A stretch of 64,000 nt of DNA from Natrinema salifodinae (GTDB lineage: Archaea > Halobacteriota > Halobacteria > Halobacteriales > Natrialbaceae): the NCBI RefSeq assembly GCF_900110455.1, contig NZ_FOIS01000005.1:186001-250000 (forward strand), in the 5' to 3' direction. How positions within the stretch are numbered: the first letter of the stretch is position 1; each line of letters starts with the position of its first letter. A program made the position numbers and the translations under genes. A model generated the notes under the pieces. That model saw only the letters and a program-made list of their open reading frames with translations, was not told the origin of the DNA and made no database searches. Below, piece by piece: positions 1 through 64,000 of the stretch.

Positions 1-14
1 GCGGCGCTACTCGC

Positions 15-1124
15 TCAGCGGGTCGATTCGACGGCGACGTGCGTCCGCTGCTCGTCGCTTCGAGTGACGGCGTCGACGACGCGCTGGACGGCCAGGCCGT
101 CCGCGAACGTCGGAACGTCGGCGCGCTCGCCGTCGATTGTGCGGAGGAACTCGTAGTTTTCGTGGACGACGGTGTGCTCCCAGCCGATGGCGTGGCCGGC
201 CGGCCACCATCGGTCGCCGTACGGATCGTCCTCGTCGGTGACGAGAACGCGTTCGTACCCGCGCCGGTCGGCGTCGTAGACCTCGAGTTCGTTGAGTCGC
301 TCGAGGTCGAACCGGATCGCCCCCTCGGAGCCGATGATCTCCACGGCGTTGGTCGCCTTGTGGCCCGACGCTACGCTCGACCCCTCGAAGACGCCGATCG
401 CGCCCGAGTCGAACGACGCGGTCGCGAGATAGGCGTCGTCGGTCGTCACCGGTCGCCGCCCGTCGCCGTTCGGATCGGGTCGCTCCTCGACGAACGTGGC
501 GAGCCGACCGCTGATGTCGACGATGTCGTCGACCAGCCAGCGCGCCAGGTCGATCGTGTGCGAGCCGACGTCGCCGACCTGCCCGTACCCCGCGCGGTCG
601 GCGTCGTTGCGCCAGGTCCAGGGATGCTCGGGATCGGCCTGCCAGTCCACGAGGTACCGCCCGCGGAAGTGGCGGATCTCGCCGAGTTCGCCCGACTCGA
701 TCAGTTCCTTCGCCAGGCGGAGCGCCGGAACGTACCGGTAGTTGAACGCGCAGGCGGCGACGGCGTCGCTGTCGCGGGCGGCTTCGACCATCTTCTCCGC
801 TTCCGCGAGGGAGCCCGCGAGCGGTTTCTCGCAGAGGACGTGGACGTCGTTCTCGAGGGCGGCGATTGTCGGCTCGGCGTGGAGGTCGTTCGGCCCGAGA
901 TTGTAGAGGACGTCCACTTTGTCGACAAGCGCCTCCCAATCGTTTGTCGTGTGCGTGAACCCGAACCGGTCGGCCGCCGCGGCGACGCGCTCCTCGTCGC
1001 GCCCGCAGAGGACGTGTCGCTCGGTGTCGGGCGCCTCCGAGAAGAACATCGGCAGCCGGGCCAGCGCGTTCGCGTGCGCCTGGCCCATGAACCCGTAGCC
1101 GATGAAGCCGACGCGCAGCGTCAT
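15..1124 (-). CDS. Gfo/Idh/MocA family NAD(P)-dependent oxidoreductase
   Basis: A 369-residue cytoplasmic dehydrogenase of the Gfo/Idh/MocA family, which oxidises or reduces sugars, inositols or their derivatives with NAD(P). The Rossmann motif GFIGYGFMG lies at residues 6-14, the family CEKP motif (lysine expected to be catalytic) at 98-101, and the D-x3-H pair GDVGSHTIDL near 184-193. Length is normal for the family and the ATG sits directly before the Rossmann strand. It is transcribed away from the Gfo gene at 1458. The substrate cannot be read from sequence; a pectin-derived sugar or uronate is inferred from the neighbourhood. Confidence 0.9.
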   Translation of the reverse strand: MTLRVGFIGYGFMGQAHANALARLPMFFSEAPDTERHVLCGRDEERVAAAADRFGFTHTTNDWEALVDKVDVLYNLGPNDLHAEPTIAALENDVHVLCEKPLAGSLAEAEKMVEAARDSDAVAACAFNYRYVPALRLAKELIESGELGEIRHFRGRYLVDWQADPEHPWTWRNDADRAGYGQVGDVGSHTIDLARWLVDDIVDISGRLATFVEERPDPNGDGRRPVTTDDAYLATASFDSGAIGVFEGSSVASGHKATNAVEIIGSEGAIRFDLERLNELEVYDADRRGYERVLVTDEDDPYGDRWWPAGHAIGWEHTVVHENYEFLRTIDGERADVPTFADGLAVQRVVDAVTRSDEQRTHVAVESTR

Positions 1125-1457
1125 CGGCGGTCACCTCCGGTGGCCGATGCGGTAACGGAAGCGGAGACCGGGGTCGTTGTAACGGCGCTCGGTTTCGGAT
1201 CGGGACGGTCGCGGTCGGTCCGCCGGTCGTCTGACTGCGCGCTGGTATCGGTGCCGGTGCCGGTCCCGAGGCTGGGCCTGGCGGGTGGAACGAGACGCAT
1301 ACCTGACGGGTCGGCGGCCTCGTGCAAATAGCTACCGGGAGTCGATCGGGGTACGCCGAACGGCGTCGCGGCGGTCGGAAGCGGGGCGCCGCGCTCGGAT
1401 GCGAGATGTGAAACCGTATCAATTTATTTGTGGGATGCCGCACAACGTACTGCCGAG
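1125..1457. other. intergenic region between divergent Gfo genes
   Basis: This 333-base gap separates two divergent oxidoreductase genes. It contains a short GC-rich stretch of repeated GGTGCC/GGTGCCGGT units near 1250-1270 and a TATA-like element before the rightward gene. A 68-codon minus-strand reading frame overlaps the start of the leftward gene, but its arginine/threonine-rich composition does not look like a haloarchaeal protein. Confidence 0.5.
1423..1429 (+). promoter_or_regulatory. TATA-like promoter element of the Gfo gene at 1458
   Basis: TTTATTT lies 29-35 bases before the ATG at 1458 in an otherwise GC-rich region. This is the usual distance for a haloarchaeal leaderless or short-leader transcript and supports 1458 over the in-frame ATG at 1428, which overlaps the element. 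Confidence 0.5.
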
Positions 1458-2543
1458 ATGAAGCTCGGAGTCATCGGTGTTGGCGCCATCGCACAGATCA
1501 TGCACGTGCCGTACCTCGCGGAACTACCCGAGGCAGACATTCACGCGATCGCGGACCCGGGCGAGAACGTAGTCGAAACGTTCGGGGACCGGTACGACGT
1601 TCCTCACCGGTACACGGAGAGCGCAGCCCTGATCGAGGAGCGGGCCGACGAACTCGACGGCGTCGTCGTCACGACGCCGATGCACACCCACGCGGAGGTC
1701 GCGGTCGCCGCCCTCGACGCGGACCTGCACACGTTCGTCGAGAAGCCGGTCGCGGTGACGCCCGAGGACGCCCAGGCCGTCGTCGACGCGGCCGAGGAGA
1801 CCGACGCGGTCTGTATGGTCGGGTACATGAAGCGCTTCGATCCCGGCTTCCGTCGGTTCCAGTCCGAAGTGGCCGATCTCTCCGAGATCGACCTCGTCAC
1901 GAGCGTCGTCATCCCGCCGAACGTCGGCGCCGTGATCGACGAGAACTACGATATCGTCTACGCGGACCTCGACGAGGGATTCATCGCGGAGAGCAACGCG
2001 AAGCGTCGACAGCAGGTCGAAGCGGCCATCGGGACCGACGACGAGACGCTCGCACGGGCCTACGAGTACCACCTCGAGAGCATCTGCCACGACGTCAACG
2101 CGCTCCGGTCGGTGTTTGGCACGGTCGAGGCGATCGACCACGTCGACGTCTTCAAGGAGTGGAAGTACGTCACCGCACAGCTCCGCTACGAAGGCGATCG
2201 GCGGTGTCTGCTGGAATCCGGCGCGACCGACCGGAAGTGGTACGACGAGCGAATCCGGGTCGATGCGCCCGAGGGATCGGCGTCGATCGAGTTCTCGAAC
2301 GCGTTCATCAGGAACACGCCGTCGGACGTCCGAACCAAGATCGGCACGGACGAGACCACGGAGACGCGGTACACCCCCTCGTCCGACGAGCCGTTCAAGC
2401 GCGAGCTCGGACACTTCCTCGAGTGCATCGACGGATCGGTAGAGCCGCGGACGCCGCCGGCGGAGTCGAAGGCGGACGTCGAACTCATCGCGGATCTCTT
2501 CAAAGCGTCCGATCGCGGAACCGAGCGCACCATCCGTCGATAG
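1458..2543 (+). CDS. Gfo/Idh/MocA family oxidoreductase (QIMH subgroup)
   Basis: A 361-residue NAD(P)-dependent oxidoreductase. The Rossmann motif GVIGVGAIAQ is at residues 4-13 and the catalytic-type EKP at 95-97. It shares with the protein at 4533 an unusual N-terminal signature (G-x-IAQIMH-x-P), the TTPM-x-TH loop, the internal SICHDVNALR-type segment and the C-terminal PFKREL/SFKREL segment, so the two are paralogues. The start at 1458 is chosen because it opens the Rossmann strand and follows a TATA element. Substrate unknown. The C-terminal codons and stop are part of a 19-bp tandem duplication. Confidence 0.9.
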   Translation: MKLGVIGVGAIAQIMHVPYLAELPEADIHAIADPGENVVETFGDRYDVPHRYTESAALIEERADELDGVVVTTPMHTHAEVAVAALDADLHTFVEKPVAVTPEDAQAVVDAAEETDAVCMVGYMKRFDPGFRRFQSEVADLSEIDLVTSVVIPPNVGAVIDENYDIVYADLDEGFIAESNAKRRQQVEAAIGTDDETLARAYEYHLESICHDVNALRSVFGTVEAIDHVDVFKEWKYVTAQLRYEGDRRCLLESGATDRKWYDERIRVDAPEGSASIEFSNAFIRNTPSDVRTKIGTDETTETRYTPSSDEPFKRELGHFLECIDGSVEPRTPPAESKADVELIADLFKASDRGTERTIRR

Positions 2544-2569
2544 GCGCGAAATCCGTCGATAGGCGCGAA
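2532..2569. repeat. 19-bp tandem duplication over the Gfo stop codon
   Basis: Two perfect adjacent copies of a 19-base unit beginning ATCCGTCGATAGG span 2532-2550 and 2551-2569. The first copy holds the last codons and the TAG stop; the second is non-coding. Confidence 0.9.
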
Positions 2570-2715
2570 TTTTGGCGGGAACCGATCGGCTGTCGCCCAT
2601 CGGGTCCGACGGTCGTTCGCGCCGGAGACGACGATGCAAAGTGCACCGTCGCCGTCGACCGATGCAACGAAACGCGGCCCACAGTCGCCCGCGAACGTAG
2701 CGTCGGCCCGTTCGC

Positions 2716-3525
2716 TTACTCCCACTCCATCCAGGAGGGATCCTCACACCGGCGTCGACGATCGATACTATCGATGCGCTCGACGTCCGCCTCGTCGAGT
2801 TCGAGGTCGAGCGCGGCCAGGTTACTCCGAATGTGCTCGGGCGTCTTCGAGCGCGGGATCGGGACGACGCCGTCTTTCGACAGCAGCCAGGCCAGGCTGA
2901 CCTGCGCTTCGCTGACGCCGTGTTTCTCGGCGACCGCCTGGATCTCGGGCTGGTCGAAGACGTCCCCCTGCGCGATCGGGGAGTAAGCGACGAAGTGGGC
3001 GTCGCGGTCCCGGACGGCCGCGCGGAGGTCCCGCTGTGGGAGGAGCGGGTGCATCTCGGCCTGGACGGCAGACGGCGACGTCTCGAGGAGATCGTCGGCG
3101 AGTTCCAGATCGGACGGCGTGTAGTTGCTCACGCCGACGCGGTCGACGACGCCCGCCGCGAGGAGGTCGTTGAACACGGGCAACACCGTCTCGATGTCGT
3201 CCCGACCGCGGGGCCAGTGGTGATAGAGGAGATCGATCGTCTCCACGCCGAGTCGCGAGAGACTCTCCTGAACGCCGGTCCGGACGTAGTCGGGCGTTTT
3301 TTCCGGTTCCTCGAAGTGAGCGATCTTGGTCGCGACGAATAGGTCGTCGCGATCGACGTCGGCGCGTTCGATGGCCTCGCCGACCTCCTCCTCGTTCCCG
3401 TACAGGCGGGCGGTATCGAGGTGGCGGTAGCCGGATTCGATCGCCGTGACGAGGGCGTCGATCCCGTCTTCGCTGGTGAGGCTGTACGTCCCGAAGCCGA
3501 GCCTAGCGGACTCTCGTTCGAGCAT
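2716..3525 (-). CDS. aldo/keto reductase
   Basis: A 269-residue NADPH-dependent reductase of the AKR superfamily (TIM barrel, cytoplasmic). The expected tetrad can be seen: Asp in HLDTARLYG, Tyr in the same segment, Lys in FVATKI and His in LLYHHWPRG. The C-terminal nucleotide-binding segment VVPIPRSKTPEHI is typical. The gene converges on the Gfo gene at 1458. It could act on a sugar aldehyde such as lactaldehyde or an aldose released during pectin breakdown, but the substrate is not determined by sequence. The weak match of the end (WMEWE) is normal for haloarchaeal AKRs. Confidence 0.9.
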   Translation of the reverse strand: MLERESARLGFGTYSLTSEDGIDALVTAIESGYRHLDTARLYGNEEEVGEAIERADVDRDDLFVATKIAHFEEPEKTPDYVRTGVQESLSRLGVETIDLLYHHWPRGRDDIETVLPVFNDLLAAGVVDRVGVSNYTPSDLELADDLLETSPSAVQAEMHPLLPQRDLRAAVRDRDAHFVAYSPIAQGDVFDQPEIQAVAEKHGVSEAQVSLAWLLSKDGVVPIPRSKTPEHIRSNLAALDLELDEADVERIDSIDRRRRCEDPSWMEWE

Positions 3526-3550
3526 GGTCGGGGCTATGACGGACCCTCCC

Positions 3551-3557
3551 TTATACC
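3551..3557 (-). promoter_or_regulatory. TATA-like promoter element of the aldo/keto reductase
   Basis: On the minus strand GGTATAA lies 26-32 bases before the ATG at 3525, a leaderless-type spacing. Confidence 0.5.
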
Positions 3558-3866
3558 TTCTCGTCTCGGTTAGCGTCGGCCGACGCGGTTGGAACGACGA
3601 GCGGTCGTCAGCGGGGCGCGGCTAGCACGGATCGCGGCGAGGCGTCGAACTCGTTTGCGAGATGAAAACGCTAGCTCGACGGACGGTACTCTGCATCGGA
3701 TAGCGATCGGAATACGACCACTGCTGCCACGCTCATCGCCGCTCGTCACGCTCGTACGCCACTGCAGGGCCACCCGTTTGGAACCCGCAAACAAGCGTGA
3801 AATAACAGCGACGATTATGATAATCCGTGAAGTTGTCCTCCGATTCGAATCGCAATTCCCCCATTT

Positions 3867-3890
3867 GATTACACTCATATGATTGTAATC
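3867..3890. promoter_or_regulatory. 24-bp palindrome, candidate operator (copy A)
   Basis: GATTACA and TGTAATC arms form a perfect 7-bp inverted repeat around a CATATG-centred 10-base spacer; 22 of 24 positions obey dyad symmetry. It is the most symmetric of five copies in the window (others at 12718, 37561, 44040 and 56068). Its centre is about 350 bases upstream of the aldo/keto reductase start and 650 bases upstream of the Gfo start at 4533. Confidence 0.7.
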
Positions 3891-3975
3891 CATATAGGGG
3901 AGACATCTTATCAACACTCGCAACGGTACTCGAACCCGAATATCCGTTCGTAGCATTCAAACAGGCTATCTTCAG

Positions 3976-4001
3976 GTAAGAGTATCGTTCACGATACTTA
4001 C
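3976..4001. repeat. inverted repeat (possible hairpin)
   Basis: AGTATCGT and ACGATACT arms are separated by TC and flanked by GTAAG/TTAC, giving a nearly continuous 12-bp dyad in a non-coding region. It could be a second protein-binding site or an RNA hairpin. Confidence 0.6.
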
Positions 4002-4532
4002 GGCATCGAAGCCAGGAGGGTTCGGGATCGAGAGCGACTCCCGAAAACACATCGATAGAGGTGAGGGGTCGACGCGTAGAACCCGCGTTTTGAGTCCGTT
4101 CTCCGTCGATACTCGCCAGTTCTACTGCGAAACCGTGTCAGGCCGAGCAGAATTTCGCGCTCGCAGACGATATCCAAACCAGTCACGTTGTCGTTCCTGC
4201 GATTACGGCTGATGGATCGGTTTCCCGGGACGACGTGAACTCGAGGAACGGCAGCACCCGATAACCCGTTTGATGACTGCAAACAGATCCGTCTCCGACT
4301 AGCATCACTGGTGATGACGCCGGCGCGGCCGGTGACCCAGCAGGAGCGACCGTGACAGTTTGACGAGTCTACCCGTCGTAGGGCCCGCGGATAGCAACCG
4401 GTCCGGTCGAAGCGTTACAGTACCGGATCGGGAGCAAACGCCCCTCGGGCCCGGCATTATCCGTTTCAACGCACCGCGGGAGTGCCCAGGCGGGGGAAAC
4501 GTTTTACGTCTCATGGACACATATCCAATCGT

Positions 4533-5612
4533 ATGAAGTTCGGACTCATCGGGTGTGGGACCATCGCCCAGATTATGCACATCCCGAATATCGTCGAGCT
4601 ACCTGACGCGGAACTCGAGGCACTGTGTGATCCCGCGGAAAACGTAACGGCTGCTCTCGGAGAACGATATAACGTCGCCCCCGACCGGCGCTACGTAGAC
4701 CCCGATCGGCTGCTCGAAGAACAGGCGACGACTCTCGACGCGGTCGTCGTCACGACGCCGATGCAAACGCACGCGGATATCGTCGAGCAGGCGCTGACGG
4801 CCGGCGTGAACACGCTCGTCGAGAAACCGCTCGCAGTCACACCGGCTGAGGCCGATCAACTGGTCGAGGTCGCGGCGGAAAGCGACGCGACGGCGATGGT
4901 CGCGTACAACCGCCGATTCGAACCGGCCTACGAACGGTTGGGCCGCGAACTCTCGGAGGTCGAAACGATCGATGCCGTCACGGCCTACGCGGTCGACGCC
5001 GACTTTTCGCAGTCGCTGCCGGAGATTTACGACCTGGTCGAACCGGACCTCGATGCCGCGTTCATCGAGCAGAGTTCCGCCCGGCGGCGGGACCAGTGTA
5101 AGCAAGCCATCGACACCGACGACGACGGCCTGGCGGCGGGGTACGACTTCCAACTGGAACACGTCTGTCACGACGTCAACGCGCTTCGAGGGCTGTTCGG
5201 CGACGTCGCGTCCGTCGAGCACGTCGACTTCGTTCGCGACGGCCACTTCGGCACCGCGCACCTCGTCTTCGAGGGCGGCGAACGGTGCGTGCTTCAGACG
5301 GGCGATTCCGACCGACACTGGCACGAGCAGTTCCTTCGGATCGACGCCCCCGACCGTACGCTTCGACTCGAATTCGACAATCCGTTCGTCAAGTACAATT
5401 CGGCGACCGTCTCCGTTCGGCGAGGACGGGAGGAGACCGCCGATTGTCAGTACCGACCGACGCGCGAGGAGAGTTTCAAGCGCGAACTCGAGCAGTTCAT
5501 CGCCTGCGTTCGCGACGAGGAACCGGTTCCGACCCCCTTCTCCGAGGCCCGCGACGACGTCGAACTCGTCGCGTCGCTGTTCACGCAGTACCAGGCTGAC
5601 CGCGACGCCTGA
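4533..5612 (+). CDS. Gfo/Idh/MocA family oxidoreductase (QIMH subgroup)
   Basis: A 359-residue paralogue of the protein at 1458. The Rossmann motif GLIGCGTIAQ is at residues 4-13 and the VEKP catalytic-type motif near 96-99; TTPMQTH and the HVCHDVNALRGLFGD segment are shared with the paralogue. The start at 4533 aligns exactly with the paralogue and follows a weak TATA-like TTTTAC about 26-31 bases upstream; an in-frame ATG 51 bases earlier would add a basic tail and is rejected. It converges with the aldolase gene at 5718. Cytoplasmic, substrate unknown, likely a pectin-derived sugar or uronate. Confidence 0.9.
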   Translation: MKFGLIGCGTIAQIMHIPNIVELPDAELEALCDPAENVTAALGERYNVAPDRRYVDPDRLLEEQATTLDAVVVTTPMQTHADIVEQALTAGVNTLVEKPLAVTPAEADQLVEVAAESDATAMVAYNRRFEPAYERLGRELSEVETIDAVTAYAVDADFSQSLPEIYDLVEPDLDAAFIEQSSARRRDQCKQAIDTDDDGLAAGYDFQLEHVCHDVNALRGLFGDVASVEHVDFVRDGHFGTAHLVFEGGERCVLQTGDSDRHWHEQFLRIDAPDRTLRLEFDNPFVKYNSATVSVRRGREETADCQYRPTREESFKRELEQFIACVRDEEPVPTPFSEARDDVELVASLFTQYQADRDA

Positions 5613-5717
5613 TCCGTTGCGTCTCCACACTCGTGGCTGTGACCGCTGTAATCGATCGGAGAGCAGCGTTCGATGTTCGATAACCAATTCGAAGCGAGTG
5701 GATCGCGGATTCGTGAG

Positions 5718-6515
5718 TTAGTCTTCGAACATCGAAGTTGCGGGAGATTGTGAGACGGCATCCTCGTAGCGGTTGCGGACCCGTTCGTTCGCGGACGAAA
5801 GGTGACTCGTATCCTTCCCGACGATGAGGTAGTCGAAGCCCTGTTCGACGCGCAGTTCGATGTCGTCGGGATCGACGACGAACGTTCCGACCGGAACGTC
5901 CGACTCGTCACCGGCGTCGACGACGCGGTCGATCGCAGCGGCCAGGCGATCGCTGTCCCACTCTCCGAAGATTCCGAGGTTGGCCGAGAGGTCCGCCGGC
6001 CCGACGAATACGGCGTCGATACCGTCGACCGCGGCGATGTCGCGGGCGTTTTCGAGCCCGGTTTGCGTTTCGATCTGGACGACCGTGGTGATCGTGCTAT
6101 CGGCAGTTTCGACGTACCGCTGGAAGTCCTCGCCGTACTCGGCTGCGCGACCGGATGCGACACCCCGGATGCCGTCCGGGGGATACGTGACCGACCGAAC
6201 GACCTGTCGGGCCTCCGCAGCCGTCTCGATCATCGGAACCATGACCCCCGCGACGCCGATATCCAAGACGCGCTTGATACGATCGGGGTCGTTCGAGGGA
6301 ACGCGAACGATCGTCTCCGTCTCGCCGTCGGCGAGTTCGACGGCCCGCGACATGTTCTCGACCGTTTCGAGCGTCAGCGGCGTGTGTTCGGTGTCGATGA
6401 GGACGAAGTCGAATCCCTGCTTGGCCGTTACTTCGGCGACGGTGGGATGGCCGATCGAGAGCCACGCACCGGCGATGTTTGACTGGGTCTGAAATTTCTG
6501 TTTGAGCGTCGTCAT
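5718..6515 (-). CDS. HpcH/HpaI family 2-keto-3-deoxy-sugar-acid aldolase
   Basis: A 265-residue class II (metal-dependent) aldolase of the HpcH/HpaI/RhmA family that splits 2-keto-3-deoxy sugar acids into pyruvate and an aldehyde. Family features are all visible: LIDTEHTPL with the base-type His, the arginine in TIVRVPSND, the metal-ligand Glu in VVQIETQTGLEN and Asp in VFVGPADLSANLG. Length matches RhmA/GarL enzymes. In this setting the likely substrate is 2-keto-3-deoxy-L-rhamnonate (giving lactaldehyde) or a ketodeoxy-aldarate; sequence alone does not separate them. It stands alone with a long upstream region. Confidence 0.85.
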   Translation of the reverse strand: MTTLKQKFQTQSNIAGAWLSIGHPTVAEVTAKQGFDFVLIDTEHTPLTLETVENMSRAVELADGETETIVRVPSNDPDRIKRVLDIGVAGVMVPMIETAAEARQVVRSVTYPPDGIRGVASGRAAEYGEDFQRYVETADSTITTVVQIETQTGLENARDIAAVDGIDAVFVGPADLSANLGIFGEWDSDRLAAAIDRVVDAGDESDVPVGTFVVDPDDIELRVEQGFDYLIVGKDTSHLSSANERVRNRYEDAVSQSPATSMFED

Positions 6516-6613
6516 GGGTTTCGGTGTTGCGTTCGAGACGCTCTCGCGACCGATCGACGGTCGTAGCCGTCGAAGCGGTCCGAAAGCGTGCCGTCAGTTA
6601 GCGCATGGTAGGC

Positions 6614-6632
6614 TTTGTGAATCAGACACAAA
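6614..6632. promoter_or_regulatory. TTTGTG-n7-CACAAA inverted repeat
   Basis: Perfect 6-bp arms with a 7-base spacer, about 100 bases upstream of the aldolase start. TGTGA/TCACA half-sites recur near other rhamnose genes (12488, 14123, 18828), so this may be a second operator class. Confidence 0.4.
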
Positions 6633-6879
6633 TACTTACTCCCGAAAGCGAGTACGGACGTCGAACCGCGTCGACTCCGTGGAAACCGGTTCCATACTCG
6701 CAGCGCTATCGGAGCGCCTGGCGGGAGTGAGCGAGTCGGGTTCGATGGGGCCGAATAGTGCTCGGACCGAAGACGGAACCGTCGTTCCATCGGTCTTGAA
6801 ATGCACTAGATAGGCCACGACCGCTGATAGAGATGGGCCGTCGACGACCGACACATTCGTTAATGAATTTAAATGGAAG

Positions 6880-6901
6880 AAACATAACACACCATATGTT
6901 T
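6880..6901. promoter_or_regulatory. AAACATA-n8-TATGTTT inverted repeat before the ABC operon
   Basis: Perfect 7-bp arms separated by 8 bases, ending 29 bases before the solute-binding protein start. It overlaps the position expected for the promoter, so it may be a repressor site. It carries CATATG like the 24-bp palindrome but lacks its arms. Confidence 0.45.
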
Positions 6902-6930
6902 TATACTGAGGTACGTCTCATATATCACAT

Positions 6931-8298
6931 ATGCCAACTAGTGGCAGCGGAGATGATAATAGACACAGAGGCGCGAGTAGCGTGCGCTCGGCCCCCAATG
7001 CCCGATCGTCTCGTCGCCGATTCCTCACCGGCGTCGCGGGGACGGCGGCAGCGACCGGGATTGCGGGCTGTCTCGGCGGCGGTGGCAGCGACAACGACGT
7101 CAATATCATCGCCGTCGAGGGGGAAGGGCGACTCGTGCAGAATCTGATCGACGAGTACGTCGAAGCAGAAACGGAGCTGTCTATCGACGTTACGCTGTTC
7201 CCGTACGCGAACCTGTACGAGCGCGTCAACAGTGTCCTCACGACCGGCGGAACGGGATACGATGCGATCCTGATAGACGACACCTGGTTCCCGCAGTTCG
7301 CGACGTACTTCGATCCGCTCGAGCAGTGGCTCCCCGAGGGGCTCCCCGAAGACCAACTCATCGATACGACGGTCGACATCGCGACGTGGCCGACGCCGGA
7401 TGCGCCGACCGTGCCGTCCGCGGAGGGGATGGACGAGACGGTTCGCGGCCAGGTCGTCGTCGGGAACACGCAGATGTTCGTCTACAACACGGCCTACTAC
7501 GAGGAGGTCGGCGAGGACGAACCCCAGAACTGGGACGACGTCCTCCGTGCCGGCCAGCGGATCGACGACGAGATCGACGGCGCGAACGGGTACGTGATCC
7601 GCGGCCAGCGCGGCAATCCGATCGATACGAACTTCATGAGCCTCGGCAGGTCGCTCGCCGGGGACATGTTCGACGAGGACTGGCGGTACCAGTGGAACGA
7701 CGGTCCCGGTGAAGAGGCGGTCCAATTCTTCGTCGAGGAGCTGAACTCGATCTCGCCGGACGGCGTCGCGTCGTTCGACAGCGACCAGGTGCTCAACCGG
7801 ATCGGCGACGGCTCCGCCGCACAGGGGCTCGCCTGGCCGGCCGCGTCGTCGACGCTGCTCAACCCCGAGGACGCCGAGGAAGCGGACAACCTCGAATTCA
7901 TCCCGATCCCGGAAGGCGACCGCCAGGCGCCGACGCAGGGCAACTGGATGCTGGGCATCAACGCGAACATCGCCGACGAGCGGAAGGAAGACGCCGGGGA
8001 AGTCATCCAAACGATCATCTCGAAGGAGGCGCAGGACCGCTACGTGGAACTCGGGGGCGTCCCCTTCCGCCACGACACGTTCGAGGATAACATGGACGCC
8101 GAGCCGTGGTACGAGGCGTTGTACGAGAGCCTGCAAAACGCCGTTCCGCGTCCGCGGACCCCCCTCTGGAACGAGATCGACATCACCCAGGGAGAGTACC
8201 TCAATAGTGCGCTCACTGGCGAGATCGACCCGTCGGACGCGCTCGACGAAATCGAGAACGACGTGGAATCGATACTCGGCGGCGCGGACTACTACTAA
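6931..8298 (+). CDS. CUT1 sugar ABC transporter, substrate-binding lipoprotein
   Basis: A 455-residue extracellular solute-binding protein (family 1). A twin-arginine signal RRRFLTGVAG near residues 30-39 is followed by a lipobox GIAGC, so it should be exported folded by Tat and anchored by a lipidated cysteine, as usual in haloarchaea. The mature part has family features such as VYNTAYYEEVGEDEPQNWDDV and a C-terminal NGEYL-like segment. It heads an operon with two permeases and an ATPase (gaps 22 and 2 bases, then overlaps). The ligand is probably an oligosaccharide from pectin or rhamnose; this is inferred from context only. Confidence 0.9.
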   Translation: MPTSGSGDDNRHRGASSVRSAPNARSSRRRFLTGVAGTAAATGIAGCLGGGGSDNDVNIIAVEGEGRLVQNLIDEYVEAETELSIDVTLFPYANLYERVNSVLTTGGTGYDAILIDDTWFPQFATYFDPLEQWLPEGLPEDQLIDTTVDIATWPTPDAPTVPSAEGMDETVRGQVVVGNTQMFVYNTAYYEEVGEDEPQNWDDVLRAGQRIDDEIDGANGYVIRGQRGNPIDTNFMSLGRSLAGDMFDEDWRYQWNDGPGEEAVQFFVEELNSISPDGVASFDSDQVLNRIGDGSAAQGLAWPAASSTLLNPEDAEEADNLEFIPIPEGDRQAPTQGNWMLGINANIADERKEDAGEVIQTIISKEAQDRYVELGGVPFRHDTFEDNMDAEPWYEALYESLQNAVPRPRTPLWNEIDITQGEYLNSALTGEIDPSDALDEIENDVESILGGADYY

Positions 8299-8320
8299 AT
8301 GACACCGAGACCATCGAACA

Positions 8321-9265
8321 ATGGCTACTGAGACAGGAACGGACGTCCGTCCGACGGCCGACCTCGAGGAACAGTTAGGAGCGGAGCAATCGCTCCGGGA
8401 GCGAACGCTGCTGTGGATCGACGAGCGGCTGAAGTGGCTCATGACGCTCCCGGCCGTGTTCCTCCTCTTCGCGCTGACGTTTTACCCGCTCGTCCGTGCG
8501 GTCCAGATGTCCACGCAGCGATACCAGCCAGGCGGACGGACGGTCTTCGTCGGCGTGGAGAACTACATCAACCTGTTGAACAACGGGGCGTTTCTCCAAT
8601 CCCTGTGGGTGACCGGCAAGTTCATCGGCCTGGCGGTGACGATCGAGTTCCTGCTGGGGTTCGCGATCGCGATCGCGCTGAACAAGAAGATCAAGCTCCG
8701 CGGGCTCTGGCAGACGATGATACTGGTGCCGATGATCCTCTCGCCGACGGTCATCGGGCTGATCTGGCGGCTCATGTACACGCCCGACGGACTGTTGGAC
8801 TACATGGCGATGCCGTTGGTCGGCGGGAACGTCGGCTGGATCAGCGATCCCGGCGTCGCGCTGTACGCCGTCGTGCTGACCGACGTCTGGCAGTGGACGC
8901 CGTTGGTCGTGCTGGTCATCTTCGCGGGATTGCAGTCAGTGCCGTCTCACATCCAGGAAGCGGCGGTTATGGACGGCGCGTCACGATGGCGACGGTTCGT
9001 CGATATCGTGTTCCCGTACCTGAAGTCGCTGATCGTCCTCGTGCTGATCATCCGCGTCGTCGACGCCCTGCGCGTGTTCGCCAAGGTGTACATCCTGACG
9101 CGCGGTGGGCCGTCGAACGCGACGAACGTGATCAGCATGGAGATGTACCGGACCGCGTTCCGGTTCAACAACTTCGGCGAGGCCTCGGCCATGGCGATCT
9201 CGCTGCTGGCCGTCGTGCTCGTCCTGGCGATGAGCTTCGTCAAAATCGCTAACATCGAGTTCTAA
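8321..9265 (+). CDS. CUT1 sugar ABC transporter permease (MalF-like)
   Basis: A 314-residue inner-membrane permease with about six hydrophobic helices, the first near residues 40-60 (LMTLPAVFLLFALTFYPL). The EAA loop that docks to the ATPase is visible near residue 212 (EAAVMDGASRWRRF). It lies 22 bases after the binding-protein gene and 2 bases before the second permease, so the three are co-transcribed. Confidence 0.92.
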   Translation: MATETGTDVRPTADLEEQLGAEQSLRERTLLWIDERLKWLMTLPAVFLLFALTFYPLVRAVQMSTQRYQPGGRTVFVGVENYINLLNNGAFLQSLWVTGKFIGLAVTIEFLLGFAIAIALNKKIKLRGLWQTMILVPMILSPTVIGLIWRLMYTPDGLLDYMAMPLVGGNVGWISDPGVALYAVVLTDVWQWTPLVVLVIFAGLQSVPSHIQEAAVMDGASRWRRFVDIVFPYLKSLIVLVLIIRVVDALRVFAKVYILTRGGPSNATNVISMEMYRTAFRFNNFGEASAMAISLLAVVLVLAMSFVKIANIEF

Positions 9266-9267
9266 CA

Positions 9268-10188
9268 ATGGCAACGGAATCACAACCACAATCGAAACCG
9301 GAGGTTCCGATCGCGGAGCCGTCCCGAATCGAACGATGGCACGAACAACTGGTCGAGAAGGGGATCGGCAAGGCGGTCGTCTACGGCCTGCTCGGCGTCT
9401 TCCTCCTCTGGACGCTGTTCCCGATCTACTGGCTCGTCTCCGGCGCGCTCAAGTCCCGACAGTCGCTGCTGTCGCTCCCGCCGACCTGGATCCCGACCGA
9501 ATTCCGGGTCGGAAATTTCGTCGAATTGTTCGTCCAGCGGCCGGAGTTCGCCCAGTACATCGTCAACAGCGTCGTCGTCACGGTCGTCACGACTGTCGTC
9601 GCGACGACAATTGGCGCCGCGGCGGCGTACGGGTTCGTCTCCTTCGAGTTCCCGTACAATCTGGACTTTCACCTCCCGTTCTACATCCTCTCGACCCGGT
9701 TCATGCCGCCGATCGTCACCATCATTCCGCTGTTCGTCATCTTCCGGAACATCCAGCTGGTAAACACGCTGTACGGCCTGATCTGCGTGTACGTGATGTT
9801 CAACATCCCCTTCGCCGTGTGGATGATGAAGGGGTTCTTCGAGGAGGTGCCGGATAGCCTGGTGGAGTCGGCGATGCTCGACGGCCACACGCACCTCGGG
9901 GCGTTCTTCAAGATCGTCCTGCCACTGGTGAAGCCAGGCCTCCTCGCGTCGGCGATCTTCACGACGATCATCACCTGGAACGAGCTCCTCTTCGCCATCA
10001 TCCTGACGCAGGATGTCGCCGCGATGACGCTTCCGGTCGGCCTCTCGTCGTTCGTCACGAAGTACTCGGTGCAGTGGATCAACGTCAGCGTCGCGGGAAC
10101 GATCGCGCTCGTTCCGGTCCTCGTGTTCGCGTTCGTGGCGCGCCAGGAACTGGTTCGCGGCTTCAGTATGGGGGCGGTCGGCAAATGA
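9268..10188 (+). CDS. CUT1 sugar ABC transporter permease (MalG-like)
   Basis: A 306-residue second permease with six predicted membrane helices and an EAA loop (ESAMLDGHTHLGAFFKIVLP) before the last two helices. The helix FLLWTLFPIYWLVSGALK near residues 40-57 is typical of MalG-type CUT1 permeases. It pairs with the preceding permease; its stop codon overlaps the start of a 30-codon frame leading into the ATPase gene. Confidence 0.92.
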   Translation: MATESQPQSKPEVPIAEPSRIERWHEQLVEKGIGKAVVYGLLGVFLLWTLFPIYWLVSGALKSRQSLLSLPPTWIPTEFRVGNFVELFVQRPEFAQYIVNSVVVTVVTTVVATTIGAAAAYGFVSFEFPYNLDFHLPFYILSTRFMPPIVTIIPLFVIFRNIQLVNTLYGLICVYVMFNIPFAVWMMKGFFEEVPDSLVESAMLDGHTHLGAFFKIVLPLVKPGLLASAIFTTIITWNELLFAIILTQDVAAMTLPVGLSSFVTKYSVQWINVSVAGTIALVPVLVFAFVARQELVRGFSMGAVGK

Positions 10189-10277
10189 ACGCGATCGACG
10201 ACGAACGGGGCAGACGGATCGGACGGATCGAAAACGAACGCGCACAGCGACTCACGGAGGAATACGCCAATGGTTAA
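10185..10277 (+). CDS. small 30-residue ORF between permease and ATPase genes
   Basis: A 30-codon frame starts in an ATGA overlap with the permease stop and ends 8 bases inside the ATPase gene, so translation could be coupled on both sides. The product is highly charged (many Glu, Asp and Arg) and has no recognisable domain. It may be a real small protein or simply a translated linker that couples ATPase expression; the overlaps at both ends are the only evidence. Confidence 0.35.
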   Translation: MNAIDDERGRRIGRIENERAQRLTEEYANG

Positions 10278-11433
10278 CGTCGAATACGACGCAGTCGAGA
10301 AACGGTACGGAGACACGATCGCGGTCAAGGACATCGACCTCACCGTCGAGGACGGCGAGTTCGCCATCCTCCTCGGCCCGAGCGGATGCGGGAAGACGAC
10401 CACGCTCCGGTGTCTCGCCGGGCTTACCGAGCCGACCGGCGGGACCATCACGCTCGGCGACTACGATATCACGGATGTCCACCCGAAAAATCGGAACGTC
10501 GCGATGGTGTTCCAGAACTTCGCGCTCTACCCGCACATGTCCGTGCGGGAGAACATCGCTTATCCGCTCAAGGTGGAGGGTGCCAGTCCCGACGAGCGGG
10601 AGGAACGCGTCGAGGAGGTCGCCGAGATGCTCGAGATCCCGGAGCTCCTCGATCGGGATATCGACAACCTCAGCGGGGGCCAGCAACAGCGCGTCGCGCT
10701 CGGCCGGGCTATCATTCGACGCCCGTCCGTGTTCCTGATGGACGAGCCGCTGGCGAACCTCGACGCGAAGTTGAAGCTGAGCATGCGGAGCCGGATCAAG
10801 GTGTTGCAACGCGAACTCGGCATTACGACCCTCTACGTGACGCACGATCAGGAGGAGGCGATGTCGCTCGGCGACAAACTCATCGTGATGGACCGGGGCG
10901 AGATCCAGCAGATCGGAACGCCCGACGAGGTGTACCACGAACCGGAAAATCGCTTCGTCGCCGGATTCATCGGCTCCCCGTCGATGAACTTCGTCGACGT
11001 CGCGATCGACGATGCGGGAACGGTTCGGGCGACGAAACCCGTCGACGGGTTCGAATACCGACTGGAGCCAACCGTCGCCGATCGGTATCAGAACGACGAC
11101 GAGTTCGTCCTCGGTATTCGTCCGCAGTACTTTACCGCACACACCGATCCGCGGGACAATGCGATCCGCGGCCAGGTCAAGGTGACCGAGCCCCAGGGCG
11201 ACGATCAGATTATCGACGTTCTCGTCGGCGACGAAGACGACGACCGGATCGAACTCACCGTGAAAGCGCCCAGTACGCTCGCGGCCGATCGCGGCGACGA
11301 TATCTGGCTCACGATGGACGACACGCTCGTCCACGGCTTCGATAGTCGGACCGGGACCCGAATCGACGACGGCGAGGTCGCGAGAACGAAGGCGAGCGAA
11401 ACGCACGCCGAGTCACCGTCGACGTCAGACTAG
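10270..11433 (+). CDS. sugar ABC transporter ATP-binding protein (MalK/UgpC type)
   Basis: A 387-residue ATPase. Walker [10 protein letters not shown] is near residues 36-44, the Q-loop in MVFQNFALYPHM, signature LSGGQQQR near 134-141, Walker [13 protein letters not shown] after it, and the switch His in YVTHDQEEAM. A C-terminal OB/TOBE-type regulatory region (about 240-370) follows, as in CUT1 ATPases. It completes the operon begun at 6931. A good ribosome-binding match, GGAGG, precedes the start. Confidence 0.93.
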   Translation: MVNVEYDAVEKRYGDTIAVKDIDLTVEDGEFAILLGPSGCGKTTTLRCLAGLTEPTGGTITLGDYDITDVHPKNRNVAMVFQNFALYPHMSVRENIAYPLKVEGASPDEREERVEEVAEMLEIPELLDRDIDNLSGGQQQRVALGRAIIRRPSVFLMDEPLANLDAKLKLSMRSRIKVLQRELGITTLYVTHDQEEAMSLGDKLIVMDRGEIQQIGTPDEVYHEPENRFVAGFIGSPSMNFVDVAIDDAGTVRATKPVDGFEYRLEPTVADRYQNDDEFVLGIRPQYFTAHTDPRDNAIRGQVKVTEPQGDDQIIDVLVGDEDDDRIELTVKAPSTLAADRGDDIWLTMDDTLVHGFDSRTGTRIDDGEVARTKASETHAESPSTSD

Positions 11434-11514
11434 TTGGGCCCCGTTTACACCCGTTCTACCGCCGTCGTGATCTCGCGGCGGTCCACCGCCCGAGTACCCG
11501 TTACGCGACCCGGA

Positions 11515-12333
11515 TCAGTCGCGTTTGCCGAGTTCGCGCCAGCGATCCGCGTTCCGCTTCGCGTGAACGAGCGGTTGCTCGGTCCGGTTTTCGATTTCGA
11601 TGGTACAGTGCCCGTCGTAGCCGATCTCGTCGAGCGCCTCGCGGACGGCGGCGAAGTCGAGCGTTCCCCTCCCGAGATCGGTAAACGTCCGGAAGTAGTT
11701 GATGACGTTATCCAAGTGCGGCCGGGGCGCCGAGAGGGCGTCGCGATTCCGGGTGAACGACGACGTCGGCGCGACGTCTTTGAGATGGACGTACGCGATG
11801 TCGTCGGCGAACCGCTCGATACCGTCCGTCACGTTGCCCTCCGGATAGTGATCACCGTAGGGGTAGTAGTGCGCAGTGTCGAACACGAGCCGAAGGCGGT
11901 CGTGCACGTCGAGGAACCGCCGGATCTCGTCGGGTCGTTCGATATGCGTCGCGCCGTGGTGATGGAGCACGGGCGTGAGGCCGGCGTCCGCCGCAGACTC
12001 GCTGATGGTTTCGAGCCAGGCGTCGACGAGTTCGTCGTCGTTCCGGTGTCGCTGCGGCGGCAGGATACCGAGGAATTCGGCGCCCAGATCGGCGACCGTC
12101 GCCGCGTCGTCGGCGACCCGCTGTGCGATCGCCTCCGATTCGATCCAACTGCTCATCACGCAGTACAGGTCCAGATCGTAGGTATCGAGCCAGTCGGCGA
12201 CGATTTCCGGGCCCGCGGCGCGAACCTTCTCGAGACCGACCTCGACGCCGTCGTACCGACAGCTGCTAACGTCGCTGAAGCCGGTTTCGAGCGATTCAGC
12301 ATCGTACATGATTGTCGTGTAACCCGTACCCAT
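11515..12333 (-). CDS. sugar phosphate isomerase/epimerase family protein
   Basis: A 272-residue TIM-barrel protein of the xylose isomerase-like / AP-endonuclease 2 superfamily. Metal-ligand type residues occur in the expected order: HHHGATHIE, LVFDTAHYYPYGD, VHLKDV and TIEIENRTE. Relatives isomerise or epimerise keto-sugars, or dehydrate inosose. It converges with the ABC operon and has its own upstream region. The substrate is unknown; the transporter next door suggests an imported sugar or inositol-type compound. Confidence 0.8.
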   Translation of the reverse strand: MGTGYTTIMYDAESLETGFSDVSSCRYDGVEVGLEKVRAAGPEIVADWLDTYDLDLYCVMSSWIESEAIAQRVADDAATVADLGAEFLGILPPQRHRNDDELVDAWLETISESAADAGLTPVLHHHGATHIERPDEIRRFLDVHDRLRLVFDTAHYYPYGDHYPEGNVTDGIERFADDIAYVHLKDVAPTSSFTRNRDALSAPRPHLDNVINYFRTFTDLGRGTLDFAAVREALDEIGYDGHCTIEIENRTEQPLVHAKRNADRWRELGKRD

Positions 12334-12356
12334 AGCTGTCTATCGAACGGAGAGTG

Positions 12357-12365
12357 AAAAATAAC
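12357..12365 (-). promoter_or_regulatory. TATA-like promoter element of the isomerase-like gene
   Basis: On the minus strand GTTATTTTT lies 24-32 bases before the ATG at 12333, the spacing of a leaderless haloarchaeal transcript. Confidence 0.5.
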
Positions 12366-12487
12366 TACCGACTGGGGGAGCCGGGCTCCGGAAATCCGTT
12401 CGCACGGCCTAGCGCCTTCCTCTGCCGGAAAGCGATCTGCGGCGTTTCGATCTCGGACGATTCCGTCGGTTCACGTACTCCGCTCAC

Positions 12488-12506
12488 GTGACTGTTTGAC
12501 AGTCAC
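12488..12506. repeat. GTGACTGT-TTG-ACAGTCAC perfect inverted repeat
   Basis: Perfect 8-bp arms with a 3-base loop, about 155 bases upstream of the isomerase-like gene. It contains TCACA half-sites similar to those at 6614 and 18828; it could be an operator or a hairpin. Confidence 0.55.
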
Positions 12507-12717
12507 AAACGGCAGAATGGAACGAGGTCGAATGATCGATGGTCCGTACGTCCAAAAATCCGGATGAGAGGCACTCGAGGGAGCAAATCCGGCAACTTCA
12601 CTGTGGCCCTTGCTCGTTTGAATCCGCCGTACAATACCGAGCAGGATATCCGCGTCGCAGTGCAGTCTAAATACGTACGTCGCAGTTACGACGCATTAGA
12701 GAAGCGTTCTCCCGAGA

Positions 12718-12741
12718 GATTACACCCATATGTCTGTAACC
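12718..12741. promoter_or_regulatory. 24-bp palindrome, candidate operator (copy B)
   Basis: GATTACA-n2-CATATG-n2-TGTAACC: one arm base differs from copy A. It lies about 385 bases upstream of the isomerase-like gene and 500 bases beyond the end of the FAH-family gene. Confidence 0.6.
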
Positions 12742-13240
12742 GTAAAGGCTTCCCGAACTTCGAAAATTGTTTGTAGGTCACAAACGCTCCGCTTCGTCCG
12801 GCGGACCGGACGGACACCAGTCGGTGCCAGGCACCGCTGCACGGGGAGCGACCATCCGTGCTCTCGAAATCAGTCGGGAGTCTATCAGCGCAATTTTTCG
12901 AGGGAGTCTCCCTAATCGGGCTACTCGGTGGCGGTCCCTGTCGTGTACGGATCGGGGCGGTATCACCGGTCCTCCACCACGGTCAGCCGGGATCCGTCTT
13001 CGGCATAACCGGATGTGCTACTCGATCGATCGTACCACGGCGGATATAGGGACGCTCTGCCTGAAATTCATCGGAGCGGCCGCTGCTCGTCCGCTTTACG
13101 ACACAGTAGCTGGTGTATTCAGGGCGAAAACAAATGAAAATTCGAACCGCCACCGGAACCGGACGCGCCGATCCATCCGGTATGCTCGGAACGACTCCAG
13201 GTTACATCGCAGCCGGAGTTCGATTCCGACGGTGCGGCCG

Positions 13241-14089
13241 TTACTCCCGTTCAGCGACGACGGAGTTGGTCAGCGTCCCGATCCCGTCGATCTCGACTTC
13301 GACCGTATCACCGGGCTCGAGCAGTTCCGGCGGCTCGCGGAAGATTCCGACGCCGCCAGGCGTCCCGGTCGAGATGACGTCGCCCGGACGCAGGGTCGTA
13401 ATGGCGCTGATGTACTCGACGAGTTCGTCGACGTCAAAGATGAATTCCGCAGTGTTCGAGGACTGCATCGTCTCCCCGTTGACGCGGCAGGCGACGTCGA
13501 CGTTCGACGGGTCCAGCCGATCGTCGGGAACGAGCGTCGGTCCCATCGGAGCGAACGTATCGTAGCTCTTGCCGCGGAAGAACTGTTCGTCAGCGAACTG
13601 AGCGTCGCGACCGCTGACGTCGTTTATCGCCGTATAGCCGGCGACGTAGTCTCGCGCATCGGCCGCCGAGACGTCCTTGGCCGTCCGCCCGATGACGACG
13701 CCCAGCTCGACCTCGTAGTCGACCTCCTCGAGGGCCGACGGATGGACGATCGGATCGCCCGGATTCGTGACCGCCGTTCCGGCCTTGCCGAACAGGAGCG
13801 GTCGCTCGGGTACCTCCTCGTCCTGTTCCTCGGCGTGGTCGTGATAGTTCAATCCCACGCAGACGATCTTCCCCGGGCGGGGGACGGGTGCGAGGAGGCT
13901 CGCCTCGGAGACGGGGAACGCCCGATCCGCGGCGGCGTCGACGGCGTCTTCGACGACCCGCAGAAAGCCGGCGTCGGTTAATTGCTGATACGATACGTCC
14001 TCGCGTAGTCCGACTAACGGGACGATCTCGTCGTCGCGGTGGACCCCCCACTGCGGACCACCGTCGGTCGCGTATCGAACGAACTGCAT
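13241..14089 (-). CDS. fumarylacetoacetate hydrolase family protein, candidate 2,4-diketo-3-deoxy-L-rhamnonate hydrolase
   Basis: A 282-residue FAH-superfamily hydrolase. The core signature is complete: VGLNYHDHAEE, then EVDYEVELGVVIG with metal-ligand Glu residues, NDVSGRDAQ with the ligand Asp, FRGKSYDTFAPMGP with the catalytic-type Lys, and STGTPGGVG. In the non-phosphorylative L-rhamnose diketo-hydrolase pathway, a family member splits 2,4-diketo-3-deoxy-L-rhamnonate into pyruvate and L-lactate. Rhamnosidase, rhamnonate dehydratase and Lut genes nearby make this role plausible, but other acylpyruvate substrates are possible. It lies 45 bases downstream of the IclR gene on the same strand. 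Confidence 0.85.
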   Translation of the reverse strand: MQFVRYATDGGPQWGVHRDDEIVPLVGLREDVSYQQLTDAGFLRVVEDAVDAAADRAFPVSEASLLAPVPRPGKIVCVGLNYHDHAEEQDEEVPERPLLFGKAGTAVTNPGDPIVHPSALEEVDYEVELGVVIGRTAKDVSAADARDYVAGYTAINDVSGRDAQFADEQFFRGKSYDTFAPMGPTLVPDDRLDPSNVDVACRVNGETMQSSNTAEFIFDVDELVEYISAITTLRPGDVISTGTPGGVGIFREPPELLEPGDTVEVEIDGIGTLTNSVVAERE

Positions 14090-14134
14090 CGTTACTTCGT
14101 GACAGGTCCACCCACCTAACTATTGTGTTTGTGA

Positions 14135-14893
14135 TTACGAGTACGTGAGATTTACCTCGATAACGTTCGCGCACCTGCGGATCCGCTCCGGAATATCGTC
14201 GGTGAATCGGTCCTCCTGCATGCGACTCTTCGGGCCGGAGACGCTCACGGCCGCTATCGCGCGATCGTGCTCGTCCGTGATCGGTGCGGCGATACATCGC
14301 ATTCCCTTGACGCGCTCTTCATCGTCGTACGCGTAGCCGCGCTCGCGCACCTGATCGAGGACGTCGAAGAGTTCAGCCCTCTCCGTAATCGTGCTCTCGG
14401 TCACGTTCGGAAGGCCGTGCCGGTCGAGAATTTCGTCGACTTCCGCACGGGGTCGAAACGCCATGATCGTTTTCCCGAGAGCCGTCGTCTGAAGCGGAAC
14501 GCGCATTCCGGCGTGCGTGTCGAGCTGGACGGCGTCGATTCCGCGCGCCTTGTACAAGAAGACGCCGAGCCCGTGCTCTTCGATCATGAGGTTCGCGTGT
14601 TCGCCCGTTTCCTCGGCCAACTCGTCGATCTCCGGGCAGGCGATCTCGAAGACCTTCCGCCGCGATCGAGCCTGGTCGCCGAGTTGGAGAAATCGAGTGC
14701 TAATGTAGTACTCGTCCCCTTCCTTGACGAGGTATTCTTCCTGCGCGAGCGTTCGGAGGTGATCGTGGACGGTACTCGTCGGCTTGCCGACTCTGTTCGC
14801 TACGTCGGAAACGCCCGCCCCGTCGAGTTCACGGAGTACCTCGACGATCTCCAACGAAATTTTTGTCGCCTTGACCGGAACTGCACCAGACAT
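14135..14893 (-). CDS. IclR family transcriptional regulator
   Basis: A 252-residue regulator with an N-terminal winged helix (about residues 10-70; VSDVANRVGKPTSTVHDHLRTL is the HTH) and a C-terminal IclR effector-binding domain (TGEHANLMIEEHGLG, ALGKTIMAFRP, AAVSVSGP). IclR proteins in haloarchaea regulate sugar catabolism genes, for example for pentoses and rhamnose. The start at 14893 is used because the 44 residues upstream are not conserved-looking and basic. The FAH-family gene follows on the same strand, so a role in rhamnose control is likely. Confidence 0.92.
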   Translation of the reverse strand: MSGAVPVKATKISLEIVEVLRELDGAGVSDVANRVGKPTSTVHDHLRTLAQEEYLVKEGDEYYISTRFLQLGDQARSRRKVFEIACPEIDELAEETGEHANLMIEEHGLGVFLYKARGIDAVQLDTHAGMRVPLQTTALGKTIMAFRPRAEVDEILDRHGLPNVTESTITERAELFDVLDQVRERGYAYDDEERVKGMRCIAAPITDEHDRAIAAVSVSGPKSRMQEDRFTDDIPERIRRCANVIEVNLTYS

Positions 14894-15089
14894 GTGATAT
14901 CCATCCGCATTCGATGAGAAAAATGTTCCGGTATTGTCGGATATCGAGTCGCTCTCGGTAGCGCACCGACTCGCCGCGCGTTCGCGATGGAGACGCGCCA
15001 GCAGACGGCAGCGCAACGACCACATAGGTCGAACTGAATCGTGTCAGGATGGCCTCGACCGTCGCGACAACGACGACACTGCCGGTACG

Positions 15090-15398
15090 CTACTCCGTAT
15101 CTGGACGTTCGATCGGTCGCGGAGAGTAATACTGGGTTCGTGCGTCGCGGATGCAAGGCCGTTGCTCGACTAAGTCCGCCTGGTCGAGCTTCGCGAGCGC
15201 GTACCGGACGGTTCGTTTCGGGAGAAGGGTTCGGTCGGTGATTGCATCTTGTGTGAGCGCCCCCTCATCGCACAGGACCTTGTAGACGAACTTCGCACTC
15301 GGCGAAAGATCGGACAATCGGTGAAACCGCTGCTCCGGTAGTGGCCGTGGTTCTTCCGTCGAACTCGCTGCGCTCTCAGCCTCGCTTTTTTTACTCAT
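15090..15398 (-). CDS. small winged-helix DNA-binding protein
   Basis: A 102-residue protein with a MarR/ArsR-type winged helix at about residues 25-95: SPSAKFVYKVLCDEGALTQDAITDRTLLPKRTVRYALAKLDQADLVEQR carries the HTH and wing. Such short single-domain regulators are common in haloarchaea. It is followed 197 bases downstream by the IclR gene on the same strand. The N-terminal 25 residues are low in complexity (Ser/Glu/Ala). Target unknown. Confidence 0.8.
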   Translation of the reverse strand: MSKKSEAESAASSTEEPRPLPEQRFHRLSDLSPSAKFVYKVLCDEGALTQDAITDRTLLPKRTVRYALAKLDQADLVEQRPCIRDARTQYYSPRPIERPDTE

Positions 15399-15600
15399 GG
15401 TTCCTCCACACTACCACATACGATTCTTCTACACTTCTATTTTCTCGTAATAGCGTCCGTCTCTGCGAGCCGACGTTCACAGCTTCCGGGACGATCCGTC
15501 ACTGTGTCCGGTGACGGCGGATCCCTCCGGATCCTCGCCCGGTGATGAGCGGCCGGTCTCAGTTTGTCGCCACTCGATAGCGGAAGAATCGGGGCCGAAG

Positions 15601-18600
15601 TTAGCGGTCCCGGCCGAGTTGTTCGAGTTCGAACGAGAACTCGCCGGACGTGACCTCGACGACGATTCGGTCGCCCTCGCGAGCGACGTTCTCGACGCCG
15701 GGATGCTCGGGGCGCGTGCGGTTACCGTTGTTCCAGATCGACTTTTCGCTCTCGCGGACTCGGACTCGATCGCCACCCATAGTCGGAAGTTCCACGGTCG
15801 CCGTCGAGTTCCCGGGAATCGTCACGTCGAGGTGAATTCCCCGCTCATCACGACCGGTATCCGATGGTCCGACCAATTCCCAGCGAGATTCGACGGGGCC
15901 TCTCACGGTATCGGTCCGTGCACTCACCCGCTCCAGATCGCCGGCGGGCTGCGGGGCGATCCGGACGTGTTCGTACCCGGGCTCGGCTGCCCGAATGCCT
16001 GCGAGGTACTTGTAGAACCACTCGTCGGTCACGCCCAGGAAGTGGTGGTTCCACGATCGCGAGTCGAGTTCCCAGAACTCGAGCAGCGACGTCCGATCGT
16101 TCTCGATCCAGTGGCCCCAGCTCGGGTAGTCGGTCTGAGTCGCCACCGTGTACGCGACGTCGTGGTGGCCGTACTCCGTGAGGACGGGGAGGAGGTACTT
16201 CGTCCCGAGAGTCGCGGTGTTCAGGCGGCCGTCGTGGGTTTCCACGATGTCCTCGACCAGATTCGCCACGACGACGTCCTCGTACTCATCGGGCACCATG
16301 TCGAACGCGAGCGGAAGGACGTTCGAGGTCTGGAGGTAGACGCCCACGTCGCCGGTTCGGTAGTAGCCCCGTTCCGTATCGAGGAACTCCTCGTTGAAGT
16401 CGGCGCGGACCTCCTCGGCCAACGCCGACCACTCGTCGGCCTCGTCGTCCAGGCCGATGAGCGACGCCGTCTCGGCCAGTACCCGCGTGAACCGGTAGTA
16501 GTAGGCCGTCGACGTGATCGGGACCTCGTTGCCCGACCCGCCGTATCCGTCGTCTTCGTCGATCAGCGGTGCACCGCCCCAGTCGCCGAGCCCGACCGGA
16601 AGGACGTGACTGTCCTCGTATCGGCGGACAGGTTCCTCGTGGTCGGCGATCGTCTCCGGGAGGTCGTCGAGGATGTCACCGTCGGACCACTGTTGCATCC
16701 AGTCGATGTACCGCGTCCAGTCGTCGTAGTGACGCTCCAGGAGCCGCGTATCGCCGTAGTACTGATAGACCCACCACGGGATGAGGATGAACGCGGCGTC
16801 CCATCCCGGCGTCGGCCCTTGGACGGCGTCGAAGTTCGGCTCGAAGTCGACGAAACTGTACATCGTGTTGTTAGGGACGACCGTCGGCAACTCCCCGTCC
16901 TCCCGCTGGGCGTCGGCGAAGTCGCGGAGCCACTTCTCCCAGAATCGGGCCATGTCGAAGTTGTAGATTCCCGTCTCCGCCGTCAGCTGGGCGTCTCCCG
17001 TCCACCCGTTCTTCTCGTACTTCGGGGTGTCAGTCGGAACGGCCTGCATGTTGTTCAGGTACGCCCGGCGCGTGTTTTCGTGGATCCGATCGAGCAGGTC
17101 GTTCGAGGACTCGAAGCCGCTCTCGACGCCCTCGGCGATATCCGAGTGGACGTACTTCGCTTCGAGCGCGTCGTCGTCCGGGTCGCCCGGATACCCCTCG
17201 ACCTGGACGTAGCGAAAGCCCTTGTAGCTGTAGCTCGGCTCCCAGGTCTCCGTCCCGTCTCCGTCGAGGATGTACCGATCTCGCTGCATCGGGGCGGCGA
17301 CGAGGAAGTTGGAGTTGTCGACCGTCCCGTCGTCGTTCAGCTTCTCGCCGTAGGTCAGCGTCACGTCGGTCCCTGCGGAGCCGTCGACGGCCAGTTCCGC
17401 CCAGCCGGTCATCACCTGCCCGAAATCGAACACGTAGACGTCGTCCTCAGGCTCGGTGATCGCGACGGGATCCAGCGTAGCCGTGATCCGCATCGGCTGG
17501 ACGTGCTGCGGGCGGAGTTCGTCGGCCGGGTTGTCGGCGAGGGACGGTGCCTCCCAGTCGCCGTCGTCGTAGTCGGGTTCCGTCCATCCCGGCCGCTCTC
17601 GCCTGGCGTCGTACACCTCGCCGCTGAACAGCGAATCGAACCGCGTCGGACCGTCGGTCATCCGCCAGCCGTCGTCGGTGACGATCGACGTGCTCGTTCC
17701 GTCGGCGAACTCGACGTTCAACTGGACGAGGAGCTGCGGGTCGCTCCACCAGGGAGCGTCGCTCCAGCCCCAGTCGCCGTTGTCCGCGACCATCTCTCCG
17801 AACCGGAGGCGGCCGAGAGCGGTCCCGATGGCGTTCGTTCCCGACTGCAAGTACTCGGTGACGTCGTAGGTCGAATAGAGGATCGTCTCGTCGTACTGCG
17901 TCTGGGCGGGGTCGAGGACGCGGTCGCCGACGCGCTCGCCGTTGAGGAACAGTTCGTAACAACCGACGCCGCTGATATGGACCCGCGCCGCCTCGACGTC
18001 CTTCTCGAGGTCGAACTCGTTCCGGAGGAGTGGTTCCGGACGCTCGTCGTAGTCGCCTTCGGCCAGGTAATCGTCGTCTATCGCGTCTTCTTCGCTCCAT
18101 TCGCCGTAGTCCGGTCCGATCCACTCACCTTCCCAGTGTTCGTCGGTATGGGGAATCGCCGTGGTGAACTGGGTCGGGTCGCTCCAGCGACGTTCGTTCC
18201 CGTCGCCGTCCCAGACGCGGACTTTCCAGTGATAGGTCGTGTCCGGCTCGAGCGGAGCTCCCTCGTAGGGGACGTGCACCGATCGAGACGACGGTACTAC
18301 GCCGCTGTCCCAGACGTCCCCCTCGTCACTGTCGAGTGCGTCGCGGCTCTCGGCCACTAGCACGCGGTAGGCCGACTGTTCGGCACCGCGCGGGCCGGCT
18401 ACCGTCCAGCTGAACCGCGGCGTTTCGGGGACACCGTCGCTGGATTCCCCCATCGTGGGCGAGACGTTATTCGGGTCCTCCGCGTACTCGACACGGAGCT
18501 TCTGCGGAGCGACTGGTTCGGACTCCGTTCCCCGGCCGTCGCCGTTCCCCGTCCCGAGCTGGGCCAGGCTCCGCCCGGAGAGGAAGGGGAGTCCCGCGAT

Positions 18601-18708
18601 CGCACCGCCGTACTGCAGGTACTCGCGACGGTCGACGAGTGACGTCGGTATGGCTCGATCGGTCGTGGTCCGTTCGTCGGTCGGTCTGGAATGGTCGTTT
18701 CCGTTCAT
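15601..18708 (-). CDS. exported GH78 alpha-L-rhamnosidase
   Basis: A 1035-residue Tat-exported glycosidase that removes terminal alpha-L-rhamnose. A Tat-like signal DRREYLQYGGAIAGLPFLSG is near residues 26-45. Then come an Fn3-like segment (PRFSWTV...YRVLVAES), the Bac_rhamnosid_N jelly roll (SGVGCYELFLNGERVGDRVLDP), a beta domain and the six-hairpin catalytic domain. YEKNGWTGDAQ near residue 565 matches the general-acid motif, and EFWELDSRSWNHHFLG near 880-890 the region with the general base. Length is typical of GH78. It acts outside the cell, probably on RG-I fragments. The 290-base upstream region carries a palindrome. Confidence 0.93.
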   Translation of the reverse strand: MNGNDHSRPTDERTTTDRAIPTSLVDRREYLQYGGAIAGLPFLSGRSLAQLGTGNGDGRGTESEPVAPQKLRVEYAEDPNNVSPTMGESSDGVPETPRFSWTVAGPRGAEQSAYRVLVAESRDALDSDEGDVWDSGVVPSSRSVHVPYEGAPLEPDTTYHWKVRVWDGDGNERRWSDPTQFTTAIPHTDEHWEGEWIGPDYGEWSEEDAIDDDYLAEGDYDERPEPLLRNEFDLEKDVEAARVHISGVGCYELFLNGERVGDRVLDPAQTQYDETILYSTYDVTEYLQSGTNAIGTALGRLRFGEMVADNGDWGWSDAPWWSDPQLLVQLNVEFADGTSTSIVTDDGWRMTDGPTRFDSLFSGEVYDARRERPGWTEPDYDDGDWEAPSLADNPADELRPQHVQPMRITATLDPVAITEPEDDVYVFDFGQVMTGWAELAVDGSAGTDVTLTYGEKLNDDGTVDNSNFLVAAPMQRDRYILDGDGTETWEPSYSYKGFRYVQVEGYPGDPDDDALEAKYVHSDIAEGVESGFESSNDLLDRIHENTRRAYLNNMQAVPTDTPKYEKNGWTGDAQLTAETGIYNFDMARFWEKWLRDFADAQREDGELPTVVPNNTMYSFVDFEPNFDAVQGPTPGWDAAFILIPWWVYQYYGDTRLLERHYDDWTRYIDWMQQWSDGDILDDLPETIADHEEPVRRYEDSHVLPVGLGDWGGAPLIDEDDGYGGSGNEVPITSTAYYYRFTRVLAETASLIGLDDEADEWSALAEEVRADFNEEFLDTERGYYRTGDVGVYLQTSNVLPLAFDMVPDEYEDVVVANLVEDIVETHDGRLNTATLGTKYLLPVLTEYGHHDVAYTVATQTDYPSWGHWIENDRTSLLEFWELDSRSWNHHFLGVTDEWFYKYLAGIRAAEPGYEHVRIAPQPAGDLERVSARTDTVRGPVESRWELVGPSDTGRDERGIHLDVTIPGNSTATVELPTMGGDRVRVRESEKSIWNNGNRTRPEHPGVENVAREGDRIVVEVTSGEFSFELEQLGRDR

Positions 18709-18827
18709 GTATCGATCTGACTGGTGTTAATCGGTCCGCTGACGGTACTGGCTGCGACCGCTGCTCGCCCCCGGCAACGTTCTCGTCACTGCATCCCATT
18801 CCGATCAGAGGTAAATAACGAGCCAAC

Positions 18828-18846
18828 ACTCACAATATGTGTGAGT
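18828..18846. promoter_or_regulatory. ACTCACA-n5-TGTGAGT palindrome upstream of the rhamnosidase gene
   Basis: Perfect 7-bp arms with a 5-base spacer, 120 bases upstream of the rhamnosidase start and just upstream of a TATA-like GTTATTTAC (minus strand, about 18811-18819). The position upstream of TATA would suit an activator. TCACA/TGTGA half-sites also occur at 6614, 12488 and 14123. Confidence 0.5.
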
Positions 18847-18997
18847 ATCACTATCTCAAAACGAGTCGGCTATGCGAAATCGAACAGTCCACGGTAGCCC
18901 CGTCTCGGGTGAGTACAGCGGTTCATCGACTCTTCCAAGAGGCCGACAAAACGCCGAAAGACGCCCCCAGAACCAGTGATGGTGTGATGGGTGGCAC

Positions 18998-20029
18998 TTA
19001 CCGGAACTCGGACATCACTTCGTCCGCGAACAGTTCCATCCCGCTCGTCTCCGGGAAGTCGGTGAACCAGAACTGGAACTTCGTGACGCCGGCCTCGATC
19101 CGCCGTTCGATTGCCTCGGCGCACTCCTCGGGCGTCCCCATGATGAAGTACTCGCGGGCGTCCGCCTCGGTCTCGATCGGCGCCTGGTCCGTGTATTCTT
19201 CCTCGAACTGGATGGGCGTCATCAGATCGAGCAACCGATCGAACTTCTCCTCATCGCGCGTGCAGATGACGTGGCCGTCCCAGGAGTACTCGATCGCGTC
19301 GGGATCGCGGCCGACGGTCTCGCAGTGGTCTTCGATGACCTCGATCTTGTGGTTCAGGGTCTCGACGTCGCCGTTGAAGACGTCCGTATTCCAGACATCT
19401 GCGTGTTTCGCGACGAGCTTGAGCGTTACCTCCTCACCCTGTCCGCCGACGAGGATGGGCGGGTGAGGATTCTGAACCGGCGGCGGCGAACAGTAGGCGT
19501 CCTCGATCCGGTAGTGGTCGCCGTCGAAACTCGCTCCGTCGCTTCCGGCGTCCCACAGTCGCTTCATCAGACGGATCGACTCGTCGAGGCGCAGCAGTCG
19601 CTCGAAGCCGTCGCGGTACTCCCAGCCGTAGGCGTCGTACTCGGGTTCGTGCCAGCCGGCGCCGAGTCCGAGTTCGAGTCGGCCGTCGGAGATCACGTCC
19701 AGCGTGGCGGCCATCTTCGCGACGAGCGCGGGATTGCGGTAATCGTTACAGAGGACGAGCGACCCGAGGTTGATATCCTCGGTGAAGCCGGCGATGGCAG
19801 ACAGGAGCGTCCAGCACTCGTACTCGGCGTGATCGCGGCCGAGCAGCAGGTGGTCGGGCGCCCAGGCGGCATCGAACCCCAGCTCTTCGGCTTTCTCGAT
19901 GCCGGCACGCGTCGTCTCCCAGTCGAGGGACTCGTACTGCGGCGTATCCCGGTGGACCGGCTCGTCGTCTCCTGCGTCCGGCGCACCGGCGAAGACGGGA
20001 ATATTGTACTCGAAGGTGACGTCCGTCAT
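18998..20029 (-). CDS. LLM-class (luciferase-like) flavin-dependent oxidoreductase
   Basis: A 343-residue TIM-barrel protein of the luciferase-like/F420-type superfamily. Typical segments are GFDAAWAPDHLLLG, LGSLVLCNDYRNPALVAKMAATLDVISDGRLELGLGAGWHEPEY and PPILVGGQGEEVTLKLVAKHADVWN. Haloarchaeal members use F420 or FMN. It begins 2 bases after the rhamnonate dehydratase stop and is therefore in an operon with it. The start at 20029 is chosen because it lies next to that stop; upstream codons are arginine-rich shadow sequence. The role in rhamnose breakdown is unknown; a dehydrogenation step is possible. Confidence 0.88.
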   Translation of the reverse strand: MTDVTFEYNIPVFAGAPDAGDDEPVHRDTPQYESLDWETTRAGIEKAEELGFDAAWAPDHLLLGRDHAEYECWTLLSAIAGFTEDINLGSLVLCNDYRNPALVAKMAATLDVISDGRLELGLGAGWHEPEYDAYGWEYRDGFERLLRLDESIRLMKRLWDAGSDGASFDGDHYRIEDAYCSPPPVQNPHPPILVGGQGEEVTLKLVAKHADVWNTDVFNGDVETLNHKIEVIEDHCETVGRDPDAIEYSWDGHVICTRDEEKFDRLLDLMTPIQFEEEYTDQAPIETEADAREYFIMGTPEECAEAIERRIEAGVTKFQFWFTDFPETSGMELFADEVMSEFR

Positions 20030-20031
20030 CG

Positions 20032-21237
20032 TTACTCTACGGCGAAGTGATCGAGCGCCTCGCGGTTGAGTTCGGCGCTCAGGCCGACGCCGTCCGGCAG
20101 CTGGATGACGCCGTTCTCGGCGTTCGGCGGGTTCTGGTAGATCGCGTCGGCGTAGGTCGACTCCTTGTCCTCCTGTTGCTCTTTGTACCACTCCGGAATG
20201 GGGAAGTACTCCGCCATGGGGGAGTTAGTCGACGCGGCGATGAAGTGGAGGTGCGGGTTCGTTCCGCTGTGGGGGATGACCGGAACGTCGTGAGCGCTGG
20301 CGATGGCGTCGATGCGCTGGAGTTCGGTCAGTCCGCCGCAGCGGTGCACATCCGGTTGGAGGATGTCGACCGCGTCGCGCTCCAGCAGCTCCTTGTGCCC
20401 CCAGCGGGTGAACTCGTGTTCGCCGCCGGAAATCGGGATATCCGTCGAGGCGCGGACCTCCGCGTAGCCGTCGATGTCGTCGGGGATGACCGGCTCCTCG
20501 ACCCACTCCATGTCGTACTTCTCGAGGCGATCGAGCATCTTCTTCGCGTACCGGACATCCCAGCCCATGTAGGCGTCGCCAGCGATTTTGATATCGTGGC
20601 CGACAGCGTCGCGGACCGTCTTGACGATCTCCTCGTTCTTTTTCATGCCCTCCCGCCCGGCCTCTGGACCGTACTGGAAGCGAAGCTTCATCGCGTCGAA
20701 CCCCTGTTCGACGTAGTCGATGGCCTCCCGTTCGAGCGTCTCGAGGTCGACGGGGTGGAGATTACTCGCGTAGCAGGGGATTTCGTCGGTGACGGGCCCG
20801 CCGAGCAGTTCGTACACCGGTTTGTTCGCCGCTTTGCCCGCGATATCCCACAGCGCCAGGTCGACGGCGCTGATCGCCTCGATGGCGGCGCCCTTCCGGC
20901 CGAAGGGGATCGTCGCTCGATACATCACGTCCCAGAGCTTCTCCCGCTCGCGAGGATCCTCGCCGACGACGAGTTTCGACAGCGTCTCGTCGACGATGGT
21001 CGCGATAGCACCGGTCGCCCAGTTGCCGTGGCCAACGCCGGTGATTCCCGCGTCAGTCTCTACCTCAACCACGACGTCGCCGACCGGTCCCATCCACTTC
21101 CGACGGGCCTGCGGGTTGTCCCCCTCGGCGTTGTTGTACTCGTCGTACTTGCTCATCACGGTGACGAGCGGGAACTCGACGAATTCGCCCCAGGACTCGG
21201 TGCTTACGTTGGTCGCGGATATGTCTGTGATCTCCAT
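20032..21237 (-). CDS. L-rhamnonate dehydratase-like enolase-superfamily enzyme
   Basis: A 401-residue member of the mandelate racemase/muconate lactonizing group. It shares the rhamnonate dehydratase pattern: GRKGAAIEAISAVDLALWDIAGKAANKPVYELLGG, metal-ligand acids in GDAYMGWD, WVEEPV and SGGEHEFTRWG, and the C-terminal base region PHSGTNPHLHF. The reaction would be L-rhamnonate to 2-keto-3-deoxy-L-rhamnonate plus water, in the cytoplasm. It is first in an operon with the luciferase-like gene and lies near the GH78 gene. Length fits the family. A related acid sugar cannot be excluded, but the context fits rhamnose. Confidence 0.88.
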   Translation of the reverse strand: MEITDISATNVSTESWGEFVEFPLVTVMSKYDEYNNAEGDNPQARRKWMGPVGDVVVEVETDAGITGVGHGNWATGAIATIVDETLSKLVVGEDPREREKLWDVMYRATIPFGRKGAAIEAISAVDLALWDIAGKAANKPVYELLGGPVTDEIPCYASNLHPVDLETLEREAIDYVEQGFDAMKLRFQYGPEAGREGMKKNEEIVKTVRDAVGHDIKIAGDAYMGWDVRYAKKMLDRLEKYDMEWVEEPVIPDDIDGYAEVRASTDIPISGGEHEFTRWGHKELLERDAVDILQPDVHRCGGLTELQRIDAIASAHDVPVIPHSGTNPHLHFIAASTNSPMAEYFPIPEWYKEQQEDKESTYADAIYQNPPNAENGVIQLPDGVGLSAELNREALDHFAVE

Positions 21238-21569
21238 AGTATCGGACCGTGTACACTCTGACTCCGCTCGGCAACGGTAAAATCTTTTTCACTGTTCGGA
21301 TCGTCGACATCGAACTCGCTCGGCGGCGCTCGGCCGCGTCACTCCAGGTGCACTGTGAGCAGTTCGGTACTCGCAACGGTATTTCATCACCAACTGAATG
21401 ACAGCCGAAGAATTATCACACCGTTTGCTGAGAGTACGGGTCGGGGACGAGTGGGAGTCGGTAGCACGAGCGCGCTTCGTGAGCGGGGGCCCGTCGCCGA
21501 GACGGCCACTGACGGAGAGACGCGGCTCCCGATCGGTCGTCCCCGAGACAGCAGCGTACTACTCCAGCG
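21238..21569. other. divergent intergenic region
   Basis: This 332-base gap separates the divergent rhamnonate dehydratase and propeller-protein genes. It has a GTGTACAC palindrome near 21249 and a TATA-like element for the dehydratase on the minus strand (TTTTACC region, about 21281-21292). Nothing else is recognised; short frames are arginine-rich. Confidence 0.5.
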
Positions 21570-23429
21570 ATGCCAACACACACGAACCGAGACGAGCGGA
21601 AGACGGAGACGACGGTATCGAACTCGATTCAGCGGCGAACGTTCCTGGCCGCGAGCGGACTCGTCGGCGCGTCGAGCCTGGTCTGTGGCAACGTCACGGC
21701 GAGACAGAACGACGGTCGCGGTCGGGAACGCCCCGAAGCGCTCGAGCGGTCCGTTCTCACCGAGAACGGGCTGGGCAACGCACAGACGGATACCCCGCCG
21801 TTCCAGCCGCGGTTGACGACGTACAACGACCGCCAGTACTACGCCTACTGGACGCACGAGGGAACCCTCGTCGTCGCCGCACGCGACCTTCCGGACGGCG
21901 AGTGGGAGCGGAACGCACTCGACGTTCGGATCGGTGTCCGGGACGGCCACTGGACGCCAGGCGTCGGCGTCGGGCCGGACGGACACGTGTTTCTGAACTA
22001 CAACACGCGCGACTCCGAGATACGGTGGCGCCGGAGCGCGAATCCGGAGGACGTCGGTTCGTTCGAGGAAGAGCGCGTCGGGATGACTGGCCAAAACGAG
22101 TCGAGCGTCACCTACCTCGAGTTCACGCGGTTGCTCGACGGGACGCTTCTCGCGGGATACCGCGAAGGAATGTCCGGGGCCGGCAACTGGATGCTGAACC
22201 GGTGGAATCCCGACGAGGAGGACTGGGAGCCGCTCCAGCACCCGCTCATCGACGGCGAGGGAGAACACAACTCGTACATGTGGAACCTGGTCCAGTCGGA
22301 AGACGGGACGCTCCACTACTTCTTCAACTGGCGCGAGACCTGGGACGTCCAGACCAACGTCGACCTCTCGTACGCGCGCAGCACCGACGGCGGCGAGACC
22401 TGGGAGCGGAGCGACGGCACGGCGTACCCGTTGCCGATCACGTACGGGGAGACGGAGATCGTCGATCCGATCGAACCGGGCAGCAACTTCATCAATCAGG
22501 GGTGGGCGAGCTACGATCCGCGCACCGGCGCGCCACACGTCGCGTACTATCGCGACGACGAGAACGGCAACACCCAGGTGTTCCACGCGTACCTCGCCGA
22601 CGGCGAGTGGGTGACCGAACCGGCGACGAACCGCACCACCGACATCGATCTCGGCGGTCCCGGCGTGGTCGCGTCGCCGATCGGACGGATGGGAATCGTC
22701 GTCGACGACGACGGCGACGTTCACATCCTCACGCGAGACTTCGAGAACGGGAGCTGGCCGCTCCTCGTCGAGAAGAGAGACGAGGAGTGGCAGACGTCGG
22801 TGCTCTACAAGCGGAACATGACCTGGAGCGACATCCATATCGATCCCGCCCGATGGCGAGAAGATCGCGTTCTCAGTTACATCGATCACCAGCAAAACGT
22901 CGGCGACGTCCCGTGGAGTGCCCATTCGCTGGTGGGTATCACTGATGTCGACCTCGACCGATTGAAGCGATCGAATCGGACGATCGACCTGTCCAGCGAA
23001 CCGGGCGAACTGGACGTGTACGCGTCTACCGAAGCCGTCGATCCGCCACTATCGGTTACGAGTACGTCATTCGAGGATACCGACGCGGCACTCGCCGTCA
23101 CGGAGACGTCCGTTCCGGCTACTCCGGCATACGCCCGGGCGACCGTCTCGCTGGATTCGAACACCGACGTCACCGTCGAAGCGAGGGTGAAGGCACACGG
23201 CGAGCACGGAATCACGTACGGCGATCCCGTCGAGATAACGGCCGACGGAACCACGGATTGGCTGAAAATCCCACAGGCGTTCCGCGCTGGGTTCGTCACC
23301 GTCCAGCTGCGGACCGGTTCGGACGACAGACCGGCGACGATAGCTGACACGACGCTCGAAATCGGGTATCACGACCCGACGGACGTCGATGATGCCGGTT
23401 CCCCGCACGGAGGGGGTCGCGATGAGTGA
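21570..23429 (+). CDS. exported BNR-type beta-propeller protein, candidate polysaccharide lyase
   Basis: A 619-residue secreted protein. QRRTFLAASGLVGASSLVCG near residues 22-41 is a Tat signal. Residues about 60-460 carry BNR/sialidase-like repeats (YARSTDGGETWERSDG, PHVAYYRDDENGNTQVFHAYLADGEW) of the BNR-4 type. Seven-bladed propellers of this kind occur in PL24, PL25 and PL42 lyases acting on rhamnose-uronate linkages, so a lyase on a rhamnose-containing glycan is plausible but not proven. A C-terminal beta domain (about 500-605) resembles the next gene's product. No close upstream start competes with 21570. Confidence 0.75.
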   Translation: MPTHTNRDERKTETTVSNSIQRRTFLAASGLVGASSLVCGNVTARQNDGRGRERPEALERSVLTENGLGNAQTDTPPFQPRLTTYNDRQYYAYWTHEGTLVVAARDLPDGEWERNALDVRIGVRDGHWTPGVGVGPDGHVFLNYNTRDSEIRWRRSANPEDVGSFEEERVGMTGQNESSVTYLEFTRLLDGTLLAGYREGMSGAGNWMLNRWNPDEEDWEPLQHPLIDGEGEHNSYMWNLVQSEDGTLHYFFNWRETWDVQTNVDLSYARSTDGGETWERSDGTAYPLPITYGETEIVDPIEPGSNFINQGWASYDPRTGAPHVAYYRDDENGNTQVFHAYLADGEWVTEPATNRTTDIDLGGPGVVASPIGRMGIVVDDDGDVHILTRDFENGSWPLLVEKRDEEWQTSVLYKRNMTWSDIHIDPARWREDRVLSYIDHQQNVGDVPWSAHSLVGITDVDLDRLKRSNRTIDLSSEPGELDVYASTEAVDPPLSVTSTSFEDTDAALAVTETSVPATPAYARATVSLDSNTDVTVEARVKAHGEHGITYGDPVEITADGTTDWLKIPQAFRAGFVTVQLRTGSDDRPATIADTTLEIGYHDPTDVDDAGSPHGGGRDE

Positions 23430-23820
23430 GAAACCGATCACTCACATGACGCGGACGGACACGACCGGCCTCCAAGAGGAAGCACCGGTCGTACGCGAGA
23501 GCAACGAGTTCGCCGACACGCCGACGACCCTCGATATCCGGCGTGCGACGCCGTCGACGCCTCTCTACGCGAGAGTAACTGCTCGTCTCAGTCCGGTCGA
23601 TGACCACGACGTCGGCGCCGTCCGCATCGCGCTGTCGGACCCGTCAGGTCGACGAACTGAATTCACGGACGCCGCGACGATCGAATCGGGCACGGGAATT
23701 CGAACGACCGGCTGGCAGCGCGTCCCCGCGGACTTCAACGGGGGGACGGCGACGGTGCAAGCGTCCAACGCCCGTATCACCGCGGTAACGTTCGAACTGG
23801 CCGTTCGGAACGATAGCTGA
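23422..23820 (+). CDS. small protein duplicating the C-terminal domain of the propeller protein
   Basis: A 132-residue protein starting inside the stop region of the propeller gene (8-base overlap), so the two are translationally coupled. It has no signal peptide. From P-S-TP-x-YARVTARL to the W-x-RVP-x-DF-x-GG-x-ATVQ segment it aligns by eye with the C-terminal domain of the preceding protein (PATPAYARATVSL ... W-x-KIP-x-AF-x-AG-x-VTVQ). The likely origin is tandem duplication of a carbohydrate-binding-like beta domain. Function unknown. Confidence 0.65.
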   Translation: MSEKPITHMTRTDTTGLQEEAPVVRESNEFADTPTTLDIRRATPSTPLYARVTARLSPVDDHDVGAVRIALSDPSGRRTEFTDAATIESGTGIRTTGWQRVPADFNGGTATVQASNARITAVTFELAVRNDS

Positions 23821-23973
23821 CCGTCCCGATCACCCTCCGCCGATCGCGGAGAGCTACCCGATTTTTCGGCTCTCGCGCTTCGAACGGTACTTCGGCTGTT
23901 GGCCCGAAAAGCGGTCCTATCTTCGGAATTACGGACGGACGGCTACCGGACCTGCGACGGCGGCGCGGACCGC

Positions 23974-25005
23974 TCACTCGGCGAACTGGAAGACCGGCTT
24001 ACAGGTTTCCGAGTCCAGGAACGCCTCGAAGGCGGTCGCCGGATCGTCCGCACTGTAGGACGTATCGAGTATCCGATCGACGGCGATCTCACCGCGCTCC
24101 ATGAGCCGGAGCGCCTGCTCGAAATTCGTCCACGTCGAGCCGTAGGAGGTATTGACCTCGACCTCACCGCGGACGACCGACGTGAGCGTGACCTCACTGG
24201 CGTCGTTCGGAATGCCGACGACGACGACCTGGCCGCCCTTGCGAACGTAATCGACGGCAGTCCCGATGCCGGTATGATGGCCGGTCGAATCGAACACGAC
24301 GTCGAATCCGCTCCCGTCGGTGAACGCGTCGGCGCGATCCCCGAGATCCTCGGATTGCGTGTTGATCGTTTCGATACCGAGTTCCTCGAGCAGCGGCAAC
24401 CGATACTGTGCGTCCTGATCGAGCCCGGAGACGGCGACGTTTGCGCCCAGCGAGTCGGCGACGGCCGCGACAAGCACGCCGATCGGACCGGGCCCTTCCA
24501 CGAGAACGTCGTCGCCTGGCGTCGTCACGGATTGCTCGAGGACGGCGCGGGTGGCGATGCTGGTCGGTTCGGTGATCGCCGCGTGACGAAGCGGGACGGC
24601 GTCGGGAACGGCGTGGAGGTGCTGCGGTTCCACGGTGACGTACTCCGCGTAGGCGCCGTCGCGGTGCATCCCGGTGATCGAGAAGTTCTGACAGACGTTC
24701 GGCTGGCCGTTCTTACACTGCAGACAGTTGCCGCAGTCGTGGATCGGTTCCTCGACGATTTTGTCGCCCGCGGCGAACGTTTCGACGTCGGCACCGGCTG
24801 CGACTACCTCGCCGGCGTACTCATGACCCATGATCCGCGGGATCGGGATCCACTCGTAGCCGCCGTCGTATTTGTATGCGTGCGCATCACTTCCACACAG
24901 ACCTGCTGTGTGGACCTTTACGAGCACCTCATCTGGGTCTGGCGTCGGCCGCTCGCGTTCCTGGGTTTCCACGGAGCGAGGGCCCGTCTGAACAATGGCT
25001 TTCAT
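23974..25005 (-). CDS. zinc-dependent medium-chain alcohol dehydrogenase
   Basis: A 343-residue MDR-family dehydrogenase of the sorbitol/threonine dehydrogenase type. Catalytic-zinc residues appear in AGLCGSDAHA and GHEYAGEVV; the structural-zinc loop has all four cysteines (CGNCLQCKNGQPNVC near residues 91-105). The Rossmann segment DVLVEGPGPIGVLVAAVADSLGA is clear. It would oxidise a secondary alcohol of a sugar or sugar acid with NAD(P). In this cluster, candidates are L-rhamnose dehydrogenation or 4-oxidation of 2-keto-3-deoxy-L-rhamnonate before the FAH step; neither is shown by sequence. It follows convergently on the propeller operon. Confidence 0.9.
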   Translation of the reverse strand: MKAIVQTGPRSVETQERERPTPDPDEVLVKVHTAGLCGSDAHAYKYDGGYEWIPIPRIMGHEYAGEVVAAGADVETFAAGDKIVEEPIHDCGNCLQCKNGQPNVCQNFSITGMHRDGAYAEYVTVEPQHLHAVPDAVPLRHAAITEPTSIATRAVLEQSVTTPGDDVLVEGPGPIGVLVAAVADSLGANVAVSGLDQDAQYRLPLLEELGIETINTQSEDLGDRADAFTDGSGFDVVFDSTGHHTGIGTAVDYVRKGGQVVVVGIPNDASEVTLTSVVRGEVEVNTSYGSTWTNFEQALRLMERGEIAVDRILDTSYSADDPATAFEAFLDSETCKPVFQFAE

Positions 25006-25318
25006 GATTACGAGAGACTGTTGTCTGTTCGTCCCGTGCTGACAATGTGTGGACGCGGATTAATATTTTTGGGTACCCAAACGAGGGCGCAGAGAAATGG
25101 ATGCCGAGGGAACTGCAGCGTCGATTTCGGCGGGGTAGGTCCACCCTGGATATCTCGGTCGAGTGGCGGTTCTACTCGAGATTGACGCTGAGGGGTTCAC
25201 ACGGGATCGGATGAGAGTGCAGCCGCATCGCCGAAGAGAAGGGCGGCGGTCACCGTCTAGGCCGTCAACGTTGCTGCGGGATACCTGACGTTCCCGTTCG
25301 GTTCGTGACCAGGATCCT
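25006..25318. other. intergenic region
   Basis: This 313-base gap contains the alcohol dehydrogenase promoter region (AT-rich ATTAATATTTTT stretch at about 25059-25070) and otherwise nothing recognisable before the end of the beta-helix gene. Confidence 0.5.
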
Positions 25319-26446
25319 TCAGAGTTGGTCGGTGACGACGTTACCGTCGTTGTCGACTCGGATGCGGTACTTCGTTCCATCGGGCGAGTGGGTGACGAAC
25401 CCCTTACCGGGTTTGACCTGATGGACATCCCCGCTCCACTGGTAGGAGCCGAGGAATCGCATGAGCGACTCTGATCCAGCTAGTTCGGCGGTTACGAAGC
25501 CGCTGCGCGTGGTTCCGTAATCGATCAGGCCATCCTCACCCGAGAGCGTCGACGGAACGCTCGGGACGTTCGTGTCTCTGACGGTCGCAATCCAGCCGTT
25601 CGTGGCCACGTAAGCGTGGCCGCCGACGGTGCCGCTCGTCGGCGGTTCGGACCCCGCCCGTTGCTCGTTGACGAATCCGAAGTGTTTCACGGTTATTCCG
25701 TCCCCCTCGAGAACGCCGTTTCCGAAGTCAACCTGGTGGATCTCGAGGTTCGACCCGTAGCTCATAATGCCGTTTACGCCGCCGGCGAACGCGCAGTTGT
25801 GGACTCGGGCTTGATTCGTGTAGAACGCAGCGAACCCGTTGTCGTCGTCCGAGTACGGATTCGCTCGCTGGAACTCGACGCCGTCGACAGAAATAATGCC
25901 ACCGTTGACACCTGCGACGACGATCGATCCGACGGGACAGTTCGACGGATTCGACTGGTCTCCGGTGATCCTGATCTTGTGTTCGTATCCACGGCCGGAC
26001 ACCGTACCGGCCCCGAGTACGGTCTGGGGAACGACGACATCTTCGTCGGAGAGATCGGTACCGCGAGGGATAGTTATCTCAACGCTCTCGTACGGGACGA
26101 ACGGAATAGCGTAGACCGCCTCTTGGAGGGAGGGGAAGTCGGTCCCGACCTCTATCGTGAGCGTCTCTGTCGACCACTGGGATCGGTCGTGGTAGGCCGC
26201 GTTCTCGAGGTCCCCTGTGTCGAGTGCACGAAGGTTCGTCAGCGCGTTACCGTCGGCATCGACGTCTGTGTCCCAATCGTACCAAGGCTGGGTACCATCC
26301 TTGTCAGACTGCGTGGCGCTTGCAGATCCCACAGCGAGGGGCGCCAGGCCCGCCCCGAGGAGACTCAGCGCTCCACGCCGCCCGACCGACCCATCGGATG
26401 TCTCATCATCTGTTCCCGTCTGATCAACTGACTTATCAGCTGTCAT
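25319..26446 (-). CDS. exported pectin-lyase-fold (right-handed beta-helix) protein
   Basis: A 375-residue secreted protein. VGRRGALSLLGAGLAPLAVGSASA near residues 22-45 is a Tat signal with an ASA cleavage site. The mature protein shows TLTIEVGTDFPSLQEAVYAIPFV, then short beta-helix rungs (GIISVDGVEFQRAN, ARVHNCAFAGGVNGIMSYGSNLEIHQVDFGNG), as in pectate-lyase-like folds. No catalytic motif of PL1, PL3 or GH28 is visible, so it may bind or cleave glycans or be a surface protein. Start 26446 is supported by a TATA element 26-34 bases upstream; the longer start at 26464 would sit too close to it. Confidence 0.75.
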   Translation of the reverse strand: MTADKSVDQTGTDDETSDGSVGRRGALSLLGAGLAPLAVGSASATQSDKDGTQPWYDWDTDVDADGNALTNLRALDTGDLENAAYHDRSQWSTETLTIEVGTDFPSLQEAVYAIPFVPYESVEITIPRGTDLSDEDVVVPQTVLGAGTVSGRGYEHKIRITGDQSNPSNCPVGSIVVAGVNGGIISVDGVEFQRANPYSDDDNGFAAFYTNQARVHNCAFAGGVNGIMSYGSNLEIHQVDFGNGVLEGDGITVKHFGFVNEQRAGSEPPTSGTVGGHAYVATNGWIATVRDTNVPSVPSTLSGEDGLIDYGTTRSGFVTAELAGSESLMRFLGSYQWSGDVHQVKPGKGFVTHSPDGTKYRIRVDNDGNVVTDQL

Positions 26447-26471
26447 GCCGCACGTAAATATCACAAATTAG

Positions 26472-26480
26472 TATTTATAA
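26472..26480 (-). promoter_or_regulatory. TATA-like promoter element of the beta-helix gene
   Basis: On the minus strand TTATAAATA lies 26-34 bases before the ATG at 26446 in a strongly AT-rich patch. Confidence 0.6.
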
Positions 26481-26575
26481 TTTCGGTATCTAATCCGAAT
26501 GGAGCGATCACTGGTACGAGATCCGCAGTCGGCGGTCGGGAAACGAGAAAAACATCTTCGAGCGGTCAGATTGCG

Positions 26576-27748
26576 TCAGGCTTCGACGCCATCGACCGAG
26601 GCCTGCTCATCGGCGCGCTCGGCGATGAGCCGTCCCTTGAGCAGTTCTTCGGTCTGGGCGTCGAACAGGTAGATGTGCTCGGGAGCGATCGTGAGCGGGA
26701 GTTTCGCTCCGGCGGTGAGATCGTGGAAGCCGCCGATCTTCGCGGTGACGTCGCCGAAGCTCGAATCGCCGTGGACGACCGCCTCGGTACCGACCGGTTC
26801 GATGACCCGGATCTCGGCGTCGAACGTCGGACCGGTCACCGTCCGATTGCGGCCGCGGGCCTGAGAGAGGTCCTGCGGACGGAACCCGACGAGTACCTCG
26901 TCCGTCGCGATTTCGGTGTCGACGAGTCGCTCCGGGATGTCGAACGACGCGGCGTCCGTCTCGACGCGGTACGCGTCTCCGCGCTCTTCGACCGTCGCAT
27001 CGAAGAGATTCATGTTCGGACTGCCGACGAACTGCGCGACGAAGCGGTTCGCCGGCTCGTTGAACACCTCGTCCGGCGTCCCGAGTTGCTGTAGCTGCCC
27101 GTGGTTGAGGATGGCGATCTGATCGGCGATGGTCATCGCCTCCTCCTGATTGTGCGTGACGTAGGCGGACGTAATGTCGACTTCCGACTGGAGTTCGTCG
27201 ATCTCGGTTCGCATCGTCTTGCGCAGTTGGGCGTCGAGGTTCGCCAGCGGTTCGTCGAACAGGAACATACGCGGTTCCCGGATGATCGCCCGCCCCAGCG
27301 CGACGCGCTGTTGTTGGCCGCCCGAGAGCTGGCCGGGCTTGTTGTTCAGTAACTCTTCGATCTCCAGCATTTCGGCGACCTCGGTCACTCGGTCTTCGAT
27401 CTCCGCGCCGCTCATGTCGTTGTCTTCCCGCTTGAGACCGAACCCGAGGTTCTCCCGGACGGTCATGTGCGGGTACAGCGCGAAGTCCTGGAACACCATC
27501 GCGACGTCCCGGTTGCGCGCCTTGACGTCGTTGACGACGGTTCCATCGAATTTGACCTCGCCCGCGGTCGGATCTTCGAGTCCGCCGATCATACGAAGCG
27601 TGGTCGTCTTCCCGCACCCGCTGGGACCCAACAAGACGAGAAAGTCACCATCGGGAACGGAGATATCCAGTTCGTCGACGGCCACGACACCGTCCTTCTC
27701 GGGATCACCGAAGACTTTCGTGACACCGTCTAACTCGAGGCGTGTCAT
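26576..27748 (-). CDS. sugar ABC transporter ATP-binding protein (MalK/UgpC type)
   Basis: A 390-residue ATPase with Walker [11 protein letters not shown]-loop [12 protein letters not shown], signature [15 protein letters not shown], Walker [13 protein letters not shown] and the switch His in [10 protein letters not shown], followed by a C-terminal TOBE-type regulatory region. It ends the second CUT1 set (binding protein 31124, permeases 29707 and 28781). The 61-base gap from the last permease contains its own TATA-like element, so it may be expressed separately as well, perhaps serving more than one transporter. Confidence 0.93.
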
Positions 27749-27772
27749 TGCAAATTGCTACCGTCCAACGCA

Positions 27773-27779
27773 TATTAAA
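27773..27779 (-). promoter_or_regulatory. TATA-like element inside the second ABC operon
   Basis: On the minus strand TTTAATA lies 25-31 bases before the ATPase start at 27748, consistent with an internal leaderless promoter. Confidence 0.5.
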
Positions 27780-27809
27780 GGTAGCGTCCGATCGAACGTT
27801 CGTAGAAAG

Positions 27810-28781
27810 CTATCCTTTGATAGCGCCGCCGGTCAGTCCCTGCACGAAGTACCGCTGGATGTAGGCCAGGCCGAGCAACACCGGAACGGAGACGATGATC
27901 GACGCCGCGGCGACGACGTTCCACTGGGTGTTGAATCCCTGAACGAAGGTGAGCAAGCCCGGCGGGACGGTGTAGTTCTGGTTATCCAGCAGCGTCAGCG
28001 CGAACACCAGCTCGTTCCACGCCAGCAGGAAGGCGAAGATGAACGACGCGATGAGTGAATTGCGCGCCATCGGAACGATGACGTACCAGAACGTCTCGGC
28101 GGAAGAACACTGATCGATGCGCGAAGCCTCGATGATCGAGTCCGGGAACTCGTCAAAGAACCCCTTCATGAGCCAGACGACGAACGGCGCCGTCATCGCC
28201 CCGTAGATGAGTATCAGCGAGAGGTGCGTGTTGTAGAGATCGAGGGAGTTGATGAGCTCCCACTCGGGGACCATAATCGCGGTCCCCGGGAACATCAGCG
28301 ACGCGAGGAGGACGCTCATCAGCGCGTTCTTCCCACGGAAGTCCCGCCGCGAGAGGACGTACGACGCGATCGTCCCCAGGATGACCGCGATTACGCCAGC
28401 CCCGATGGAGACTTTCAGGCTGTCGAAGATGATTCCTAAGACGTCGATGTTGATCGCCGACGAGACGGTGACGCCGAAGATGCTCTCGACGATGCCGGCG
28501 TACCCGCCCGTTTGCAGTGACGATTCGATGACCAGGCGGAACCCCTCGAGCGAGGGGTTCTCGGGGAACACCGTCGGCGGGATCCGCTGGATCTCTTGGG
28601 TGGTCTTGAACGCCGTGACGACCATCCAGTACAGCGGGAAGAGGATGTAGAGGAGGGAGACGATCGAGACGAGGCCGACGACGGTTTTGCGGAGGTACGC
28701 CCCCGCGGTGGTGTCGAAGAGCCACGATTGATTCTTCCGGAACTCTGCGGTCGGATCGGTGGTGTCGGTATCCGTTGCCAT
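27810..28781 (-). CDS. CUT1 sugar ABC transporter permease (MalG-like)
   Basis: A 323-residue membrane permease with about six helices, the first near residues 33-55 ([23 protein letters not shown]). The EAA loop [20 protein letters not shown] lies near residue 218, although the usual Gly after Asp is replaced (RIDQ instead of MDGA). The C-terminus [17 protein letters not shown] is the typical MalG-type tail. Its ATG overlaps the stop of the upstream permease (TAATG), so translation is coupled. Confidence 0.92.
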
Positions 28782-29707
28782 TAGAACTCACTCTGAAGCT
28801 TGTCGTAGACCTTGATGTAGTAGTACGAGAACACCAGCAGGACGACGAACAGGAGCACCGACAGCGCCGATGCGAGTCCGACGTTGAAGTCGACGAACGC
28901 CGTCCGGTAGATCATCACCGGGAGCGTACTGCTGGAGACGCCCGGTCCGCCCTCCGTCATCACCCACACCATCGAGAAGTTCCGGATGTTGTAGATCAAC
29001 ATTAGCAGGAACCCGATGGCGAGGTTGTACCGCATCATCGGAAGGGTGATGTAGCGAAATCGTTCCCAGGGCGTCGCCCCGTCCATCCGCGCGGCCTCGT
29101 ACAGGTGTTCGTCGATCCCCTGCAACGACGTGAGCGTCAACAGGGCAAACAGCGGCGCGAGCCGCCAGATCATGCCGATGATCGGCGGCCACAGCGACAG
29201 GTCCCCCGATCCGAGCATCACCATGTACTCGTCGATGACGCCCAGTTGCACGAGGAGTTCGTTGATGATACCCTGGTCGCCGCCGAACATGAACTGCCAG
29301 ATCGACGCGCCGACGACGCGGGGCAGCACCCACGGGATCAGGACGATCGCGCTGGCGACGCTGGTGTACGGGAACTTCTCGTACAGGAGCCACCCGAGGA
29401 CGAACCCGAAGACGATCGCCGCGATGCTGCCGACCGAGACCCAGACGAACGTGTTCCAGAGGACCTGATGGAGGTCCGGGTTGGTCCAGATCTCCTGGTA
29501 ATTGGCCAGGCCGACGAACTCCGCTTCGTCCGGAGAGAGGAGGCTCTTGTCGAAGAAACTGGAGTAGATCGCTTGCGCGATCGGATACAGGATGAACACT
29601 CCGACGAGCACCATCACCGGGACGATCGGGAGGTACACCCTGACCGACTCCGGCACGCGGTTGATCACGGTCCCGTACGCCGATCGAGTCTGGTCTGCGT
29701 AACTCAT
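28781..29707 (-). CDS. CUT1 sugar ABC transporter permease (MalF-like)
   Basis: A 308-residue membrane permease with six predicted helices (first: VYLPIVPVMVLVGVFILYPIAQAIY) and the EAA loop EAARMDGATPWERFRYITLP. It follows the binding-protein gene by 22 bases and overlaps the next permease by one base. The pair would form the channel for the binding protein at 29730. Confidence 0.92.
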   Translation of the reverse strand: MSYADQTRSAYGTVINRVPESVRVYLPIVPVMVLVGVFILYPIAQAIYSSFFDKSLLSPDEAEFVGLANYQEIWTNPDLHQVLWNTFVWVSVGSIAAIVFGFVLGWLLYEKFPYTSVASAIVLIPWVLPRVVGASIWQFMFGGDQGIINELLVQLGVIDEYMVMLGSGDLSLWPPIIGMIWRLAPLFALLTLTSLQGIDEHLYEAARMDGATPWERFRYITLPMMRYNLAIGFLLMLIYNIRNFSMVWVMTEGGPGVSSSTLPVMIYRTAFVDFNVGLASALSVLLFVVLLVFSYYYIKVYDKLQSEF

Positions 29708-29729
29708 GAAGTTTCGTAGTCGTCCCCGC

Positions 29730-31124
29730 TCAGGCGAGTTCGTCGTCGATGACGTCCTGAATCTGATCGTTCGCGTCGCTGCAGGCTTCTTCGGCGGTCG
29801 CCTCGCCGAGCATCACCGGCTGCAGTACGGTTCGGTTGATGATGCTCTGGACCGACGCGAGTCCGGAGAACGACGGGAACCGCGCGGTGTTGTTGAACAG
29901 GTCGTCGTCCTCGTAGAGCGTGATCAGGTCGCCGAACTCCGTCCGCATGAGCTCCGGCGGGTCGTCGAACGCGCTCTGGAGCGTCGGCACCCGTCCGCGG
30001 ATGCCGACGTCGTTGTCGGGATCGCCGGTCCACGGCGCGAGTTGGTCCTCGCCGTTCCACCACTCGATGAACTCGAAGGCGGACTCGCGCTCGTCGTCGT
30101 CCTCGGTCCCATTCGCCAACATGAACGCCTGGGCGTTCTGCAGGAGCAGGTCGCGCGGTTCGAAGTTTCCGGACGGGCTCTCGGGCAGCGGCGCGCGCGT
30201 AACGATGTGGCCCTCGCCGTCGTACCACTCGTCCGGAGCATCGATCGTCTCCATCACCGCGTTGGCGTGCGAATACGTGATGAAGATGCCCGAGTTCCCC
30301 TCGATCAGCCGCCGACCGGCCTCGATGTGGTCGTTCTCGGCGATCGCGCTGGGGAAGAGCCCGCTGCTCGCGAGTTCCTCGTAGAGTTCGACGGCCTCGA
30401 CGAAGCCCGGCTGATCGACGGTCGCTTCGAGCGAGTCGGGGTCGTAGTATCGCCCCCCGTTCGCGTAGACGAAGCCGATGAAGTAGCCGGCCGTCAACCC
30501 CTGATCGTTCCCCGAGGTGGTCACGGCCGAATCCACCTCGTCTAGCTCCTGCATCTCCTCGGCCAACTGGACGAGCTCCGGCCACGTGCGTGGCGGTTCG
30601 TCGAAGCTGGTCCGCTCCATGTAGTCCGTCCGGATATCGACGAACGGCCCCATGTCGGCGTAGCCGCCGGGAAGCGCGTACTGTCGCTCGCCGTCGTAGT
30701 CGCCCACGTCGGCGTACCGGAGCGTCTCGAGGTTCGCCTCCACGAAGATGTCGTTGATCTCGTCTAACCGATCCCCGAACGCGTCGCCGTCTAACGGCTC
30801 GATGGCACCGGCTCCGACGTAGTCCGGAACCTGCTGGGCCTGGCCGGCCATCACGGCGGGAAGGTTATTGTTCGCCGCCGCCGAGGCGATGATCTGGTAT
30901 TTCTGCCCCCACTCCTGGTGCTGATAGTTGACGTCGCCGTCGTAGTTGCTGTAGTGGCTACTGATGTACTCCCGCTCGGCCGGCGTGCCGCCGAACAGCC
31001 AGAAGTCCAGCCCCTCCGAACCGCCACCCCCCACGCAGCCGGCGACGCCGGCCGCCATCGCGGTACCGAGGCCAGTCACGTACTGCCGCCTGCTGAGCCT
31101 TGGTGCCGTACTGTCATCTGTCAT
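29730..31124 (-). CDS. CUT1 sugar ABC transporter, substrate-binding lipoprotein
   Basis: A 464-residue solute-binding protein (family 1). The N-terminus LSRRQYVTGLGTAMAAGVAGCVGGG has twin arginines and a lipobox AGC, so it is a Tat lipoprotein. Family segments include YALPGGYADMGPFVDIRTDYMER and SGIFITYSHANAVMETID. It is the first gene of the second ABC operon and differs clearly from the binding protein at 6931, so the two transporters probably take different ligands, such as rhamnose-containing and galacturonate oligomers. Ligand assignment is inference. Confidence 0.9.
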   Translation of the reverse strand: MTDDSTAPRLSRRQYVTGLGTAMAAGVAGCVGGGGSEGLDFWLFGGTPAEREYISSHYSNYDGDVNYQHQEWGQKYQIIASAAANNNLPAVMAGQAQQVPDYVGAGAIEPLDGDAFGDRLDEINDIFVEANLETLRYADVGDYDGERQYALPGGYADMGPFVDIRTDYMERTSFDEPPRTWPELVQLAEEMQELDEVDSAVTTSGNDQGLTAGYFIGFVYANGGRYYDPDSLEATVDQPGFVEAVELYEELASSGLFPSAIAENDHIEAGRRLIEGNSGIFITYSHANAVMETIDAPDEWYDGEGHIVTRAPLPESPSGNFEPRDLLLQNAQAFMLANGTEDDDERESAFEFIEWWNGEDQLAPWTGDPDNDVGIRGRVPTLQSAFDDPPELMRTEFGDLITLYEDDDLFNNTARFPSFSGLASVQSIINRTVLQPVMLGEATAEEACSDANDQIQDVIDDELA

Positions 31125-31288
31125 GGTTCGCTGTTACAAGGATGTACTGTCTCGTACGATAAATGTACCGGTATTCTGGATGATGGTTTCGAGTTTCTTT
31201 CACGTCGAGCCGTCGGCAGCCCAGAGTCGAGAGACGTGCCGCTGCGACCGCAAACGCCACGCGCGTGCGAAATCTGCGGTAACCAAAA

Positions 31289-31295
31289 CTAAATA
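31289..31295 (+). promoter_or_regulatory. TATA-like promoter element of the lut-like operon
   Basis: CTAAATA lies 28-34 bases before the ATG at 31323, a leaderless-type spacing. Confidence 0.5.
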
Positions 31296-31322
31296 CGGCA
31301 CCGCGCCAGAGTATGCGTACTG

Positions 31323-31856
31323 ATGGCAACCACGCTCTCATCGTTCGAGTCGTCGCTCGACGAGGTCGGCGTCTCGGTGACGTACGCGGATCGAGCGTCG
31401 TTTCGCGACCGGATCGACGAGACGGTTACGGCACCGGCGGTCGGCGTCGCGCTCGAGGAATCGTTCGACGACCCGGCGCTCTCGCTAACCGACACGACCG
31501 TCGAGGTCGACCCCACGCCCGCAGCGTTGCGCGACGCGACGACCGGCGTGACGGGGGCACAATTGGGCGTCGCCGACTACGGCTCGCTGTTGCTGACGCC
31601 GACGGACCAGGCGAGCGAACTGGTGAGCCTGTTCGTCGATCGGCACGTCGCCGTCCTCCGGGAATCCGACGTCGTCTCGGACATGGACGCCGCCGTCGAC
31701 GCGGTTTACGACGAGATCGATCGCACCGGTGGCAGCGCGATTCTGGCAACTGGTCCGAGCGCGACGGCGGACATGGGGGCGCTCGTCGAGGGCGTGCACG
31801 CACCGCGAGACGTCCACGTGCTCGTTCTGGAGGAGAAAGAGGAAGAGGGGGCCTGA
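31323..31856 (+). CDS. lutC: LutC/YkgG-like LUD domain protein
   Basis: A 177-residue LUD-domain protein of the lactate utilisation type. Family features are the GVTGAQLGVADYGSLLL segment and the C-terminal VEGVHAPRDVHVLVLEE. In bacteria LutC acts with LutA and LutB in the oxidation of L-lactate to pyruvate by an iron-sulfur complex. The next gene starts 2 bases after its stop, so they form an operon. L-lactate is the predicted product of the rhamnose diketo pathway, which gives this operon a reason to be here; the symbol rests on family and context. Confidence 0.82.
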   Translation: MATTLSSFESSLDEVGVSVTYADRASFRDRIDETVTAPAVGVALEESFDDPALSLTDTTVEVDPTPAALRDATTGVTGAQLGVADYGSLLLTPTDQASELVSLFVDRHVAVLRESDVVSDMDAAVDAVYDEIDRTGGSAILATGPSATADMGALVEGVHAPRDVHVLVLEEKEEEGA

Positions 31857-31858
31857 CG

Positions 31859-34039
31859 ATGGCGTCTGCAGACGAACTCCGCGAGCTGATGCGGACTGAG
31901 GGAGCGGCCGTCGCGACGAACGCGCAGGCGTTCAACGAGGGACGCTACGAATCGGTCTCCGAACTCGACGATTACGAAGCGCTGAAGCGCGAGGCGCGAG
32001 CGATCAAGGAAGACGCGATCGAACGCCTGCCCGAGTTACTCGATCAGGTGACCGAGACCGTCGAGGCAAACGGCGGGACGGTGTACATCGCCGACGACGC
32101 CGCCGACGCGAACGAGTACATCCGATCGGTCGTCGACGACCGGGACGCCGAGCGGGTCGTCAAGAGCAAGTCGATGACCAGCGAGGAACTCGAGGTCAAC
32201 GAGGCGCTGGCGGCGGACGGCGTCGACGTCGTCGAGACGGATCTGGGCGAGTGGGTGCTCCAAGTGGCCGACGAGGCGCCCTCGCACATCGTCGCACCGG
32301 CTATTCACAAGTCCCGCGAGGCCATCGCGGAGTTGTTCAACGAGCGCTTCGACCCCGACGAGCCCCTGGAAACAGCCGAAGAACTGACCCGCTTCGCCCG
32401 CGAGCAGCTCGGCGAACGGATCGTCGACGCCGAGGTCGGGCTGACCGGTGCGAACTTCATCGCGGCCGAGACCGGGACGATGGCACTGGTTACGAGCGAG
32501 GGCAACGCCCGCAAGACCGTGGCCGCAACGGACACGCACGTTGCGGTCGCGGGCGTCGAGAAGCTCGTTCCGACCGTCGCGGACCTCCATCCGTTCATCG
32601 AACTCATCGGGCGGTCCGGAACCGGCCAAGATATCACGTCCTACGTCTCGCTCCTGACGCCACCCGTGGAGACGCCGGTCGTCGACTTTTCGGACGAGAC
32701 GACGCCGCTCTCCGCGTTCGATAGCGATCGCGAGTTCCACCTGGTGCTCGTCGACAACGGTCGCCTGGCGATGCGCGACGACGAGCAACTCCGCGAGACG
32801 CTGTACTGCATCCGGTGTTCGGCTTGCTCGAACTCGTGTGCGAACTTCCAGAGCGTCGGCGGCCACGCCTTCGGCGGCGAGACGTACTCGGGCGGTATCG
32901 CGACCGGGTGGGAGGCCGGCATCGAGGGGCAGGACGTCGCCGCGGAGTTCAACGACCTCTGTACCGGCTGCACCCGGTGTGTGAACGCCTGTCCGGTGAA
33001 GATCGACATCCCGTGGATCAACACCGTCGTCAGGGATCGCAGCAATCGCGATGGAGAGGCTCCCGCCGAGTGGCTCGTCGACGGGCTGACGCCCGACGAA
33101 GAGGACGACGGGGCGCCGTTACAGAAGCGCTTCTTCGGGAACTTCGAGACGGTGGCGAAGCTCGGCAGCGCCGCGGCCCCGGTCTCGAACTGGCTCGTCG
33201 ACACCGACGTCTCCCGTCAGTTCATGGCGCGGCTACTGGGTATCGACCCCCGCCGCGACCTGCCGACGTTCGAGCGGGAGACGCTCGTCGAGTGGGTCGC
33301 CGACCGCGACTCGACGGTCACCGATCCCGATCGGCGGGCCGTCCTCTATCCGGATCTCTACACGAACCACGTTCAGGTCGAGCGCGGAAAGGCCGCCGTC
33401 GAGGTCCTCGAGGCGCTCGGCGTCGACGTCGTCGTCCCGAAGGTGCCGTCCAGTGGGCGGGCGCCGCTCTCCCAGGGGATGGTCGCGACGGCGACGGACC
33501 ACGCCGAGCGGGTCACCGAGACGCTCGCCCCGTACATCGAAGCGGGGCGGGATATCATCGTTATCGAGCCGAGCGACTACGCGATGTTTCAGCGGGAGTA
33601 CGAGAAGCTCCTGGACGAGCCGACGTTCGCTGCGCTCGCCGAGGACAGCTACGAAGTGGTGGAGTACGTCTACGGACTCCTCGAGAACGGTGCCGACGCG
33701 TCGGCGCTTCCCGACGTCGACGGCGACGAAGTCGCCTATCACAGCCACTGTCAACAGCGCACGCTCGGATTGGAGGCCCACACCGTCGCCGTCCTCGAAG
33801 CGCGCGGCTACGACGTGGTCACGTCGGACGTGGAGTGTTGCGGAATGGCCGGCAGCTTCGGCTACAAGTCCGACTACTACGAACTGAGTATGGACGTCGG
33901 CGACCGACTGCGAGACCAGCTCCGGGCCGACGGCGTCCGCGGCCGGCCGGTCGTCGCCAGCGGGACGTCCTGTCTCGAACAGATCGACGCGCTGCTGGAG
34001 CGCCAGCCCCGTCACCCGATCGAACTACTGGCTGAGTGA
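31859..34039 (+). CDS. LutB-LutA fusion: LUD domain, two 4Fe-4S clusters and CCG domain
   Basis: A 726-residue iron-sulfur oxidoreductase. The LUD domain spans about residues 60-290 (AETGTMALVTSEGNARKT). Two cluster motifs follow: CIRCSACSNSCANF near 316 and CTGCTRCVNACPVKID near 369. The C-terminal half resembles LutA/GlpC, with cysteine-rich CCG elements SHCQQRTLG near 630 and VECCGMAGSFGYKSDYY near 657. It therefore combines LutB and LutA in one chain and pairs with LutC. Predicted role: L-lactate (or another 2-hydroxy acid) oxidation at the cytoplasmic side of the membrane. Only one full CCG pair is obvious, where LutA usually has two. Confidence 0.88.
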   Translation: MASADELRELMRTEGAAVATNAQAFNEGRYESVSELDDYEALKREARAIKEDAIERLPELLDQVTETVEANGGTVYIADDAADANEYIRSVVDDRDAERVVKSKSMTSEELEVNEALAADGVDVVETDLGEWVLQVADEAPSHIVAPAIHKSREAIAELFNERFDPDEPLETAEELTRFAREQLGERIVDAEVGLTGANFIAAETGTMALVTSEGNARKTVAATDTHVAVAGVEKLVPTVADLHPFIELIGRSGTGQDITSYVSLLTPPVETPVVDFSDETTPLSAFDSDREFHLVLVDNGRLAMRDDEQLRETLYCIRCSACSNSCANFQSVGGHAFGGETYSGGIATGWEAGIEGQDVAAEFNDLCTGCTRCVNACPVKIDIPWINTVVRDRSNRDGEAPAEWLVDGLTPDEEDDGAPLQKRFFGNFETVAKLGSAAAPVSNWLVDTDVSRQFMARLLGIDPRRDLPTFERETLVEWVADRDSTVTDPDRRAVLYPDLYTNHVQVERGKAAVEVLEALGVDVVVPKVPSSGRAPLSQGMVATATDHAERVTETLAPYIEAGRDIIVIEPSDYAMFQREYEKLLDEPTFAALAEDSYEVVEYVYGLLENGADASALPDVDGDEVAYHSHCQQRTLGLEAHTVAVLEARGYDVVTSDVECCGMAGSFGYKSDYYELSMDVGDRLRDQLRADGVRGRPVVASGTSCLEQIDALLERQPRHPIELLAE

Positions 34040-34123
34040 GGGCACCGCTTCCTCTCCTCCCCCTCCCGGAGGTCTCGCGGGTAGCTCCCCTCCGTTCGGC
34101 GCGAGAATCCCCGTTAACGGAAC

Positions 34124-35449
34124 CTACGCGACGACGGCGATGCCGATCGCTCCGACGAGGCCGAACGCGGAGAGAATCGCCTCGCTCAGGGTGTAGGTCT
34201 TCAGCCCGCCGGTCACTTCGAGGCCCGATAGTTCGGTCACGACCCAGAAGCCGCTGTCGTTGATGTGACCGATGCTCATTCCGCCCGACAGCGACGCCAG
34301 CGCGATCGCAGATCCCGCCACGGTCGTCTCGACACCGCCCATAATCGTCATCGCCGTTATCCCCGCTACTGTCCCCGAACCCTGTGAAACGCGCATAACG
34401 AGTCCGATCGCGAAGGCCAACAGGACGATAACGACACCGTCACCGCTGACGCCGATGAGCTCCACGAGCGCATCCGCCGCTTGGGTCTCCTGAATGACGT
34501 ACCCGAAGGCACCCCCGGCACCGGTAATCGTCAGCACGAGGCCGGCCGGTCGAGTCGCATCGGAGAACGCATCCGAGAGGTCATCTGGTCCGACGGTTCG
34601 CACGTACACGCCGATCGCGATCACCAGGCCGGCGAGCAGTGCGATGATGCGACTCCCGAGGAAGTCGAGGTAGACGTTCGGCTCGCCGGTAACGGCCTCC
34701 GCCGTGGTTTGCAGAAGAATGAGGAAGATCGGCGTCGCGATCGGGAGCAACGACGCGACGAACGAGGGACGGTCGGTCCGCGCGTCGTCGGCTTCTTCGA
34801 AGGGAATTTCCGCGATATCGTCCTCGCGATCCCAGAGGCGTTCGACGACGCGGACGTAGACGGCTATCGCGAGCGCGACCGCCGGGAACCCGACCACCAG
34901 TCCGGCGACCATCATCTCGCCGAGCCCGAATTCGAGCAGTTCCGGAGCCGCGAGCGGATTCGGCGTCGGCGGAACGAACGTGTGTGCCCCGGCCGCTCCG
35001 ATGACGAGCGAGCCGATGACGACCGGATAGGAGAGGTCCGTCTCTTGCCAGAGCGCGATCACCATCGGGATCAGCACCAAGAACGCGACGTCGAAGAACA
35101 CCGGAACCGCGACGATCGCACCGGACAACCCGAGCGCGTACGGGACGTACCGCGACGGGACTGCGGCGGTAAGCGTGGTCGCGATCTGCGTCGCACCGCC
35201 ACACCGCGCCAGTAACATGCCGATCATGATTCCGAAGATGATCGGAATGCCGATCCCCTGCATGAGGTCTCCGAATCCCGCTCCGATACTCGCGACCGTC
35301 TCGTTTAGTCCCAGTCCGGATGCGATACCCATGTACAACGCACCCACGATCAACGAGACGGCGGGGTTGATATCGAGGACGATGATCAACAAGAGAACTA
35401 TCGCGACGGCGATACCGATATTCGCGGCTAGGATGGATGCTCCGACCAT
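34124..35449 (-). CDS. GntP family permease (gluconate/sugar-acid:H+ symporter type)
   Basis: A 441-residue integral membrane protein with about 12 hydrophobic segments. GntP features include AHTFVPPTPNPLAAPELLEFGLGEMMVAGL, VMRVSQGSGTVAGITAMTIM and GGMSIGHINDSGFWVV. Members import gluconate and related hydroxy acids. The start at 35449 is chosen because a TATA-like element (35478-35484) lies about 30 bases upstream; an ATG at 35464 would be too close to it. Rhamnonate, galactonate, lactate or an aldarate are possible substrates. It sits downstream of the lactonase-like gene on the same strand and converges with the Lut operon. Confidence 0.9.
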   Translation of the reverse strand: MVGASILAANIGIAVAIVLLLIIVLDINPAVSLIVGALYMGIASGLGLNETVASIGAGFGDLMQGIGIPIIFGIMIGMLLARCGGATQIATTLTAAVPSRYVPYALGLSGAIVAVPVFFDVAFLVLIPMVIALWQETDLSYPVVIGSLVIGAAGAHTFVPPTPNPLAAPELLEFGLGEMMVAGLVVGFPAVALAIAVYVRVVERLWDREDDIAEIPFEEADDARTDRPSFVASLLPIATPIFLILLQTTAEAVTGEPNVYLDFLGSRIIALLAGLVIAIGVYVRTVGPDDLSDAFSDATRPAGLVLTITGAGGAFGYVIQETQAADALVELIGVSGDGVVIVLLAFAIGLVMRVSQGSGTVAGITAMTIMGGVETTVAGSAIALASLSGGMSIGHINDSGFWVVTELSGLEVTGGLKTYTLSEAILSAFGLVGAIGIAVVA

Positions 35450-35477
35450 GACAGAACGGAACATCAATGAAATTGGC

Positions 35478-35484
35478 AATAAAT
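35478..35484 (-). promoter_or_regulatory. TATA-like promoter element of the GntP permease
   Basis: On the minus strand ATTTATT-like sequence lies about 30 bases before 35449 and only about 15 before the alternative start at 35464; this spacing decides the start. Confidence 0.45.
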
Positions 35485-35581
35485 GTTTGGAGACCGTCGC
35501 TCGAATCACGGAGTACGATCGCCCGGCGAGGGCGATTGAAGAGTCGTGCGAACGGGCGATACCCGACCGCAACGGACGTCG

Positions 35582-36451
35582 CTAATCCAGGCCGACGTGG
35601 CGCCGGAACGACTTCTCCGTTAGCCAGGCGCGGTCCGCGTCCGAGAGCGAGTCGACCTCACGGAGCCAGTTTCGGGCCTCGGCGTAGCTCGCGACGTCGC
35701 TCACGTTCGGATAGTCCGATCCCCAGACGACGCGCTCGCGGCCGAACGTCTCGAGGAACCACCGCACGTGATCGTGCATGTCCTCGTACGGAAACGTCGT
35801 CTCCGACATGTGGGGGATCTCCGAGACTTTCACCGCGACGGTGTCGTACGCCGCGAGCTCGGCGAACTGCGCGAACGTCCCCTCGTCGGTCGGCGTGTCC
35901 GGCCCTGCGTGCGCGAAGTGGTCGAACAGGTACGTGAGTTCGGGATACCGTTCGACGAGTTCGAGCGCCTGGTCCAACTGTCGGTGGTCACAGAGGATCT
36001 GGACGGTCGCGTCCGTCTCGACGGCCGCCTCCCAGAACGCCGTCTCCTCGATGGCGTCCCGGAGCCAGGTGACGCTGGGATCGAACGTCTCCCACATTCG
36101 GTCGGAGGGGCAAGCCGCACCGAGGCGGAAGCCGAGGACGCCGTCCGTCGCCAGACAGCGTCGGAGCTGATCGGCCGCGTCCTCGGCGAACGGATCGAGC
36201 ATCACGATACCGTACAGTCGGTCGGACGCCGCGGCGACCCGTCGCGTGTACCAGTTGTCCGTCCAGTCGCAGATCGGATAGCCGACGACGACGGCCTCGT
36301 CGATTCCGTGTCGGTCCATATCGGACAGCAGTCGATCGGCCGTGTAGACCGTGTGGACGTCGAACTCGTCGACGAGATCCAGTATCGGTCCGTTCACCCA
36401 GGGATGGTCCGCGCTCGCTGCGCCCCACGCGTGAGTGTGGGTATCAATCAT
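35582..36451 (-). CDS. COG3618-type amidohydrolase, candidate L-rhamnono-lactonase
   Basis: A 289-residue TIM-barrel metal hydrolase of the amidohydrolase-2 family. The first metal motif DTHTHAWG opens the protein; further ligands lie in LFDHFAHAG (His) and VVWGSDYPN (Asp). The family includes L-rhamnono-1,4-lactonases, L-fuconolactonases and galactarolactone isomerases. It is divergent (78 bases) from RhaM, which favours the rhamnose lactone, though galactarolactone from the uronate route is an alternative. The start at 36451 leads directly into the metal motif; an ATG 21 bases upstream is possible. Confidence 0.85.
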   Translation of the reverse strand: MIDTHTHAWGAASADHPWVNGPILDLVDEFDVHTVYTADRLLSDMDRHGIDEAVVVGYPICDWTDNWYTRRVAAASDRLYGIVMLDPFAEDAADQLRRCLATDGVLGFRLGAACPSDRMWETFDPSVTWLRDAIEETAFWEAAVETDATVQILCDHRQLDQALELVERYPELTYLFDHFAHAGPDTPTDEGTFAQFAELAAYDTVAVKVSEIPHMSETTFPYEDMHDHVRWFLETFGRERVVWGSDYPNVSDVASYAEARNWLREVDSLSDADRAWLTEKSFRRHVGLD

Positions 36452-36475
36452 ACGGGATAGTTGTGTGGTCATCGT

Positions 36476-36505
36476 AGTAAACATTCCCGACGGAAGAACT
36501 AAATC
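36476..36505. promoter_or_regulatory. divergent TATA-like elements for lactonase and RhaM genes
   Basis: Minus-strand GTTTACT (36476-36482) lies 25-31 bases before the lactonase start and plus-strand CTAAATC (36499-36505) 25-31 bases before the RhaM start, both with leaderless spacing. One shared regulator could control both. Confidence 0.5.
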
Positions 36506-36529
36506 GAGACCCGCCGAATCGGGATCCGT

Positions 36530-36832
36530 ATGGAACGAATAGCGTTCCACCTCCGTATCGAGGACGGAAAGCGATCGGCGTATCGAGACGAACACGAGGC
36601 CGTTCCGGACGCGCTCGAGTCGGCGTATCTCGACTCCGACGCTGGGCTGGAGACCTACAGCGTCTTCGAGAAGGACGGCCACGTCTTCGGATACATGGAG
36701 GTCGAGGACCCCGACGCGATCCGCGAGGTCATGGCGGAGAGCGACGCACAGGCGGACTGGGACGAAGTCATGGAGTCGATCCTCGTCGACGAGGACGAGC
36801 CGTGGATGGACGAAGTGTACCGGATGAGTTGA
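36530..36832 (+). CDS. rhaM: L-rhamnose mutarotase
   Basis: A 100-residue protein of the RhaM family, which interconverts alpha and beta anomers of L-rhamnose. RIAFHLRIEDGKRSAYRDEHEAVPDAL holds the active-site His of FHLR and the Y-x-x-x-H motif; YSVFEKDGHVFGYMEVED and the C-terminal PWMDEVYRM are family hallmarks, with W-x-x-x-M at the end. Length matches the usual 100-105 residues. It is divergent from the lactonase-like gene. It is the most specific single marker for L-rhamnose metabolism in the window. Confidence 0.92.
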   Translation: MERIAFHLRIEDGKRSAYRDEHEAVPDALESAYLDSDAGLETYSVFEKDGHVFGYMEVEDPDAIREVMAESDAQADWDEVMESILVDEDEPWMDEVYRMS

Positions 36833-37143
36833 GCGCACCGCGGGATTCGCGCGGCGGAAGCGGGGATCCGGACCCGCTGGGAGTACGCTGTCTCCGCCGT
36901 TCGTTCGCCTAATCCTAGCTGATCGGTGAGTTCGGACATCGCACCCTTCCGGGTATACCGGACAAATTTGTCGAACAGCCGCGAGGACGAGTACTCCGCC
37001 CTCGATCCGCGATACCTCGGGTTTCGGTCCGGTCATCGTTTGCTATCGATGACCTAACAGGCGAGGGAGTCGACGAGGTGTTTTATTCGTATATGTGATA
37101 GTAATAGAATGATGAATATTTGCGCCCGGGTCGGGGGAACAAA

Positions 37144-37157
37144 ACCGAACGTTCGGT
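37144..37157. repeat. ACCGAACGTTCGGT perfect palindrome
   Basis: A 14-bp perfect dyad in the 1.6-kb gap. It may be a protein-binding site or chance in a CG-rich genome. Confidence 0.5.
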
Positions 37158-37560
37158 ATTGCCGGATCGACGTTTCCAGCACCGCTACCGCTTCGTTTCG
37201 GCTAAGACAACACCGTATCGGGACGCGCCGTGGAACAGCGAGCGGACCGATCGAACGACGACGGCGCTGCGGTTGAGTCGCTCGTCGTTTCGACGATTCG
37301 GTCTCCGTGAGCGGTCGCACACATCACAGACGGCGGATGCCAGCGATCGCTATACGACACAGTTCGTTCGGAATCGTTCGGTCGGGCGGCCGATTCGGCC
37401 CACGCTTCGACCGCGCACCCGGTACTGCTCGTCTCGTTCCGATAATAGCGGATACAATTTGCACTAACCGAGCGGTGACGAGGCAAAGTCGACCGCGTCG
37501 GCGCTCAGATCGTCGATGAACCGTCCGGTTCCGATTCGAATTGGTTTTCCGACGGCGTAG

Positions 37561-37584
37561 CTTTACTTTCATATGGTTGTAATA
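37561..37584. promoter_or_regulatory. 24-bp palindrome, candidate operator (copy C, degenerate)
   Basis: CTTTACTTT-CATATG-GTTGTAATA keeps the TTAC and TGTAAT core and the CATATG centre with the same spacing, but the outer arm bases differ. It is the weakest of the five copies and has no start codon of a supported gene within 700 bases. Confidence 0.45.
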
Positions 37585-38416
37585 GAAAGTGATTTTCGGA
37601 CGATTCGGTCCGCTAGGCGGGGACAGCCGCGACGGATCGAGGTCGGTGGGCCGACGGAGACGCAACGAGTTCTGCGAGATGCAGGTCTCTTTCGGCGGTC
37701 CATTCGGTCTACCCGACGATTCGAAGGCACCTGCAGGTCGTTACGCGGCAAATTTGAGCATAGCTGCCCGACCGAACCGGTCGATAGTTCACGGCGACCG
37801 TGCGGTCGTAATGTGCGTTCGATACGGCCGCTCATACTGCACACCAACGAAACGGAGAAGATAACAGTAGATGGTGATGACACGAGAATGATCACGCAGA
37901 TTTTATTTGGGTCGCACTGACCGAAAATTGCTAAAATACGGGTTCGAGGAGCGCGTATCGACGTATTGGGCCTCTTAGATCACTTCTACCGGAAATTCAC
38001 ATAGATATCGTACAGGAATATTCGCAAACGGAGATGGAACGACGAATCAGCTGTTAGAGACCGCCTTTCGAACGTCTCTCCAGAACACGTCGCAACGAGA
38101 ACGATGCTGCCAACTGACCTTCGCTCTATGACGAACCCAGATACCATATTTCAAATATATACTAGAGTGTGGTAAATGAGACGGGTCAAATTTGTTCAGT
38201 GGTATAGTCTCCAGCTCCCATCCGAGCGTCGCTCCGAGCACGGTCGAAGTCAGCAGTCGCCGCTCCGGTCGCTCCGACCCCGAAGGGAGCTTTCGATCAG
38301 GACAAAGACGAAGAACCGGCCGCTCGCGTCTTACGCCCGACTGATCGCTCTCTACTAGCTGCAGCGCAGCACTCTCGACCCCTTCTCGGGCCGACTCGGT
38401 CGGACCGGACGATTTC

Positions 38417-40324
38417 TCACGTCTCGCCAGGCGACTCCGCCCAGGGGAACGCGTAGCTCGGATCGTTCGCGAACCGATCGAGCGACGCCGCGAGCGATAC
38501 CCGGGAACCGCTCGGCAGCGAGACGCGAATCGCGTTCGTCTCGGGACGCCCGCGGTCGTCGCCGGCCTCGACGACCGCGAATTCGTGTTCGCCGTAGGCG
38601 CCGGCCTGAATGATCAGGTCGCGGTCAGCGCCGCCGCCGTTGACTAGCGTGAGGGAGACGCCCTCGCGAGTTACGTCCTCGACGAGCGCGGCGACGCCCG
38701 GCGGGAGCCCCGGGCGCTCGCGCTCGGGGTCGAAGTGGCGAAGCTGAGCCATCACGAGGCCGCCGTAGTAGACCGGCTGGGGCGCACCCATCGTCAGTTG
38801 GAGCAGTCCGCGGTGGAAGACTGGATTCCGATCGCGGAGGTAGTCCTCGTCGACGGCGTCCGGAACGCCGCCTTCCTCGCGCATGAGGTCGCGCTGGGCC
38901 TGCACGTGAGCGTGATTTGCTTCCAGAATCCGCTCGGGGTACTCGGGGAAGTCGCCGTCGAGGAAGGCCAGCCAGGCGTACTCGTGGCCGGCGCCGTGTT
39001 TGTTCGACGGGCGGTAGTCGACCTGCGTCCAGTCCTGTGCGCCCCAGTCGCGGAGCCGATCGACGCGCTCGCGGTCGGCTTCGGAGAGGGACATGTACCA
39101 GAGGTGGAAGACATACGGATCGTCCCGGTGTGGTTTGAACTCGTACCAGCCGTCGCGCCACAGGATCTCCCCGTCGTCCTCGGTGAGCACGCCCGAGGCG
39201 TCGTAGTGGTAGTCGCCGGGGTCGCCGTACTTGTGCGGGACGTACAGCGTGCTGTGGACGGCGTCCTCGCCGACTTCGATTCCGTTCTCGATCAGGACGT
39301 CCAGTTGCGACCGCGGGAACGCCAGGTGCTCTCGGTCGCCGGTCAGCAAGACGGCGTTCTCGGCGGCGACCGTCGGGCCGATTCCGACGTAGTGCCAGCC
39401 GCCCCACGACCAGCCGTAGTAGCCGCCGTACCACGTGCCGTCGGTGTACTCGCCGATCTCGCCCGAGCGGCCGACGTTGTCGGGGACGATCCCGCCGTTT
39501 GCGGCCGTTCGCTCGCGCCAGGCGTCGAGATAGTCGGTGACCCACTCCCGGTACCGGTCGTCGCCGGTGTGGAGGTAGGCGTTGGTCATCAGGCTCGTCA
39601 CGGTGAGGTTCAGCGGGATGTCGCCCTTCGCACACCGCTCGTCGAGCACCTCGAACAGTCGCTCCTCGTTCTCGGGGTCGAGCAACTCGGCGGCGGAATC
39701 GAACTCGAGATCGCGCCAGGGGAGCCCGTGGCTCGCCCAGCGGTAGTCGGCGCCGTACGGGTGGTGTTCGTACGCGGCGAAGTCGCAGAACTCCGGCCCC
39801 ATGCTCCCGGTCATCGGGCCCCGGACGAGTCGTCGCTCGCCGTCGTAGTTGTCCGCGTCGGCCTCGTCGACGTACAACTGCGCGAACCGTTCGGCGCGCT
39901 CGACGACGCGCTCGTCGGTCGGGGCGGCCAGGCCCATGTTGTACGTGAAGAGGTTGCCCTCGCCCATGTGGAACCAGTCGCGACACTGTTCGAACTCGTC
40001 GACGACCATGGGATGGCCGAACGGAGTTTCGGTGGCGGTGCCTCGACGCAGCGCCCCCTCGTAGGCGTCCCGCGCGTGGTCAAGAAACCGGTCGTCGCCG
40101 CCCATCGCGTACACCAGCGGCCAGTTGTAGAACCCCTCGATCAGGTCGTCGAACCCGTCGACGCCGACGTGGTCGTCGGGTGGCCAGTACGGTTCGTCGT
40201 TCGCGTCGAAATACTCGTCGACGAAGTCGCTGACGGCCTCGGCCATCGTTTCGAAGAGGTCGCGTTGCAGTACGGCCCACGCCGGCGGTCGCCGAAGCGA
40301 GTCGCTCGCCTCGATTTCGAACAT
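38417..40324 (-). CDS. unrecognised 635-residue protein, probable alpha-toroid fold
   Basis: I do not recognise this family. It is a long cytoplasmic protein without signal peptide. It is rich in Trp, Tyr and Gly motifs (FYNWPLVYAMGGDDRF, WFHMGEGNLFTYNMGL, GTWYGGYYGWSWGGWHYVG) and has repeated helical-hairpin segments of the kind LMTNAYLHTGDDRYREWVTDYLDAW, as in (alpha/alpha)6 glycosidases and uronate lyases. The last 130 residues look like a beta domain (VSLTLVNGGGADRDLIIQAG). Flanked by RhaM and pectate lyase genes, it may be a new glycosidase or lyase for rhamnogalacturonan oligomers. A TATA element lies 28-36 bases upstream. Confidence 0.75.
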   Translation of the reverse strand: MFEIEASDSLRRPPAWAVLQRDLFETMAEAVSDFVDEYFDANDEPYWPPDDHVGVDGFDDLIEGFYNWPLVYAMGGDDRFLDHARDAYEGALRRGTATETPFGHPMVVDEFEQCRDWFHMGEGNLFTYNMGLAAPTDERVVERAERFAQLYVDEADADNYDGERRLVRGPMTGSMGPEFCDFAAYEHHPYGADYRWASHGLPWRDLEFDSAAELLDPENEERLFEVLDERCAKGDIPLNLTVTSLMTNAYLHTGDDRYREWVTDYLDAWRERTAANGGIVPDNVGRSGEIGEYTDGTWYGGYYGWSWGGWHYVGIGPTVAAENAVLLTGDREHLAFPRSQLDVLIENGIEVGEDAVHSTLYVPHKYGDPGDYHYDASGVLTEDDGEILWRDGWYEFKPHRDDPYVFHLWYMSLSEADRERVDRLRDWGAQDWTQVDYRPSNKHGAGHEYAWLAFLDGDFPEYPERILEANHAHVQAQRDLMREEGGVPDAVDEDYLRDRNPVFHRGLLQLTMGAPQPVYYGGLVMAQLRHFDPERERPGLPPGVAALVEDVTREGVSLTLVNGGGADRDLIIQAGAYGEHEFAVVEAGDDRGRPETNAIRVSLPSGSRVSLAASLDRFANDPSYAFPWAESPGET

Positions 40325-40351
40325 ACGTCATGCCGCGTCGTGCGAGCGGAT

Positions 40352-40360
40352 TAATATTTG
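40352..40360 (-). promoter_or_regulatory. TATA-like promoter element of the 635-residue protein gene
   Basis: On the minus strand AAATATTAA lies 28-36 bases before the ATG at 40324 in a GC-rich region. Confidence 0.5.
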
Positions 40361-40588
40361 GGTCGGCCGCTAGCCGTCGATGTTCCCCTTCGACTCCCAG
40401 ATTTCGGCGACGGGATCGACGAACAGGGCCGTCCGTTTCGGAACCCCATCAGCGGTCGTCTCGTCGAGCGGGCAGTTCACGAGGGTCGCGACGAACTCCC
40501 GCGTGTGAGACGTCTCGCCACCGGCCCGGCGATTCCGATTCGGTTCCGATTCCGGTTCCGGTCGCGGATCGTCCGTCCGATCGGGCCC

Positions 40589-42694
40589 TTATTCGACCGA
40601 TCGCGCCTTCGCGCGGAGCCAGGCGCGCGTGCCGTTCTGCGGAACGTTCACCGGCCGCGTGTTCCGTTCGAGATCGGGATAGCCGCCGACCTCCTCCTGA
40701 CTGTCGATGTACGATCCCTCGCCGGCGCGGACGGACGCGAGGATCCGTTCGTCGTGGGCGGTCCGGTCGGCCGGCCGCGCGCCGGCGTTGGCGAGGTTGT
40801 GGTCGACGACGTCCGCCGAACCGATTGCGTCGAGCGTCGCGGGCCACAGCGGCCGCGAGTCGAGTCGCGTGATCCCGTCGCCGACCATCGGATTGTCCGC
40901 GTCCGCGAGGACGTTGTCCTCGACAGATGCGTCCCCGTCGCCGAAGACGGTGGGCTGGTCGCTGACCGACCGTCGGAAGGCGTTGCTCTCGATGCTCGCC
41001 TTCGTGTCGGGATCCATCCAGATCCCGTCGCTGTAGTGGGAGACGACGTTGTTCGCCACGACGGTCCGGGTCCCCTCCTTGAGCCGCGGGTTGCGGTCGT
41101 AGTTGTGCGCCCAGATGTTGCCCGCGAGCGCGACGGTCTCGGCTCCGTCGCCGATCAGCGAGCCGTACCCGTGATCGCCCTTGTGATGGGTCGCGTCCTG
41201 GAGCGGTTCGGCGATCAGACAGTTCGACACCGTCGTGTTCGCGGTGTCGTAGCCGACCGAGAGGTTCTCGTCGACCGCCCAGGTCGTCGTACAGTGGTCG
41301 ATGACGTTGTTCTCGGTGCCGTCTTCCGTCCTGATCCCGTCGGGCTCCCAGTCGCTCTCCGCCGTCAGGTTCGCGTCGCCAGGCCGGACGCGAACGTGCT
41401 GAACGACGCAGTCACTCGCGTCGATCCAGAGGTCTCCGCGGACGAGCGTGATCCCCGGCGACGGCGCCGTCTGTCCGGCGAGGTAGAGTTCGTCGGTAGG
41501 CACCGTTAGGCGCTGCTCCTGGAGGTCGATGACGCCGCTGGTCTCGAAGACGACCAGGCGCGGGCCGTCGACGCCGACCGCGGCCGAGAGTTGGCGCCGC
41601 GTCGGCTCGGTCACTTTGATGATCGGCGTGTCGTCGTCTACCCACGGGGCCGGATCGGCGAACCCGTCGGCGAGGTCGACCCGCGACGCGCTCGACGGCC
41701 CGTCGTCGGTCGTCCGGCCGTTCGAGCGCCCGGGCGTTCCGACGGTCTCGGACGATCCGACCGCGACGTCGCCGTCGCTCGTCTCGATGACCGCGCGGTA
41801 CTCGTAGTACCGCCTGCTCGTGAGGTCGTCGAGACGGACGCGGAACTCGCCTGGCGCCTCGAGCGTCCGCGCGGCGGTCCTCGTCCACGATTCGGTCGGT
41901 ACCTCCCGGTATTCGACGTAGCAGTCGGCCGAGTCGGCTCCGCCCAGGTCGGTCACGTCGCCGCGGACGGTCGCCCCCGTAGCCGTCACGTCGGCCGCGT
42001 CGCCCGTCGTGACGAACGGAACGCCCTCCTCGACGTCGACGCCGCCGGCGATCTCGACGTCGCCGATATCGCGGTTGGCGGCCGGCTCGATCCCCGTCAG
42101 GTCGCGCAGTTCGGCGGTACAGAGTTCGCCGACGTTGTGGCTCGTGACCGGCAGTCCGACGTACGCTCGGTCGCTCAACTCGACGTGGGTCGCGTCGATA
42201 TCGGCGATCAGCGTCCAGTCGTCGCCGTCGCTCGAGCCGTACGCTTCGAAGACGTCGCCGTCGCGGCGCAGGCGCAGCCACTCCGCAGCGAGGCTGCCGC
42301 CGGCGACCTCGCTCTCGTCCTCGCCGCCCGACGTCGTGCTGACCGTCTCGGCGCCGTCCGCAGGTCGCCACTGCAGGGACGCCTCGCCGTTCGGCGTCCG
42401 CCGGAGCATCACGTTCTTCGCCGCGGGGTCGAGCGACTCGCGGACCATGATACCTGTCTTCGCGTTGGGATCGGTGTCCTCCAACGCGGTATTTCGTACC
42501 CGTACGTCGAAGTCGCCGCTGACTTCGTCGTGGTAGAAGTGGAACGCGTCTTCCGTGCTCCAGATGTCCGCGCCGCCGCCGCGGACCGTGATGATCGTCG
42601 CCGCTGCGGCCGCGCCGCTGAACAACGTCGCAGCGGTCAACCCGAGACTCCCCGCACTAACCGTTCGAAGGAACGATCGCCTATCGTGTGCCAT
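40589..42694 (-). CDS. exported multidomain PL1-type pectate lyase
   Basis: A 701-residue secreted enzyme. RRSFLRTVSAGSLG at residues 4-17 is a Tat signal with an AAAA-type cleavage region. Residues about 35-165 form a laminin-G-like/DUF1349-type sugar-binding domain (GIMVRESLDPAAKNVMLRRTPNG), about 205-290 an Fn3-like domain, and about 330-700 a right-handed beta helix. The helix shares AGQTAPSPGITLVRGDLWI, CVVQHVRVRPGD and NPRLKEGTRTVVANNVV with the lyase at 59351; NPRLK-x8-NN fits the catalytic arginine region of PL1. It would cut polygalacturonate outside the cell. Confidence 0.85.
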   Translation of the reverse strand: MAHDRRSFLRTVSAGSLGLTAATLFSGAAAAATIITVRGGGADIWSTEDAFHFYHDEVSGDFDVRVRNTALEDTDPNAKTGIMVRESLDPAAKNVMLRRTPNGEASLQWRPADGAETVSTTSGGEDESEVAGGSLAAEWLRLRRDGDVFEAYGSSDGDDWTLIADIDATHVELSDRAYVGLPVTSHNVGELCTAELRDLTGIEPAANRDIGDVEIAGGVDVEEGVPFVTTGDAADVTATGATVRGDVTDLGGADSADCYVEYREVPTESWTRTAARTLEAPGEFRVRLDDLTSRRYYEYRAVIETSDGDVAVGSSETVGTPGRSNGRTTDDGPSSASRVDLADGFADPAPWVDDDTPIIKVTEPTRRQLSAAVGVDGPRLVVFETSGVIDLQEQRLTVPTDELYLAGQTAPSPGITLVRGDLWIDASDCVVQHVRVRPGDANLTAESDWEPDGIRTEDGTENNVIDHCTTTWAVDENLSVGYDTANTTVSNCLIAEPLQDATHHKGDHGYGSLIGDGAETVALAGNIWAHNYDRNPRLKEGTRTVVANNVVSHYSDGIWMDPDTKASIESNAFRRSVSDQPTVFGDGDASVEDNVLADADNPMVGDGITRLDSRPLWPATLDAIGSADVVDHNLANAGARPADRTAHDERILASVRAGEGSYIDSQEEVGGYPDLERNTRPVNVPQNGTRAWLRAKARSVE

Positions 42695-42730
42695 TGGTTC
42701 GCACCATTGGTGACATCGATACTCTTCCTG

Positions 42731-42740
42731 ATAAGTATTT
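42731..42740 (-). promoter_or_regulatory. TATA-like promoter element of the multidomain pectate lyase
   Basis: On the minus strand AAATACTTAT lies 37-46 bases before the ATG at 42694, leaving a short leader. Confidence 0.4.
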
Positions 42741-42904
42741 CTTCGATGAATGTGCACTTTCGTAACGATCTGTTCGGCGCGAAACGACCGATTCACCGGA
42801 AATGCCATCGCCAACCGAACCCCGCGCTGACTGGACGATACCGCCCGCTTACGCCGGGACCGAACGGCAGCGATCGGTTTCAGTTCCCAACGCTCGCGTC
42901 CGCG

Positions 42905-43699
42905 CTACGAGAACTTGGTGTTGAGTTCGATGACGTTCGCGGCCCGGTGGACGCTGTCGGCGAGTTCGCCGTGCAGGTAATCGTCGGTGATCCGACTGAC
43001 CGGCCCGGTGACGCTGACCGCGCCGAGCACCGTGTTGGCGCTTTTGACCGGTGCGGCGACGCACCGGAGCCCCTCGATATTCTCCTCGTCGTCGATCGCG
43101 TAGCCCCGGTCGGCGATCGCGGCGAGTTCCTCGGAGAGGGCCTCGGCGTCCGTGATCGTCGTCGGCGTCTTCGGAGTAAACGACATGTCGCCGATGATCG
43201 CTTCGCGGCGGTCGGGCGAGAGAAACGCCAGGATAGCCTTTCCGAGGGACGTCGAGTACATGGGCTGGCTGCCGCCGGGGCGGGACACCGTCTCGACCGC
43301 CTGGTTACCCATCGCCTTGTAGAGGTACGCGACGTGGCCGCGTTCTTCGAGGCCGAACTGGGCGATCTCACCCGTTTCGGCCGCCAGCTTGTCGACTTCG
43401 TCGACGATCACCTCGTAGTTGCCGACCTGGTCGCGGACGTCGTTCGCCATGTCCAGAACCTGGAGGCTCAGCCGGTAGCCGTCGCCGTGGCGAACGATGA
43501 CCCCCTGGCTCTCCAAGGTCTGCAGGTGGCTGTGGATCGTGCTCTTCGAGTGGCCGAGTTCCTCGGCCAGTTCGGTTACGCTGCTCTGTTCGTTCTTTCG
43601 CACGGCGTCGAGGACGGTAAAGGCGATCTCGACCGACTGGATCCGACGACCGCTACGTTCGTTGCCGCGACCGGCGCGTTCGTTGGGGGCGTTTGCCAT
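42905..43699 (-). CDS. IclR family transcriptional regulator
   Basis: A 264-residue regulator. The winged helix is at about residues 18-75 (SVTELAEELGHSKSTIHSHLQTLESQGVIVR), and the IclR effector domain follows (TGEIAQFGLEERGHVAYLYK, SLGKAILAFLSP, LGAVSVTGP). Start 43699 is preferred over an upstream in-frame ATG because it follows the direct repeat and opens the usual hydrophilic tail. It is divergent from the PL2-GH4-GH28 cluster, and copy D of the 24-bp palindrome lies between them, making this the prime candidate for the regulator that binds it. Confidence 0.92.
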   Translation of the reverse strand: MANAPNERAGRGNERSGRRIQSVEIAFTVLDAVRKNEQSSVTELAEELGHSKSTIHSHLQTLESQGVIVRHGDGYRLSLQVLDMANDVRDQVGNYEVIVDEVDKLAAETGEIAQFGLEERGHVAYLYKAMGNQAVETVSRPGGSQPMYSTSLGKAILAFLSPDRREAIIGDMSFTPKTPTTITDAEALSEELAAIADRGYAIDDEENIEGLRCVAAPVKSANTVLGAVSVTGPVSRITDDYLHGELADSVHRAANVIELNTKFS

Positions 43700-43718
43700 A
43701 GTACATGATACCATAGTA
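43696..43718. repeat. CCATAGTA direct repeat at the IclR start
   Basis: Two exact CCATAGTA copies (43696-43703 and 43711-43718) spaced by 15 bases overlap the start codon of the IclR gene. The position would suit autoregulation. Confidence 0.5.
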
Positions 43719-44161
43719 ATCCCACATAAGTTTGTTCCCCACAAGGGAACTCTCACGGCCCTCGCCGGGACGCACTCGAGTCGCTCCATTCACGTCGCAT
43801 ACGCTCGGTCGCCGTTCGGTTCACGCGACCGGTACGTCCCGCGAGACGACGTAATCGATTCCCGATCATCCCGCAGGTGCCACACTCGAATCGCTTCGAG
43901 GTTCCCCTCTAGCGAACACCGCCAAGGAACGAACACGGCCGTTTTGGCCCTCGTTAGCGCCAGGTTCTGGGATTTCAGTATCAGCGTCGAGCCGACTCCG
44001 GCGATAACGCGCCGACGGGCGACCGCTCCGGCGCACTGTGATTACGATCATACGGCTGTAATCGTTCGGTGAAGGGGAACCAGTCGAATCCGACTCCGCT
44101 CGCCTGGCGAGGGACCGCGACCCGAACGTCCAAGTGCCCGGCAGTGGACCGGTGGCGTACG
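43700..44161. other. divergent regulatory region (IclR / pectate lyase cluster)
   Basis: This 462-base gap holds the direct repeat at the IclR start and copy D of the 24-bp palindrome at 44040-44063. No gene is seen in it; the rest is GC-rich and unremarkable. Confidence 0.6.
44040..44063. promoter_or_regulatory. 24-bp palindrome, candidate operator (copy D)
   Basis: GATTACG-n2-CATACG-n2-TGTAATC, about 100 bases upstream of the pectate lyase start at 44162 and 340 bases upstream of the divergent IclR gene. This is the copy whose location most directly suggests control of a pectin operon. Confidence 0.65.
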
Positions 44162-45739
44162 ATGGCCAGGGACCAGGCCGCGGCGCTGATCGATGCCGTC
44201 CGCCGACACGTCGACGCGGTTCTCGCTACCGGCCGGGATCGGTACGGCGACGCCGAGACGCCGCTGTTCGCCGATGCGATCGACCCGGTCGCCGGCGAGG
44301 CAGTGGCCTACGACGCTCGCGACGTCGCGCCGGATCGACGGCGACGGCTGTCGAACACCGCCGTCCAGCAGGAATTTCTCCGGACGCTCGTCGCGCTCGG
44401 TCGGCTCACCGGCGACGAGCGGTACCGGGGTGCGGCCGTCGGGGTCGTCGAGTGGGTGTTCGACCACCTCACGGGCGCCCGCGGGCTCCCCTACTGGGGC
44501 GGCCACGTGGCCTACGACCTCGACGCCGACGTGACGGCGACAAACAAGGACGGCCCGCACGAACTGAAGTTCGAGTACCCGTTCTACGACCTGTTCTGGG
44601 ACGTCGACCCCGCGGCGACGCGGCGGCTCGTCGAGGCGTTCTGGCGCGCCCACGTCTGCGACTGGTCGATCCTCGATTTCAACCGCCACGGCGACTTCGA
44701 CGGCCGGTCGTTCGGCGGACGTGATCCCGTCGATCGAGCCGACGAAGCAAGCGACGGCCCCTGGAACCGCGCGTACGAGGGCGGCGACGTCTTCTTCTGG
44801 GGCGACGGGCTGACCTTCGTCAACACCGGCAGCGACCTCTACTACGCCGCGGCTCTCCTGGCCGACCTCGCCGGCGACGCCGAGCCGCTGCGCTGGGCCC
44901 GGCGCCTGGCCCGCCGCTACGTCGAGACCCGCGGGGAGACGGGCATCAGCGGCTACCAGTTCAGCCAGCACCCGAGCTACTGTAATGGCCCGGAGATCCG
45001 CGGCGATCGGGCGCAGTACCAGTTCGCGCCGTACATTCCCGGCGACCATCGGATCTACGAGGGGACGCTGTTCCGGCCGCGGCCGATCGTCCAGCGCCGG
45101 CAGCTGGAACTCGGCGCGCGGCTCGGCGACCGGGGCGCGGCGTTCGCGACGTGGGCGGTCGAGGAGTTGCGCGCCTGGCGCGAGGCGGCCTACCGGCCGG
45201 AGCGCAACGACTTCGAGCCGATGCTGACCGACGGGTTCAGCCTGGAGGGGTTCGTCGTCCGCCGCGAGGGGTACTTCGGCCCCAAGGGGCGCGTGATCGG
45301 GCCCATCGAGGCCGACGCCGACTTCCTGTGGGCGTACGCGATGGCGTTCCGGGTCGCCGGCGACGACGTCTGTTGGCGGACCGCTCGCGACATCGCGCGG
45401 GGGCTCGGCCTGGGCGACATCGGTTCGCCTGGCGGCGACGGAGCCGCCCTTGCGACCGATCCGGACCTCGCGGACGTCCGGGCGGTGTACGGGCTGTTGG
45501 AACTCCACCGCGCGACGGATCGCGACGCCTATCTCGACGCCGCAGCCAGCGTCGGCGCGAACCTCAGCGAAGCGCGAACGGCCGACGAGGGCCCGTTCGT
45601 CGACGACGCGGGCCGGATCGTCCTCGAGGATCCGACCCCGTTGGCGCTGTTGCACCTGGCGGCGGCGCTTCGCGACGACGATCGAACGCGCCTTCCGACG
45701 CCCGTCGGCGACCGTCGATCGCCCGAGGGCGGCGTGTAG
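44162..45739 (+). CDS. cytoplasmic pectate lyase, family PL2-like (exopolygalacturonate lyase)
   Basis: A 525-residue protein without a signal peptide. The order QQEFLRTLVALGRLTGDERYRGAA, LPYWGGHVAYDLD, KDGPHELKFEYPFYDLF and FWRAHVCDWSILDFNRHGDFD resembles the alpha-barrel pectate lyases of family 2 (periplasmic or cytoplasmic exo-enzymes that use His/Glu metal ligands and a catalytic Arg). It would degrade imported oligogalacturonides. GH4 and GH28 genes follow (gaps 108 and 93 bases). The start at 44162 is chosen because the upstream extension is basic and lacks homology-like features. The PL2 call rests on motif memory and is moderate. Confidence 0.7.
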   Translation: MARDQAAALIDAVRRHVDAVLATGRDRYGDAETPLFADAIDPVAGEAVAYDARDVAPDRRRRLSNTAVQQEFLRTLVALGRLTGDERYRGAAVGVVEWVFDHLTGARGLPYWGGHVAYDLDADVTATNKDGPHELKFEYPFYDLFWDVDPAATRRLVEAFWRAHVCDWSILDFNRHGDFDGRSFGGRDPVDRADEASDGPWNRAYEGGDVFFWGDGLTFVNTGSDLYYAAALLADLAGDAEPLRWARRLARRYVETRGETGISGYQFSQHPSYCNGPEIRGDRAQYQFAPYIPGDHRIYEGTLFRPRPIVQRRQLELGARLGDRGAAFATWAVEELRAWREAAYRPERNDFEPMLTDGFSLEGFVVRREGYFGPKGRVIGPIEADADFLWAYAMAFRVAGDDVCWRTARDIARGLGLGDIGSPGGDGAALATDPDLADVRAVYGLLELHRATDRDAYLDAAASVGANLSEARTADEGPFVDDAGRIVLEDPTPLALLHLAAALRDDDRTRLPTPVGDRRSPEGGV

Positions 45740-45847
45740 GTGCCCGAATCCGGCAGGATCGGTCCGAACGCCAACGCTTTTGACGCGGTCCGTCCGGGTG
45801 TACGTATGCATCAACTCGGCAGTCGTTCGAGCGACGGGACCCCCCGC

Positions 45848-47227
45848 ATGAAGATCGGATACGTTGGAGGCGGGAGCCAGGGCTGGGCCCACACCCTCAT
45901 CAACGACCTCGCCCAGTGTGAGGACGTCGCCGGGACGGTGGCGCTGTACGACGTCGATTACGAGGCTGCGGCCGCAAACGCGAAATTGGGAAACCGGGTC
46001 GTCGATCGCGCGGACGCCGACGGCGACTGGACGTTCGAGGCGGTCCGCGAACTGGACGACGCGCTTTCGGACGCCGACTTCGTCGTCTGCTCGATCCAGG
46101 ATCCCCCGGAAGAGACCTTCGTCCACGACATCGACCTCCCGAAGCGGTACGGCATCCACCAGCCGGTCGCCGACACCGTCGGCCCGGGCGGCACGCTGCG
46201 CGCGATGCGGGCGATCCCCCAGTACCGCGAGATCGCGGCGACGGTCCGCGAGCGGTGTCCCGACGCGTGGGTGATCAACTACACGAACCCGATGACCGTC
46301 TGTACGCGGACCCTCTACGAGGAGTTCCCCGAGATCAAGGCGATCGGGCTCTGTCACGAGGTGTTCCAGCTTCAGGAGCTGTTCGCCGAAATCGCAGAGC
46401 GGCACCTCGAGGAGGCCGACGACGTCAATCGCGAGGAGATCCACGTGAATGTCAAGGGGATTAACCACTTCACCTGGATCGACGAAGCGCGCTGGCGCGG
46501 TCGCGACCTCTACCGGTTCCTCGACGACGAACTCGAGGCCCGGAAACCCCTGAACGACTTCGAACCGGGCGCGATGGCCGACGCGTCCTACTGGGTCACC
46601 AACTACCGCGTCGCGTTCGATCTCTACGACCGGTTCGGCGCGCTGCCCGCGGCCGGCGACCGCCACCTCGTCGAGTTCGTCCCGTGGTACCTCGACCTCG
46701 ACGACCCCGAGGAGCTCCACCGGTGGGGAATTCGGTTCACGCCGAGTTCGGCCAGGCGCCCCGACGAGGGTCCGAGTCAGACCGAGCGGTACCTCTCGGG
46801 GGAGGACGCCTTCGAACTCTCCGAGTCGGGCGAGGAACTCGTCGACATCGTGCGGGCGCTGCTGGGACTCGAACCCGTCGAGACGCACCTGAACTACCCC
46901 AACGAGGGACAGATGGCCGACCTCCCCGAAGGTGCCGTAGTCGAGACGAACGCGTTGCTCACCGGCGATGACGTCTCGCCGCTGACCGCCGGCTCGCTCC
47001 CGGACGAGGTCCGATCGATGGTGGAGACCCACGTGACGAACCAGAAGACGCTCGTCGAGGCCGGCTTCGACGGCGACCTCGACCGGGCGTTCCGGGCGTT
47101 CCTGAACGATCCGCTCGTGACGATCGATCGGGCGGCGGCTGCGGCCCTGTTCACCGACCTGGTCGAGCGCGAGCGCGAGTACCTCGGTGCGTGGAATCTC
47201 GAGAAATCGGAAGTGCTCTCGTCGTAA
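45848..47227 (+). CDS. GH4 alpha-galacturonidase
   Basis: A 459-residue NAD- and metal-dependent glycosidase. The N-terminus MKIGYVGGGSQGW is the GH4 Rossmann motif; NYTNPMTVCTR and GINHFTW are conserved; the metal-site motif is CHEV near residues 168-171. The CHEV variant is the published hallmark of GH4 alpha-galacturonidases, which release galacturonate from oligogalacturonides. No signal peptide, so cytoplasmic. An in-frame ATG at 45806, 28 bases after a TATA-like CTTTTG, could be the real start of a leaderless transcript and would add 14 residues. It lies between the PL2-like and GH28 genes. Confidence 0.88.
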   Translation: MKIGYVGGGSQGWAHTLINDLAQCEDVAGTVALYDVDYEAAAANAKLGNRVVDRADADGDWTFEAVRELDDALSDADFVVCSIQDPPEETFVHDIDLPKRYGIHQPVADTVGPGGTLRAMRAIPQYREIAATVRERCPDAWVINYTNPMTVCTRTLYEEFPEIKAIGLCHEVFQLQELFAEIAERHLEEADDVNREEIHVNVKGINHFTWIDEARWRGRDLYRFLDDELEARKPLNDFEPGAMADASYWVTNYRVAFDLYDRFGALPAAGDRHLVEFVPWYLDLDDPEELHRWGIRFTPSSARRPDEGPSQTERYLSGEDAFELSESGEELVDIVRALLGLEPVETHLNYPNEGQMADLPEGAVVETNALLTGDDVSPLTAGSLPDEVRSMVETHVTNQKTLVEAGFDGDLDRAFRAFLNDPLVTIDRAAAAALFTDLVEREREYLGAWNLEKSEVLSS

Positions 47228-47290
47228 ATCGTGAGCGAGAGTCGCGATCCGTCGCAGCCGACTCGGCGACGGGTCGCCGGCGACACAACG

Positions 47291-47297
47291 TTTATTT
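47291..47297 (+). promoter_or_regulatory. TATA-like promoter element of the GH28 gene
   Basis: TTTATTT lies 24-30 bases before the ATG at 47321 and supports that start over the upstream in-frame ATG at 47231. Confidence 0.55.
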
Positions 47298-47320
47298 CCG
47301 TACTCCGAAATATCCAGACG

Positions 47321-48877
47321 ATGGCAGTACCTGGCACGGACCGGTTCGACATCCGCGAGTACGGCGCAATCAGCGACTCCGAGGACCCCGACACCGACGC
47401 GATCCAGGCGGCACTCGACGAGTGCGCCGCGGCCGGCGGCACGGTGTACGTCCCCAACGGAACCTACGTGACCGCGCCGCTCCGGGTCGGCGACGACACG
47501 ACACTCCACTTGGACGCGGGCGCGACGCTCCGGTTCGTCGGCGACTACGACGCGTTCCCGACGGTCGAGAGCCGCTGGGAGGGCTGGGATCAGATCGGAT
47601 TTCACCCCTGCCTGCTCGTCGACGGAGTCGAGAACGTCTCGATCACCGGCCGCGGAACGATCGACGGCAACGGCGCGTACTGGTGGCAGTTCTACGACGC
47701 GCCCGAGTCGGACCTCCCCGACGGACTGCGGGAGCGCCTGGCGGAGTTCGAGGAGCGAAACGATAAACAAGACGACGTCAGCAGTTTCACCCACCGGCCG
47801 CCGCTGTTCCAGATTGCCGAGTCCGAGAACGTCAGCGTTTCGGGCGTGACCCTGCGGAACTCGCCGTTCTGGAACACGCACGTCGTCTACTCGGAGAACG
47901 TCACGCTCCACGACGTCAACGTCGAGAACCCGGCGGACGCGCCCAACGGCGACGGGATCGACATCGACTCCTCGCGGTACGTTCGGATCAGCGACACCTA
48001 CATCAACGCGGGCGACGACGCGATCTGCATCAAGTCCGGGAAGAACGCAGAGGGCCGCGAGGTCGGCGAACCCGCCTCGCAGATCACCGTCACCAACTGC
48101 ACGGTCGAGGCGGGCCACGGCGGCGTCGTCATCGGCAGCGAGATGTCCGGCGACGTCCGGGACGTGACGGTCACCAACTGCACGTTCACCGACACCGACC
48201 GCGGCGTCCGGATCAAGACCCAGCGCGACCGCGGCGGCGTCGTCGAGGACCTCCGGTTCGACAACATCGTCATGCGGCGGATCGCCTGCCCGTTCGTCAT
48301 CAACGGCTACTACTTCACCCCGCTGGACAGCGATCCCGAACCGGTCGACGAGGGGACGCCGATGGTCCGGAACGTCTCCTTCACGAACATCACCGCCCGC
48401 GAGGTCGAGACCGCCGGCTTCTTCGCCGGCCTCCCCGAGCGGTACTTCGAGGGGATCTCGTTTCGCGACGTACAGATCGACGCGACCAGGCCGCTCGACG
48501 CGACGGACCTCGATCCGGCAATGGCGTACGACTACGAACAGGGACACGGACTGTTCTGCAAGTCGATCGCCGACATCTCGTTTACCGACGTTCGGATCCG
48601 GACCCCGGAGAGCGACGGGCCGGCGATGCGGTTCGAAGAGACCGACGACGTGACGATCGACGGACTGCGGGTTCCGGACTCGCGGGCCGCGCCCGTCGTC
48701 TCGCTGACGGACGTCGGGACGACCCGCGTCCGCGGTTGTTCGCCGCAAGCGGAGGGGCCGTTCCTTCGCGCGAGCGGCGCGGATACGGACACGATCTCAC
48801 TCGCCGGTAACCACGGCTCGCTGGCCGAGGCCGTCGAGGTCGACGACGACAGCGAGGCGACGATCGAACGGTCCTGA
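47321..48877 (+). CDS. GH28 polygalacturonase-like glycosidase (no signal peptide)
   Basis: A 518-residue right-handed beta-helix glycosidase. All GH28 landmarks are present: NGDGIDIDSS near residue 209, GDDAICIKSG near 230, GHGGVVIGSEMSG near 265 and RIKT near 297; these carry the catalytic aspartates, the His and the substrate-binding Arg/Lys. It hydrolyses alpha-1,4-galacturonate links, and cytoplasmic homologues act as exo-enzymes on oligomers. The start at 47321 lies 24-30 bases after a TATA element; no signal peptide follows from any start. It is the third gene of the PL2-GH4-GH28 cluster and may have its own promoter. Confidence 0.92.
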   Translation: MAVPGTDRFDIREYGAISDSEDPDTDAIQAALDECAAAGGTVYVPNGTYVTAPLRVGDDTTLHLDAGATLRFVGDYDAFPTVESRWEGWDQIGFHPCLLVDGVENVSITGRGTIDGNGAYWWQFYDAPESDLPDGLRERLAEFEERNDKQDDVSSFTHRPPLFQIAESENVSVSGVTLRNSPFWNTHVVYSENVTLHDVNVENPADAPNGDGIDIDSSRYVRISDTYINAGDDAICIKSGKNAEGREVGEPASQITVTNCTVEAGHGGVVIGSEMSGDVRDVTVTNCTFTDTDRGVRIKTQRDRGGVVEDLRFDNIVMRRIACPFVINGYYFTPLDSDPEPVDEGTPMVRNVSFTNITAREVETAGFFAGLPERYFEGISFRDVQIDATRPLDATDLDPAMAYDYEQGHGLFCKSIADISFTDVRIRTPESDGPAMRFEETDDVTIDGLRVPDSRAAPVVSLTDVGTTRVRGCSPQAEGPFLRASGADTDTISLAGNHGSLAEAVEVDDDSEATIERS

Positions 48878-48970
48878 ACGGCGGTCCCGACGACGAGCCG
48901 GAACGGCGGTTCGACGCCGCTCCGGCAGCGATCTGGCGTCGTTCGCAGTCGCGAGATGATTGAACAAAAC

Positions 48971-48977
48971 AATTATA
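48971..48977 (+). promoter_or_regulatory. TATA-like promoter element of the Gfo gene at 49007
   Basis: AATTATA lies 30-36 bases before the chosen ATG, while the upstream ATG at 48992 would be only about 15 bases away. Confidence 0.45.
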
Positions 48978-49006
48978 GGGAGATTGCCTGTATGCGTGAC
49001 TACGAC

Positions 49007-50065
49007 ATGGTCGATTCATCCGAAGCCGATCTCCGCGTCGGACTCGTCGGGCTCGGGAGCCTCGGCGTCCGACTCGGACGACAGTTCGACGCCGTGCCGA
49101 ACGCCGAGCTGGTCGCGCTGGCCGACGTCAACGAGGCGAACCTGGCCGACGCGGGCCGCGAACTCGGGGTCGCGGCTGCGGGCCGGTACACCGACTACGA
49201 GACGATGCTCGACGAGGCCGCCCTCGATGCGGCGGCGATCGCCACGCCGAACGGCCTCCACTACGACCAGGCGGTCGCCGCCCTCGAGCGCGACCTCCAC
49301 GTCCTCTGCGAGAAGCCGCTCGCGACCTCCGTCGAGGACGCGCGCGATCTCTATCAGCGCGATCGGGCGACCGACCGGGTGATGATGCTCGGCTACCAGC
49401 GCCACCTGAACCCCGCGTTCGTCATGGCCCGTGAGCGATTGGCGGAAGGAGACAGCGACCCGACGTTCATCACCGGCGAGATCACCCACGACTGGCGCTC
49501 GTACTACGAGACCATGGACGACTGGCGGATGGACCCCGAACTGAGCGGCGGCGGCCACCTCCTGAACGTCGGCTCGCACGTCATCGACGCGATCCTCTGG
49601 GTGACCGGCCTCACTCCGACCAGCGTCGACGCGACCGTAGAGTTCCACGACGACGAACAGATATTCGACAAACAGTCGTCGATCACCATCGAGTTCGAGA
49701 ACGGCGCGGTCGCTAACGTCTCGGACACGGGGATCGTCGCGTGCACCCGCGAACACATCCACATCTGGGACGACGAGGGCGCCGTCTACCTCGAGGGCCG
49801 CGAGTGGGACGAGCGCACCGGCTACACGATCGACGCCGAGGGGACCGAACGCGACCCGTACCTCGACTATCAGGGCCGGCAGACCAAGGCCGAGGCGTTC
49901 GCCGAGGCGGTGCGCGAGGGAACCGAGCCCCCGATCACGGTCCGGGACGCGTTCCGAACGATCGTCGTCACGATGGCCGCCTACGAGTCCGGTCGCACCA
50001 ACGAGCGTATCGACCTCGCCGAGCGGTACGGGTTTACGGACGCGGACGGTAGCCTGATCGGCTGA
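49007..50065 (+). CDS. Gfo/Idh/MocA family oxidoreductase
   Basis: A 352-residue NAD(P)-dependent oxidoreductase. Rossmann motif VGLVGLGSLG near residues 11-20, LCEKPLATS near 98, and the GGGHLLNVGSHVIDA segment with the D/H-type catalytic region near 180-195. It belongs to a different subgroup from the proteins at 1458 and 4533. The start at 49007 suits the TATA spacing; ATGs at 48956 and 48992 are alternatives. It follows GH28 on the same strand. Unknown substrate; conversion of a galacturonate or unsaturated uronate derivative is possible. Confidence 0.9.
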   Translation: MVDSSEADLRVGLVGLGSLGVRLGRQFDAVPNAELVALADVNEANLADAGRELGVAAAGRYTDYETMLDEAALDAAAIATPNGLHYDQAVAALERDLHVLCEKPLATSVEDARDLYQRDRATDRVMMLGYQRHLNPAFVMARERLAEGDSDPTFITGEITHDWRSYYETMDDWRMDPELSGGGHLLNVGSHVIDAILWVTGLTPTSVDATVEFHDDEQIFDKQSSITIEFENGAVANVSDTGIVACTREHIHIWDDEGAVYLEGREWDERTGYTIDAEGTERDPYLDYQGRQTKAEAFAEAVREGTEPPITVRDAFRTIVVTMAAYESGRTNERIDLAERYGFTDADGSLIG

Positions 50066-50144
50066 TCGACTGATCGGCCGATCGGGAGATCGAGCACAGA
50101 CGGATTCCCGCACGAACGGAACCGGGAACTGCCGCGGCGTCAAG

Positions 50145-50151
50145 CTTTATT
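50145..50151 (+). promoter_or_regulatory. TATA-like promoter element of the PPC-domain gene
   Basis: CTTTATT lies 26-32 bases before the ATG at 50177, a leaderless-type spacing. Confidence 0.5.
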
Positions 50152-50176
50152 CCGCCGGCCGGTCCACGAGAGGACG

Positions 50177-50611
50177 ATGGAATCGTTCGAATCCGACGAC
50201 GGACACGTGATCGCCCGTCTCGATCGCGGCGACATGGCCCTCGAGTCGATCGAGCGGGCCTGCGAGACCCACGATATCGACACCGGCGCCGTCGTTACCG
50301 GCATCGGCACGTTCAGCAATCTGCACGTCCACTACGTCGATCGGACCGATCTCCCCGACGACCAGGCCGACCGAAACGTCGCCCTCGAACTGGAAGGGGC
50401 TTGGGAGGTCACCGACATCACCGGCGTCATCGCGGACGGCGAGCCGCACCTCCACGTGACCGCGTTCGACGGCGAACGTACGGTCGGCGGCCACCTCGAA
50501 GAAGGGTGCGAAGTCAACGTGCTGGGCGAGGTGACGATCAGAAAACTGTCGGGGCTCCCGCTGGAGCGGCGGCCAGGCGAGGGGAACGTGTCGCAACTCA
50601 CCCGGCGCTGA
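50177..50611 (+). CDS. PPC/DUF296 domain protein
   Basis: A 144-residue single-domain protein of the plants-and-prokaryotes-conserved (DUF296) family: VIARLDRGDMALESIERACETHDIDTGAVVTGIGTFSNLHVHYVD, then GVIADGEPHLHVTAFDGERTVGGHLEEGCEVN with conserved His residues. In plants the domain is linked to AT-hook DNA-binding proteins; in prokaryotes function is mostly unknown and a metal-binding or regulatory role has been suggested. It stands between the Gfo gene and the aldehyde dehydrogenase and may be part of the uronate pathway by context only. Confidence 0.85.
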   Translation: MESFESDDGHVIARLDRGDMALESIERACETHDIDTGAVVTGIGTFSNLHVHYVDRTDLPDDQADRNVALELEGAWEVTDITGVIADGEPHLHVTAFDGERTVGGHLEEGCEVNVLGEVTIRKLSGLPLERRPGEGNVSQLTRR

Positions 50612-50707
50612 GGAGAGACCGCATCGCGTCGACGGCGCCCGCCGTCTCCGAGGCTATCCGATCGAGTCGGTCCGCTCCAGTTCGACCGGTTCGAACCGGG
50701 TCCGCGG

Positions 50708-50944
50708 TCAATTCCGTCGCCACCAGATGAACCCGTAGAGGCCCAGGCCAACGAGCACCAGGCCGGCGCCCCAGACGGCGACGATCGCCGCCCAGATACC
50801 CTCGTTGATGATCGCACCGAGCGTGATCTGGAGCAGCCCGACTGCAGCGAGTTTCAATAAGACGGACTCGCGCAAGGCGGCGAACGGCGTTCCTCGAGTA
50901 CGAGACACGGTCTCCGGGTCGCTCGTGCGCTGCGTGGAATCCAT
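50708..50944 (-). CDS. small membrane protein
   Basis: A 78-residue protein with two predicted membrane helices, LLKLAAVGLLQITLGAII and WAAIVAVWGAGLVLVGLGLYGFI, ending in WWRRN. A TATA-like element (minus strand CTTTATA at 50969-50975) lies 25-31 bases before the ATG, supporting expression. No family recognised; similar two-helix proteins are common in haloarchaea. Confidence 0.65.
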   Translation of the reverse strand: MDSTQRTSDPETVSRTRGTPFAALRESVLLKLAAVGLLQITLGAIINEGIWAAIVAVWGAGLVLVGLGLYGFIWWRRN

Positions 50945-51082
50945 TGCCACGACAGTTTCCCACACATCTATAAAGTAATTCGGGTTACGAACGGACCGAT
51001 CGCCGTCGCTGTCGCCGGCGCCGCTGTTAATATTGCCGGAAGGCTGACATTCGTATAGGGGAGTGCGGAATCACTAGTTCGA

Positions 51083-52534
51083 ATGTCGACAGTACACCGT
51101 AACTACGTCGATGGAGAGTGGGTCGAATCGCGGTCCGGAGACACGTTCGAGGTGTTGAATCCCGCGAATACGGGCGACGTCGTCGGGGAGTTCCAGTCGT
51201 CGACGAGCGAGGATGCCGAAGCGGCGATCGATGCTGCGGTTGCGACGCAAGACGAGTGGGCGACGACGCCCGGGCCGGAGCGGGGAGCGATCCTCACCGA
51301 GACGGCGCAGTTGCTCGACGAACGGAAGGACGAACTGACAGAGACGCTCACCCGCGAGGAGGGGAAGACGCTCGATGAGGCCGGCGGCGAGGTCCAACGT
51401 GCGATCGATATCTTCCGCTACTACGGGGAGAAGGCCCGCGACCTCGGCGGCACCGTCAAGTCGCCCGGCGGGACGGACACGGAGCTGTACACCAAGCGCG
51501 AGCCGCTGGGAACCGTCTCGCTGATCACGCCGTGGAACTACCCGATCGCGATCCCGGCCTGGAAGCTCGCACCCGCGCTGGCGGCCGGCAACACGGCGGT
51601 GCTCAAACCCGCGTCCGCGGCGCCGACCGTCTCCTGGAAGCTGTTCGAGGCCCTCGACGAGGCGGGACTGCCCGACGGCGTCGCCAACTACGTCACCGGC
51701 TCCGGCAGCGAGGTCGGCCGGCCGCTCACCGATCACGAGGACGTCGACGCCGTCTCCTTTACCGGTAGCACGGCGGTCGGAACCGCCGTCGCGCAGGCCG
51801 CCGCCGACGACCTCAAACGCGTCCAGTGCGAGATGGGCGGCAAGAACCCGACGGTCGTCATGCCCAGCGCCGACGTCGACCAGGCGGTCGACATCGTCGG
51901 CGCCGGTGCGTTCGGCGTCACCGGCCAGGCGTGTACCGCCTGCTCCCGGGCGATCGTCCACGAGGACGTCTACGACGAGTTCGTCGCGGGGATCGCCGAC
52001 TACGCCGAGTCGATCGAGATCGGCCCCGGGCTGGAGAACCCAGACATGGGCCCCCACGTCACAAGTAGCGAACTCGAGTCGACGCTGGAGTACGTCGACG
52101 TCGCGGACGACGAGGGGGCGACCCTCGAGACCGGCGGGCAGCGGCTCACCGGCGACGAGTACGACGATGGCTACTACGTCGAGCCGGCCGTCTTCTCGGA
52201 CGTGACAGGCGACATGCGCATCGCCACGGAGGAGGTCTTCGGCCCCGTCCTAGCGGTGCTGAAAGTCGAGAGCTTCGAGGAGGCGGTCGCCGTCGCGAAC
52301 GACGTCGAGTACGGCCTCTCGGCGAGCATCGTCACGCAGGATCTCACCGAGGCCAACCGGTTCGCCGATCGCGTCGAGTCGGGCGTCGCGAAGGTCAACG
52401 AGAAGACGACCGGCCTCGAACTCCACGTTCCCTTCGGCGGCTACAAGCAGTCCTCGACGGACACCTACCGCGAACAGGGCGACGCCGGCCTCGACTTCTT
52501 CACGTCGACGAAGACGGTCTACATGAACTACTGA
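51083..52534 (+). CDS. aldehyde dehydrogenase, probable 2-oxoglutarate semialdehyde dehydrogenase
   Basis: A 483-residue NAD(P)-dependent aldehyde dehydrogenase. PWNYP near 150, VSFTGST near 230, the general-base Glu in CEMGGKNP near 248 and the catalytic Cys in GQACTACSR near 282 are intact, and EEVFGPVLAV is conserved. Length is typical. In haloarchaea a close type (XacF) oxidises 2-oxoglutarate semialdehyde in pentose breakdown; the same reaction finishes the oxidative uronate pathway whose other enzymes are nearby (52697, 54097, 56208). Substrate assignment is from context. Confidence 0.9.
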   Translation: MSTVHRNYVDGEWVESRSGDTFEVLNPANTGDVVGEFQSSTSEDAEAAIDAAVATQDEWATTPGPERGAILTETAQLLDERKDELTETLTREEGKTLDEAGGEVQRAIDIFRYYGEKARDLGGTVKSPGGTDTELYTKREPLGTVSLITPWNYPIAIPAWKLAPALAAGNTAVLKPASAAPTVSWKLFEALDEAGLPDGVANYVTGSGSEVGRPLTDHEDVDAVSFTGSTAVGTAVAQAAADDLKRVQCEMGGKNPTVVMPSADVDQAVDIVGAGAFGVTGQACTACSRAIVHEDVYDEFVAGIADYAESIEIGPGLENPDMGPHVTSSELESTLEYVDVADDEGATLETGGQRLTGDEYDDGYYVEPAVFSDVTGDMRIATEEVFGPVLAVLKVESFEEAVAVANDVEYGLSASIVTQDLTEANRFADRVESGVAKVNEKTTGLELHVPFGGYKQSSTDTYREQGDAGLDFFTSTKTVYMNY

Positions 52535-52696
52535 ACGCGAGCGAGCGCCGTCGAATCATCCCGACCTAGAGGACCGGACACCGGCAACACGCCGATCCGC
52601 GGTCGCTATCCGGTTCTGATTCTCGAGGAGGAACCGATCGATACCGCTCTCGTCTCGAATCGAAATCGTTCGAACGAAACCGTCACGGAACCGTCG

Positions 52697-53536
52697 TCAC
52701 TCCGGCGGCGCATCCCACTCCTCGCCGTCGTCCTGCGGATCGTAGCCGATCCGGGCTCGAGCGTGCTCCAGGTCGAACCAACGGCGTCGGTTGTCGCTCA
52801 CGCCGCTGAAGATATCGAACTCGACGCTGTCGTCCTGCAGACAGCAGTCGACCTGGTGAGCGAAATCCCGACGGGACTGCCAGGTCGCCTTCATCCGCGC
52901 GACCTCTTCCTCGTACTCGGGGCTGCCCCGTTCCCAGTCGCCCTCCGCGACGCCGATTTCGGCGTCGCCGTAGGGGTGGTCGTACTCCTCGCTGCGGACG
53001 CTGCAGATCCGGAGCGCGTAGAACCGCTTCGGATACTCACAGCCCTCGACGTAGTACCGCCCCAGGTCCTCGCCGAAACTCTTCGACGCGCCGTAGTAGG
53101 AGTCGGGGCGAACGGGATCGGCGTGGTCGATGACGAGGTCGTGGTCCCGCTCGTAGATCTCAGGCGCGTTCTCGAGTTCGTACATTCCCATCACGTGGTT
53201 GGTCGATCCGAAGAGTATCGACTCGACCTCCGCCTCGCGGGCGGCCTCCAAGACGTTGTACATGCCGAGGACGTTCGGCTCGAAGATATCGCCCCAGTCG
53301 CCGTCCGTGTACGGATACGCGGCGAGGTGGACGACGGCGTCTTTCCCCTCACAGGCCGCTCGGAGCGGTTCGTACTCCGCGATGTCGGCGACGACGGTCT
53401 CGTAGCCGCCGTAGGGATCGTCCTCGTCCCGGTCCGATCGATTGTAGTAGGTAAACTCGTACCGATCGTCGTCGTGCAAGTGATCGATGATCGCAGTCCC
53501 ACACCGGCCGTACGCACCGGTCACTAGTACCTCCAT
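52697..53536 (-). CDS. udh: uronate dehydrogenase (NAD-dependent)
   Basis: A 279-residue extended-SDR protein that would oxidise D-galacturonate (and glucuronate) to the aldarolactone. The nucleotide motif GAYGRCG is at residues 7-13. The catalytic triad is in FGSTNHVMG (Ser) and RPDSYYGASKSFGEDLGRYY (Tyr near 146 and Lys), and the uronate dehydrogenase-type C-terminus FSGVSDNRRRWFDLEHARARIGY is present. Compared with NAD epimerases it is short, as expected for Udh. A TATA element (minus, 53563-53569) gives a leaderless start. It is convergent with the aldehyde dehydrogenase. Confidence 0.87.
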   Translation of the reverse strand: MEVLVTGAYGRCGTAIIDHLHDDDRYEFTYYNRSDRDEDDPYGGYETVVADIAEYEPLRAACEGKDAVVHLAAYPYTDGDWGDIFEPNVLGMYNVLEAAREAEVESILFGSTNHVMGMYELENAPEIYERDHDLVIDHADPVRPDSYYGASKSFGEDLGRYYVEGCEYPKRFYALRICSVRSEEYDHPYGDAEIGVAEGDWERGSPEYEEEVARMKATWQSRRDFAHQVDCCLQDDSVEFDIFSGVSDNRRRWFDLEHARARIGYDPQDDGEEWDAPPE

Positions 53537-53562
53537 ACGCCTAGGCCTCGCGGAATTACCAT

Positions 53563-53569
53563 CAAAATA
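53563..53569 (-). promoter_or_regulatory. TATA-like promoter element of the uronate dehydrogenase gene
   Basis: On the minus strand TATTTTG lies 27-33 bases before the ATG at 53536. Confidence 0.5.
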
Positions 53570-53587
53570 CCGGTTACCGGTCCGGAC

Positions 53588-54052
53588 TCACTGCACGGTG
53601 ACCGTCACCGGCCCGTCGAAGTTCAGCAGGACGCGCTGGGCGACGTCGCCGAAGATCGCCTTGCCGGTCGGCGACCGCTTTCGCCCGACGAGGAACACGT
53701 GATCGCACGCCAGGCGATCCGCCGTCGAGAGGATCGCCTCGTCGAGGTCGCCGTCGTCGGTGATGACCGGTTCGACAGAGACGTCGACGTCTCCGTCTTC
53801 GAGCACGTCCGCGGCGAACTCCTCGGCGAACCGCCGCGTCACGGTCGTCGCGTCGGTTTCCTCGAACCTGGTCCCCTCCATCTCCTCGACCCACTGGATC
53901 GCGTCGTTACTCTCCTCGGCCGTCTCCGGGGTCGTCCAGGCCATGACGACGAGGTCGGCGTCGCCGTTTCGCGCGAATTCGCCGGCCTCGGCGAGGAGGT
54001 CTCTGTGCGTGTCGGTATCGTCGATGACGACGAGCGCCCGATCCATACCCAT
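53588..54052 (-). CDS. UspA family universal stress protein
   Basis: A 154-residue single-domain UspA protein: MDRALVVIDDTDTHRDLLAEAGEFARNGDADLVVMAW at the N-terminus and the ATP-binding-like VFLVGRKRSPTGKAIFGDVAQRVLLNFDGPVTVTV at the C-terminus (G-x2-G-x9-G-S/T type). Cytoplasmic; a general stress or nucleotide-sensing role is usual. It lies between uronate dehydrogenase and the enolase-superfamily gene on the same strand but has its own TATA-like TTTTATC about 25 bases upstream. Confidence 0.92.
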   Translation of the reverse strand: MGMDRALVVIDDTDTHRDLLAEAGEFARNGDADLVVMAWTTPETAEESNDAIQWVEEMEGTRFEETDATTVTRRFAEEFAADVLEDGDVDVSVEPVITDDGDLDEAILSTADRLACDHVFLVGRKRSPTGKAIFGDVAQRVLLNFDGPVTVTVQ

Positions 54053-54096
54053 CAGATCGACCGACAGTCGGATAAAACTACCTCCCGATCGGACGC

Positions 54097-55230
54097 TCAG
54101 TCGGCGCGATACCGTTCCAGCGCGTCGCGGTCGATCTCGATGCCGAGACCCGGGTCCTGCGGAACGTCGATGGTTCCGCCGGACGGATCGAACGGCGTCC
54201 CCAGCAGATCGCTGCGCAGCGGGTTCTCGCTGCGGTCGAACTCGATCAGCATCGGCTCGGGGACGTTCCGCGTGTGCGGGTAATCCGACACGCTAGCCGC
54301 GAACTGCACCGCGGCTGCCATCCCCACGGCGCTGTTCCAGATGTGGGGTCTGACGGCGACGTTCTCGGTCGACGCCATGCCGGCGATCAGCCGCGCCTCC
54401 GAGAGCCCGCCGCAGCGGCCGAGGTTCGGCTGGACGATGTCGACCGACCGGTCATCGATCAACCGCTTGAATTCGAAGCGCCCGTAGTGAGCCTCACCCG
54501 CCGCGATCGGAACGTCGACCGTCTCGCGCAGTTCGCGGTACCCCGACGCGTTCTCCGGCGGGACCGGCTCCTCGATCCAGGTCACGTCGTACTCCGCGAT
54601 GGCCCGCGCCGACTCGATCGCCTGGTGGGGACGATAGTTGCCGTTCATGTCGACCATCAGGTCGGCGTCGTCGCCCAAAATCTCGCGGGCGGTACGCACG
54701 CGTTCGACGTCGGACTCGACGCCGGCGCCGATCTTGATCTTCGCGGCGGTAAAGCCCTCGTCGACGGCCTCGCGGATCGGGTCCCCGATCGGGCGATCCG
54801 CCTCGGTGAAGTACATCGTCGAGGCGTAGGGCGTCAGTCGCTCGCAGCGGGTCCCCCCGAGCAGTCGATGGACCGGGCGATCGACGGTCTTCCCGATGAT
54901 GTCCCAGCAGGCGACGTCGATCGCGCTGACGGCGCTCTGGACGAACACGTCGCCGCCGAAGTGGTACGGGTCGGTGTAGGACCGCTCGGCCAGCGACTCG
55001 ACCTCGAAGGGGTCCATCCCGACGACGTCGTCGGCGAACAGTTCCTCGATCGTCGCCGTCGCGATCGGTCCCGGCGCGAACGCCTCGCCCCAACCGACGG
55101 TGCCGTCGTCGGTCTCGAGGCGAACCAGCGTCGTCCCGCGATCGGTCCCGAAGCCCCGCGCGTCGCCGAGTCCTCGGCCCGCCGGTAACGAGTATGCGAG
55201 CGGAATCGCCTGAACGTCCGTAATCGCCAT
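54097..55230 (-). CDS. enolase-superfamily sugar-acid dehydratase, candidate galactarate dehydratase
   Basis: A 377-residue mandelate racemase-subgroup enzyme. The K-x-K bases are in AAKIKIG, metal ligands in LMVDMNGNY, WIEEPV and AAGEAHYGRF, and the His base in VRPHIWNS. Both base sets are present, so several aldarate or aldonate reactions are possible. Placed near uronate dehydrogenase, the KdgD-like gene and the semialdehyde dehydrogenase, dehydration of galactarate (or ring opening of its lactone) to 5-keto-4-deoxy-glucarate is the best inference. Start 55230 is supported by a TATA element (minus, 55254-55260) with leaderless spacing. Confidence 0.85.
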   Translation of the reverse strand: MAITDVQAIPLAYSLPAGRGLGDARGFGTDRGTTLVRLETDDGTVGWGEAFAPGPIATATIEELFADDVVGMDPFEVESLAERSYTDPYHFGGDVFVQSAVSAIDVACWDIIGKTVDRPVHRLLGGTRCERLTPYASTMYFTEADRPIGDPIREAVDEGFTAAKIKIGAGVESDVERVRTAREILGDDADLMVDMNGNYRPHQAIESARAIAEYDVTWIEEPVPPENASGYRELRETVDVPIAAGEAHYGRFEFKRLIDDRSVDIVQPNLGRCGGLSEARLIAGMASTENVAVRPHIWNSAVGMAAAVQFAASVSDYPHTRNVPEPMLIEFDRSENPLRSDLLGTPFDPSGGTIDVPQDPGLGIEIDRDALERYRAD

Positions 55231-55475
55231 AGGGAACACGACAGAGCCGCGACCAATATAGCTTGCGTTGGGACGGCCCTCGAAGGATTCGCGTATCGCG
55301 GAACTGCTCGCGCCGGCCGTCACGAACCCGTGGAGATCGTCGCTGATCTCGGCGACGAGCACGACGTCTCGCTTCCGGCGTCGTCGGACGCTGCCGGAGA
55401 GCCGTCGCTCCTGTACCGAATCGATCGGAGAGGGCAATGCGTGCCCCCTCACAGCGGTGAGATCCATATGCGAAC

Positions 55476-55502
55476 CATTCGCGCTATTCGCGCCATTCGC
55501 GT
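55476..55502. repeat. three adjacent ATTCGCG repeats
   Basis: ATTCGCG occurs three times at 9-10 base spacing within the non-coding region upstream of the dehydratase. Likely replication slippage. Confidence 0.6.
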
Positions 55503-56067
55503 CCGGCAGTATCAAACATCGAGAGGGTATCCTCGTCGGAAAACGGGATCGCTCGACGTTGCGGGACCAGCCGCGGCTCGAGACGGTGATCGGGCAGTCC
55601 TACGCCTCGCACTCACTCCGCTCGATCGACGCAGCACCCGTCGTCTCGTGCTACGTTCGAGCGAGAGCGTATTTCGTTCCCCGTGGAGGAACAACCGCTG
55701 GGATTCGACCGGGTATCGGAGACGGCCGGTGGCTTCTCCGACCGTACCGGACGATCGGACGAAACGACTCGAGCAGCCAATCTATCCTATCGCTACCGCA
55801 TAGCCTGTTCTCTGGTCGGGAACAAACGACCGGCAGTTCAGCGTCGACCCACGGCTGATCGGCCGTCGGGCGAGATGCTCTCGTTTCGATTCGGGCCGTT
55901 ACGGCCCGCTCGACCGGCTCGCAGACCGCCGAACGTCGCGAGTGACGGTATTTCCGTATCGCGAATTCACGAGTGGTGGCCGCGTCGAGCCGGATCCGCC
56001 GGTTCGACGGCGGAATCACCGACTAGACGCCGAGAGCCGAACCGGGGTACTCGGTATCGGCCATTTG

Positions 56068-56091
56068 GTTTACAACCATATGTTCGTAATC
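56068..56091. promoter_or_regulatory. 24-bp palindrome, candidate operator (copy E)
   Basis: GTTTACA-n2-CATATG-n2-CGTAATC, centred 128 bases upstream of the KdgD-like start, with a weak TATA-like CTTTTAC (about 56172) between them. The upstream-of-TATA position would suit an activator. Confidence 0.6.
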
Positions 56092-56207
56092 CAGAAACGG
56101 ATCCGGGCTGCCATTCGTTCGGCAGGAGGGAACGAGAATGCGCTTCCCCGCTGCGATCGTTGTGGACCGAACACTTTTACTGGATGATTGTGTTTTTCCA
56201 GTGGAAC

Positions 56208-57143
56208 ATGTTGAAAGACGAGTTCCGCGACCTCAAGGAACAGATATCGGGTGGCATCATTCCTGCGACCGCGAACCCGTGGACGCCCGACTACGAACTA
56301 GTCACCGACGACCTCCGTCGTCACGTCGACGATCTCGTCTCGGTCGACGGCATCAAAGCCGTCGTCGCCAACGCTCACACGGGCGAGACGAAGATGCAAG
56401 ACGAGGAGACCTACCGCCGGGTCGTCGAGACCCACGTCGAGGCGGCCGGCGATACCCCCGTCTTCGCCGGCGTCTACGGCGAGAGCTCCATCGAAGCGGC
56501 CAAGCTAGCCGAGACGGCGAAAGAAGCCGGGGCGGACGGCGTCATGCTGCTTCCACTCGACGTCTACTCGCATCAGATCCCTCAGGAGGCGATCAACCAC
56601 TTCGAGTACGTCGCCGAGGCCGTCGACATGCCGCTGCTCAACTTCCAGTTCCCGACCTGGGGCAGCGCGGGGCTGCCGATCAGCGCGCACGTCGAAATCT
56701 GTAAGCTGCCACACGTCATCGGATTCAAGGAGGCGTCGTTCGATCCCATCCGCTATGACCGGACGATCCGTGCGGTCGATCACCTCCGGGACGACTGTAC
56801 GATCATGACGGGCAACGACACGTTCCTCATGCACGCCTACCAGCTCGGCGCCGAGACCGGGCTCATCGGCTACGCGAACCTCGTGCCCGATCTCCACGTC
56901 GAGAAGCTCCGCGCCGTTCACGACGACGACATGGAGCGCGCCCGGGAGATTCGGAAGAAGCTGCTGCCGCTGACGGATCACGTCTTCGGCGAACCCGAAG
57001 GACGGTACCGCGCCCGCACGAAGGCCGCGCTGCAGATGCAAGGCGTGTTCGAGCACGACACCGTTCTCCCGCCACAGGAACAGATCGACCACGAGGAGCG
57101 CGAGGAACTCCGCCGGATCCTCGACGATCTCGACCGGCTGTAA
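56208..57143 (+). CDS. DapA/KdgD family lyase, candidate 5-keto-4-deoxy-glucarate dehydratase
   Basis: A 311-residue class I Schiff-base lyase of the dihydrodipicolinate synthase family. The Schiff-base Lys is in VIGFKEASFDP (residue 174), with VANAHTGE in the usual GTTGE position. The family YN-x-P Tyr is replaced: LLNFQFP has Phe where Tyr normally relays protons. A KdgD-type enzyme would convert 5-keto-4-deoxy-glucarate to 2-oxoglutarate semialdehyde, linking the dehydratase (54097) with the aldehyde dehydrogenase (51083). A 2-keto-3-deoxy-acid aldolase is an alternative. Start 56208 matches the family N-terminus; longer frames are rejected as arginine-rich. Confidence 0.85.
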   Translation: MLKDEFRDLKEQISGGIIPATANPWTPDYELVTDDLRRHVDDLVSVDGIKAVVANAHTGETKMQDEETYRRVVETHVEAAGDTPVFAGVYGESSIEAAKLAETAKEAGADGVMLLPLDVYSHQIPQEAINHFEYVAEAVDMPLLNFQFPTWGSAGLPISAHVEICKLPHVIGFKEASFDPIRYDRTIRAVDHLRDDCTIMTGNDTFLMHAYQLGAETGLIGYANLVPDLHVEKLRAVHDDDMERAREIRKKLLPLTDHVFGEPEGRYRARTKAALQMQGVFEHDTVLPPQEQIDHEEREELRRILDDLDRL

Positions 57144-57233
57144 GCTTCGGTCTCGCCGGTTCTACGCGTTTGACGAAAGGGAGGACGTCGGCGCCCGATC
57201 CGTCAGCAGCCGCTGAGACCCGACGCAGTATTA

Positions 57234-57240
57234 TTTATAA
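57234..57240 (+). promoter_or_regulatory. TATA-like promoter element of the pectinesterase gene
   Basis: TTTATAA lies 47-53 bases before the ATG at 57287, giving a leader of about 25 bases; the in-frame ATG at 57248 is too close to it. Confidence 0.5.
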
Positions 57241-57286
57241 TTGATATATGTGGGGTTTTAATAACTATAGCGTGGCGATCAGTTCC

Positions 57287-58414
57287 ATGGTTGATAGCAC
57301 TGCTCGAGAGAGCGGATGGGAGGTATTCCGCAGACGAGTGATCGCCCTCGGAGGCACGGGATTGCTCGGCGCGGTAGCCGGCTTTAGCGGCAACGGTGAG
57401 GCGAGTCCCGCGACGAACGGGTCACCGGAGACGACGGAACCGCCCGCCGGGGACCGGGATGACGAAGAAGGCGGAGAGAAGGCCGACCGTCCCAACGGCG
57501 ACGACTACGACATTGTCGTCGCACAGGACGGTAGCGGCGACTACGAGACGGTCCAGGCCGCCATCGACGCGGTTCAACCGGACACGTCCGAAGAGACGCG
57601 AGTGTACATCACGGAGGGTCGCTACAAGGAGAAACTGGAACTCCCCGCCGACCGAACCGACGTGACGTTCATCGGTGAGAACGTCGAAGAGACGGTGCTT
57701 ACGTACGACGATCACGCCGACAAGATCGGCGAAGACGGCGAGGAGATCGGCACGAGCGGTTCGTCGAGTTTCTTCGTCTGGGGAGACGACTTCACCGCGA
57801 GGAACATCACGTTCGAGAACGCCGCCGAACCCGTCGCACAGGCCGTCGCGATCCGCATCGACGCCGACCGGGTCGCCTTCGAGAACTGCCGCTTCCTCGG
57901 CAATCAGGACACCCTCTACAACTTCGGGCGCAGGACGCGCCAGTACTTCGAGGACTGCTACATCGAAGGCGACGTGGATTTCATCTTCGGTCGCGCGACG
58001 GCGTTCTTCGAGGACTGCGAGATTCGCTGTACGGACGAAGGGTTCATCGCGGCGCCCGCGCAGCCGGACGACGTAGAGCACGGGTTCGTGTTCAGGGACT
58101 GCGACGTGGTCGGCGACGCGCCGAGCGAGTCCGTCTACCTCGGCCGACCGTGGGAGCCGTACGGGCGAACCGTCTACATCGACTGCGAACTCGGCGACCA
58201 CATCCGACCGCGGGGCTGGGAGCCGTGGGACGAACCGGAACACGGTGACAAGACGAAGACGGCCTACTTCGCGGAGTACGACAATAGCGGACCGGGGTAC
58301 ACGCCCGACGAGCGCGCGGATTGGAGCCACCAGCTCAGCGAGACGGTGGCCGCGGAGTACACGATAGAGAACGTCCTCGACGGCTGGGACCCGCGGACCC
58401 GTGAGGAACGGTAG
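57287..58414 (+). CDS. exported CE8 pectin methylesterase
   Basis: A 375-residue secreted pectinesterase that removes methyl groups from homogalacturonan. [18 protein letters not shown] near residues 15-32 is a Tat-type signal, followed by a low-complexity Asp/Glu/Pro linker (about 40-75). The beta-helix shows the four CE8 signatures: QAVAIR near 184, NQDTLYNFG near 205, [10 protein letters not shown] near 228 with the nucleophile/acid aspartates, and [14 protein letters not shown] near 284 with the catalytic Arg. It would prepare pectin for the PL1 lyases. It starts a rightward series with a ThuA-like gene and a pectate lyase gene. Confidence 0.93.
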
Positions 58415-58466
58415 CCGCAACGCCCGAGGACAAGGACTTATCTGGATCGCCGGAAACCAATCGGAC

Positions 58467-59192
58467 ATGGCAGTACGGGTCACAGTCTGGAACGAGAACG
58501 TTCACGAGCAGGAAGAGCCGGACGTCGCCGAACGGTATCCTGACGGCATCCACGGCGCGATCGCGGACGCGGTGGACGGCGACAGACGAACGGTCCGAAC
58601 CGCGACGCTGCAGGAACCGGAACACGGCCTGACCGAGGAGATCCTGGCGGACACCGACGTCCTCCTGTGGTGGTCCCACTGCGCGAACGACGAGGTGGCC
58701 GACGAGGTCGCCGACCGCGTCGTCGATCGCGTCCACGAGGGGATGGGGTTCGTGCCGATCCACTCGGGGAAGAACTCGAAGCCATTCACGCGCCTGCTGG
58801 GGACGACCTGTAACATCAAGTACCGCCACGGCGGCGAGACCGAACGGATCTGGGTCGCGGACCCCGGCCATCCGATCGCCGACGGCCTCGAAGAATCGTT
58901 CGAGGTGCCGTCGACGGAGATGTACGGCGAACCCTACGACGTCCCGGAACCCGATCGGACCGTGTTCATCTCGTGGTTCGAGGGCGGCGAAGTGTTCCGC
59001 TCGGGGATCTGTTACCGCCGCGGCCGCGGACGGCTCTTCGCGTTCCGCCCGGGTCACGAGGAGTACCCGATCTTCTACCAGGACGAGATCCGGACGGTGC
59101 TCGACAACGCCGTCGAGTGGGCAGCTCCGACCGAGGGGAGCGACGCGGTCTGGGGCGAAGTCGAACCGAAAGAACAGTTGGACGGGCGCTGA
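58467..59192 (+). CDS. ThuA-like domain protein
   Basis: A 241-residue cytoplasmic protein of the ThuA (trehalose utilisation) class, a glutamine-amidotransferase-like fold: [60 protein letters not shown] and [35 protein letters not shown]. ThuA-like genes often sit in sugar clusters beside Gfo/Idh/MocA genes and may process ketosugars, but the reaction is not settled. The start at 58467 matches the family N-terminus. It lies between the pectinesterase and pectate lyase genes. Confidence 0.88.
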
Positions 59193-59311
59193 TCGCCGTC
59201 GCGGCGGCGTCGCTTCTCGCGGTCCGAAACGGATTCGGTCGAACTAGTGCGCCAGGGGGCGTTGTATTCGAGTCGTTCGCCGGAATATCTATTGCCTTCA
59301 TTCAGGAAAAA

Positions 59312-59318
59312 TTATTTA
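59312..59318 (+). promoter_or_regulatory. TATA-like promoter element of the PL1-type lyase gene
   Basis: TTATTTA lies 33-39 bases before the ATG at 59351 in a short AT-rich patch. Confidence 0.5.
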
Positions 59319-59350
59319 TGGCAATTCGTCGTTGGTCGGGGTGCGGTACC

Positions 59351-60646
59351 ATGAAGCAGACGAGACGAACCTACCTGAGAGGAGCAGCAGCATCGACACT
59401 GATCAGCGCGGGGACGCTCAGCGCGCTCGCCGGATCCGCGGCGGCCCAGTCCAGCGGTGCGTCCCAATTCGGACTCGACGACGGGTTCGCGGACACGTCG
59501 TGGTTCGACGACGACGTCGACGTCTACGCGGTCACCGAACCGACTCGGAGCGCGGTCGAGCACGCCTTCCACGCCAGCGGCCCGCGCCTGGTCGTCTTCG
59601 AAACGAGCGGGACCGTCGACCTCGGCGGGGACGACCTGGCGATCACCGAGGACTACTGCTGGGTCGCCGGCCAGACCGCGCCGTCGCCTGGCGTCACGTT
59701 CATCAACGGACAGCTCAAGATCGACGCCGACAACTGCGTCGTCCAGCACGTCCGCTCGCGGATCGGCCCCGGCTCCGACGGGTCGATCCAGAGCAACGAC
59801 GCGTTCAACACGCAAGACGAGACGCGGAACAACGTCGTCGACCACGTCACCGCTTCGTGGGGCACAGACGAATGTCTCTCGGTCGGCTACGACACGCAGG
59901 ACACGACGGTGGTCAACTGCCTCATCTACGAGGGACTGTACGACCCCTACGGCGACGAGGCGGACCACAACTACGGCACGCTCGTCGGCGACGGAGCCTC
60001 GAACGTTACCCTCGCCGGCAACGTCTGGGCGAAGGTCCGCGGTCGCGCGCCGCGGCTCAAAAACGACACGGAGAGCGTCGTCGTCAACAACCTCCTGTAC
60101 TTCTTCGACGAATCGGCCAACGCCGACGGGTCCGCGGTCACCAGCTTCGTCGGCAACGCCGCCATCGGGGCGGACGCCGGCGACGCCGTTCTCGAAGGCG
60201 ACCCGACCGCGTACCACGCCGACAACATCGCGTACGATCCACCGCTGGACGACGATCAGCCGCTGGCCGAACCGGAATCGGTGAGTTCGCCGCCGCTGTG
60301 GCCGAGCGGTCTCGACGAGATACCGTCGGGTGACGTCGAGGGTCACAACCTCGCCAACGCCGGGGCGCGGCCGGCAGACCGGACGGGCAACGACGAGCGG
60401 ATCGTACGGGAGATCGCCGACCGAGCGGGCAACGACCGCCTCGACGACCCCTACGAGTACTGGGTCGGCCACCACGACGAGGTCGGCGGCTATCCCGACC
60501 TCCCCGAGAACACTCACTCGCTCGACGTTCCCGACAGCGGCCTCCGCGAGTGGCTGGCCGGCTGGGCGCGGGCCGTCGAAGACGGGAGTTCGCCGCCCGA
60601 CGGCGGTCGCGGTTACAACGGTGCCGCCAACGGCGGTGCTAACTAG
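59351..60646 (+). CDS. exported PL1-type pectate lyase
   Basis: A 431-residue secreted beta-helix lyase. TRRTYLRGAAASTLISAGTLSALAGSAAA at residues 4-32 is a Tat signal with an AAA cleavage site. The mature part shares AGQTAPSPGVTFING near 103, CVVQHVRSRIGPGSDG, LSVGYDTQDTTVVNC and RAPRLKNDTESVVVNN (PL1 catalytic-arginine region) with the C-terminal domain of the protein at 40589; the two are paralogues with and without the N-terminal domains. It should cleave polygalacturonate outside the cell after the methylesterase. The longer upstream frame is rejected because it overlaps the ThuA-like gene. Confidence 0.9.
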   Translation: MKQTRRTYLRGAAASTLISAGTLSALAGSAAAQSSGASQFGLDDGFADTSWFDDDVDVYAVTEPTRSAVEHAFHASGPRLVVFETSGTVDLGGDDLAITEDYCWVAGQTAPSPGVTFINGQLKIDADNCVVQHVRSRIGPGSDGSIQSNDAFNTQDETRNNVVDHVTASWGTDECLSVGYDTQDTTVVNCLIYEGLYDPYGDEADHNYGTLVGDGASNVTLAGNVWAKVRGRAPRLKNDTESVVVNNLLYFFDESANADGSAVTSFVGNAAIGADAGDAVLEGDPTAYHADNIAYDPPLDDDQPLAEPESVSSPPLWPSGLDEIPSGDVEGHNLANAGARPADRTGNDERIVREIADRAGNDRLDDPYEYWVGHHDEVGGYPDLPENTHSLDVPDSGLREWLAGWARAVEDGSSPPDGGRGYNGAANGGAN

Positions 60647-60784
60647 TCGCGACGTGGTCGTCGAGTCGGTGTGAACGAAATCGAACGCGAACCGACGCAC
60701 CGCAGACGGACCGCGCGGTGAACCCCTTCCGAGACATCCGTCGACACTCGCCGCCGTTCTTTTCGGTTCCTCGACGCCTCGCGA

Positions 60785-61960
60785 TTACCGCTCGCCGACG
60801 CTTCCGTCGGCCCGATGCCCGGGCGAGCGGTCGAAGCCGAGATTCGTCCCCGCGAGTTCGCGGACGCGGTCCTCGTCGATCTCGATCCCGAGGCCGGGCC
60901 CGTCGGGCAGTTCGAGACAGCCGTCGACCGGGTCGAAGACGGCATCGTTCTCGACGTACCGCATCGCGTCGGCGTCGTCGAGGATCACCTGCTCCTGGAT
61001 CAGGGCGTTCGGCGCGGCCGCATCGACGTGGAGCGACGCCGCCAGCGCCAGGGGCCCGATCGGACAGTGGGGCGCGATCGAGGCGTCGTAGGTCGCGGCC
61101 AGGTCGGCGATCTTCTTCGTCTCGGTGATCCCGCCCGCGCTCGAGACGTCCGGCTGGACGATATCGACCGCGTCCGCCTCGAGGAGCGGCCGGAACTCCC
61201 ACCGGGAGTAGAGCCGCTCGCCCGTCGCGATCGGGGCCGTCGTCGCGTCGGCGACCCGGGCGAGTTCGCGGTCCTGTTCGGGCCCGACCGGTTCCTCGAC
61301 GAACAGCGGCTCGAACTCCTCGAGCGCGCTCGCCAGGCGGCGGGCCATCGCCTTCGACGCGCGGCCGTGGAAGTCGAGCGCGACGTCGACCTCGGGGCCG
61401 ACGGCCTCGCGAACCGCGCCGACGAGTTCGCGTGCGCGGTCGACGACCGCCGGTGTATCAACGAGTTCGAGCCCCGCCGTCGGAACCAGTTTGACGGCGG
61501 TGTACCCCGCGTCGACGCGTTCGCGCGCCTCCGCGGCGGCAGCGGCCGTCGGGTCCGAGACGTCGTCGTCGGCGTGGGCCCTGACGTGCGCATAGGTCCG
61601 GACGCGGTCGCGGGCGGGACCGCCCAGCAGCTCGTAGACCGGCATCCCGGCCGCATTCCCCTTGAGGTCCCAGAGGGCCTGGTCGATGCCGGCGATCGCG
61701 CTCATGTGGACCGGTCCGCCCCGGTAGAAGCTGCTCCGGTACATCGCCTGCCAGCAGTACTCGATGCGGGCCGGGTTCTCGCCGAGGACGTACTGGTGCA
61801 GTAGCTGGTCGACCGCGCTCTGGGTCGCGGGTTCGCTGTCGCCGGCGAAGTGCCACTTCGTGTAGACCTCGCCCCAGCCGATTCGGCCGTCGCTCGTCTC
61901 CAGTTTGAGGAACTGCCACCGCGGCGGCACCGCGTAGAGCTCGTAATCGGTAACGCGCAT
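60785..61960 (-). CDS. dgoD: D-galactonate dehydratase
   Basis: A 391-residue enolase-superfamily dehydratase that would convert D-galactonate to 2-keto-3-deoxy-galactonate. It follows the DgoD pattern closely: VPPRWQFLKLETSDGRIGWGE, WQAMYRSSFYRGGPVHMSAIAGIDQALWDLKGN, VALDFHGRASKAMA (metal ligand and base region), FVEEPV, IATGERLYSRWEFR and APHCPIGPLALAASL. The start at 61960 opens the conserved strand; 19 residues upstream are not conserved-looking. It is divergent from the luciferase-like gene. Galactose from RG-I side chains is the obvious source of substrate. A C-terminal tail of about 20 residues is non-conserved. Confidence 0.9.
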   Translation of the reverse strand: MRVTDYELYAVPPRWQFLKLETSDGRIGWGEVYTKWHFAGDSEPATQSAVDQLLHQYVLGENPARIEYCWQAMYRSSFYRGGPVHMSAIAGIDQALWDLKGNAAGMPVYELLGGPARDRVRTYAHVRAHADDDVSDPTAAAAAEARERVDAGYTAVKLVPTAGLELVDTPAVVDRARELVGAVREAVGPEVDVALDFHGRASKAMARRLASALEEFEPLFVEEPVGPEQDRELARVADATTAPIATGERLYSRWEFRPLLEADAVDIVQPDVSSAGGITETKKIADLAATYDASIAPHCPIGPLALAASLHVDAAAPNALIQEQVILDDADAMRYVENDAVFDPVDGCLELPDGPGLGIEIDEDRVRELAGTNLGFDRSPGHRADGSVGER

Positions 61961-62049
61961 TCGGTCGGTGATGCGACCGATTCGTTCTTGAACGTTCCGC
62001 CGCCGCGTCGCCGGCACATCGTGTCCGAGTTTCTACATAACCGAAAATG

Positions 62050-62056
62050 TAAATAG
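62050..62056 (+). promoter_or_regulatory. TATA-like promoter element of the LLM gene at 62086
   Basis: TAAATAG lies 30-36 bases before the ATG at 62086. A short TACAT-n8-ATGTA dyad (about 62033-62050) adjoins it. Confidence 0.5.
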
Positions 62057-62085
62057 TAGCTGACCGCACTGTCCCATCGTAGCGT

Positions 62086-63072
62086 ATGAAATTCGGGATT
62101 TTCCCAGTCGAAGGCGGTGAATCGTGGGACGGCGTCGTCGAACAGTGCCAACTCGCCGAGCGAGTCGGCTTCGAGTCCTGCTGGGTCAACGACCACCAGG
62201 CGACCGAGGGCGACAACTACTGGCCGTCGCCGCTGACGCGGTTGACCAGCATCGGCACCGAAACCGAGGAGCTCGAACTCGTCACGTCGGTGCTGATCCT
62301 TCCGCTGTATCACCCCCTGCACGTCGCACAGCGGGCGGCGATGCTCGACAACATCTCGAACGGCCGGCTCACGCTCGGGGTCGGCCTCGGCTACGTCGAG
62401 GAGGAGTTCGAAGCGTTCGACGTGCCGATGGACGAGCGCGCGGGCCGCATGATCGAGGGACTGCGCTTCCTCGACGAGTTCCTCTCCTCGGACGAACCCA
62501 TCTCCTTCAAGTGCCCGTTCTTCGAGGTCGAGGACTGGCAGCCGCTCCCGTCGACGGTTCAAGAGCCCCGGCCCGACCTCTGGGTCGGCGGCTGGGGCGA
62601 CAAGCAGATCGCCCGCTCGGTGAAGTTCAGCGACGCCTGGGTGCCCGGCGTCGTCGCCGACCTGGGAATCGTCGAGGACCGCAAGGAGGAACAGCGCGAG
62701 CACATCGAGGACAGCGACCAGAACTGGGACGAGATCGAACACCCGCTGATGCGCGAGGCGGTCATCGCCGAGACCGAAGAAGAGGTGATGGAGCGCAAGG
62801 AGTACGTCCACCGGACGTACGTCGACGAGTACGGCGGCGAGTTCTCGCACCCGCTGATGACGGCGGACTCGGTCGAGGACTTCGAGGAACTGGCCGACGA
62901 TCGGTTCATCTACGGCACGCCCGAACAGATCGTCGAGCAGATCGAATCGATCCGCGAACGCTTCCCGCTGGACCATCTCACGCTCCGGTTTCACCACTCC
63001 GGCATGCCCAAAGACCTCGTCGAGGATCAGATTCGGCTGTTCGGCGAGGAAGTCATCCCCGAATTCCGGTAG
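62086..63072 (+). CDS. LLM-class (luciferase-like) flavin-dependent oxidoreductase
   Basis: A 328-residue TIM-barrel oxidoreductase of the bacterial luciferase/F420 superfamily. MKFGIFPVEGGESWDGVVEQCQLAERVGFESCWVNDH, SVLILPLYHPLHVAQRAAMLDNISNGRLTLGVGLGYVEEEFEAF and LWVGGWGDKQIARSVKFSDAWVPG are family landmarks. It differs from the protein at 18998. It is divergent from galactonate dehydratase, sharing a 125-base regulatory region. Substrate unknown. Confidence 0.9.
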   Translation: MKFGIFPVEGGESWDGVVEQCQLAERVGFESCWVNDHQATEGDNYWPSPLTRLTSIGTETEELELVTSVLILPLYHPLHVAQRAAMLDNISNGRLTLGVGLGYVEEEFEAFDVPMDERAGRMIEGLRFLDEFLSSDEPISFKCPFFEVEDWQPLPSTVQEPRPDLWVGGWGDKQIARSVKFSDAWVPGVVADLGIVEDRKEEQREHIEDSDQNWDEIEHPLMREAVIAETEEEVMERKEYVHRTYVDEYGGEFSHPLMTADSVEDFEELADDRFIYGTPEQIVEQIESIRERFPLDHLTLRFHHSGMPKDLVEDQIRLFGEEVIPEFR

Positions 63073-63169
63073 TCGAGTCCGCGCCGCCCGCGACCGAAGG
63101 GCGATTCGAGCGGAGTGCGGAGCTACCGGTCCGACCCCCGACCCCCGGACGTCGGCGAGCCACCCGCCG

Positions 63170-63287
63170 TCAGTGGGGCCGATCCCGCTCGTTCGTGACG
63201 ACGTTCGCCCCCTCCGAGGCGAACCGCTTCGCCAGCGCCTCGCCGAGGCCTTTGCGAGCCGGCAACGATGACGGTTTGCTCGTCCAC
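63170..63287 (-). pseudogene. remnant of a short-chain dehydrogenase (SDR) with frameshift
   Basis: Reading from a GTG at 63287 on the minus strand, the frame gives VDEQTVIVAGS, an SDR-like first strand. Moving to the next frame the sequence continues KGLGEALAKRFASEGANVVTNERDRPH and stops at 63170. Together they match the TVIVTG-x-x-x-GLGEALA-x-RFA-x-EGA-x-VV start of SDR enzymes with a 2-base deletion at the glycine-rich turn. Only about 38 residues remain of the normal 250, so this is a decayed fragment. Confidence 0.7.
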
Positions 63288-63437
63288 GTCTGTCGACCGA
63301 CGGGACGAGGACTCGCCGGTAAAACGTTTCGGCGCGCCGATCGGGGCCGGAACCGAACGACCGGCGCCCCGAGCGGGACCGGTCGATCGACCGTCGCGTC
63401 GAACGGTGTCGGCCGGTCCGAGGCCGGCCCAGGTAAC

Positions 63438-63445
63438 TATAAATA
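63438..63445 (+). promoter_or_regulatory. TATA box of the family-5 binding-protein gene
   Basis: TATAAATA, the clearest TATA box in the window, lies 23-30 bases before the ATG at 63468 and implies a leaderless transcript. Confidence 0.7.
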
Positions 63446-63467
63446 CCAGAGACTATCAGTAGGTTCC

Positions 63468-64000
63468 ATGGCGAAAGATAACAACTGTCGGAGAGGTCGG
63501 CACAGCCGCCGCGATGTCATGTCGTACGGGGCCGCGAGCGGGGTCGCGTTTCTCGCGGGCTGCCTCGGCGGCTCCGGGAGCACGGATCGCTTTCAAATGT
63601 TCGACGCGGAGACCAGCGGGGCGCTCCCCTCGGAGCGCCACTGCAACCCCTGGAACTTCGCGCAGCGGGGCGCGTGGCATCCGGGCGCGCTCGTTCACGA
63701 CCGGCCCGTCGTCTACAGTCCGGCGGCGGACGAGGCCTACCCGCTGATCGCCACCGACTGGGAACTGACCGACGACACGACTCTGGAGTTTACCTTTAGC
63801 GACGAATGGGCCTGGCACGACGGCGATCGGGTCGTCGCCGACGACTGGGTCATGCAACTCCAGATCGCCCTCAGGATTATGGAGTACCAGGCGGCCGACG
63901 GCGAGCGACCCCACCAGTTCCTCGAGTCGGCCGAGGTCGTCGACGATCGAACGGCCCGCGTTTCGCTGCACGAGCCGCTGGTGGCCAGGCACGCGGTGCG
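63468..64000 (+). CDS. ABC transporter substrate-binding protein family 5 (partial, runs off the window)
   Basis: The first 177 codons of a Dpp/Opp-type (family 5) solute-binding lipoprotein. HSRRDVMSYGAASGVAFLAGC has twin arginines and a lipobox AGC, so it is a Tat lipoprotein. The mature part reads YPLIATDWELTDDTTLEFTFSDEWAWHDGDRVVADDWVMQLQI, matching the family segment that ends in W-x-DG-x-x-VTADD. The gene has no stop within the window. Besides peptides, this family imports oligosaccharides, including rhamnogalacturonan and plant-wall oligomers in other organisms, so a third pectin transporter is plausible. Confidence 0.88.
   Translation, partial: MAKDNNCRRGRHSRRDVMSYGAASGVAFLAGCLGGSGSTDRFQMFDAETSGALPSERHCNPWNFAQRGAWHPGALVHDRPVVYSPAADEAYPLIATDWELTDDTTLEFTFSDEWAWHDGDRVVADDWVMQLQIALRIMEYQAADGERPHQFLESAEVVDDRTARVSLHEPLVARHAV

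Follow-up and report, generated by a model that had tools for sequence, protein, structure and literature searches.

What reaction is carried out by a 635-residue protein that lies among pectinase and sugar-acid genes of the haloarchaeon Natrinema salifodinae and resembles no named family? The protein, here designated P0001, is encoded in a 64,000-nucleotide stretch (the window; positions 186,001 to 250,000 of contig NZ_FOIS01000005.1), and a preliminary description made from the sequence alone had proposed that it may found a new carbohydrate-active family. It is judged here about an even chance that P0001 does so, the family extending through haloarchaea and several bacterial phyla and performing an uncatalogued uronide-directed chemistry, as a uronidase, a uronate dehydratase or a 3-keto-uronide enzyme working with ThuA and Gfo/Idh proteins.

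The gene and its reading frame

The P0001 open reading frame begins with ATG, has its stop inside 38417-40324 of the minus strand, and is present once in this genome by a search of the 4.27-Mb assembly (window on contig C5). Haloarchaeal orthologs are 65-85% identical to it. Codon differences from the ortholog of a same-genus genome (L002 of G375) number 58, 49 and 180 at positions 1, 2 and 3; third positions likewise hold most of the differences from four orthologs, with NG86 dN/dS values of 0.09/0.51 to 0.18/0.74, or ~0.15-0.24. Because differences concentrate at codon position 3 and dN/dS is low, the frame is the true coding frame, and 38417-40324 (minus strand) is established as a genuine coding gene under purifying selection. 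An Rfam scan of 36900-40700 gave no match, and a tRNA scan of the window found none. The 1.38 kb downstream of the gene (37037-38416), also without an Rfam match, contains no open reading frame of at least 120 residues and has a G+C content of 0.55 as against ~0.67 in the gene; it may be a decayed insertion.

Absence from named families

The statement that P0001 matches no recognized family holds against the collections searched. P0001 has no Pfam or NCBIfam match at E<=1, and its best match to PDB sequences, none of which rose above threshold, is a chance one (E 0.91). A profile of 40 family members found no PDB sequence at E<=10. Scanned singly against Pfam, the 40 members gave scattered weak matches, to DUF5810 (E 0.002, three members), the C5-epimerase C-terminus (0.07), GH88 (0.08) and alginate lyase (0.12), and their NCBIfam scan gave noise only; neither P0001 nor its 39 relatives thus has a Pfam, NCBIfam or PDB-sequence match above threshold. 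Public plasmid records with gene annotation over a family match label the gene "hypothetical protein", a literature search for the accessions of two homologs found no mention of them, and viral contigs contained no relatives. It is established that P0001 is without a name in the Pfam, NCBIfam and PDB sequences searched, and the family is new in sequence but known in fold, its newness being relative to these three collections rather than to CAZy/dbCAN models.

Predicted fold and conserved residues

An AlphaFold model of P0001 (mean pLDDT 79, pTM 0.85) shows helical hairpins to about residue 520 followed by eight strands at 525-616, in agreement with the helical hairpins, alpha toroid and C-terminal beta domain originally anticipated; loops 115-131, 170-201 and 297-308 have pLDDT below 50. 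Foldseek places the model nearest to GH146 (1.5e-5), AGE-type (3.7e-5) and GH127 (6e-5) structures, then GH76 and UGL, and VIA-align, in which helical proteins can reach Z 10-12 through common helical arrangement alone, gives GH47 10.7, GH76 10.5, AGE 10.4, UGL 9.9, GH105 9.6 and PL2 9.3 (5a29). A model of an Acidobacteria relative of ~37% identity (pLDDT 72, pTM 0.81) matches GH76 (Z 11.8), GH47 (11.3) and UGL (10.4) by VIA-align, and GH76 and GH127 by Foldseek. For both models the 50 best structural matches are almost wholly six-hairpin-type toroids (GH76, GH47, GH88, GH127/146, AGE), none of them close; a BFVD fold search gave no match. The toroid fold is supported because the two models agree, and the family is with moderate confidence predicted to be an alpha/alpha toroid of six-hairpin type with a C-terminal beta sandwich. 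No single toroid family is singled out, since the matches have Z of 10-12 with rmsd of 4-6 and low full-length TM-scores (0.2-0.4), and many families tie within 1 Z in VIA-align. Neither a confident match to a non-carbohydrate family nor a fold unrelated to alpha toroids, the two outcomes that the preliminary description set against its own proposal, was found.

Several known families share parts of this architecture. The GH127/GH146 beta-L-arabinofuranosidases combine toroid and beta domains as P0001 does and supply the best Foldseek E value, but are 10-12% identical to it with TM 0.2-0.3 and no Pfam match at E<=1. The GH76 and GH47 mannosidases rank first by VIA-align Z (GH76 for the Acidobacteria relative, GH47 for P0001), but at rmsd 4.4-5.3 and with no sequence-family match. 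The PL2 pectate lyase, a neighbor of P0001 in the window, also has the toroid fold in common with it, but there is no Pfam match to PF06917 and hhalign to the window's own PL2 gives a probability of 0.7%. Profile comparisons of the family with GH78 and GH28 were not significant. Toroid folds include hydrolases, lyases, dehydratases and isomerases, and the fold therefore does not fix the reaction.

Residues invariant in the 40 archaeal and bacterial members include W16, R21, Y38, D59, D60, E63, W68, D116, H119, E122, N159, D235, W261, Y265, W269, R272, W298, W305, R338, R529, D532, N562, E579 and H580 (Table 1). The aromatic clusters remarked on at the outset are real: in the loop W298-YGGYYGWSWGGWHY, W298, G304 and W305 are invariant. 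Conservation suggests D59, D60, E63, D116, E122 and D235 as candidate catalytic carboxylates; the candidate active-site loops have pLDDT below 50 in the model.

Table 1. Features of the P0001 gene, its product and its neighbors, with positions in the window
Feature	Position	Strand	Basis
Unnamed alpha-toroid family protein P0001	38417-40324	-	ORF, orthologs, purifying selection
Predicted alpha/alpha toroid domain, residues ~13-520	38765-40288	-	AlphaFold model and fold matches
Predicted beta sandwich at the C-terminus (residues ~525-622), including the invariant GAYGEH motif region	38459-38752	-	Conservation; eight strands, mostly above pLDDT 90
Invariant acidic cluster D59-D60-x-x-E63, candidate active-site loop	40136-40150	-	No variation across the 40 archaeal and bacterial members
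D116-W-x-H119-x-x-E122 motif, candidate active-site loop	39959-39979	-	D116, H119, E122 invariant in 40 members
N159-Y160-D161 motif	39842-39850	-	N159 invariant, Y160/D161 nearly so
Invariant D235 ahead of inner helix	39620-39622	-	Conservation and model
Aromatic loop W298-W307 (WYGGYYGWSW)	39404-39433	-	W298, G304, W305 invariant
GAYGEH motif in beta domain	38585-38602	-	G575, E579, H580 invariant
Amidohydro_2, probable sugar lactonase, downstream on same strand	35582-37036	-	PF04909; also beside Nonomuraea family gene
Pectate-lyase/beta-helix gene with DUF1349 and apparent Tat signal, upstream of P0001 gene	40589-42814	-	Weak Pfam matches Beta_helix, DUF1349, Pectate_lyase_4; neighbor cluster kept in 13/29 loci
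IclR-family regulator	42905-43789	-	Neighbor in 14/29 loci
PL2 pectate lyase	44069-45739	+	PF06917, E 2e-156
GH4 glycosidase	45740-47227	+	PF02056/PF11975
GH28	47231-48877	+	PF00295, E 3e-49
Gfo/Idh/MocA oxidoreductase	48956-50065	+	PF01408; neighbor in 9/29 loci
2,5-dioxovalerate dehydrogenase, final step of oxidative galacturonate route	51083-52534	+	NF052305, 865 bits vs cut-off 750
Epimerase-fold SDR, probable uronate dehydrogenase	52697-53536	-	PF01370
MR_MLE dehydratase, probable galactarate dehydratase (putative substrate)	54097-55515	-	PF13378/PF02746
Putative DHDPS/KdgD-like gene	55683-57143	+	Weak BLAST match to bacterial KdgD and DHDPS proteins
Pectinesterase	57248-58414	+	PF01095, E 2e-71

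Genomic neighborhood

The gene does sit between rhamnose and pectate-lyase genes, as first described, with a pectate-lyase-like gene upstream and a probable rhamnose-type lactonase downstream. The Amidohydro_2 lactonase is accompanied downstream by lactate-utilization-like genes, and on what we take to be the haloarchaeal course of L-rhamnose degradation this set suggests rhamnose use, so that rhamnogalacturonan I (RG-I) is a plausible source of substrate. The window also carries a GH78 gene, beside the PL1-like, PL2, GH4, GH28 and pectinesterase genes, and appears to encode an oxidative galacturonate route consisting of 2,5-dioxovalerate dehydrogenase together with a uronate-dehydrogenase-like SDR, an MR_MLE dehydratase and a DHDPS/KdgD-like protein in their probable roles. 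Elsewhere in the window, 21570-23429 (plus strand) encodes a 619-residue exported protein whose BNR_4 domain (PF15892, E 1e-62) is of the kind found in ulvan/rhamnogalacturonan-type lyases, and 25319-26464 (minus strand) a 381-residue probable lipoprotein/Tat protein without a Pfam match at E<=0.01 that adjoins a sugar ABC transporter.

Across 29 haloarchaeal loci the neighbors are ThuA (17), IclR (14), DHDPS/KdgD-like (14), MR_MLE (14 and 12), GH4 (13), PL1-like (13) and GH28 (11) genes. In 9/29 loci a same-strand DHDPS gene immediately precedes the family member, in 10/29 a same-strand ThuA gene adjoins it, and in 3/29 a GH28 gene comes immediately downstream. The ThuA-domain protein (PF06283; L038:10366-11148 and 16 other loci) is the commonest haloarchaeal neighbor of the family; none was found within 12 kb of the P0001 gene in the window. 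In Asticcacaulis the genes of an exported member and an MFS transporter are arranged head-to-tail, with an MR_MLE dehydratase and a KdgD over the NCBIfam cut-off close by, and Sphingobium has the same set, with MFS transporter, TonB, LysR and KdgD neighbors; the Nonomuraea locus holds MR_MLE, DHDPS, Amidohydro_2 and sugar ABC transporter genes. Gfo/Idh-like genes also occur near bacterial members, and Acidobacteria members have no clear CAZyme neighborhood. The galactonate/galactarate region of Asticcacaulis that holds the family relative also encodes a 693-residue protein without a Pfam match (L061:28116-30197). Genomic linkage thus ties the family to pectinases and sugar-acid catabolism, and context and fold together make it likely that P0001 acts on uronides.

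Distribution and descent

Of the 391 Halobacteria genomes sampled, 32 hold relatives of P0001. Thirty loci were found in genome contigs, including those of Paenibacillus koleovorans (43%), a Latescibacterota MAG (33%) and an Acidobacteria MAG (32%), and plasmid records add relatives in Nonomuraea, Streptomyces, Asticcacaulis and Sphingobium (30-38%); the family therefore spans Halobacteria, Paenibacillus, Actinomycetota, Alphaproteobacteria, Latescibacterota and Acidobacteriota. It is present in 9 of 297 sampled Acidobacteria genomes, some with several paralogs, and in 1 of 299 Bacilli genomes, the query genome itself; a Latescibacterota genome has a tandem pair. In a FastTree phylogeny the haloarchaeal sequences form one clade (support 0.975) that is sister to Paenibacillus (1.0), a placement that suggests gene transfer from bacteria into haloarchaea. 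Fragments or frame-broken remnants of the family are present in G143, G163, G191, G356 and L030, in some cases with an intact copy at another place in the same genome, and suggest that it has been repeatedly lost in relatives. Many Acidobacteria and proteobacterial members have apparent signal peptides at the N-terminus; archaeal, Paenibacillus and actinobacterial members have none apparent.

The suggested GH88/GH105 gap

The preliminary description saw no GH88/GH105 unsaturated galacturonyl hydrolase elsewhere in the window, and read this as a functional opening for P0001. The absence is confirmed among the window genes scanned and extends to the whole genome, which lacks PF07470 (GH88/105) as well as PL22, DUF2264 and KduI. 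The opening itself stands for this genome, which is without GH88/105, PL22 and KduI, but not for the family at large: GH88/105 over the Pfam cut-off is present in 23/32 family carriers, 0/20 related non-carriers and 7/80 sampled non-carriers, and four haloarchaea with PL2 have neither the P0001 family nor GH88/105. P0001 as a general replacement for GH88/105 is rejected, since most carriers hold both. The window genome is an exception among carriers, as are three genomes of another genus (g4: G185, G230, G350). KduI (PF04962) is essentially absent from the 76 haloarchaea checked, including those with GH88/105, so that its absence here is not specific and a haloarchaeal unsaturated-uronate route must use another isomerase or path.

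Candidate reactions

The explanation favored here, tentatively and at somewhat less than an even chance, is that P0001 is a cytoplasmic toroid enzyme acting on short uronides of pectin (homogalacturonan or RG-I) as an exo-uronidase that would release saturated D-galacturonate. The PL and GH pectinases would yield short uronic-acid oligosaccharides, P0001 would hydrolyze these from the non-reducing end, and the saturated D-galacturonate so released would enter the neighboring oxidative pathway to 2-oxoglutarate; in proteobacteria the exported enzyme would release the acid, the MFS transporter import it and the KdgD route oxidize it. This fits best because a cytoplasmic protein adjoins both oligosaccharide-cleaving enzymes and an oxidative pathway for saturated galacturonate. 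The saturated route is further favored by the want of GH88/105, PL22 and KduI in the genome; against it, the PL2 of the window would make unsaturated ends, and the Acidobacteria members stand in no clear CAZyme neighborhood.

Those ends are the substrate in an unlikely alternative, by which P0001 fills the GH88/GH105 role and cleaves the 4,5-unsaturated galacturonyl residues left by PL2 and PL1. PL2 is not only close by but commoner with the family (7/32 carriers against 4/359 others, p 3e-6), neither GH88/105 nor PL22 is present in the genome, and the fold matches include UGL structures (Z 9.9-10.4). The families also have the alpha toroid and uronide context in common and often occur in the same genomes; however, P0001-family proteins are ~270 residues longer and carry an additional beta domain at the C-terminus, none of the family's 40 members matches PF07470 over threshold (best single E 0.08, 1/40), and hhalign with haloarchaeal GH88/105 is not significant (probability 4%). 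The carriers that already hold GH88/105, the four PL2 haloarchaea with neither, and the absence of the usual next enzyme, KduI, although nearly all haloarchaea lack it, also weigh against such a hydrolase. A distinctly unlikely alternative turns the co-occurrence to account: a uronate dehydratase like GH154 or P29_PDnc would take water off a saturated non-reducing-end uronate and leave a 4,5-unsaturated end for GH88/105, strong matches to which are found in 20/32 carriers against 3/80 sampled non-carriers (Fisher p 4e-11, uncorrected for ancestry). Beta-elimination is among the chemistries that toroid folds support, similar co-occurrence reasoning preceded the reassignment of GH154 as a uronate dehydratase (PMC12269599), and P29_PDnc is an unrelated uronate-dehydratase precedent (PMC8511951). 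The co-occurrence is nevertheless confounded by ancestry and large CAZyme replicons, and the window genome and the three g4 genomes, being without GH88/105, have no known enzyme for the product. DUF2264 (PF10022), which we take to be GH154, is like P0001 in its length in haloarchaea (608-634 residues) and its uronate-degrading genomes, but there is no Pfam match and hhalign to haloarchaeal members gives a probability of 1.7%.

Least probable of the readings is an isomerase, epimerase or other non-depolymerizing enzyme that would act on a free sugar acid or 3-keto sugar together with ThuA and Gfo/Idh. The frequency of ThuA as adjacent gene (17/29 loci), Gfo/Idh in 9/29, the Gfo/Idh-like genes near bacterial members, and the AGE, YihS and mannose isomerase folds among the structural matches are consistent with it. 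To N-acylglucosamine 2-epimerase/YihS-type isomerases, however, there is fold resemblance only and no Pfam match, and P0001, with ~630 residues and a C-terminal beta sandwich, contrasts with AGE enzymes of roughly 400 residues. The apparent signal peptides of many bacterial members and the several Acidobacteria paralogs suggest action on imported polymer, and a depolymerizing enzyme such as the favored exo-uronidase fits these better than a metabolic isomerase does.

Significance

Caution on a pectin-use reading is advised because haloarchaea with pectinase genes, including AArc-m2/3/4, failed in published tests to grow on pectin, polygalacturonate or rhamnogalacturonan (PMC9726719); AArc-m2/3/4 itself carries the P0001 family (L053). 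The family bears on why such pectinase-carrying haloarchaea showed no growth on pectin, as well as on how pectinase-carrying haloarchaea without GH88/105, PL22 and KduI handle uronide oligosaccharides. The reaction is open to direct testing, as many cultured strains have an intact copy of the gene and there are bacterial versions that are exported. P0001 represents a concrete enzyme family, which the public records consulted annotate as hypothetical protein and which gene order ties to galacturonate catabolism in both archaea and bacteria.
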